NCBI GenBank assembly: GCA_030429365.1 | Contig: JAUIEW010000024.1 | Span: 1-32,839, forward strand | From: Phycisphaerae bacterium | Lineage (GTDB): Bacteria; Planctomycetota; Phycisphaerae; UBA1845 | Direction of reading: 5' to 3' | Length of the DNA: 32,839 bases | In this document: positions 1 to 32,839 of the stretch, piece by piece | How positions within the stretch are numbered: position 1 is the first letter of the stretch | Layout of the letters: each line of letters opens with the position of its first letter | Notes under the pieces: generated by a model | The model's database searches: none | What the model saw: only the letters and a program-made list of their open reading frames with translations | Told to the model about the DNA's origin: nothing | Program-made: the position numbers and the translations under genes

Positions 1-150
1 ATGATTACGAACCTGACCCCACCGCATCAAAAATCACATGCCCGAAAGCACGGAAATTCGATGGTGCCCACCTGTTCAGCACGAAGCCGAAAAGGTGTTT
101 CCAGCAGGAAGGTTCCACATTCTCACGACGAACCTAAATCAACCTGTTTA

Positions 151-164
151 CTTGTCAAAGAGCA
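151..164 (-). promoter_or_regulatory. boxA-like antitermination motif
   Basis: The minus strand reads TGCTCTTTGACAAG, close to the bacterial rRNA boxA consensus (TGCTCTTTAACAA) bound by NusB/NusE. It lies about 43 bases downstream of the predicted P2 start, the usual place for boxA in an rRNA leader. A short GC-rich palindrome followed by eight T residues lies between the promoter and this motif. No 16S sequence is visible inside the window, so the assignment rests on the motif and its position. Confidence 0.45.
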
Positions 165-211
165 GTTTTCTCGCTGTCGCGCGAAAAAAAACGCCGCGAT
201 TCGCGAGCCCA

Positions 212-339
212 GTACTGTAACCGGGCAGGCGTCGTTGTCAACCCGACAGGATCGAATTTTCGCCGGTCAAACCGGCCATCGATCCTGCGGTTTCCAACCC
301 GCGGGAGGAGAAAAATAGCAGATCGCTTTTCGTTGTCAA
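212..339 (-). promoter_or_regulatory. Tandem rRNA-type promoters reading leftward (P1 and P2)
   Basis: Two promoters can be read on the minus strand. P1 has TTGACA at 334-339, a 16-base spacer and TATTTT at 312-317. P2 has TTGACA at 236-241, a 16-base spacer and TACAGT at 214-219. Both share the 10-mer TTGACAACGA and lie 98 bases apart. GC-rich sequence follows each -10. Perfect -35 boxes, 16-base spacers, tandem arrangement and a GC-rich discriminator are typical of rRNA promoters in bacteria. Transcripts would start near 305 and 207 and leave the window at position 1. That they drive an rRNA operon is inference. Confidence 0.5.
247..287 (-). other. Compound inverted repeat between the two left-edge promoters
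   Basis: Outer arms CAGGATCGA (247-255) and TCGATCCTG (279-287) are perfect complements. An inner perfect stem, GCCGGT (262-267) and ACCGGC (271-276), has a three-base loop. The internal loop is asymmetric. No T-run follows on either strand, so it is not a standard terminator. It lies in the predicted P1 leader just upstream of P2 and could be a leader hairpin or a protein site. Confidence 0.45.
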
Positions 340-382
340 GCCGACCTGCGACGAAATAATAATTGCTTGCCGCCCCCCGGTT

Positions 383-991
383 TCAGGCCCCGCAAGCGAG
401 GCTCAAAAGCACCAAAAACGGCAAAACCATGTTCACCCCAAAAGCCCAATAAGCCATCTGCCCACGCCGCTCACGGCGATTCCGCCACAACGCGATCCCC
501 GAAATCAAAGATGCCGAAAACCATAGGAGCAACATGCCCAAACCGTAGATCGAAAGCTTGACGAGCCAGGGGGCCTGATTGGCCGTCGCGCTGTCGATGA
601 ACTCCTTGATTTCCTCCGGCGCCGCACCTGTACTCAGGCGATTCCCGATCTCCGTCGCGACACAAACCGCGATCCAGAAAAACAAGAGAATCGCGCCGAT
701 TCCCAACACCAGCCCAGTCAACGCGAGACCGTCAAACGAACTTCTGCGTTGAATTGGCTCCAGTCCAGACGGCGGATAATGCATGACCGGCTGACCGGCG
801 GGAACCCCTGGGGCAGCAACCTCTGCCTCTGTCGTGGTATCGATCGGAGCGGCGACCGGCGTCCGCAGTTGCGACATGCCCGGCGCCGTCACCGTGTCGC
901 CACAGTACGGACATTCGACGAGTCGGTTCGCCCACTCGTCCGCCACCTCGATCGCCTTCAGGCACGATATGCAATTGAATTGAATGGCCAT
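383..991 (-). CDS. Zinc-ribbon membrane protein of unknown function
   Basis: A 202-residue protein starting at ATG 991. The N-terminus is a zinc ribbon with Cys7/Cys10 and Cys27/Cys30 in a CxxC...CPYCG pattern. A proline- and alanine-rich linker of about 50 residues follows, then three hydrophobic segments near residues 89-113, 143-168 and 180-200. The layout is a small cytoplasmic metal-binding head on a three-helix membrane domain, frequent in planctomycete genomes but without an assigned role. No strong ribosome site precedes the ATG. The gene is alone: its 3' end faces the leftward promoters and its 5' side is a gene-free stretch. A TACAAT at 1061-1066 (minus strand) could be its -10 box, but no good -35 accompanies it. 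Confidence 0.8.
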   Translation of the reverse strand: MAIQFNCISCLKAIEVADEWANRLVECPYCGDTVTAPGMSQLRTPVAAPIDTTTEAEVAAPGVPAGQPVMHYPPSGLEPIQRRSSFDGLALTGLVLGIGAILLFFWIAVCVATEIGNRLSTGAAPEEIKEFIDSATANQAPWLVKLSIYGLGMLLLWFSASLISGIALWRNRRERRGQMAYWAFGVNMVLPFLVLLSLACGA

Positions 992-1369
992 GCGCGTAGC
1001 CTATCGCTGCTCCCCATTCTGTGCAATCACAACCAGCTTCGCCAAACTGCCGCAAGAAAAATTGTACGCGGCGGACGACTCAAAACCCCCTGATTTGACC
1101 ATCCAATTGTGCATCATCATAGACGCTCGCCTTTATCTGGTAGCCGCACGATCCGCGCGCGAATCTGCGTCAATTGGACAACCAGTCAACTCCCATCATT
1201 TCACAATCGGCACTCAAGTTCGACTGGCAGATCAACCGATCATTGCGGTGCCAAACGCTCGTCAAGAAACGCAACACGAAGAAGCAAACTTTTCGAGCGC
1301 ATTTCGTTTCAACTATTCGACGGTAAGTCCGTTCAAAGGAACTGCCCCGCAAACGAGGATTCAACAAAC
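992..1369. other. Gene-free stretch
   Basis: About 380 bases between the divergent zinc-ribbon gene and the 48-residue small gene. Reading frames here show no recognisable protein features and no ribosome sites. It should hold the promoters of both flanking genes, but I could not identify a convincing one beyond the weak TACAAT noted for the leftward gene. No stable hairpin was seen. Confidence 0.4.
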
Positions 1370-1516
1370 ATGAGCAGAACCGATATCATTCGCACGATCA
1401 GCATTCTCAACCAGTCCGCCCAGCTCGACTTCCTCCAGGACTTTTCCACTGAAGAGTTGGCCGCCTATCTCGACAAACTTCGATCGATTCCATCCGAACC
1501 TTTTAGCGTGGAATAA
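1370..1516 (+). CDS. 48-residue small protein
   Basis: Starts MSRTDIIRTISIL and ends SEPFSVE. A longer frame is open upstream, but the ATG at 1370 has a GAGGA ribosome site at 1355-1359 with a ten-base gap, and the upstream part looks like non-coding sequence. The protein is soluble and mostly helical by composition, with an acidic segment (FSTEELAAYLDKL) in the second half and no cysteines or membrane segment. A perfect terminator follows 74 bases after the stop, so this appears to be a monocistronic unit. The helix-rich design could suit a small adaptor or regulator, but I do not recognise the family. Confidence 0.65.
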   Translation: MSRTDIIRTISILNQSAQLDFLQDFSTEELAAYLDKLRSIPSEPFSVE

Positions 1517-1590
1517 GTGAGCAAACGGGTTTAGAAAACCGCGCTTCACCCGGATCGATTCAAAGCAAACGCGCGACCAATCGATCCACG

Positions 1591-1622
1591 GCGGCTCTTC
1601 GTTTTAGAAGAGCCGCTTTTTT
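1591..1622 (+). terminator. Rho-independent terminator
   Basis: A perfect ten-base stem GCGGCTCTTC (1591-1600) and GAAGAGCCGC (1607-1616) encloses a six-base loop and is followed by six T residues. It ends the transcript of the 48-residue gene. Confidence 0.9.
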
Positions 1623-1672
1623 GTAGGTACCCGTCGCCCCACGCACATTTCAAAATCAAGAACCACCTAACC

Positions 1673-1737
1673 GTAGGGTGGGCCGTGCCCACCAAGTTGT
1701 AGAACCTGCAAACGGCGGTGGGCACGGCCCACCCTAC
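1673..1737. repeat. REPIN-like inverted repeat, family A (GTAGGGTGGGCCGTG type)
   Basis: Two arms of 21 bases, 1673-1693 and 1717-1737, are perfect reverse complements around a 23-base spacer. Each arm is itself a hairpin, GGTGGGC-CGT-GCCCACC in the left one. An additional GTTGTAG (1696-1702) in the spacer pairs with CTACAAC (1734-1740), giving an alternative fold. Two inverted REP units are the layout of a REPIN, a non-autonomous element mobilised by RAYT (Y1-type) transposases. No such transposase is in the window. Confidence 0.75.
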
Positions 1738-1806
1738 AACGGCATGTACGATTCTTTTCATCACTGGCAACCGACTTCCTGATACAATCACATCCGATTG
1801 CCGTAG

Positions 1807-2745
1807 TTGTCTTCAGCCGGTGTCTCCAATTCTTCGAACACCGCTGCTGACCGATTTCGGAGCGTGACTTTGACAGACGCCGCAACGAACCTCGAACAAC
1901 ACAACGACGCCGATCAACTGCAAACTGGCTTCGAAGTCTACTGCCACGAGTGCGGCTACAATCTGCGTGGTATCGACACCGCGCGCTGCCCTGAATGCGG
2001 TACCGATTCGCCCGCATTGCAAAACGCCAAGCCATCCATCCCGTGGGCGCATCGCGAATCACTCGGCAACGTTCGCGCGTTTCTAAAAACAGTTGTCTTC
2101 GCAAGTTTCGGATTGCGAAAGCTCTCGCAAAACGTGTACCTGCCCATCGACTTCGCCGAATCCCAGAAGTTTCGCCGATGGACAATCGGCACGGCGATGC
2201 TCTTTGCCATCGCGTTCGCCATCTGGTTCCATGTGTCGGGCGTTTCCGGTTTGCTAAGCGATTCGTTCTTTACCGAGTTGCGGGAGATGATTTGGCCCAG
2301 CTTTGTGATCATCGGACTGTTGACGTTGTACGTCGTGTTGGCCACCGGCGTACCCAGCCTCTTTTTCGACTATCGCGACGTACCGGTTTCACTTCGAAAC
2401 AACGCGGTGGCGCTGAGTTACTACTGCGCCGCACCGCTGGCGTGGTGGCCCATCCCGCTGGCGATCTCGGTCTTGATCGTCCTGCAAAACCCAATCGACA
2501 TACCAAACCGATGGCTGGCTGTCGCGTTGACGTCGATCGCATTCCTCGCGCCGCTGACGCCGATCGTGCTGTGGTGCTTCCAACTGTTCAGAATCGCCAA
2601 GCGCGTCCTTCGCGGCCAAACGGGTCGAAAGGCCTGGCTGACGATCGGCATTCCGCTGCTGTGGTTTGCATGCGCGATTCTCGTTTTCGTGTTGATTCCG
2701 CTCGCCGGCTTTTACACGTGGGTGCTTTACGACGCGCTCTCGTAG
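1807..2745 (+). CDS. Zinc-ribbon multi-pass membrane protein
   Basis: Up to 312 residues from a TTG at 1807, the only start right after an in-frame stop at 1804. A GTG at 1864 is an alternative and would lose only a polar leader. Residues 44-65 form a zinc ribbon, YCHECGYNLRG...CPECG (Cys46, Cys49, Cys61, Cys64), a signature often seen in Planctomycetes. Five hydrophobic stretches follow near 125-145, 161-183, 202-226, 236-262 and 276-308. The protein is presumably in the inner membrane with the ribbon in the cytoplasm. Its 3' end meets the next gene tail to tail with an 18-base gap and no obvious terminator. The function is unknown, and the start is the least certain part. Confidence 0.75.
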   Translation: MSSAGVSNSSNTAADRFRSVTLTDAATNLEQHNDADQLQTGFEVYCHECGYNLRGIDTARCPECGTDSPALQNAKPSIPWAHRESLGNVRAFLKTVVFASFGLRKLSQNVYLPIDFAESQKFRRWTIGTAMLFAIAFAIWFHVSGVSGLLSDSFFTELREMIWPSFVIIGLLTLYVVLATGVPSLFFDYRDVPVSLRNNAVALSYYCAAPLAWWPIPLAISVLIVLQNPIDIPNRWLAVALTSIAFLAPLTPIVLWCFQLFRIAKRVLRGQTGRKAWLTIGIPLLWFACAILVFVLIPLAGFYTWVLYDALS

Positions 2746-2763
2746 TCAACTGGATCACAGCGA

Positions 2764-4257
2764 TCACCGCCCTTGCGGCCGATCGCCGTTGAGAAAGAAA
2801 ACAAGGTCGGCTTTGTCGAGATTGACCGAACCGTCACTTCGCAACTCATAGGCCCCGCCTTCGTCGATGCCGTTTTCTCCGACGCTGTAAAGAACGGGCC
2901 TGTCAGCCGCCGGCAGATACCTGATCGCTTCGGAACCCTCGGCAAAGGGATCTCTTGGCACGCTGTCGAGATAGTCCGGAACCAACTCATCCAGCACACG
3001 GGGGCGCGCACCGTGATCGATCTCAAACAACCGAATCGCCAAAGCGATTGCGGCCATGCGCCGTTGAGCACGCAACCGAAAATCCAACAGAATCGCCCGC
3101 TCCAATGAAGGCATCAAAATACGGGCCGGCAAAACCCGGTTGGCTCCTCGGGCCAAAAACGCTTCCATGTCTGGATACTGCCGCTTCATCTCGGGAAGGG
3201 TTTCCAAATTCGCAGCCGAGATGGCCTCGGTCATCAAGCCTGCGATCTGTCTTGCGTGTTCGGTGAACACCGGTTGCATCAACCACGAAATCGGTGGCGG
3301 AGGAGCCGGATACCAAGCCACCCCTCTCCCGCGACGGATCTGATCCACTGAATCCAGAACAAGCGCCCTCTCACCAGCCAACCCATGCGTTCGGGACATG
3401 CGCAGTTTGGAGTCATCAAGTAACGCATCAATTAGAACTTGCACTTGCTGACGTGTCGCTCCTTGGTCGGAACCATCTTCGAATTCCGCCTGTAACATCA
3501 GATCGTGCGCAACAAACTCCACCATCGCGCAGGTCAAGTTCGCAATCGAAATCGCGACCATATGCCCAATGAGGAAAGGAGCGTCCACAAACCTGTGGTC
3601 ACCGAGTTGCTGTATCGAAATGATTCTGCTTAGTGCTTCACCATCGCGGCTTGACTTGTGCGAATGCGCAGCTCCAATTGCCGCCAATTTAGCCAGGTTG
3701 CGAGAGGTGGCAAAGTTTGGAAACACGGCGTTAATCAACGGACTGGTGTACGTGTATCCCCATTCAACTTTTTCGCATTCCCCACCCTGCCTCAGCAATT
3801 CAAGCGCAAGACCGTTGGAATCGATGAACAACTGAATCTCAGGTGCCAATGCGTTGGTGTCCGAATCGAGACACTTGCGAATCAGATTGTTGATTTGACT
3901 CTTCGATGCAATGCCAGCCGGCGGGTAGTACTCGCGTTCGGCTTTGGTGTAGTACGTCGCAGCATTCTCATCGTCAGGCATCTTGACCGGCTTGCTGAAG
4001 TCCTCGACGTACACCGGCTCGCCGGCTGCCCGGTATGAATCAACCAGCGTATCAAGCCGATTCTTTGAAGCGCGCGTCGCGCCAACAACCAACCCAACCA
4101 ACAGAAGCAGAAACAACACCGCCCCAACCGCAATCCGCTTTGTCCACCAGAAACGCCGTGGGCTGTGCTCAACTGGTAGCGTTTCGACGTGACCCAACTG
4201 TTCATACCTCGAAAAACTTCCTGTTCGACTAGCCCGCACATACCAGCAAGCGCTCAT
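2764..4257 (-). CDS. Membrane-anchored paralogue A with pseudopilin-like C-terminal segment
   Basis: About 497 residues from ATG 4257, chosen because the local context (ggtgtATG) matches the start of the neighbouring paralogue. The frame is open to 4326, and a TTG nearer the membrane helix with a GAGG site is also possible. One transmembrane helix follows the motif WWTKRIA, so the rest is likely periplasmic. Conserved blocks shared with paralogue B include SYRAAGEPVYVEDF and RAQRRMAAIALAIRLFE. The last ~90 residues (LVPDYLDSVPRDPF, IRYLP, VLYSVGENGIDEGG) resemble the C-terminal half of GspG-type pseudopilins, though no prepilin leader is present. Role unknown. It is downstream of paralogue B, 78 bases away, probably in one operon. 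Confidence 0.75.
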   Translation of the reverse strand: MSACWYVRASRTGSFSRYEQLGHVETLPVEHSPRRFWWTKRIAVGAVLFLLLLVGLVVGATRASKNRLDTLVDSYRAAGEPVYVEDFSKPVKMPDDENAATYYTKAEREYYPPAGIASKSQINNLIRKCLDSDTNALAPEIQLFIDSNGLALELLRQGGECEKVEWGYTYTSPLINAVFPNFATSRNLAKLAAIGAAHSHKSSRDGEALSRIISIQQLGDHRFVDAPFLIGHMVAISIANLTCAMVEFVAHDLMLQAEFEDGSDQGATRQQVQVLIDALLDDSKLRMSRTHGLAGERALVLDSVDQIRRGRGVAWYPAPPPPISWLMQPVFTEHARQIAGLMTEAISAANLETLPEMKRQYPDMEAFLARGANRVLPARILMPSLERAILLDFRLRAQRRMAAIALAIRLFEIDHGARPRVLDELVPDYLDSVPRDPFAEGSEAIRYLPAADRPVLYSVGENGIDEGGAYELRSDGSVNLDKADLVFFLNGDRPQGR

Positions 4258-4335
4258 ACACCATCTACTACGAAATTCACCCCGCCCAGCACCAGCGGGC
4301 ACCAATCGCTTCGTTCCCATGGCCAAAAAACGTGG

Positions 4336-5772
4336 TTAGTCATGCGACCAAGGCCGATTCCCGTCGAGAAAAAACACGAGGTCGAGCTCATCCCAATCGA
4401 CCGATCCATCGGCTCGCAGTTTGTACGCACCGCCATCGTCCACACCATCCACGTTGACGCTGTAAAGCAACGGTGGCGCTGCGTCTGGCAAGTATCGAAT
4501 TGGATTGTCACCATGGGCGAATGGATCGCGCGGAATCGCTGCAAGGTATTCCGGCTGCAATTCATCAAGTTTTTCCGGGCGGCGCCCTCGATCAACCTCA
4601 AACAATCGAATCGCCAGCGCGATCGCGGCCATCCTGCGTTGAGCCCGCGATTTGAAATCCAGCGTGATTCCCCGATGAAATGACGGCATTAAGAAATATG
4701 CGGGCAGGATCGCTCGCGCCCCGCCGAACTGGCCCTGATCGTATGGAAACTTTGCGACCACTTGGGGATAGGTGTCCAACTCAGCCGCCGACTTCTGTTG
4801 ACTTAGATACAAGGCGCTTTCTCGACTGTTTTCAAAAAGCAACGGCTTGAGAAACCACGTCAGCCCCCTTGGATATGCACCGACACGCCAACCAACAGCT
4901 TTCCCTTTGCTCAGGAAGTCAATGGCATCAATCAATGCCGCCCGCTCTGTAACGATCGCACGCGACAAAGAAGAGGTTGAATCCGTTTCGTCGAGCAGGA
5001 CGTCCATTAGTGCCTGTATTTGCTCGCGTGATGCACCATCACTTGACTGCGATTTGGCGTCGGTCGACACCGTCAATTCATGTGCAATGTGCTCAATGGT
5101 CTCACAATTCAACGAGGCCACTGACAAAGTAACCATATGCCGCATCAAGCAGGCCGGACCGGCGCTGCGATCGCGACTCAATCGTCGCTCTAAGATCAGC
5201 AAGTCAACGGCTTCACCGTCGCGCCGGTCCAAGTGGGTACGCTCGGCAGCAATTGCCAGTAACTTTGCATGATTTCTCGGCGCACTGAGTTTGGACAACA
5301 TTCCATTGAACAAGGGCCTCGAATAGAAATGCGCCCACTCAACGTCGTCGCATTGCGCACCTTTCTGGATCAACGCGATGGTTGCGCCGTTCGCTTCAAT
5401 GAATTGATCGACTTCGGGTGCGAAACGTTCATACATCCCTTTGACCATCGCACGTTGAAGATCGTTGATATCATATTTCGAGAAGTTACCGCCCGGTTCA
5501 ACATAGGCTCGCTCGGCTTGCTGATAATACATTGCCGCGTTCTTGTCGTTGGCGATGTCTTTGTGTTTGTTGAAGTCCTCGACGTATACCGGCTCACCTG
5601 CCGCTCGGTACGACGCTACCAAAGCATCAAGCCGTCGCTGAGCGACACTTGTCGCAACGATCACCAAACCGACAACCACTAGCACCACCACCAGCGACAA
5701 GAGCGCAATGCGCTTCGTCCACTTGAAGCGCGGCGGGTTGTAGTTTTGGTTGGCTAAATGCGAAGCGGTCAT
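4336..5772 (-). CDS. Membrane-anchored paralogue B with pseudopilin-like C-terminal segment
   Basis: A 478-residue protein from ATG 5772. A short cytoplasmic head (PPRFKWTKRIA) is followed by a strongly hydrophobic helix at about residues 20-43 and a large, mostly helical periplasmic region. It aligns by eye along its whole length with paralogue A, including SYRAAGEPVYVEDF, the CDDVEW block, the RAQRRMAAIALAIRLFE helix and the C-terminal LQPEYLAAIPRDPF...RYLP...LLYSVNVDGVDDGG segment. The pair most likely arose by tandem duplication. The start codon is inside a perfect hairpin (5765-5793) and there is no Shine-Dalgarno sequence. No enzymatic motif is recognised. Confidence 0.8.
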   Translation of the reverse strand: MTASHLANQNYNPPRFKWTKRIALLSLVVVLVVVGLVIVATSVAQRRLDALVASYRAAGEPVYVEDFNKHKDIANDKNAAMYYQQAERAYVEPGGNFSKYDINDLQRAMVKGMYERFAPEVDQFIEANGATIALIQKGAQCDDVEWAHFYSRPLFNGMLSKLSAPRNHAKLLAIAAERTHLDRRDGEAVDLLILERRLSRDRSAGPACLMRHMVTLSVASLNCETIEHIAHELTVSTDAKSQSSDGASREQIQALMDVLLDETDSTSSLSRAIVTERAALIDAIDFLSKGKAVGWRVGAYPRGLTWFLKPLLFENSRESALYLSQQKSAAELDTYPQVVAKFPYDQGQFGGARAILPAYFLMPSFHRGITLDFKSRAQRRMAAIALAIRLFEVDRGRRPEKLDELQPEYLAAIPRDPFAHGDNPIRYLPDAAPPLLYSVNVDGVDDGGAYKLRADGSVDWDELDLVFFLDGNRPWSHD

Positions 5773-5793
5773 ACACCGTTAGTGTATGACCGC
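5765..5793 (-). promoter_or_regulatory. Perfect hairpin covering the start codon of paralogue B
   Basis: Arms of 12 bases, GCGGTCATACAC (5765-5776) and GTGTATGACCGC (5782-5793), are exact complements with a five-base loop. In the minus-strand mRNA the initiating AUG lies in the 3' arm, so the folded RNA would hide the start codon. It could equally be a DNA operator. Paralogue A keeps the ggtgtATG context but not the hairpin. Confidence 0.5.
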
Positions 5794-5861
5794 GCAATTC
5801 GTATTGAAATGTTTGGTATGAATGCTTGTCTCAGCGACCCGATCGGCGCTGAGTGGTTTTG

Positions 5862-6878
5862 TTAGTCGTCGTCGGTCACGAATGGCCCACCGATCAGTTC
5901 GTGAACCTCGATCGGCGCCCGGACAACAAGCAACCGATTCCAGGCGCGGATCGTGTTCTTTCCGCCGCCGTATTCGCCTTCCGCCCAACCTTCCGGCTCA
6001 ATGGTGTTGCGAATCAAGTCGACGATGTCTTCCATGCGCTCTTCCAGCGACTTGCCTTCTTCGTCTTCGCCTTCCGAATCACCGCTATCGCTAAACGGCG
6101 GTTGAGAACCAAACCCACCGCCAAAACCGCCACCGATTCCGCCGCCAGCCCCACCGAATCCACCACCAGCGCCGCCGCCACCCGCTCCGCCGATGCCTCC
6201 ACCGACACCACCTCCACCACCGCCGAAGCCACCGCCACCGCCACCGGCTCCACCGCCTGAACCACCGCCACCACCACCGCCGGTGACGTCAACACTCGGT
6301 CCCTTGAAGTCAGGCACCTGGAAAATCAGGTCGCTCACGTCATAGGCGCGAACATATAGCTTGCGATTGAAATCATCGCGGGTGGAAATCTTGATGGTGT
6401 TGCCCGAACCGCGAAATCGAAGTTCGGCGCCATCGGCCACTTGGTTCAGCGCTTCATCAAGGATCTGGCCAACGCGCGCATCGCGAAACTTCAGCGTCAC
6501 CGGCGTGTCCGCGTCGATCCCCTGAGCCTCCAGCGCTCGCCAGACGACAATCACATTCGTCTTGGGCCCCTGCTCGCGCAGCCATTCGATGACGGATTCC
6601 AGCGGGGTGTCATCCCAATCAACCGAATCGACACGTTTGTTGAGTGTGGCGACGGCTGGCGCAATGCGTCGCCTTACTTCGCGCGAGCCATCGAAGTTTC
6701 GACGTGAACCGGGCAGCAACGGATTGTTGACGGAATATCGATTCGCAACGGGCGACTTCTGACCTTCCTTCGTTTGACGTGTCTTGGACCCATCGGATTT
6801 TGTGGTGGTTGTTTGCGCACCTGCGTGCAAGGCGCCAACCAGCAAAACCGCAACCGTCATCACCATTGATCGACGCAT
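5862..6878 (-). CDS. Exported STN-domain protein with a Gly-rich linker
   Basis: A 338-residue protein. ATG 6878 was chosen over the longer open frame because a GGAG site lies seven bases upstream and a clean signal peptide follows (hydrophobic residues 7-20, cleavage after AGA or AQ). Residues 80-185 look like an STN/secretin N0 domain in the planctomycete style: VDWDDTPLESVIEWL, a WRALEAQGIDADTPVTL block and a closing YVRAYDVSDLIF. Residues 200-257 are almost all glycine with scattered A, F, I and S. A second domain (278-332: ERMEDIVDLIRNTIEPEGW...LLVVRAP) resembles a secretin N1-like half. There is no secretin barrel. It lies outside the secretion operon, but the shared domain makes a periplasmic accessory role plausible. 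Confidence 0.75.
   Translation of the reverse strand: MRRSMVMTVAVLLVGALHAGAQTTTTKSDGSKTRQTKEGQKSPVANRYSVNNPLLPGSRRNFDGSREVRRRIAPAVATLNKRVDSVDWDDTPLESVIEWLREQGPKTNVIVVWRALEAQGIDADTPVTLKFRDARVGQILDEALNQVADGAELRFRGSGNTIKISTRDDFNRKLYVRAYDVSDLIFQVPDFKGPSVDVTGGGGGGGSGGGAGGGGGGFGGGGGGVGGGIGGAGGGGAGGGFGGAGGGIGGGFGGGFGSQPPFSDSGDSEGEDEEGKSLEERMEDIVDLIRNTIEPEGWAEGEYGGGKNTIRAWNRLLVVRAPIEVHELIGGPFVTDDD
6108..6281 (-). repeat. Gly-rich low-complexity tract
   Basis: GGN-rich DNA encodes residues 200-257 of the STN-domain protein, about 58 residues of glycine broken by A, F, I, V and S. It separates the STN domain from the C-terminal domain and is probably a flexible linker. Such DNA is prone to slippage, so its length may vary between strains. 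Confidence 0.85.
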
Positions 6879-6912
6879 GCCAATTCTCCAAAAGGAAGGA
6901 CTGTCTATTTGA

Positions 6913-6943
6913 ATCATAACGCGTAGCCCGCAGGGCCGGCCAA
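6913..6943 (-). promoter_or_regulatory. Possible promoter of the STN-domain gene
   Basis: TATGAT at 6913-6918 is a good -10 box about 35 bases upstream of the ATG. TTGGCC at 6938-6943 would be the -35 with a long 19-base spacer. The -10 is convincing and the -35 is weak. Confidence 0.3.
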
Positions 6944-7429
6944 CTTTCGCGCGAAGCGCTTCAGAATGGCCCCATGACCGGCTTGGATGACCAATCGCCA
7001 ATGTTCCGGCGATCGCACCGCATACTACTATGATCAATAGTAATTCATCGGCAGAAGGTGAACAACGATTGATTCCCTTTTTGCAGTCGATTCTCCGGAA
7101 ATTGACGGCCGTTTTCAGAGACACTGCAATGCAGACATCCTGGGGATACGAACGGTGTGAAGAACAGCCCGGCGTGGCGATGGTTCGGTTGCGAATCCGG
7201 CATTGGAGGGCGATGGAGGGTGTTTATCTCCGGACCGCCGTGTGAATTGCGACTTGACATTGCCGGCCAGACTGACCAGAATCGGTTCGTTATCGAAGCG
7301 ATTTGGAACCCAGCGGTGCGGACCGCTTCATCGCTCGTGGATCAGCGCTTCGAGTCGCCGTTGAACTAGGGCCACGCCGTACTGAAGTACGGCCATTCTG
7401 AGCACCACGGTTTGATTGGGCACCACCTT

Positions 7430-7459
7430 TTGATTTCGTAACTCAGTCCTTGCTATTAT
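7430..7459 (+). promoter_or_regulatory. Predicted promoter of a short transcript
   Basis: TTGATT at 7430-7435, an 18-base spacer and TATTAT at 7454-7459. The only feature between it and the terminator at 7668-7700 is non-coding sequence. An 18-bp palindrome lies just upstream. Confidence 0.4.
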
Positions 7460-7465
7460 GTCTCG

Positions 7466-7700
7466 TCGCTTTGACCAAAGCCGATGTGGACGTGGTCTGG
7501 ATGGATGACGCATCAGGTTGTGCGAGAATTCACAAACCCGACAATGATCGGAGGCTTGCAGGCGGCTTAAATCGAAGCGATCGCGGCCCGGATAACGGGA
7601 TTCTGCGGGCTTCAACCTCATTTTGACCCACTTACTGGTCCATCCCCCATGGATCGGTAACCCCCCAAGGCCCGGCCCACCCCGCCGGGCCTGATTTTTT
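7466..7700 (+). ncRNA. Candidate small RNA of about 235 bases
   Basis: The segment runs from the predicted promoter at 7430-7459 to the strong terminator at 7668-7700. It has no ORF longer than 28 codons and no ribosome site. Local stems can be drawn, for example TCCAT-CCCC-ATGGA near 7649 and GGTTGTG/CACAAACC near 7513-7540. I looked for tRNA, SRP RNA, RNase P RNA and 6S features and did not recognise any. The alternative is a long leader of the Fe-S carrier gene with the hairpin as an attenuator, but that gene has its own closer promoter. Confidence 0.35.
7668..7700 (+). terminator. Rho-independent terminator
   Basis: A perfect nine-base stem AGGCCCGGC (7668-7676) and GCCGGGCCT (7684-7692) with a seven-base loop is followed by GA and six T residues. 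It points rightward, so something is transcribed rightward from upstream although no gene is visible there. Confidence 0.8.
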
Positions 7701-7770
7701 GACAGACGACGCGCGTGCAGGAGGCGTGAATATCCGGAATCTCGACTGGCTTTCGGGCCCCATCTGTCCG

Positions 7771-7799
7771 TTGAAGACTTTGAAGGTCGAGACTAATAT
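7771..7799 (+). promoter_or_regulatory. Predicted promoter of the Fe-S carrier gene
   Basis: TTGAAG at 7771-7776, a 17-base spacer and TAATAT at 7794-7799. The start would be near 7806, giving a leader of about 70 bases. No IscR-type operator was recognised. Confidence 0.45.
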
Positions 7800-7876
7800 C
7801 CACCGACGGACTAGGGGCCGCCAAACGCCCAAATCCGCCAGTGTTGTTCATCCAAGGGAATTGAAAGGTACAGAAT

Positions 7877-8242
7877 ATGGGTATCTCATTGAGCGCAGCC
7901 GCCGCAAGAGAAGTCAACACCATCGTGACGCAACAATTGGAGCGCCTCAAGACGGAACACGCCGAGGGCGAAGAACCGGTCGAGGAATTGTTCCTGCGCG
8001 TTGGCGTCAAGGGTGGCGGATGCAGCGGTTTCAACTACACGCTCGACCTGACGGATCAAAGCAATTCCGAGGATGAAGTCTTCGAGCAGGAAGGTATCAA
8101 GATCGTTTGCGACCCGCGCAGCTATCTGTACCTCAACGGCGTCGCCATCGATTTTCGCGACGAAATGATGGGCCGAGGGTTCGTGTTCAACAACCCCAAC
8201 GCCACCAGCACCTGCGGTTGCGGCAGCAGCTTCTCACCGTAA
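7877..8242 (+). CDS. A-type iron-sulfur carrier (IscA/ErpA/HesB family)
   Basis: A 121-residue protein of the A-type carrier family, which binds or transfers Fe-S clusters to apo-enzymes in the cytoplasm. The three family cysteines are present: Cys49 in GGGCSGFNY and Cys113/Cys115 in the C-terminal CGCGSSF. The usual length is 105-125 residues. The FNNPNA stretch before the final CGCG is also typical. An additional Cys78 is not a family ligand. ATG 7877 has an AAAGG site eight bases upstream. The gene is monocistronic, with a promoter at 7771-7799 and a terminator at 8278-8305. No isc or suf neighbours are in the window, so IscA, SufA and ErpA subtypes cannot be separated. Confidence 0.95.
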   Translation: MGISLSAAAAREVNTIVTQQLERLKTEHAEGEEPVEELFLRVGVKGGGCSGFNYTLDLTDQSNSEDEVFEQEGIKIVCDPRSYLYLNGVAIDFRDEMMGRGFVFNNPNATSTCGCGSSFSP

Positions 8243-8277
8243 CGAGATCGCGGTCAACAACAAGAACAAACCAACAC

Positions 8278-8305
8278 GCTTCCCGTCAACGCGGGAAGCT
8301 TTTTT
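8278..8305 (+). terminator. Rho-independent terminator of the Fe-S carrier gene
   Basis: A perfect eight-base stem GCTTCCCG (8278-8285) and CGGGAAGC (8292-8299) with a six-base loop is followed by six T residues. It lies between convergent genes and the reverse strand beyond it is also T-rich, so it may act weakly on the secretion operon too. Confidence 0.9.
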
Positions 8306-8350
8306 CTTGCGCAGTGGGTAGATGAGTCAAAACTTTCGAGGCGCAACAAA

Positions 8351-8427
8351 TGTGCCACTACTCTGTGAGCAGTGCCATCGTTTCAAACCCTATCGCGCGC
8401 AAACACTGCTCACAGAGCAGTGGCACA
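8351..8427. repeat. REPIN-like inverted repeat, family B (CACTGCTC...GAGCAGTG type)
   Basis: Arms of 24 bases, 8351-8374 and 8404-8427, are complementary with one mismatch around a 29-base spacer. Each arm contains its own hairpin; the right arm has CACTGCTC-ACA-GAGCAGTG. The two-unit layout matches a REPIN, but the sequence differs from the element at 1673-1737. It lies between the terminator of the Fe-S gene and the 3' end of the secretion operon, and could protect that operon's mRNA end. Confidence 0.75.
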
Positions 8428-8448
8428 CGTTTCAATGGCGATCATGAA

Positions 8449-8964
8449 TTACAGCTTGCGGGGTGGGACTTTCAGTGAAGCCGTTCGACTGGGGATGATC
8501 GACCCGTCCGGGGCAATGTAGCGCACCAGCACTTCGATGTCCCGGTTGAACAGGTCGAGCGTATCCCAGTCGACCGATGGCTGGTATCCGTGTCCGAGTT
8601 TCGTCGGATTGCGTTCCGGTAATTCGGCGGTGCTGCGACTCCATTCGTAAGCCAACACGCGGCTCGTCTGGAATCCATCGACCGTATCAACCGTGAAAAT
8701 CTGCACGTCAATGGTTCCATCAACGAGCGCACCGCGTTCAGTCTCGGACGAAATCAGGTATAGAATAAAGGTGAATCCTTCGATGTTGCGATCGCCAGCT
8801 TCATCGAAACTGCGCCACATGTTCGGCGGGTAGAAGCACACGACTTTGTAAATGTCCGTACCCCGCGCACGCGCCCCCGACTGGTCAAACGTCCACGCCG
8901 GATCGTTGCAACCACCCAAGACTGCGCCAAACCCAACGCACGCACACACCACAAATCGCAACAT
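8449..8964 (-). CDS. Lipoprotein at the end of the secretion operon
   Basis: A 171-residue protein from ATG 8964; a TTG two codons earlier also fits. A short signal peptide ends in the lipobox LGG|C, so the mature protein is lipidated at that cysteine. No Asp follows the cysteine (CNDP), which by the Gram-negative sorting rule suggests the outer membrane. The mature part is rich in beta-strand patterns (GTIDVQIFTVD, IEVLVRYIAPDG) and ends PPRKL. Start and secretin stop are seven bases apart, so the two are co-transcribed. Lipoproteins next to gspD are often pilotins that carry the secretin to the outer membrane, but I see no sequence match to GspS or PilF-type pilotins. The role is inferred from position only. 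Confidence 0.75.
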   Translation of the reverse strand: MLRFVVCACVGFGAVLGGCNDPAWTFDQSGARARGTDIYKVVCFYPPNMWRSFDEAGDRNIEGFTFILYLISSETERGALVDGTIDVQIFTVDTVDGFQTSRVLAYEWSRSTAELPERNPTKLGHGYQPSVDWDTLDLFNRDIEVLVRYIAPDGSIIPSRTASLKVPPRKL

Positions 8965-8971
8965 GGACAAA

Positions 8972-11900
8972 CTACTGAACCTCCACCATTTCCAAAATCA
9001 ACGGTTCGCTTGATCTTGAGCGGTCGGCTGGCTGCGTCGACACCGGTTGCGTACGCGTTAGACGATGCGCGGGAACCGACTGATGAGCGACTGGAACCGG
9101 CGACATCGACTGCATCACCGGAGCCACGGGCTGAGTATCAGATACTCCGACGTAGCTCGCATTCTGACTCGAATCGACCGCCGTGACCGGCACATACGAA
9201 GCCTGCCGCGACCTCATCGAGGCCGTCATCCCGGGACGCGGTGGGCCATAAACACCCGCCGCCGTCTTCTGATTCATGCTCTTCGGTGGCGTGGGACGCT
9301 TCGGGCCGTAGGTATCGGGACGCGGCTGACTGATCGGCTGCGTTTGCGGCACGATCGGTTGCAACGCATCCGGCGACTCGATCTCGCGATACGGCGGGAC
9401 ATTCTGCAGCGCTTCGTCATCGGGCAGAATCCGCAGGCCCTGCATCAGCTTGTTGCGCTGGATGCGCTTGGGCATGAATCCACTTTGATCACGCAAACGC
9501 TTGGACTGCTCGAACGCTTCGACCTCGTTGCGAACCACGTTCACCGTCAGGAGGATCAGCAATTCCGTCCGACGTCGTGTGCTGCTGGTCGCCCGAAACA
9601 GGTTGCCGACACCGGGAAGATCGCCAAGCACGGGAACCTTCGTCTCGCGTTCGTCTTCCTGGGTCTGAATCAAACCACCGATCACGATGGTCTCACCGTC
9701 CTTGACCGTCACCGTCGTCTCAGCCGAGCGATTCGTAAACGTCGGCGCACTGACGCCCTCTGAAATCTGAACGTTGCTACCCGGATTCAACGATGAAATC
9801 TCCGGCTTGATCAGCATGTTGACGTAGCCGTCCGGGTTAATGTGCGGCGTCACGTCCACGATGATACCGACGTCCTCGTATTCAACCTGCGAACTGACCT
9901 GCCCGTTGTCGCTGACCTGCGAACCGCGGAGGAATGGCACGTTGTCGCCAATCGTGATGTTACCTTCCTGGTTGTTCGACACGACGATCGTCGGCGCACT
10001 GAGCACTTCCAAACTACCATCGGATTGCAGCGCCCGAAGCAGGAAGTTGAAGTCAGCTCCGGTAATCGCGAAGGTGAATCCGCCGAACGAGCCCGCCGAA
10101 CCAGCGGCTCCCACGTCCGTTCCACCGACGAAGTCAAAGTTCTTACCTTTCACGATCCCGTTCGCGCCGACCGTCGCATTCTTGCTGAACGAGAGGTCCT
10201 GAAGGGCGAATTCCATGCCGAATTCGAGCGAGTCGTCGAGCGCGACTTCCGCAATCAACACTTCGATGACCACCTGGGGAGGCGGCCTATCGACCGAATA
10301 CAACATCTCCATGGTCCGCTGATAGTAACGCGGGCTCACACCGAGCAGCACCGTGTTGCTGTCTTCATCCGCAACGACCGTCACATGACGCTCGGCCCGA
10401 CGCAGGACAGCCGTCTCATCATCGAGATCGCCGAGCAGTTCATTCTCCGCGTCGAAGTATTCCTTCAGAGCTGTGACAATGTCCGTCGCGGGCACGTACT
10501 TGGCTTCGTAGACGTGGCGAATACGCTCGTCGACATCCTGACCGTCCAACTGACGAATCAGGTCTTCGACCATATTCAAGTCGGCTTCCGCGCCAGCAGC
10601 GATGACCGAGTTGGTGCGACGGTTGGCTGTAAACTTCAGTCGCTGACCCGGCGCCCGCGCTTCACTTCCCGAAGTCGATGCGGTCGTCGCAGCCCCACCA
10701 ACCTCCAGGCGGGTCTCAGGACCTTCATTTGATGTGTCTTCTTCAAACAGAGTCGTCAGCACATCCACAACTTCCTCGGCGTCGGCGTTGGCCAGCGGGA
10801 ACATCCGGATTTCACTGAGAATCGGATCGATGCGATCGATCGACTGGATCATGCTTTCGAGCATGTCCATGCTGGCAGCCGGCGCGAGAACGAACAGCGA
10901 ATTCGTGCGCTCGTCTGGTTCAATCGTGATGTCCTGCCGCATCAGCGTGCGCAGTTTTTGCTGTCCATCGGGGAACGTCTCGATGAACTTCAGTATGACG
11001 GCTTTTTCATCATCGCCTCCGCCGCCTGACTGCTCGCCGCCGTAAATCGTGGTCGTTAACACCTCAGCCAACTCGGTTGCATAGGCCCGCTTGAGCGTGA
11101 TCACTCGCAGCATCATTTCCGGACCAGGAACCGACGTGTCCATCTTCTTGATGACGTCGGCGATATTCGACATTTCCGAACTCGACGCCCAGACAACCAG
11201 TGAATTCGTCCGCGTGTCCGGTTCGATCGCGATCACGTCGGCTCGGCCGTCCGTGTTCTCACCTTGCGATTCAAACAACGCTTCCAGCGACGTTGCCGTC
11301 GGTTCAGCTTTGGCCTGCTTGAGCGGGAAGACCTGCACCTGCCGGCTAATGGACGAACGAACGTCGAGCAACGAGAGCAGGTGCTCCACCGTGCTGTGAT
11401 CTTCGGGCGATGCACTGCACACAATGCTGTTGGTGGCTTCGTCGGCCATCACGAACACGGGCGTGCGTTCGCCATCGGAGCCTTCCTGGCGGCCTTCAAA
11501 GATGTTTTCAATCTTGCTGGTCAGTTTGACGGCTGACGCTTCGTTAAGCGGGTAAACCTTGATCGCCGACTTCGCCGACACGGGCACGTCAAGCGATTCG
11601 AGCATTTCGGTGGAGCGTTTGATCGCGTCGCGCGACCCGGTCATGATCAGCGTGTTGCTCATCGCGTCGGGGACGATCGTCGGGGCTTTGAAGTCGCCGT
11701 CGGAATTCGATTCCATGCCTTCAAAGAGCGTATCCATCATGCTGCCGACCTTGACGGGGTCGGCGTTCTTGAGCTTGAAGATGCGCGTGTCGGCATTGAC
11801 CAGCGGAGCCCGATCGGTGTCCATCTGCGTGATGAGTTTCTCAATGATGCTCAGGTTGGTCTTCGACGCACTGGCGATCACTGCGTTGGAACGCGAGTCG

Positions 11901-14167
11901 GCGACCAGCGACACCTTCTGACGCTGCTCGATGATGTCGTTTTCCGCACCAACCGCACCGAGGTACAAACCCTCTTCAAATAGCTCGTTGATCTTTTCCG
12001 ACACGTTTTCGGCTTGCGCGTTTTCGAGCGGGAACACGCGGATCACGCCTTCCGGATCGAGTTCGACGTCGAGCGCCTTAATCAGCCGCGCCATCTCATC
12101 GAAGTTATCCTTCGACGACGCTACCAAAATGGTGTTGGTCACCGGTTCCGTGACAATCGCCACGCGATCCGACGGGTTTTCATTTTGCCCCTCAGCCAAC
12201 CGCTGCTGCAGACGTTCTTCGAACAGTTCCTTCAGCATATCGCCGATTTGCGTCGCGTCGTTGTTGGCCAGCTCAATCGTGCGAATCTCGGCGATGGGTG
12301 CGAGCGGCTGAGCTTCCAACTGCTCAACCAATCGCTTGATTTCTTCGAAGTCATCCGGACCCGACGCGATCACGAGCGAGTTGCTGCGCTGATCGGCGAC
12401 GACCACCGGCGAATCCTGCGGGATATCAGCTTCTCCGCGAAGCTCGGCTTTTCGCTCCCAAAGCTCATCGACCTTGGATTTCAAATCACCCGCCGACGCA
12501 ACCGTGCAGTTGATGATGCGAATCTGATCGCTGAAGCGCTCCGGCGCGCCGTCCAGCGTTTCGACAATCTTCTTGATCTCCTCAAAATTCTCCGCGATCG
12601 CCGAAACAATCAGCGAGTTCGAGCGGATGTCGGTCGAAAGGAAAATCTTCTCCTTTGCCAGCGCGGCTTCGCCGAGTTCGAGTTTCTCCATGTTCTCGAT
12701 GCGCTTCTCCCACAGGTCTTCGACGATCTTGCCGATGCGGGTCGCGTCAGTGTTCGTCATCGTGATGAGGCGGATCGGGTACTTGATCTCCGACATGGGC
12801 ACGTCGAGCTTTTGAATCAAACCGTCGACAAGCACCAGTTGCTCCGTCCGGCCGGCAACCACCAGCGTGTTCGTGCGGGCGTCGGCTGAAATCGCGACGT
12901 TGTAAACCAGCGATCGGCCAATGGCATTCGTCGGAACGGCTTCGGTCGTCTCACTGCCCGGCGCCGGTTTGGGAAGGTCCTTACCCGCGTCAAACATTTC
13001 GTCGAGCAGTTCCTTTACTCCGGACGCATCGGCATGGGCGAGCGGATACACGCGGAGGTTCTGCTCTTCAGCCAATGGTACACTGTCGAGCAACTTGATG
13101 AGTTCGCCAAGCGGTTCGATGTTTTCCTCAGCCGTCGCGCAGATGATCGCCTGCGACTCTTCGTCGGCGATCAGTTTGATCTGGCGTTCGAGATTGAGCA
13201 CCGGCAGTTCGACCTGCTTGCCGTCGGGCGTGGCCTGAATCATTCGCAGACGACGAATCGTTTCCTGCACCGCGTCGGACGTGTCAGCCGTCTTGAGCAA
13301 ACTATCGAGCACATCGACCATGCCGGTGGCTTTGCTGTTGAGCAGTGGGAAGTGAACCAGCGTCAAATCGCCGAACCCCTTCATCGGTTCGACATCGAGG
13401 CGATTGATCAATTCGCGAATCTTCTCATGTTCGGTCAACGGCGCGATCACAAACAGCGAGTTGCTCGCATCCAATGGCGTGATCGTGATCTGGCTGGCCG
13501 GATCCTCGCCTTGCTTCTGACGCAGAGCATTGACCAGTTCCTCCAACTTCGGAGCGGCTTCGATCGCCTTGATATGCTTAAGTTCGTACGTCACCGAATC
13601 AAAATTGGGCAGCCCGGAATCCTGCTCATCGAGTTGCGCCACGATTCTCTCGACCCGATCCAGTTCGGCTTCCGGACCGGTCACGAGCAGGATATTGCTG
13701 GCAATGGTTTGAACGTTGATCTCTTCGTCGGGACGTTGCGATGGATTCAGTTTGGTCGCGGCTTGCTGCACAACGCTGGCGATGTTCTGTGCATTCTTGC
13801 TCTGCAACTTGATGACGCGATAACCCTGCGGCTGATATTCACCGTCGAGGCGATTCATCAACTCTTCGATGATATCGAGATCGCCTTCGACCGCGGTGAT
13901 GACCACGTTGTCGCCAACCACTTCGACCTTGACGTCCGCGCCACTGAGATTCAGATCGACAGGGTCTTTGGATGCGCGCTCGCTGCCCGCGTCGGCATTG
14001 TCTTCGTTGTCACGGGCGTCGTCGTCAGCTCTGGTGTCGCCGGCATTGCGTCGTCCAGCCGGTTGACGTCTGCCATCGGCATCGTCGTCTGCCCTTTGGG
14101 CGAACAACGGTTGCGGTAACAGCACCGCACCAGCCAGCACCCATCCCAATATCGATCGCTTCAACAT
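8972..14167 (-). CDS. gspD: Giant type II secretion secretin GspD with ~14 N1-type modules
   Basis: A 1731-residue outer-membrane channel protein, against roughly 650-750 for usual GspD. ATG 14167 has an AAGGG site eight bases upstream and a signal peptide ending LFAQ at residue 24. Residues 25-70 are an acidic disordered linker. Residues 76-108 are the second half of a Secretin_N-like module. Fourteen full modules follow (about 116-1293), each a 'RVYPL..A.A..V...L..LF' half, a variable loop and a 'TNSLVV.......I..LD' half. The secretin barrel is at about 1296-1546, with VVIEVLIAEV, SAPTIVVSNNQ, VEYEDVGIIVDVTP and the closing ETTVTVKDGETIVIGGLI and VPVLGDLPGVGNLFR. A Gln/Pro/Ser-rich tail ends the protein. 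The 169 bases to the giant gene upstream hold a six-base hairpin (14273-14289) without a T-run. Confidence 0.93.
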   Translation of the reverse strand: MLKRSILGWVLAGAVLLPQPLFAQRADDDADGRRQPAGRRNAGDTRADDDARDNEDNADAGSERASKDPVDLNLSGADVKVEVVGDNVVITAVEGDLDIIEELMNRLDGEYQPQGYRVIKLQSKNAQNIASVVQQAATKLNPSQRPDEEINVQTIASNILLVTGPEAELDRVERIVAQLDEQDSGLPNFDSVTYELKHIKAIEAAPKLEELVNALRQKQGEDPASQITITPLDASNSLFVIAPLTEHEKIRELINRLDVEPMKGFGDLTLVHFPLLNSKATGMVDVLDSLLKTADTSDAVQETIRRLRMIQATPDGKQVELPVLNLERQIKLIADEESQAIICATAEENIEPLGELIKLLDSVPLAEEQNLRVYPLAHADASGVKELLDEMFDAGKDLPKPAPGSETTEAVPTNAIGRSLVYNVAISADARTNTLVVAGRTEQLVLVDGLIQKLDVPMSEIKYPIRLITMTNTDATRIGKIVEDLWEKRIENMEKLELGEAALAKEKIFLSTDIRSNSLIVSAIAENFEEIKKIVETLDGAPERFSDQIRIINCTVASAGDLKSKVDELWERKAELRGEADIPQDSPVVVADQRSNSLVIASGPDDFEEIKRLVEQLEAQPLAPIAEIRTIELANNDATQIGDMLKELFEERLQQRLAEGQNENPSDRVAIVTEPVTNTILVASSKDNFDEMARLIKALDVELDPEGVIRVFPLENAQAENVSEKINELFEEGLYLGAVGAENDIIEQRQKVSLVADSRSNAVIASASKTNLSIIEKLITQMDTDRAPLVNADTRIFKLKNADPVKVGSMMDTLFEGMESNSDGDFKAPTIVPDAMSNTLIMTGSRDAIKRSTEMLESLDVPVSAKSAIKVYPLNEASAVKLTSKIENIFEGRQEGSDGERTPVFVMADEATNSIVCSASPEDHSTVEHLLSLLDVRSSISRQVQVFPLKQAKAEPTATSLEALFESQGENTDGRADVIAIEPDTRTNSLVVWASSSEMSNIADVIKKMDTSVPGPEMMLRVITLKRAYATELAEVLTTTIYGGEQSGGGGDDEKAVILKFIETFPDGQQKLRTLMRQDITIEPDERTNSLFVLAPAASMDMLESMIQSIDRIDPILSEIRMFPLANADAEEVVDVLTTLFEEDTSNEGPETRLEVGGAATTASTSGSEARAPGQRLKFTANRRTNSVIAAGAEADLNMVEDLIRQLDGQDVDERIRHVYEAKYVPATDIVTALKEYFDAENELLGDLDDETAVLRRAERHVTVVADEDSNTVLLGVSPRYYQRTMEMLYSVDRPPPQVVIEVLIAEVALDDSLEFGMEFALQDLSFSKNATVGANGIVKGKNFDFVGGTDVGAAGSAGSFGGFTFAITGADFNFLLRALQSDGSLEVLSAPTIVVSNNQEGNITIGDNVPFLRGSQVSDNGQVSSQVEYEDVGIIVDVTPHINPDGYVNMLIKPEISSLNPGSNVQISEGVSAPTFTNRSAETTVTVKDGETIVIGGLIQTQEDERETKVPVLGDLPGVGNLFRATSSTRRRTELLILLTVNVVRNEVEAFEQSKRLRDQSGFMPKRIQRNKLMQGLRILPDDEALQNVPPYREIESPDALQPIVPQTQPISQPRPDTYGPKRPTPPKSMNQKTAAGVYGPPRPGMTASMRSRQASYVPVTAVDSSQNASYVGVSDTQPVAPVMQSMSPVPVAHQSVPAHRLTRTQPVSTQPADRSRSSEPLILEMVEVQ
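10289..13822 (-). repeat. Array of 14 Secretin_N-like modules in GspD
   Basis: By residue: 116-180, 191-258, 267-361, 370-455, 463-539, 547-618, 626-700, 707-783, 793-860, 868-935, 943-1010, 1019-1111, 1118-1208 and 1215-1293. The modules are recognised by the recurring (T/S)N(S/T)(L/I)(V/I) strand and a helix ending in LD. They are diverged at DNA level, so this is an old expansion and not a recent tandem duplication. Confidence 0.8.
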
Positions 14168-14336
14168 CGTCTCAACCCTTTATGAATCCGCACCGCACGC
14201 GCTTCGGCAACCTCCATGTCGCCAAGTCACATCCGGTGTTGACTTGTGATTTCAAACCATCGTCGCAGACTCGGGTTGCATTACAACCCCAGCCCCTCGC
14301 GGGCGCACGACAGTTATCCGAATGTCTGACAGAAAC

Positions 14337-17300
14337 TTATCGCCGCCGCCCACGCCGCGACGAACGCCTTGAACCTTGTGAGTTATTCTGCTCGATCATG
14401 CCTTCAATGACACGCTTAAAATCTTCAGGATCCATTTTGTCCGGCGTCAAAATCAGCGTCTTTTTTCCGCCAGCCGGTCCTTGCTGCTGAATCTGAGCGA
14501 CGATCACCTCAGCCAACTCCAACTCCTTCGCATCACCTGCGATCAGCAGCGAGTTACTCGACGAGATCGGTTCGACCGACAAACTGCCGCTGTTGCGACC
14601 GCCTCGTCCGCCGCGCCGTCCGCCTCTGCCAGACTGACCACGCGGCTGCATCGCCGCTGCCAGTGTTGCCTCGAGGGTTGAAGCGATGTCATCCGCCCGA
14701 AACGCCGACGAAAGCTGAATCAACTTGACGCGTTCGCCCTCGGCTTCTTCCGAGTCCAGTTCGTGGGCGAGACGTTCAATCTGGGCAAAGTCGCCCGGGT
14801 TGGCCCGCACGATCAGCGAGTTGGTCACGTCGTTGGCGACGATCACCGGCGGCATGCTTGAACCACTGCTGCCACGACGATTGTTCCGCCCGCCGCGACT
14901 CGCATTTTCAACAAAAATCTGCGAAAGCGTCGGTTCGACTTCGCTCGCGATCGCCCGTTCAAGCTTGATGATCTGCGGACCCGACTCCGCATCGGTTTCG
15001 ACGTCGATCTTTGCGATCAGCGAAGCGACCCGTTCGAGTCCATCTTCATCACCGGTGACCACCAGCGAATTGTTGGAGTTCACAATGCTGACGCGAATGT
15101 TGCCAAGCAGTTCATCTCCACCGCGCCCGCGCCGCCCGCGATTGTTGCCTGGCTTGCGCAGGTAGTCTTCGATGATCGTCTGCATCTCGTCGGCATTGGT
15201 GTATTCGAGTTGGAACGTGCGCACCGAACGATCGGTGTCATCCGGCAACACATCAAGCTGATCGATGACCGCGCTGATCTCGGCAAACTCTTCCTCGCTG
15301 GCTTTGATGAGAATCGCATCCGAACCGGATGGCGCGGTGACGCTGATCGTTTCCTGACCACGAACGTTGCGACCGCGCCGGACAAAAATGTCCTGAAGCG
15401 CCCGAGCCACCTCGCCCGCATCGGCGTACTTGATCTGCACAACCTTGACGTCGCGGGTCCCCGTTCCCTTTTGATCGTAACCGGCAAGAAACTCACCGAT
15501 CTCCGCGAGACGCTCCGGCGAACCGGCGACAATCACCGAGTTGGAACCCCACGCGGGAACAACTTTGATCTGATCGCGGGGACTCGCCCGGCGATTTCGA
15601 CTCGCCTGCCCAAACAGCTGATTGAGCGCCTCAGCCGTCGACCACGCATCGGCGAATTCCAACTTGAACGACTTGACCTCGCGCTCGAATTTCTGCGGGA
15701 CGTCCAGCGTTTCCACGAGTTCCTGCACCGCAGCCAACTCCGAATCATTGGCAAACACCAAGAGCGAATTGGTCCCCGGATCGGGCACGATTGTCAGCCC
15801 TTGATCGTCACGACGACGGCGACGCGTCCGCTCCATAATCTGCGAAAGCTTGTCGGCCAACTCCTCGGCATTGGCTTCCTTCAAACCGATGACGTGCGTG
15901 GTGCGTTGAACGGTGGATTCGGTGTCCACCATTGTGATCATGTCCGAAACTTTGTCGTGATTCTCCGGTGTGGCGCTGACAACGAGACTGCTCGTCCCGG
16001 AGATGTAGTTCACCTTCACTTCGTCCTGCGGCTTTGCTCCACGCGGCGCCTTGAACGTATTCTGCACCGCCCGGACGGCCGAGTTCGGCTCGACAAACTT
16101 CAGCGGATACACGCGAACTTCGAGTCCCGTCTGCGTATCCGGCTCCTTGTCGAGCTCGGCGATCAGCGGAACCAATTCGTCGTAGTCCTTCTGCGTGGAC
16201 GAGATCAGCAACACGTTCTGCTCATCGTCGGCAACGACGCTGATGTTGTTGTTTGCCCCGCGCCGTCGCCCGCGAAGCGACTTGTTGATGATGTCGGCAA
16301 CGTTCGACGCGCGGGCTTCCTTGATCGCGTAGATCTTCTGCACCGGCGCGGAAGGCCCACCGGCAAACTCGTCGAGCTTCTTGATGACTTCCGCGTCGAT
16401 CTTGTCAAGCTGGCCGGCTGTCCCGCGAACGATCACCGTATTGGTCGAGACATTCGCCTCCGCTTTGGGCGGATCCAAACCGTCTGGCTGTTGACCGCCA
16501 TAAAGTCGATTGATCGTCGCTGCGATTTCGCGGGCATCCGAATCGTGAAGCGCGATGACCTTCGTCTGAATCTCCATCGGAGCAGCCGCTTCCACGTCAA
16601 TCTCCGCGAGCACGCGCGACACAAACGCAAACGTGATCGGTCCGCCCATGACCACCAGCGAATTGGAGCGCTGGTCGGCTTCGGCACTGAACGGATCGAG
16701 CTTCATCTTGGTGTTGGTGGCCCGCAATTGCTGCAACAGTTTGTTGACCATCTTGTTCATCTGGTCCAACACCTGCGGCGCTTTGGCGTACTTGAGTTTA
16801 AAGACCTTGATGTCCAAACCCGTCTGCGGCACGTCGATCTCAGCCACGCGCGTTTGAATCTCGGTGTGAAGGCTTTCGGGAGCACGAACGAAGATCTTTC
16901 CGCTGCTTGAGTCAGCCACGAACTCGATCTGGGCATTGGCGCTCTTCGACCGCCCCTTTCCCTTGCCGACGCCGTAGATCGCTTCGAGCGTCCCCGCGAT
17001 GGCTTCGGCGTCGCCGTTGATCACGTCGATCGTCAACAGATTGCCAATGTCCTGCTTGACGTCGAGCTTGGCGATCGCTTCGTCGATCTTTTCAAACGCA
17101 CTGACCTTGGCGCGAACGTACACGGTGTTGTTGGCCACGTCGGCTTTGAAGATCGCATCGATGTTGTCAGGATGATATTCGCTAAGGCTACCGCTGCCGG
17201 AGTCGAAAAGTTGATCAAGAAGCCCGACCACCGCTTCGGCGTCGGCGTGGGCCAATCGAAACTCCCGCGTCTCGATGGCCTCTGGTGCCTGCTCTTCGAT

Positions 17301-20300
17301 CTTCTGGATGATCTCCTCGGCCACCTCAAGAATGCGCTTGGGTGCGCGAACCATGATCGTGTTGGTCACGTCGTTGCTCGCGATGGTGATCGTCTCAGTC
17401 GAACTGATCATCCCGCCGTCCGCACCGACCAACGCTGAAAGGGCCATCGCTTCGCGCATTTGCTCAGCCGCCGCAGCGGCAGCGTTGTTGTTTTGATTGC
17501 GACCGCGTGTCTGCCGCGTGTTGGGCCGGCGCGACTGCTGTTGTTGATCCAGACCGAAAATCTGCTTGAGTTGCGTCTCCACATCCGACGCAAGTTGGTT
17601 GGTGATCTTAAAGAACTTGTAACCGCTGTCGGAATCACCCTTGCGATCGATCGTCGCGACCAATTCTTCGATGGCCGGATACAACTCGGTCGGGGCTTTG
17701 ATGATGATCGCATTCAGCGCGGGATACGGGAATACACTGATCCCGCCAGGGGTCGTCCCCTTTTCTTTCTCATCGTCGTCCTCGTCGTCCTCGCCGCGGC
17801 CACGACGACGGTCGTCTTTGCCGTCACTTTCTCCACCGCCTCCAGCCTCATTCGACTTCTGCATTTGCTGGAGTTGTTGTTGCATCTGCTTTTGCATTTG
17901 GGCTTGCATTTGTTGCATCTGGCGTTGCAAGTTGTTGTTGTTGCGACCCCTTGCGTTGGCACGTGCCTGCGCCTGAGCTTGCGAACGATTGCTCGCGTTA
18001 AACATCGACTCCAACACCTGCGCGGCAACATTCGGATCGACGTGCTGCAACTGCCACACACGAATATCAGGGAGCTGCGGAAGCTGATCCAACTCCTCCA
18101 TGATCTTCTTGATTTCATATTCAACGTCGCTGACCAACTTGGGCGGACCGCTGACGCGAATCGAATTGGTAATGGGATCGACATAGATGCGCACCTTCGA
18201 CGCCTCTTCGGTATTGGCATCGCCGTCTTTTGTGGCATTCGCCGACGTTGCATCTTTGTCGTCACCGGCTTGAGCCTCCAAACGCTCTTTCAGCATGCGG
18301 GCGATCGCATCGGCTTTGACGGTATCTTCGGATGCACCGTCGCTTGATGCACTATCGCTTTCTGAAGGGGCGGGTTCGTCATCGCCGCCCGCCTCATCGG
18401 GCGCGGTCTGACCGATGACTTCCATCTGCACCGCTTCAAGGGCGCGGAACATCGAGGATGGCACGACGCAAGGACTGGTTGAATCGTCCGCGGTCAAGCG
18501 CTTCAGGCGCGATCCGCCCTTTTGCGTCTCAAACCCTTCGATCTCGACATCGAGGTCGCCAAGACGCTCGAGCAGCATCGCCGCCACCAGATTCGCCGGC
18601 CTGTCCTTAACCGCTTTCACCGTCGTCTTGGACTCGCTGGCCTTGCCCGGGAGGTCCACGAAGTCAGTGAGCAACTTCTTCACGCGGGGCAGGTCCTCAT
18701 CCATGTTCCGACTCTTGATGACGAGCATCTGCGAGAACGGAATGTAATCCACCTTCGGGGCGTTCTTGCTCCAGAGGGCATCGATCAACTCTTCCAGCGT
18801 GTACATGGCGTCGAACGGATCGACGTGCTTGAGCTCGACCAACTCGCTGGGCATTTCCTCAACGACTTCGACCTCGCCCGACTCATACACGTCATAAAGC
18901 GCGTCAATCTTCGCCAGGTCCTGCGGTGACGCCCATACGATCATCTCGTTGGTGAAGTAGTTGGTCACCAGGCTGATGTTTCCACCGCGACGCGGGCCGC
19001 CAAAGCTGATGTCGCCCCACAAATCATCTTCGCTGGATTTCTTGGCTTTCGCAGCACCCGAATCGATCACCGTCATGATCTCATCCGCGAATTCCTCGAC
19101 ATCCTTGGTCGTCATCTTGTAGATCTTCATCTGAAGACCCATGCTTGCGTCAGTGTCGAGATCGCGAATCCACTTCTCGACCTTGTCGACTTCGTCACTG
19201 GGCCCTTTGACGACGAGGGCATCGCCACCAGGCGCCGCCACCACCGTCACCACACCCGTGGTCTTCAGCACCGTCGAATTATCCTTGCCCCCGCGCTTCG
19301 CGTTCTTGCCGCGTTTCTTCGGCGCCACCGCGCTGGGAGCCGGCGAACCGGTAATCATCGCGTTGATCGCCAACGCCATCTCGTCGGCTGGCGACTTGAT
19401 CAGCGGAACGCGGCGAACCACGTCGTCACTGCACTGGCCTTTCTGCACCTCGGTGATCAGCGTCTTGAGATCGTCGATCAACAAACGCGGGCCAGCGTAG
19501 ACAATCCGATTCGCACCCGGGTCAGCCGTCAGCGAAATATCCGCATCTTTCTCCGTCGATTCGGGCAGTTCACCGCTGAGGATGTACGATTTCTTGCGCA
19601 GTTCGATGATGGGGCCGACCACATCGACGATGACCTCCGGATCGCACTGATCGATCGGGATAAACTCGACCGCAAAGTTCGGACCTTCAACGTCGGGCCG
19701 CAACAAGTCAATCGCGTCTTCGATCTCGTCGAACATGTCCACCGGGGCGGAGATGAAAATTTTGCGCGTCGCCGCCTGCGGGACAAACATGATCTCAGCG
19801 TCGCCGCGCGAAGCCACCTTCGTCACCGGCTTGGTGCCGCGGCGCTTCTTGCCGGTCGGCTTGGCCGGATTCAACGAACTGACGATGCGACTGTTGTTCG
19901 GGAAAAACTGCGACAACGTCTGCGACAGCTCAACCACATTGGTGCCCGGCTCGAATTCGTACGAACGAATCGCAGTCTCATCTGCATTGCTGTCGAACTC
20001 GGTGATGAGCTGCTCGATCATCTCCATTTTTTGCGGCGGGGCTGTCACGTAAAGCCGATTACCGAAATCGACAAACTGAACCGACGACGTTGAAGTCGGT
20101 GTCTTGGTTCTTGCCTTTCGCTTTCCTTTCGTCGCAACCGGCGGCGCTGAAATACCACCCGTCTCCACCATCGCTTCCAGCATCGGAATGATTTCGTCGG
20201 CTGTCACGAACTCCAGCGTAAACGTCTTGCGTACCAACGCGCCGACCTTGATCGGATCGACATCGACAGCCGCCAGGATGTGCTTCATGATCGCCAACTG

Positions 20301-22751
20301 CGTGTCCGACGCGTCGAACACCATGATGCCTTGCGGCGATTCCAGAAACGACGGCGCTCCACCACCCTGCGTCCCATCAAACTTGGACTCCAGGATGTTG
20401 ATGGCGTTCGACGTTTCGAGGTAATTCAGCGAGATCACGTCGTACTCGGTTTGAACATTGAACTCGTTGTCGAGCTTGACGATCATGGGTCGATACTTCT
20501 CGTCCCAATCGGTCTGATTGCAAAAGACGAAGAGGGTGTTGGTGGTGTCGTCGGCTTGGAACCGATTGCTCTTCGTCGTGCTGCGACGGCGCGGACGCCT
20601 TTTGCTGGTTTTCGACTTGGCCGGCGTTGACGCTGGCGTTTCGCTGTCCCACTGCGTCAGGATCGCGATCAACGATGACGGCGTCGTGTTTTGCAGCTTG
20701 TAACTGAAGATGTCATCGGGCTCTTCGTCCGACTCGACATCCAGCTGGGCGATGAGGTCGCGGGCTTTCGCCACAGTTTCAGGTTTGCCGACCAGAACGA
20801 TCGACTCGCCTTCGTTGTCCACCGTGCAAGTCACGCCGTCTTCCTGCTGGGCGCTGAACAACTCGTTGATCAACGCCACCAACTCGACCGGGTCGCGCTG
20901 GTCGACTTCGACGAACTCCGTCACCGTGTCGTCGGGCACATCGAACCGCTCGACCAGGGCGCGGGCTTCCTCAATCCGCTCCTCGGTCCCCTTCATGATG
21001 ATGCTGTTCATCGCCGGCCAATCGATCATCGTCAACTCGTCGAGCGATGCCGTGTCACCGGTCGCGGATCGGCGGGGTGTGGCTTTGGTTTTGCGACCGC
21101 GTTTCGACTTTGTTGTTTTCTTGGGCTTGGGCGAGGTGCTGACATCGGTGGACAACATCGTCTGGACCATCGTCAAGACATCGGCAGACTTGGCGTGGTT
21201 CACTTCCACGATGACCGGCTCGAATTCAGGCTCCTCGGGATCGACATCGACAAAGACCAGGAACTTTCTGACCTCTTCGATCTTCTTGGGCATCGCATAG
21301 AGGAGCAGCGTCCCAAGATCATCGTTGGGAATCGCGATGATTCCTTCTGCCTCCGCTTCGGCGACGCTTGGTTGATTTCCCCGGCGCTTTCGCGCCGACG
21401 CCCCCTTGGGTGCGTCAAAACCATCCACGAGAAGCCTCAGCGACTCGAGCGCTTCCGAGGGCAATATGTGTTCAATCTCCAGAATGCGAACCTCGCGCGG
21501 ATCGGCTGGCTCACTGTTGAACTTGTCAATGAGTTCCAAGTACTTGTTGATGTCGCGCACCAGTCCGAACACATTCATCTGGTTCTTGTCTGGGACCTGC
21601 GCGATGCGCACATAGTCGGGCATGAAGTCACGAAGCGGTTCCAGGTCGGCCACCGAACCCGACTCGGGCGTGTAGACCAGCATCGCCATCTCGTTGTCTT
21701 CAAGACCACTTGCGCGATACTCTTCCACCGTCGGGAAGATGCGTTCGAGCGGAAGCGGCCGCACACCATCCTTAACCGAAATCAACTGCAACACCGGCGA
21801 CGTTCCAGACTCGTCTAGCCAGATCCAATACATGTCGTCCGGATGCCGAAACAGGAGCATGCCGATGCGTCCCATCGCCGATTTGAAGTCCATCTTCTCG
21901 GAACTGATGAACTTCACATCACCAGCCGGCGCCTGCCCCATGAGCGGCAACCCCGACATCCGCGAAAATGATTCCATCAAGTCCGCATAGGTGCCATCGA
22001 TGCTGAACTGATACGTCCGCTGGTCGTAAGGCTTCAAATAGTTTTCAGCGTCAACATTGATTTCCGGCCGCAGTTCAACACCGGTCTTCTTGGCTTCCTC
22101 TTTCTTGGCATTGCGACTGCGCGACGAACTTGGGCGCCGACCCCGACGACCCGAGGTCTTTGACGTGGTCTTGCTCTTGTCATCGTCGTCTTTTTTGTCG
22201 CGGCTGCTGGCGCGTCGGGATGTGGGTGATCGTCGCGTCGGCCGCTTGTTGCCAGTCGTGCGCGTCTTTTTCGGATCTTTGTCGTCGTCCTTGTTGGCTT
22301 CGGTTTTCGCGTTGTTGGGCTTGGTCTGGACTCGGCGGGCTCGTGTCTTCGTGTCGTTGGTCTTCGGAGCCTTTGCTTTTGAATCTTTGGTCTGCTCTTT
22401 GCCACCACGAAGCGCTTCACTGACCTTGGCAGCCTTCTGGTCCTCGCGACCTTCGCGCTCCATCGCTTTTTCCCACTTGACCCAAAGCGCATCGAGTTCT
22501 CGGATCTGTGCTTCGGTCACTTCCTGGTCGGCGAGCTTTTGAATCTTGGCCAGGATTTCGTCCGACGTTTCTTCGCCGTTCGCCTTGGTGCCACTTGGTG
22601 ACACTGCGAGCGCAGCGAAGGCCACCAGAGCGCAACACAGGTTGCGAAGTACATGGCTCGTGCCAAATGCGGACAGGCGACCTGGCCGGTTGGAACTGAC
22701 CAACGGCGCATCGGGTGAAACCTGATTTGATCGATTAATCTGAATTAGCAT
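14337..22751 (-). CDS. Giant 2804-residue Secretin_N-module protein without a barrel
   Basis: ATG 22751 has a GGGA site eight bases upstream and lies 18 bases after the gspM-like stop. A hydrophobic segment at 36-50 is probably a signal peptide with a long n-region. Residues 60-240 are charged and disordered, very rich in K, R, S and T. Residues 246-326 look like an N0/STN domain. From 354 to 2756 there are about 27 modules of the type found in secretin N1-N3 domains (for example TNSLIVRA and SNSVIVAG strands). The protein ends with the first half of a 28th module (2763-2790) and a basic SRRSSRRGRRR tail. No secretin barrel is present. Many modules carry K/R/G-rich loops between their halves, and module 14 carries a Gln/Met-rich insert. 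The probable role is a periplasmic extension of the secretion channel. I know no characterised homologue. Confidence 0.85.
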   Translation of the reverse strand: MLIQINRSNQVSPDAPLVSSNRPGRLSAFGTSHVLRNLCCALVAFAALAVSPSGTKANGEETSDEILAKIQKLADQEVTEAQIRELDALWVKWEKAMEREGREDQKAAKVSEALRGGKEQTKDSKAKAPKTNDTKTRARRVQTKPNNAKTEANKDDDKDPKKTRTTGNKRPTRRSPTSRRASSRDKKDDDDKSKTTSKTSGRRGRRPSSSRSRNAKKEEAKKTGVELRPEINVDAENYLKPYDQRTYQFSIDGTYADLMESFSRMSGLPLMGQAPAGDVKFISSEKMDFKSAMGRIGMLLFRHPDDMYWIWLDESGTSPVLQLISVKDGVRPLPLERIFPTVEEYRASGLEDNEMAMLVYTPESGSVADLEPLRDFMPDYVRIAQVPDKNQMNVFGLVRDINKYLELIDKFNSEPADPREVRILEIEHILPSEALESLRLLVDGFDAPKGASARKRRGNQPSVAEAEAEGIIAIPNDDLGTLLLYAMPKKIEEVRKFLVFVDVDPEEPEFEPVIVEVNHAKSADVLTMVQTMLSTDVSTSPKPKKTTKSKRGRKTKATPRRSATGDTASLDELTMIDWPAMNSIIMKGTEERIEEARALVERFDVPDDTVTEFVEVDQRDPVELVALINELFSAQQEDGVTCTVDNEGESIVLVGKPETVAKARDLIAQLDVESDEEPDDIFSYKLQNTTPSSLIAILTQWDSETPASTPAKSKTSKRRPRRRSTTKSNRFQADDTTNTLFVFCNQTDWDEKYRPMIVKLDNEFNVQTEYDVISLNYLETSNAINILESKFDGTQGGGAPSFLESPQGIMVFDASDTQLAIMKHILAAVDVDPIKVGALVRKTFTLEFVTADEIIPMLEAMVETGGISAPPVATKGKRKARTKTPTSTSSVQFVDFGNRLYVTAPPQKMEMIEQLITEFDSNADETAIRSYEFEPGTNVVELSQTLSQFFPNNSRIVSSLNPAKPTGKKRRGTKPVTKVASRGDAEIMFVPQAATRKIFISAPVDMFDEIEDAIDLLRPDVEGPNFAVEFIPIDQCDPEVIVDVVGPIIELRKKSYILSGELPESTEKDADISLTADPGANRIVYAGPRLLIDDLKTLITEVQKGQCSDDVVRRVPLIKSPADEMALAINAMITGSPAPSAVAPKKRGKNAKRGGKDNSTVLKTTGVVTVVAAPGGDALVVKGPSDEVDKVEKWIRDLDTDASMGLQMKIYKMTTKDVEEFADEIMTVIDSGAAKAKKSSEDDLWGDISFGGPRRGGNISLVTNYFTNEMIVWASPQDLAKIDALYDVYESGEVEVVEEMPSELVELKHVDPFDAMYTLEELIDALWSKNAPKVDYIPFSQMLVIKSRNMDEDLPRVKKLLTDFVDLPGKASESKTTVKAVKDRPANLVAAMLLERLGDLDVEIEGFETQKGGSRLKRLTADDSTSPCVVPSSMFRALEAVQMEVIGQTAPDEAGGDDEPAPSESDSASSDGASEDTVKADAIARMLKERLEAQAGDDKDATSANATKDGDANTEEASKVRIYVDPITNSIRVSGPPKLVSDVEYEIKKIMEELDQLPQLPDIRVWQLQHVDPNVAAQVLESMFNASNRSQAQAQARANARGRNNNNLQRQMQQMQAQMQKQMQQQLQQMQKSNEAGGGGESDGKDDRRRGRGEDDEDDDEKEKGTTPGGISVFPYPALNAIIIKAPTELYPAIEELVATIDRKGDSDSGYKFFKITNQLASDVETQLKQIFGLDQQQQSRRPNTRQTRGRNQNNNAAAAAAEQMREAMALSALVGADGGMISSTETITIASNDVTNTIMVRAPKRILEVAEEIIQKIEEQAPEAIETREFRLAHADAEAVVGLLDQLFDSGSGSLSEYHPDNIDAIFKADVANNTVYVRAKVSAFEKIDEAIAKLDVKQDIGNLLTIDVINGDAEAIAGTLEAIYGVGKGKGRSKSANAQIEFVADSSSGKIFVRAPESLHTEIQTRVAEIDVPQTGLDIKVFKLKYAKAPQVLDQMNKMVNKLLQQLRATNTKMKLDPFSAEADQRSNSLVVMGGPITFAFVSRVLAEIDVEAAAPMEIQTKVIALHDSDAREIAATINRLYGGQQPDGLDPPKAEANVSTNTVIVRGTAGQLDKIDAEVIKKLDEFAGGPSAPVQKIYAIKEARASNVADIINKSLRGRRRGANNNISVVADDEQNVLLISSTQKDYDELVPLIAELDKEPDTQTGLEVRVYPLKFVEPNSAVRAVQNTFKAPRGAKPQDEVKVNYISGTSSLVVSATPENHDKVSDMITMVDTESTVQRTTHVIGLKEANAEELADKLSQIMERTRRRRRDDQGLTIVPDPGTNSLLVFANDSELAAVQELVETLDVPQKFEREVKSFKLEFADAWSTAEALNQLFGQASRNRRASPRDQIKVVPAWGSNSVIVAGSPERLAEIGEFLAGYDQKGTGTRDVKVVQIKYADAGEVARALQDIFVRRGRNVRGQETISVTAPSGSDAILIKASEEEFAEISAVIDQLDVLPDDTDRSVRTFQLEYTNADEMQTIIEDYLRKPGNNRGRRGRGGDELLGNIRVSIVNSNNSLVVTGDEDGLERVASLIAKIDVETDAESGPQIIKLERAIASEVEPTLSQIFVENASRGGRNNRRGSSGSSMPPVIVANDVTNSLIVRANPGDFAQIERLAHELDSEEAEGERVKLIQLSSAFRADDIASTLEATLAAAMQPRGQSGRGGRRGGRGGRNSGSLSVEPISSSNSLLIAGDAKELELAEVIVAQIQQQGPAGGKKTLILTPDKMDPEDFKRVIEGMIEQNNSQGSRRSSRRGRRR
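14484..21692 (-). repeat. Array of ~27 Secretin_N-like modules in the giant protein
   Basis: Approximate residues: 354-412, 420-504, 511-605, 611-672, 681-761, 767-831, 840-920, 926-1017, 1025-1103, 1110-1199, 1206-1290, 1301-1367, 1373-1555, 1562-1702, 1711-1819, 1827-1898, 1903-1974, 1980-2053, 2061-2127, 2136-2201, 2210-2276, 2283-2351, 2357-2426, 2433-2501, 2509-2583, 2591-2666 and 2672-2756. Modules 1, 12 and 13 are the most degenerate. From module 16 on the spacing is regular at about 70-80 residues. Confidence 0.75.
17856..17984 (-). repeat. Gln/Met-rich insert in module 14
   Basis: Encodes residues 1590-1632 of the giant protein: alternating QA, then a run dominated by Q and M that should form a helix or coiled coil. 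It is followed by a Gly/Asp/Arg-rich acidic and basic stretch to about 1668. The insert sits between the two halves of one module, where shorter loops sit in the others. Confidence 0.8.
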
Positions 22752-22769
22752 CGCATTGATCCCATGTCA

Positions 22770-24368
22770 TTACTGCGGGTCAGTTTGTTTCGGTTTTGCT
22801 TTCCCAGCACCAGATGCGCCCCGGGCATTCGAATTCGATCTGGGTCGAACCGGTGTATCCTCGTCCGAATTGCCAATCGATTTATCCGGAGTCGCAGGCC
22901 TGTTGTCCGATGCCTTGGGCTTAGGACCTGGGGTACTTCTTGATCGAAATGATCGCGGCGTTCGACGACGCCCTTTGATGTCATTCGATCCATTGCTGCC
23001 GGCTTTTGTTTTTACACCGCCAGGCGATGGCGGCTGCACATCGGCCTCGGATTCTTCCGCCAAACCCGTCGACGTCGTGTCCTGATCGACAACGTCAGGC
23101 GAATCCTCATCAGATTCCACGCCGTTACTTCCACCATCCGGCGCTTCAATATCAAGTCCCATTTGCGCCAAAACGTCCTCGACGCTCATGCCATTGGATG
23201 TCGCCTCATCGGCATCGTCGTCAGCCTCTTCATCCGGCGGACCGACGAACTCATCTTCGGCATCGTCATCTACGATGCCCATCGCGCGGCGTTTGGCCGC
23301 CTGGGCATCACGTTCCGCTTCCTCGATGGCGATGCGTCGATCCTCTTCATCGAAGTACTGCAGCATCGCCACCTGGATTTCCGGCCAATCGTCGGCATCA
23401 CCCAGCGGAATCGCATCTGAAACATACTGCCCCAACGGATAAACGTAATACCCGTAGTCCTCTTTCAGATTCACGACGCCCAGCGCCGTCACCAGCACCA
23501 GCGTACCGCCGTCGAATTCCTCGCCAACCGCGACATGCATCGTGGAGTCGTCGGCAATGTTCGCGAGTCGCACTTCGTCCACGCCATAGCGCAACACCAT
23601 CTTGAGCATCCACTCAGACGCATCGGGCCATTCGGGCGGCCCTGGGGGTTTAGGAGGAGGCGGTGGGGGAGTCGGTGTACTCTTCTTTATTTTGTCTTTA
23701 GGAGAAGGCGGCGTCGGTTTCTGGTACGGCGTAAACGGCTTCCAATTCTTCAACTGCGTCAACTGTTTGATCGAGAACTTCTTGATGAAGTCGGGCTGCT
23801 TGCCAATCTTGAGATCGAGTGACTTTTCGTCCGGCAGGACAAGCACTTCAATCTCTCCCGTCAACTTCACCTCATCATGCCCCCGTCGCTGCCGGGCCGA
23901 CGTCGGTTCCAACTTCAACGAGTTAAACCGAGCGATGTACGGGATGCGATAAAACATCCGGACGAAGTCGATGCTCTGTCGAAACGATCCAATCGCCGAC
24001 ATCGAAATCTGAATCGTGTATACGTTGGAACGTTTCTCGATGGGCCGGGGATCCTTCGGCGTGATCACCGGCTGGCGCAGCTTGGCGTCACGCACCAGAC
24101 CGCTGATGCAATCGTAGAGATCGTCACGTGCATCGTCGGGGTTGGTGGTCTTGGTCCGCTCAACATAGCTGATGTATTTGTCGCGCAGCTTCGCTTCCAA
24201 TTCGTCATGTTCTTCAGCCACATCATCCAACTGACGCTGGGCAATGCGAACCTGTTGCGGCGAATTGAGCAACGGATCGATCAAGACCGGTTTGGCATAT
24301 TTCGCAGCCAAGCCAATCACAGCCACCGACATGAAGGCGATCAGCAATCGTTTTTCGCGCTGGTTCAT
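22770..24368 (-). CDS. gspM: GspM/PilO-like protein with a PilP/GspC-like second domain
   Basis: A 532-residue bitopic inner-membrane protein. ATG 24368 has a GAGGA site. A helix at about 8-24 is followed by a coiled coil (35-70) and a PilO/GspM-like periplasmic ferredoxin-type domain (85-180, with VYTIQISMSAIGSFRQSIDF). A proline-rich linker (216-248) leads to a second compact domain at 252-340 whose VRLANIADDSTMHVAVGEEF and VLVTALGVVNL...YYVYPLG pattern recalls the HR domain of GspC/PilP. The remaining ~190 residues are disordered, first acidic, then basic. PilO partners PilN (here the gspL product) and links the ATPase platform to the channel. No separate gspC is seen, so this protein may provide its function. 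The second-domain call is by eye only. Confidence 0.65.
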   Translation of the reverse strand: MNQREKRLLIAFMSVAVIGLAAKYAKPVLIDPLLNSPQQVRIAQRQLDDVAEEHDELEAKLRDKYISYVERTKTTNPDDARDDLYDCISGLVRDAKLRQPVITPKDPRPIEKRSNVYTIQISMSAIGSFRQSIDFVRMFYRIPYIARFNSLKLEPTSARQRRGHDEVKLTGEIEVLVLPDEKSLDLKIGKQPDFIKKFSIKQLTQLKNWKPFTPYQKPTPPSPKDKIKKSTPTPPPPPPKPPGPPEWPDASEWMLKMVLRYGVDEVRLANIADDSTMHVAVGEEFDGGTLVLVTALGVVNLKEDYGYYVYPLGQYVSDAIPLGDADDWPEIQVAMLQYFDEEDRRIAIEEAERDAQAAKRRAMGIVDDDAEDEFVGPPDEEADDDADEATSNGMSVEDVLAQMGLDIEAPDGGSNGVESDEDSPDVVDQDTTSTGLAEESEADVQPPSPGGVKTKAGSNGSNDIKGRRRTPRSFRSRSTPGPKPKASDNRPATPDKSIGNSDEDTPVRPRSNSNARGASGAGKAKPKQTDPQ

Positions 24369-24430
24369 AGATCCTCAAACTCTACAGGAAGCAGGCGTGC
24401 CAACCGCCGCTTCAAGAATAAACTGCAAAA

Positions 24431-26026
24431 TCACTTCTCTTTGACCTTGCCTTCAATCACAACATTGATCGATCCCGACGTCGGATACTGTTCCTTGGAT
24501 CCCGATTCGGTCATGCGGCCGGCGACGGCATTGAAGTACACGCTATCCTCACCTCGAATTCTAAATGCGTCGATTCGCTCAACGGTGTCCAACACGGTCT
24601 GACGGTTGCTCGCCTCCAACTTCAAGGTGATCTCCGTGTTCTTGGCGTCCATGTCAATCAACTTCAACAGCATTTGCTGGCTCGAAGGCAGCAGGTCCGA
24701 CATGCGGTTGAGTTCGTCAAGCCAGATCACCTGGTCCTTGTCAAACGCGTCCGCAATCGCAATGCGCTTTTCCTGAATCTTTTCCAAATCGCTGATGCGG
24801 TCTTCGTATTCATCGATCTGCGCATGAAGATCACTCAGCGCCTGCCGCTTGGGCATGATCACCTTCCAGTACAATCCCCCGAGCAGCGACACCACAACCA
24901 ACGCCGCAACCGCAAACACCGGTGCCTTCTTCAACCGGCGCTCCGTCGCCGTCACCGTCCGCTTCGGATGCAGAAAATCAAAATCAAACTGCGCATCGCC
25001 CGCGTGGGCAGTGACCAAACCAAGGGCGGCTGAGAACGCCCGCGCCTCCGCGCCTTTCTCTTCCGGCCAATTGAATTGGGCGGCTGGGTTGTAGATTTCT
25101 ACGGTCGCCGGATAACGTTCACCGAGCGCCCGGGCCACCTGCTCTTCCATGCCCACGCTGCCACCGACGACAATCATGTCCACGTTGACACCGGGCGTCG
25201 ACGATCGAAACGCTTCAATCGTACGCGTCACTTCCACGACGAGTGCGCCAACCACCCGATCAACGTCGGACGTTCCAGTCGATGTCCCCGAGTTTGGGAA
25301 CTGAATGATGGCCGAATCCGCGGAGTCGTCCGTCGACATGATCGCCGAGTCGGCTTGCAACTGGTCGCTACCGGGCGCAACGGGTTTGGGGATCGACACC
25401 GAGCCAGCCCGCGAGAACGAAAGCTTCCCATTCATCACGACGTCGATTTCGGTGAGGCGCGGTCCGACATCAACCATCACCACACACTCGAAACGACCGG
25501 CTCCGAACAACCCGTGAATCGCTTCCTTGTTCGCGTAAGGTCGCAGTCCCAATCGAGCCAACTTCAACCCGGCATGCTCACAGGTCTTTTGGTAGTACTC
25601 GACCACTTCGCGCCGAACGGTCCCCACCAACACGTCAGCCGGACCGCCCGACGACGATTCGGGCATCGCAAAGTCAACCACCGCCTGGCTGAGCGGGAAC
25701 GGAATCTCCTTGCCGATCTGAAACTCCACCATCGCAGGCAGTTCGTTCGGATCGGACAGCGGAAGCTTCAACGTCGTCAGCAGGGCTTTGTCGCGGGGCA
25801 CGTCGAGGATCACGCGATCGGTGCGGATCTTCTGCTGCTTGAGGACATCACGAATCATCCCGCCAAGCTGTTCGGCATTGGACACGTCGAACTCGTCGGG
25901 CACATCCACACTGAACAAACGGTCGATGCGCACCTTACCCTTGCGCACTTTGGCGTGCACGAAACGGATGTAGCGCGCATCCCAATCGACGGCCAATATG
26001 GCTCGATCATTCTTCCGAAATGACAA
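24431..26026 (-). CDS. gspL: GspL-type platform protein (PilM-PilN-like)
   Basis: About 531 residues. A TTG at 26026 was chosen because a GGAG site lies nine bases upstream. The frame is open to 26173, but a longer start would run deep into gspK; a GTG at 26044 is a second option. Residues 8-340 form an actin-like PilM/GspL cytoplasmic domain (AILAVDWDARYIRFVHA, VILDVPRD, CVVMVDVGPRLTEIDVV, VDMIVVGGSVGMEEQ). A transmembrane helix is at about 368-390. A coiled coil and a ferredoxin-like PilN domain follow (LLPSSQQMLLKLIDMD, TEITLKLEASN). GspL anchors the GspE ATPase to the inner-membrane platform. The gene overlaps the 3' end of gspK by 20 bases, suggesting translational coupling. Confidence 0.88.
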   Translation of the reverse strand: MSFRKNDRAILAVDWDARYIRFVHAKVRKGKVRIDRLFSVDVPDEFDVSNAEQLGGMIRDVLKQQKIRTDRVILDVPRDKALLTTLKLPLSDPNELPAMVEFQIGKEIPFPLSQAVVDFAMPESSSGGPADVLVGTVRREVVEYYQKTCEHAGLKLARLGLRPYANKEAIHGLFGAGRFECVVMVDVGPRLTEIDVVMNGKLSFSRAGSVSIPKPVAPGSDQLQADSAIMSTDDSADSAIIQFPNSGTSTGTSDVDRVVGALVVEVTRTIEAFRSSTPGVNVDMIVVGGSVGMEEQVARALGERYPATVEIYNPAAQFNWPEEKGAEARAFSAALGLVTAHAGDAQFDFDFLHPKRTVTATERRLKKAPVFAVAALVVVSLLGGLYWKVIMPKRQALSDLHAQIDEYEDRISDLEKIQEKRIAIADAFDKDQVIWLDELNRMSDLLPSSQQMLLKLIDMDAKNTEITLKLEASNRQTVLDTVERIDAFRIRGEDSVYFNAVAGRMTESGSKEQYPTSGSINVVIEGKVKEK

Positions 26027-27578
26027 GGCGTCGCTCTCCTTCACGACCACGAACCGGATATGCCAGTCCCAATCGCGTGAGGTCTCGGTGATAAACGACT
26101 TGAGCCAAAGGCCCCCGCATGTCGACGATTTCCTGCAAGCGCGAGAAAACACCCACGTGATCGGCGAACCCAATGGACTCGATCGAAAACTGCCGCCCCC
26201 TGGCGGTGATCTGATTTTCTACCTTTGAAAACGTATGCGTATCGAGAATCTGTTCCGTTAAAAGCCAGCCGATCGTGGACTTGATCGGACCGGTCAGCGT
26301 CGCCCGCTTCTGAATAATCAGCGGAATGGCCTCGGGCGGAAGATCCTTGATGCAACCCAAGACCCGCGCGGGGGCGGTGTTGATATTGATCAAACCGTAC
26401 TGCTCGGGCGCTTGGTTGAGCGTGCAATAGTCAAAAAGTTTTGCGATCGCCGGACCGCGCAAGGGCGACGACTGCAGGATGTTGTCGATCGTTCGGTCTT
26501 CCAGATAAAGCGCCAAGGTATACGTCTTCGATGTCCCGCGCTCCCGCGTCGCCCCCAGCAGAAAATCCACGATCTTCTGATCGCCGAATACTTCCTCCAA
26601 CCGCGGGCGAATCTTCGCCGCTTCGGTGAACATGTAGATACGCGGCTTGTTGTCGTTGCTGACGTTGAAATCGTGGGTGTACACGGTGATGTATGGCAGC
26701 AGACCGCGTTCGAGGAAACCGTCGGCATTGTCCATCGGAAACGATGTCTCGCCGTCGTCTTCGTTGGGCGTGAGCAAACCATTGCGATCGTAGTCTTCAC
26801 CGTAAAGCAACTGACCGGTCATCCCCTTGACCATCAGCAATTCTTCAACCGTCTCAAACGGCGCGTTCTTGGCACGGTGCGGTGTGGGAAGCGATCCGTA
26901 ATACAGACTCTCCGCGCCAAACTCTCGCGCCTCATCATCGGGATCGCGCCAGTCCAGAATCGCGTGCACCAGTTCCAAAGGCTCCCTGCCGTCGGTGATC
27001 AACGGCGCAATCAACTTCAACAGTTGTTCTTCGGTCGCGAAATTGATGTTGAGTTTTGCCGATTCATCGGTAACGCCGTACCGCACCAGCTCTTCATCGT
27101 CGAGCGGGTTGTCGGCGACAATGCTGAATCGATAGGCGATGCGATCGTTCGTCTCTTCCGTCAGTTCGCCTTTGCCAATTGTTTCTTCCGTGGCTTTCGG
27201 GCTCCACACGAGCGCCTGATCGAACCGCGCCGGGTTGCTGTACCAAGCCTGCGGGTTGTCGCGCTCCGTCCGCAACAGGTGCTTCACCGCCTGCACGCCC
27301 GCTTCAGCCGCCAGCCGACACTGCAACCGCTGCGACATCGCCATGCCAGCCGAATGGTCGGCTTGCACGTGAAACGCATAACTTGCAGACAGAAGCGCCA
27401 GCAAGAGCAACACCACCAGCACCACCGGCAACACCAACCCGCGCGAACGATAACGCGCGCCAACGCGGCGACGACAGACTTCTGTCATCGACTCGCGTGG
27501 CCGGGTTCGCCGAGTTGCCTGGGCCAGTGCATTCGCTGTCTGGGCCTGTGCACTCATTGTGTGGGCCTGCGCGGTCAT
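26007..27578 (-). CDS. gspK: Minor pseudopilin GspK
   Basis: A 523-residue protein from ATG 27578, nine bases after the gspJ stop. GspK caps the tip of the pseudopilus. The prepilin site is RSRG|LVLPV with cleavage after Gly47 and a hydrophobic helix after it. Position +5 lacks the Glu of other pseudopilins, as is normal for GspK. Family blocks are clear: KLNINFATEEQLLKLI, ILDWRDPDDEAREFGAESLYY, NAPFETVEELLMVKGM and GLININTAPARVLGCI. The leader before the cleavage site is unusually long, and its first 21 residues come from three 21-bp DNA repeats. The ATG encoding MTEVCRRR (residue 31) would give a more usual leader. At over 500 residues it is longer than typical GspK (about 320). Confidence 0.93.
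   Translation of the reverse strand: MTAQAHTMSAQAQTANALAQATRRTRPRESMTEVCRRRVGARYRSRGLVLPVVLVVLLLLALLSASYAFHVQADHSAGMAMSQRLQCRLAAEAGVQAVKHLLRTERDNPQAWYSNPARFDQALVWSPKATEETIGKGELTEETNDRIAYRFSIVADNPLDDEELVRYGVTDESAKLNINFATEEQLLKLIAPLITDGREPLELVHAILDWRDPDDEAREFGAESLYYGSLPTPHRAKNAPFETVEELLMVKGMTGQLLYGEDYDRNGLLTPNEDDGETSFPMDNADGFLERGLLPYITVYTHDFNVSNDNKPRIYMFTEAAKIRPRLEEVFGDQKIVDFLLGATRERGTSKTYTLALYLEDRTIDNILQSSPLRGPAIAKLFDYCTLNQAPEQYGLININTAPARVLGCIKDLPPEAIPLIIQKRATLTGPIKSTIGWLLTEQILDTHTFSKVENQITARGRQFSIESIGFADHVGVFSRLQEIVDMRGPLAQVVYHRDLTRLGLAYPVRGREGERRLVISEE
27516..27578 (-). repeat. Three 21-bp tandem repeats at the gspK 5' end
   Basis: Encodes MTAQAHT, MSAQAQT and ANALAQA. Units 1 and 2 share 17 of 21 bases. 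This may be a slippage-made extension of the leader peptide and could vary in copy number. Confidence 0.6.
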
Positions 27579-27587
27579 ATCTGCGAC

Positions 27588-28421
27588 TTATAGACCTTCC
27601 GTAAACGACGAGGCTTCACGCGACATCCGCGAGCCAAAAAAGACATCTGCCTGCTCGGGTCGCACCAGGATCGAATACCGATCAGGGGGCAACGGATCGA
27701 TGTCGTCCTCGTCTTCCATAAAATCATCTTCGACGATGTCCAGTTCCTGGTCCTCAGGGATCACGGGTTCAAAACCGATCGTGATTCGCACCAACTGCGG
27801 CAACGAATTGCCCTGCGTCAACTCCCAGTCATCCCACCAGGTGGCGCCGTCAAAATATTTCAACTCCAGAAACCGAATTTCCGGAGCGTACAACTCTTCC
27901 TTGAACGCCATCTGCGCTTCTTCGACTTCTTCAGCCGACTCTTCGGCTTCTTCGCTCGTCACGATCGCATCGCGCAGATACGTCTTGCTTTCGCGCCGCA
28001 CCAAACCCAGTGCCCGCGGATCACCATCGTCGGTTAAATTTTCCTCGTCCCACGCGATGTAGTAGCGAATCTGCTGCAGATCAAACTGCGGCGGAAGCTT
28101 GCGCTGCCGAACCGTCTGCACTTCGCTGAGCTTGCGATCGGGCATCACCAACGTGTTGACTTCGATGCGATCCTTGTAACCAAACACGCCCACGCCATAA
28201 CCGGGAACATTGCCCACCGCCTGCCGCACTTCGCGGGACATCCGCTCAAGCACCACCCGGGCCAACTGCGCGTCGCGGCTTCTCTTGACCCCTTCGTCGC
28301 GCTGCACCAGCGCGTTGTCGTAAAAAATCATCAACATCGTCATCAGCATCACCAACAAGCTGATGGCAATCACCACCTCCAGCAGCGTGAATCCGCGTCG
28401 AATTGGTTTGCGATGAACCAT
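27588..28421 (-). CDS. gspJ: Minor pseudopilin GspJ
   Basis: A 277-residue protein from ATG 28421; a TTG one codon earlier is less likely. The prepilin site is RRG|FTLLEVVIAI with Glu at +5, so it is processed by the prepilin peptidase and inserted in the pseudopilus tip with GspI and GspK. GspJ character comes from the late beta block FLELKYFDGATWWDDWE...LPQLVRITIGFEP. There are two strongly acidic segments, about residues 161-175 and near the end (DQELDIVEDDF...), not seen in ordinary GspJ. It follows gspI by 29 bases and precedes gspK by nine. No prepilin peptidase (GspO) is in the window. Confidence 0.9.
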   Translation of the reverse strand: MVHRKPIRRGFTLLEVVIAISLLVMLMTMLMIFYDNALVQRDEGVKRSRDAQLARVVLERMSREVRQAVGNVPGYGVGVFGYKDRIEVNTLVMPDRKLSEVQTVRQRKLPPQFDLQQIRYYIAWDEENLTDDGDPRALGLVRRESKTYLRDAIVTSEEAEESAEEVEEAQMAFKEELYAPEIRFLELKYFDGATWWDDWELTQGNSLPQLVRITIGFEPVIPEDQELDIVEDDFMEDEDDIDPLPPDRYSILVRPEQADVFFGSRMSREASSFTEGL

Positions 28422-28450
28422 CAAATCAAAACCGTCGTCGTCCGACGCCC

Positions 28451-29428
28451 TTATCGCCCGCCCCGTCGGCCACCCCGTCCACCGCGGCGACCGTCACGTC
28501 TCGGGTTTTCGTCGTCGTCTGTACCATCACCGGCGCCATCGTCGGGATTGCCTGCCCCGTCGTCGCTCGCACCAACGTCGCCGCCAACACCATCATCGCC
28601 TGCGGCGCCATCTCCACTGCCGCCGCCTGCGGAATCGTCACCGGTTCCGGCGTCACCCGCACCATCATCGCCCGAATCGGTTCCATCCGACTCACCGCCC
28701 GCTTCGGCCCGCTGCTCCGCAAAGATTGTCTCCAACAATGGGCGAATCTCTGCCGGCACCATGTTGAGCACGCTCTCCTCGCCAACGCCCAATGCCGGCA
28801 TCAACACCGGCAAAACCTCCAGCAATTCCTCCATGCTCATGTCACGGAACATCGCCGGGTTCAATTCATTCACATTGACCGAACCACCGCCAACCACCGA
28901 CAACTGGTCGTTGATCTCCGCCGCCCGTTCCTCATCCAGACCGAAGTCCGTCGTCAGATCGAGCGGTCGCGGCAGCGTGCGCAGCGTGTGGTACGTCTTG
29001 AGCACAACTGCTTCTTCAAAGTCGAACTCTTCGTCGGTCTCCAGATCCCGTTCAGGGTCGTAGAGTATCTGCAACGTGATCGCCACCATCGGCGTATCCA
29101 ACGGATGACGCGGCGACGTTGGATTGGGATCTTCCGGCAACGGAACCGCCAGCAATCGCCAACCATAAAACGGAAACAGATTCCCGAACTCGTCTTCCTG
29201 TTCGAGTTCCAATTCCAACAGCCCTGTGTCCATCTCAGCCAACTTCGATTCAGCCAAGAACACCACGCGGGCCATATGATTCGTTTCGTACGTGCGATCG
29301 GTCGCCGACTGAAGCTGCGCACCGATGACGGCCATCCCCATGACGAGCAATCCAACCGCCACCACGACTTCCAGCAAAAGAAAGCCAGGCATCTGCAATT
29401 CCGCATGTCGGTGCATTCGCCGCATCAT
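28451..29428 (-). CDS. gspI: Minor pseudopilin GspI with a long Asp/Gly and RGG tail
   Basis: A 325-residue protein; usual GspI is near 125. The prepilin site is QMPG|FLLLE with Glu at +5. The family block AESKLAEMD...FYGWRL is present in the first 95 residues. After a long middle part the tail (243-325) is low complexity: first Asp/Gly/Ala-rich and acidic, then basic GRRGGRGGRRGGR at the very end. Its start overlaps the gspH stop by four bases (ATGA), so translation is coupled. The assignment to GspI rests on the N-terminus and on position between gspH and gspJ. The tail is unusual and could reach along the channel. Confidence 0.85.
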   Translation of the reverse strand: MMRRMHRHAELQMPGFLLLEVVVAVGLLVMGMAVIGAQLQSATDRTYETNHMARVVFLAESKLAEMDTGLLELELEQEDEFGNLFPFYGWRLLAVPLPEDPNPTSPRHPLDTPMVAITLQILYDPERDLETDEEFDFEEAVVLKTYHTLRTLPRPLDLTTDFGLDEERAAEINDQLSVVGGGSVNVNELNPAMFRDMSMEELLEVLPVLMPALGVGEESVLNMVPAEIRPLLETIFAEQRAEAGGESDGTDSGDDGAGDAGTGDDSAGGGSGDGAAGDDGVGGDVGASDDGAGNPDDGAGDGTDDDENPRRDGRRGGRGGRRGGR

Positions 29429-30210
29429 CGCCGCACACTCGCCTCGCGAATTTCCAGCACGTTATCCTCGGTCAGCTTCTGCGCTTGCAGGAAATCCTTC
29501 CGCAACACCGGAGGCCAACCGTGCTCCTCCATCATTTCCAACTCCTCGATGTAGAGCGACCGCTGCAACCATGCCAGTCCGGTCAGCCCATCTAGGATGA
29601 CTTCCAACCGGCCAAACTCCGTCTCGTCATCTAGGTCTTCAAGCGGCACATTCGCCGGCGCATCGGTCAGCAGAAACGTCGCCCATTCGCTGGTGCCATC
29701 GGTGTCGATCACCAGCGGCGGAAACTCTTCTTCATAGGTCTCGCCAGCCGTCTCTTCGATGTCCTCAAGACGCTCTTCTTCCAACTCCAACGCCAAATCG
29801 TCTTGCCCTAGAAGTTGATCGATTGTCGGTTTGCCCAGGTGAACCCTGGCGCAGCGGATGCCGCGCAAAAGCGTTTCATCCCGCGCCCATGCCGCCAACA
29901 CCGGCCGATACTCCTCCGGAAACTCCAGCGGTCGGTCTTCGACTTCGACAACCGGCTGCCGCTGACTGCCTTGACCGTCGAGCTCGTCTTCGCGTGGGAA
30001 GCGGATGCGATAGCGCAGACCGTCGATCATCGCGTTGGCCCGGGTCAACTGAATGAGCGACCGCATCTGCCGCCCCGATTCGGGCAACTGCGCTCGCGCG
30101 AAATCGTTGAAGAAACTCGGAAGCACCATCGCCATGACGATCGCCAGCAACCCCGTGACCAGCAGGATCTCCAGCAGCGTAAATCCACGATGTGCTTTGG
30201 TGCGACTCAT
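29425..30210 (-). CDS. gspH: Minor pseudopilin GspH
   Basis: A 261-residue protein from ATG 30210. The prepilin site is HRG|FTLLEILLV with Glu at +5, followed by the N-terminal helix. The rest is acidic and poorly conserved, with an insert very rich in Glu (about 140-165) before LVIDTDGTSEWATFLL. Glu-rich loops also occur in gspJ here. Gene order (after gspG, before gspI) and size class favour GspH over other pseudopilins. The 118 bases to gspG contain a hairpin next to the gspG stop. The stop overlaps gspI by four bases. Confidence 0.82.
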   Translation of the reverse strand: MSRTKAHRGFTLLEILLVTGLLAIVMAMVLPSFFNDFARAQLPESGRQMRSLIQLTRANAMIDGLRYRIRFPREDELDGQGSQRQPVVEVEDRPLEFPEEYRPVLAAWARDETLLRGIRCARVHLGKPTIDQLLGQDDLALELEEERLEDIEETAGETYEEEFPPLVIDTDGTSEWATFLLTDAPANVPLEDLDDETEFGRLEVILDGLTGLAWLQRSLYIEELEMMEEHGWPPVLRKDFLQAQKLTEDNVLEIREASVRR

Positions 30211-30305
30211 GGCTTCTCTACATGCAGGCCAAAGCCCGAGACGATCGACGCGGCGTCAATCATCTCGAACTTCGGCGCTGCGACTGAAGCAAGTATCGTT
30301 GTCGA

Positions 30306-30324
30306 TTCGGGAAGCGATCCCGAA
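30306..30324 (-). promoter_or_regulatory. Hairpin just after the gspG stop codon
   Basis: A perfect seven-base stem TTCGGGA/TCCCGAA with a five-base loop starts four bases after the gspG stop on the minus strand. No T-run follows. It could stabilise the gspG mRNA end or partly stop transcription, so that the major pseudopilin is made in excess over the minor ones. Confidence 0.5.
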
Positions 30325-30328
30325 GCGT

Positions 30329-30799
30329 TTACTTCTCTTTCCAGTTGTTGATGTCGTCTTCGGTGCCCTCTTTGCGATCCGGGCCCTTGCTCGACAGGTC
30401 ATAGCTGTCTTCGTTGAACTTTCCGGGCGACTCGTAGACGTATTCCTCGCCCCATGCATCGACCAGTTCCTCGGGCGGTGTATCGAGATAAGGCCCCTTC
30501 CAGATCTTGTCTTCTTCATCGATGGTCGTCGGAATGCGGTGCAGCGCTTCCAATCCTTCGTCGGTGTCGGGATACGCGCCAACATCGAAACGATAACGCT
30601 TCAACGCACCGGCAATCGGACCGCTGCGCCCGATCGCGGACTTGGCCAAACCGATCTTCGCTTCGTCACTGCTCGACATTAGGCTCGGCACCACGAACGC
30701 AGCGAGCAGCGCCAAAATGCCAACCACAATGAGGATTTCCAAAAGCGAAAACCCGCGACGAATCTGTTTTCTCTTGCTTTGAATTTGCCCAATCATCAT
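30329..30799 (-). CDS. gspG: Major pseudopilin GspG
   Basis: A 156-residue protein. ATG 30799 was chosen because an AAGGG site precedes it by six or seven bases and the prepilin leader (MMIGQIQSKRKQIRRG|FSLLE) then has a normal length; the frame is open to 30868. GspG forms the pseudopilus shaft. Family features: Glu at +5, ALKRYRFDVGAYPDTDEGLEAL, a WKGPYLDTPPEELVDAWGEEYVYESPG block and a calcium-binding-type end (YDLSSKGPDRKEGTEDDINNW). It is the best conserved pseudopilin here. The hairpin after its stop fits its need for higher expression. Confidence 0.95.
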   Translation of the reverse strand: MMIGQIQSKRKQIRRGFSLLEILIVVGILALLAAFVVPSLMSSSDEAKIGLAKSAIGRSGPIAGALKRYRFDVGAYPDTDEGLEALHRIPTTIDEEDKIWKGPYLDTPPEELVDAWGEEYVYESPGKFNEDSYDLSSKGPDRKEGTEDDINNWKEK

Positions 30800-30857
30800 T
30801 CCAATCCCTTTGCTAGATGGATCAATACACGCGTCAATATTTCTCGCAGCGCGGTGA

Positions 30858-32063
30858 CTACATTCCACCGCCTTGCGACATCGTCAAAATCGGCAGCAAC
30901 AGCGCCAAGGCAATGCACAACACCAGGACCGCCATCACCAACAACAAAATCGGTTCCAACAAACGAACCGCCACATCGATCGTTCGCGCCGTTCGTGTCT
31001 CGTTCGTATCCGCAATCTGCACGAGCACGTTATCGAGGTTGTTGCTCTCCTCGGCGACGGCCATCATGTCGATCACGTCTTCGGGAAACAGACCGCTCGT
31101 TCCCAGCGGCGTCGAAAGCGACTCGCCTTTTTGTACACTCGTCGCCGCTTCGCCGATGCGTTCCGACAGAATTCGATTTCCCGTCGAATCCTTCGCAATC
31201 TCCAGCGCCTGCAGAATTGGCACACCGTTGGCCAACAGCGTCCCCAAAATCCTGCAAAACCGGCATATCGCCACCATGGTTATAATCTTGCCGAGCATCG
31301 GACCTTTCAGCTTGACCCGATCCCAGGTGATTTTGCCCTGTTCTGTCTTCAAATAGGCATAAATCGCCACAGCGATCACCGCCATCGCGATGAGAATCAC
31401 GTGGTAGTAACCCAGTAGCACATCCGTGACACCGAACACGATGTAACTCAGCGTGTTAAATGCCTCTTCCCGCAAGTGCTTGCGCAATTCCGGAACGACG
31501 AAAATCATCAAGAACATCACGATCGTCGTGCCAGCCGTCATCAGCACGAACGGATAAATCATCGATCCGATCAGCTTGTTGCGCAGTTCATCCTGCCGCT
31601 CCGCGAACAAAGCGATGCGCGTCAACACATCCTCAAGGAACCCGCCGCTCTCACCCGCCCGCACCATCGTCACGTGCAGATCGGCGAAGGCGTTCGGATG
31701 CTTGGCCATCGCATCCCCCAGCGTCTCACCGGAAGCCACATCCTCGCGCACGTCACGCAAGACCGCCGACAACACCGGACTCGTGTTCTGCCTGCCCAGC
31801 ACTTCAAGACTGCGCAGCAGCGGAACACCCGCCCGCAGAAGGTCTGCGAGTTGGGTGTAAAACGACGTCTGATGACGAAGCTTGACCTTCTTCTTCCGCC
31901 CGGAAATCACGGAGGCTGCCGCACCGCCACCCTCCTCAACCGACACCGGAAACAGCGATTGTTCGTCCAGCAGGCGCAGGGCAGCCGACTGGTTGTCAGC
32001 CTGCAACGCACCGGTCACAGCCTGCCCGTCGGAAGCGATGGCCTTGTATCGAAAAGTCGGCAT
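30858..32063 (-). CDS. gspF: Inner-membrane platform protein GspF
   Basis: A 401-residue polytopic protein of the GspF/PilC family, of normal length for the family. It forms the inner-membrane platform that couples the GspE ATPase to pseudopilus growth. Two copies of the cytoplasmic GspF domain are seen. The first (about 68-190) has FYTQLADLLRAGVPLLRSLEVL and VRAGESGGFLEDVL. The second (about 265-385) has FCRILGTLLANGVPILQALEIA and MAVAEESNNLDNVL. Transmembrane helices are near 170-190, 212-238 and 370-393. A 58-base gap separates it from gspG. No clear Shine-Dalgarno sequence precedes ATG 32063. Confidence 0.96.
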   Translation of the reverse strand: MPTFRYKAIASDGQAVTGALQADNQSAALRLLDEQSLFPVSVEEGGGAAASVISGRKKKVKLRHQTSFYTQLADLLRAGVPLLRSLEVLGRQNTSPVLSAVLRDVREDVASGETLGDAMAKHPNAFADLHVTMVRAGESGGFLEDVLTRIALFAERQDELRNKLIGSMIYPFVLMTAGTTIVMFLMIFVVPELRKHLREEAFNTLSYIVFGVTDVLLGYYHVILIAMAVIAVAIYAYLKTEQGKITWDRVKLKGPMLGKIITMVAICRFCRILGTLLANGVPILQALEIAKDSTGNRILSERIGEAATSVQKGESLSTPLGTSGLFPEDVIDMMAVAEESNNLDNVLVQIADTNETRTARTIDVAVRLLEPILLLVMAVLVLCIALALLLPILTMSQGGGM

Positions 32064-32509
32064 TGTGATTTCAGCAAAGGCGACCGATCACCCGGCGCAA
32101 GAACCCAATCTGCGCAGAAGTGCAGTCCGCCCCATATCTCCGCGAACACCCAATTTAAGTGCTGCGGGCATAGCGGCCAAGATAGGCGCACGAGAAGTGT
32201 ACAACTGCTCGCATGCTCTTGACCGTCCGTGGTCCTGTTGAGCACGCTTCGCCAATTGAAGCGATCGCGTGTACCTTACTTCGCCGCAAGCACTTACGTC
32301 AAATAGATAATTGCTCGACCAATCCGTGGTTTTGCAATGACGGGGAATCCTCCCAACGCCTTTTCTACACCGGGCCCAGGGAGTGATTGCAGTTAAAATG
32401 GGAAGAATTGAGACCCAATCTCTTGCGGGCCCAAGATGTGGACGATCTGCGCAAAACGGGAGCAGCCGCCTTGCGGAATTGCAGCACTAAGCTCATTGAA
32501 GACATGAAG
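32064..32509. other. Gap between gspE and gspF
   Basis: About 446 bases with no convincing gene. A minus-strand promoter could be drawn (TTGACG at 32297-32302, 18-base spacer, TAAGGT at 32273-32278), which would start near 32265 and read into gspF. Its -10 is weak. No rho-independent terminator for gspE was found. The gap interrupts an otherwise compact operon. Confidence 0.35.
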
Positions 32510-32839
32510 TTAGGCTTTGGCGACGCGGACCACTTCGCTGATCGTGGTCTTACCCTCGCGAACCTTGTCCCAGCCGTCTTCACGCATCGCGCGGAATCCG
32601 GTCTTTCGGGCCGCATTTAGCAACTCGCCAGCCGTCCCCTGCCGAATGATCACTTCGCGGATGTCGTCGTTGATTCGAAGGAACTCATAAATACCAACGC
32701 GGCCTTTGAATCCGGTGTCGCGACATTCGCGACAACCAGCTCCGCGATGCACCATGCCGCTGGGCGGGAGCTCAAAATCGTTGGGCACTTCCGACGGTTC
32801 CGGCGTGTACTCTTCCTTGCACTTCGGACAGATTCGCCT
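32510..32839 (-). CDS. gspE: Secretion ATPase GspE, C-terminal end only
   Basis: The last 109 residues of a GspE/PilB-family ATPase. The 5' part, with Walker A, Walker B and the Asp/His boxes, lies beyond the right edge. The zinc-binding tetracysteine motif is complete: ICPKC at the start and CRECRDTGFKGRVGIYEFL about 30 residues later, the classic GspE signature. The ending (LLNAARKTGFRAMREDGWDKV...G.TTISEVVRVAK) is also typical. GspE powers pseudopilus assembly from the cytoplasmic face through GspL and GspF. Confidence 0.95.
   Translation of the reverse strand, partial: RRICPKCKEEYTPEPSEVPNDFELPPSGMVHRGAGCRECRDTGFKGRVGIYEFLRINDDIREVIIRQGTAGELLNAARKTGFRAMREDGWDKVREGKTTISEVVRVAKA

Follow-up and report, generated by a model that had tools for sequence, protein, structure and literature searches.

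The DNA analysed here (the window) is a contig of 32,839 nucleotides from a Phycisphaerae bacterium, and it carries a type II secretion system (T2SS) cluster on its minus strand. Components E (partial), F, G, H-, I- and J-like, K, L and M-like could be recognized (Table 1). The original prediction concerned a 2804-residue reading frame said to lie between gspM and gspD, and both the frame and its position hold: it is present on the minus strand, flanked by a GspM-like gene and by GspD. Its product is called chain 1 below, and the product of the adjoining gspD chain 2.

Table 1. Coordinates of the genes and features discussed in the text.
Feature	Position	Strand	Basis
C-terminal chain (chain 2), GspD-type secretin, 1731 aa: half-module, 14 modules, barrel	8972..14167	-	Pfam, profile
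Secretin barrel region of chain 2	9488..10276	-	PF00263 at aa 1379-1546, E 1.1e-50
14 further Secretin_N modules of chain 2	10277..13837	-	Pfam, profile
Complementary half-module of chain 2 (beta2-beta3-alpha2, VKVEVVGDNVVITAVEGDLDIIEELMNRLD)	13838..13957	-	profile positions 39-76
Signal peptide of chain 2 (MLKRSILGWVLAGAVLLPQPLFAQ)	14096..14167	-	sequence
Gap between chain 1 and chain 2 genes, 169 bp	14168..14336	-	sequence scan
N-terminal chain (chain 1) of the putative split giant secretin, 2804 aa	14337..22751	-	ORF, Pfam, module profile, same gene in relatives
C-terminal half-module of chain 1 (beta1-alpha1, GKKTLILTPDKMDPEDFKRVIEGMIEQ) and basic tail SRRSSRRGRRR	14340..14468	-	sequence, profile
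About 27 Secretin_N modules of chain 1 (KH-like, beta-alpha-beta-beta-alpha), aa 333-2761	14469..21755	-	Pfam, profile, AlphaFold
N0/STN-like domain of chain 1, aa ~225-333	21753..22079	-	hhalign, AlphaFold and PDB match
Signal-peptide-like N terminus of chain 1, hydrophobic NLCCALVAFAALAVS	22578..22751	-	sequence and hydrophobicity; cleavage site not predicted
GspM/PilO-like inner-membrane protein, Pro-rich linker, C-terminal GspC HR-like region	22770..24368	-	profile matches
GspL/PilM-like protein	24431..26173	-	profile match
GspK minor pseudopilin	26007..27578	-	profile match
GspJ-, XpsI- and GspH-like minor pseudopilins	27588..30210	-	profile match
GspG major pseudopilin	30329..30868	-	profile match
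GspF	30858..32063	-	profile match
GspE ATPase, C-terminal end, runs off the window	32510..32839	-	profile match

Chain 1 consists of a signal peptide, a charged low-complexity stretch, an N0 domain, some 27 modules, a half-module and an Arg-rich tail. The predicted array of about 27 Secretin_N-like units is borne out: PF03958 matches with E 4.2e-172 in 19 significant stretches, an iterated module profile finds 24 modules at i-E < 0.01 as well as weak ones (200 shuffles of the chain 1 sequence gave one match in total), and inspection by eye gives 27 and a terminal half-module; overall the chain has 25 to 27. AlphaFold models an N-terminal module that the profile overlooks, with the order beta-alpha-beta-beta-alpha, and the modelled modules match the solved N domains of GspD, the fold that had been anticipated. 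The module at about aa 1371-1557 holds an insertion of some 120 residues, close to the position at which three-gene relatives are split. Inside this insertion, at aa ~1420 (about 18420-18500), lies a conserved motif, CV[LV]P[AS]S, which also occurs in the homologous insertions of loci L043, L048, L136 and L161-L164 and is repeated next to CPICHQSPC in several genomes. A reading of the motif as an eroded signal peptide was withdrawn, as it is doubled beside this CxxCH-type motif in some genomes.

The domain ahead of the array had been described as STN-like, a label that survives as a fold and not as a family match. Pfam STN finds nothing in the N-terminal domain of chain 1, but hhalign matches it to the N0 domain of ordinary GspD (probability 75, E 2.6e-5). 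In the AlphaFold model of the N-terminal region (mean pLDDT 73), residues 28-117 superpose on DotD (Z 8.6, 2.6 A over 80 residues), and matches to GspD N0-N1 (3ezj, 3oss) and to the N0 of XcpQ were also obtained; the model thus supports an N0 fold for the first domain. As predicted, there is no outer-membrane barrel: Pfam gives no PF00263 match in chain 1, so that the 2804-residue protein on its own lacks the barrel of a complete secretin. NCBIfam TIGR02517 nevertheless passes its cut-off on this chain (485 against 351 bits), and model-based naming would therefore give GspD to a barrel-less half, a warning for annotation.

Two features absent from the original prediction change how this protein is read: the half-module at the C terminus of chain 1, and a gspD that itself carries about 14.5 modules and the barrel. 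Secretin_N matches chain 2 with E 3.1e-136, an N0 domain was looked for in this chain and not found, and its barrel end is 95% identical to that of the nearest named relative, Phycisphaerales bacterium UBA1845. Further downstream on the same strand, positions 5862-7124 encode a protein of 420 residues that has a Gly-rich stretch and matches STN weakly (E 0.023); it may be a further secretin-like protein without a barrel.

The two genes meet inside a module. The last 40 or so residues of chain 1 form beta1-alpha1 of another module followed by a basic tail, and chain 2, once past the signal peptide, starts with the elements that complete this module, beta2-beta3-alpha2. Against the module profile, the tail half covers positions 7-38 and the head half 39-76; they score 11.7 and 14.1 bits separately and 22.7 bits joined. 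The same arrangement is found in 26 of 27 adjacent gene pairs, the upstream tail covering about 3-40 and the downstream head about 39-78, with the joined module clear of chance. Taken singly the halves are short and score weakly; joining them usually increases the score, with little or no gain at L038, L047 and L051. Right behind the half-module, most upstream genes carry an Arg/Ser/Gly-rich basic tail (14340-14385 in the window; also L040, L046, L051 and L136-L139), which may act as a signal for docking of the partner chain. The gap between the window's genes contains no terminator-like site that we could find, and its single weak promoter-like match overlaps the start of the chain 2 gene.

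Relatives in which the same protein is a single chain show what lies at this junction. In same-order relatives with a single gene, the module matching the split one has an insertion of about 100-340 residues between alpha1 and beta2. AlphaFold modelling of one such natural junction (L028) places beta 84-90 and alpha 96-109 before a disordered stretch at 110-278, and beta 279-293 and alpha 294-310 behind it; mean pLDDT is 69 including the insertion, which is mostly disordered, while the strands and helices on either side are modelled with confidence. Residues 83-465 of this model align with N1-N3 of solved GspD/EpsD. Pairing of the two halves into one module is thus predicted from a one-gene relative. 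In seven one-gene giants of one family (L031, at aa 2610-2842 of the giant frame, L032, L039 and L161-L164), the split-site insertion holds a signal-peptide-like hydrophobic segment ending AxA-Q or AxG-Q, for example RRSSIVAGTVQGMLLNLSVATAMGQ. These segments resemble the true signal peptides that head the separate genes, and may be relicts of fusion or sites that are still processed.

Total length is conserved whether the protein is encoded by one gene, two or three. Same-order relatives from other families run from the N-terminal modules to the barrel in one frame of 4144-4890 residues (4144, 4391, 4484, 4598, 4719 and 4890 among others) with 35-42 profile-detected modules; 16 complete two-gene sets add up to 4143-4994 residues with 34-43 such modules, and the window's two chains to 4535. 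A clean three-gene set (L053) totals 4149 residues, and one-gene forms have a second long insertion at the three-gene cut position. L053 and L034 were counted as true three-gene cases; L044 (in-frame stop) and L026 (break in a masked stretch) were not, and L022 and L054, the latter with a masked stretch, were excluded because assembly problems seemed likely. At L044:10246 the stop interrupts a module encoded by the first gene and the frame resumes directly after it; this stop could be a mutation, a sequencing error or a readthrough site. The frame at L022:12775-18478 starts like RpoB (RNA polymerase beta subunit) and ends as a three-module secretin with barrel, and is probably an assembly chimera.

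Could the window simply hold one secretin gene interrupted by mutation or assembly error? One-gene relatives do exist, and the L044 stop and the L026 break in masked sequence would fit such a reading. However, the two genes of the window lie 169 bp apart, the gene for chain 2 has a separate start and encodes its own signal peptide, and the two-gene layout recurs in other genomes of the window's genus and in many genera, with only three changes of state on the tree. With the layout conserved across genera, this explanation was rejected and has next to no chance of being right.

The second alternative takes chain 1 out of the secretin altogether, as a monomer that acts in the periplasm as tether or ruler between the two membranes, a possibility that the original prediction had raised alongside a ring-forming tube. 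The missing barrel, the separate signal peptide and the beads-on-a-string repeats would all suit such a protein. Against it stand the halves of a module that complement each other across the gene boundary in 26 of the 27 pairs, the conservation of both adjacency and total length, and the one-gene relatives, in which the same domains sit in the secretin chain itself. Once the one-gene relatives and the half-modules had come to light a stand-alone tether was set aside, and we consider it very improbable. From the complementary half-modules and the one-gene homologues it follows instead that chain 1 is the N-terminal part and chain 2 the C-terminal third of one giant secretin, which makes a tether less likely and brings the number of proposed rings to about 43 instead of about 27. 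What had been presented as a free-standing protein without a characterised counterpart would thus be two-thirds of a giant secretin, the N-terminal part, with the next gene encoding the third that holds the barrel.

The spread of module numbers places this secretin within a ladder. Modules beside homologous barrels number mostly two or three in the named genomes scanned from Proteobacteria, Nitrospirae and similar groups, 5-7 in Pirellulales, 8-10 in Gemmatales, including the cultured Limnoglobus roseus, and 21-61 in a survey of 150 Phycisphaerae genomes, with about 69 in one case. One-gene giants of Phycisphaerae range from 2475 to 6169 residues, the longest (L151) having 61 modules. The largest set is the two-gene set of G028, with roughly 69 modules in about 5020 and 1800 residues, or about 6800 by arithmetic on the coordinates (first gene L147:14069-16601, in frame into L024:2-12632; second gene 12979-18379). 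The giant secretins form a single clade (SH-aLRT 100) whose sister group in the tree is the secretins of Pirellulales and Gemmatales. The split is confined to the window's order and requires at least three changes of state; fission and re-fusion look alike in the tree because the base of this order is poorly resolved.

The neighbouring genes suggest where the N-terminal end of the tube would sit. Across the class, whether the secretin is one gene or split, GspM-like homologues are encoded directly upstream of its N-terminal end, and the chain 1 gene recurs in relatives beside this homologue and gspD. The GspM-like assignment is weak but repeated (PilO E 3.3e-4; T2SSM in 6 of 16 members), and the match of its C-terminal region to the GspC HR domain (7oio) is weak (E 0.086). 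Throughout the class the GspM-like protein has this arrangement, an apparent fusion in which a Pro-rich linker leads to a GspC-HR-like domain. In T2SS the HR domain of GspC binds N0 (compare 3oss, a solved GspC-GspD complex), and the arrangement of neighbours therefore fits docking of N0 on the inner-membrane platform.

At the level of sequence, the modules, the complementary halves, the one-gene relatives of equal total length and the operon describe a two-gene product with N0, about 42 N modules and a barrel, some ten times the ring-forming modules of ordinary secretion channels. Very probably the 2804-residue protein is the chain nearest the inner membrane, the N-terminal one, in a giant type II secretin encoded in two adjacent genes cut inside one module, whose two chains, we infer, assemble together into one tube of stacked rings. 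Chain 1 would supply N0 and about 27 N1-type modules, and chain 2 about 14 more and the outer-membrane barrel. Each chain would be exported separately and meet its partner in the periplasm, where the halves would reconstitute a single KH-like module at a 1:1 ratio. Known secretins assemble from 12-19 copies, and the same number here would build one stack of about 43 rings, extrapolating from stacks of six. At 2.5-4.5 nm per ring, an approximate height taken from general knowledge and the dimensions of Thermus PilQ, the tube would measure about 110-190 nm. With N0 docked on the HR-like domain of the neighbouring gene's GspM-like product, the channel would reach the inner membrane across the periplasm. 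A long tube, as originally proposed, is plausible by analogy, with about 43 rings rather than about 27.

A single complex need not mean a closed tube. Most modules might form no closed rings and make up a flexible, beaded or helical brush or sheath on a short pore, an arrangement to which the long low-complexity loops within and between modules in much of chain 1, disordered in AlphaFold, would lend themselves. Yet the modules match ring-forming N domains of GspD, their number is held to a narrow range within the order, and Thermus PilQ stacks all six of its own. A brush or sheath is therefore unlikely, though less so than a tether.

Planctomycete periplasms can be very wide, and a very long secretin would, by analogy, suit an envelope of the Planctopirus type. 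Tomography of Planctopirus shows an inner membrane that has withdrawn far from the outer one, save where crateriform complexes seem to hold it in place (PMC5394234). It is conceivable, and we offer it tentatively, that the two-chain secretin with its split N domain is a tube of about 43 rings and more than 100 nm that acts as a spacer to the retreated inner membrane; such a tube could be the core of membrane-pinning structures, and some one-gene relatives may be cut at AxA-Q/AxG-Q, making a polyprotein secretin. In the open-licence literature searched, covering giant or split secretins, planctomycete GspD, and crateriform structures together with type II secretion, no secretin of this design was described, and the main text of Boedeker 2017 does not mention secretins. 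Starting from a design with a handful of N rings, the tube would take secretins to about 40-70, and it would indicate that division within a folded module is compatible with a secretin being retained. It is a candidate for how planctomycetes operate envelope-spanning machines across a wide, variable periplasm, and for what joins the two membranes at their contact sites.

Secretins themselves are already known; the proposed novelty lies in the giant size of this type II secretin and in its division, within one module, into two chains. Among the closest known systems, GspD/PulD/EpsD/XcpQ (N0-N3, TIGR02517, PF00263) have the order N0, N1-type modules, barrel and the T2SS neighbours in common with the window, whose modules match their solved N1-N3 domains; an ordinary GspD, in contrast, has three such modules in about 650 residues, against some 42 in 4535 residues and two chains. 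Three or four N domains, which the original prediction gave for known secretins, are not the upper limit: Thermus thermophilus PilQ (N0-N5) has six rings, unusually many, in a channel of about 35 x 15 nm that spans most of a periplasm of about 70 nm, its extra N rings being tied to that very wide periplasm (PMC5745081, PMC4463427). PilQ is a single 757-residue chain that serves a type IV pilus, whereas the window has about 43 proposed rings, two chains and a T2SS. Secretins of Pirellulales and Gemmatales share the homologous barrel and the extra modules, but are single genes of 1080-2270 residues in which no split was seen. The one-gene giants of Phycisphaerae are direct homologues with many modules and a barrel in one unsplit chain, and those of the window's order carry a long insertion in the split-site module where the window has its gene boundary.
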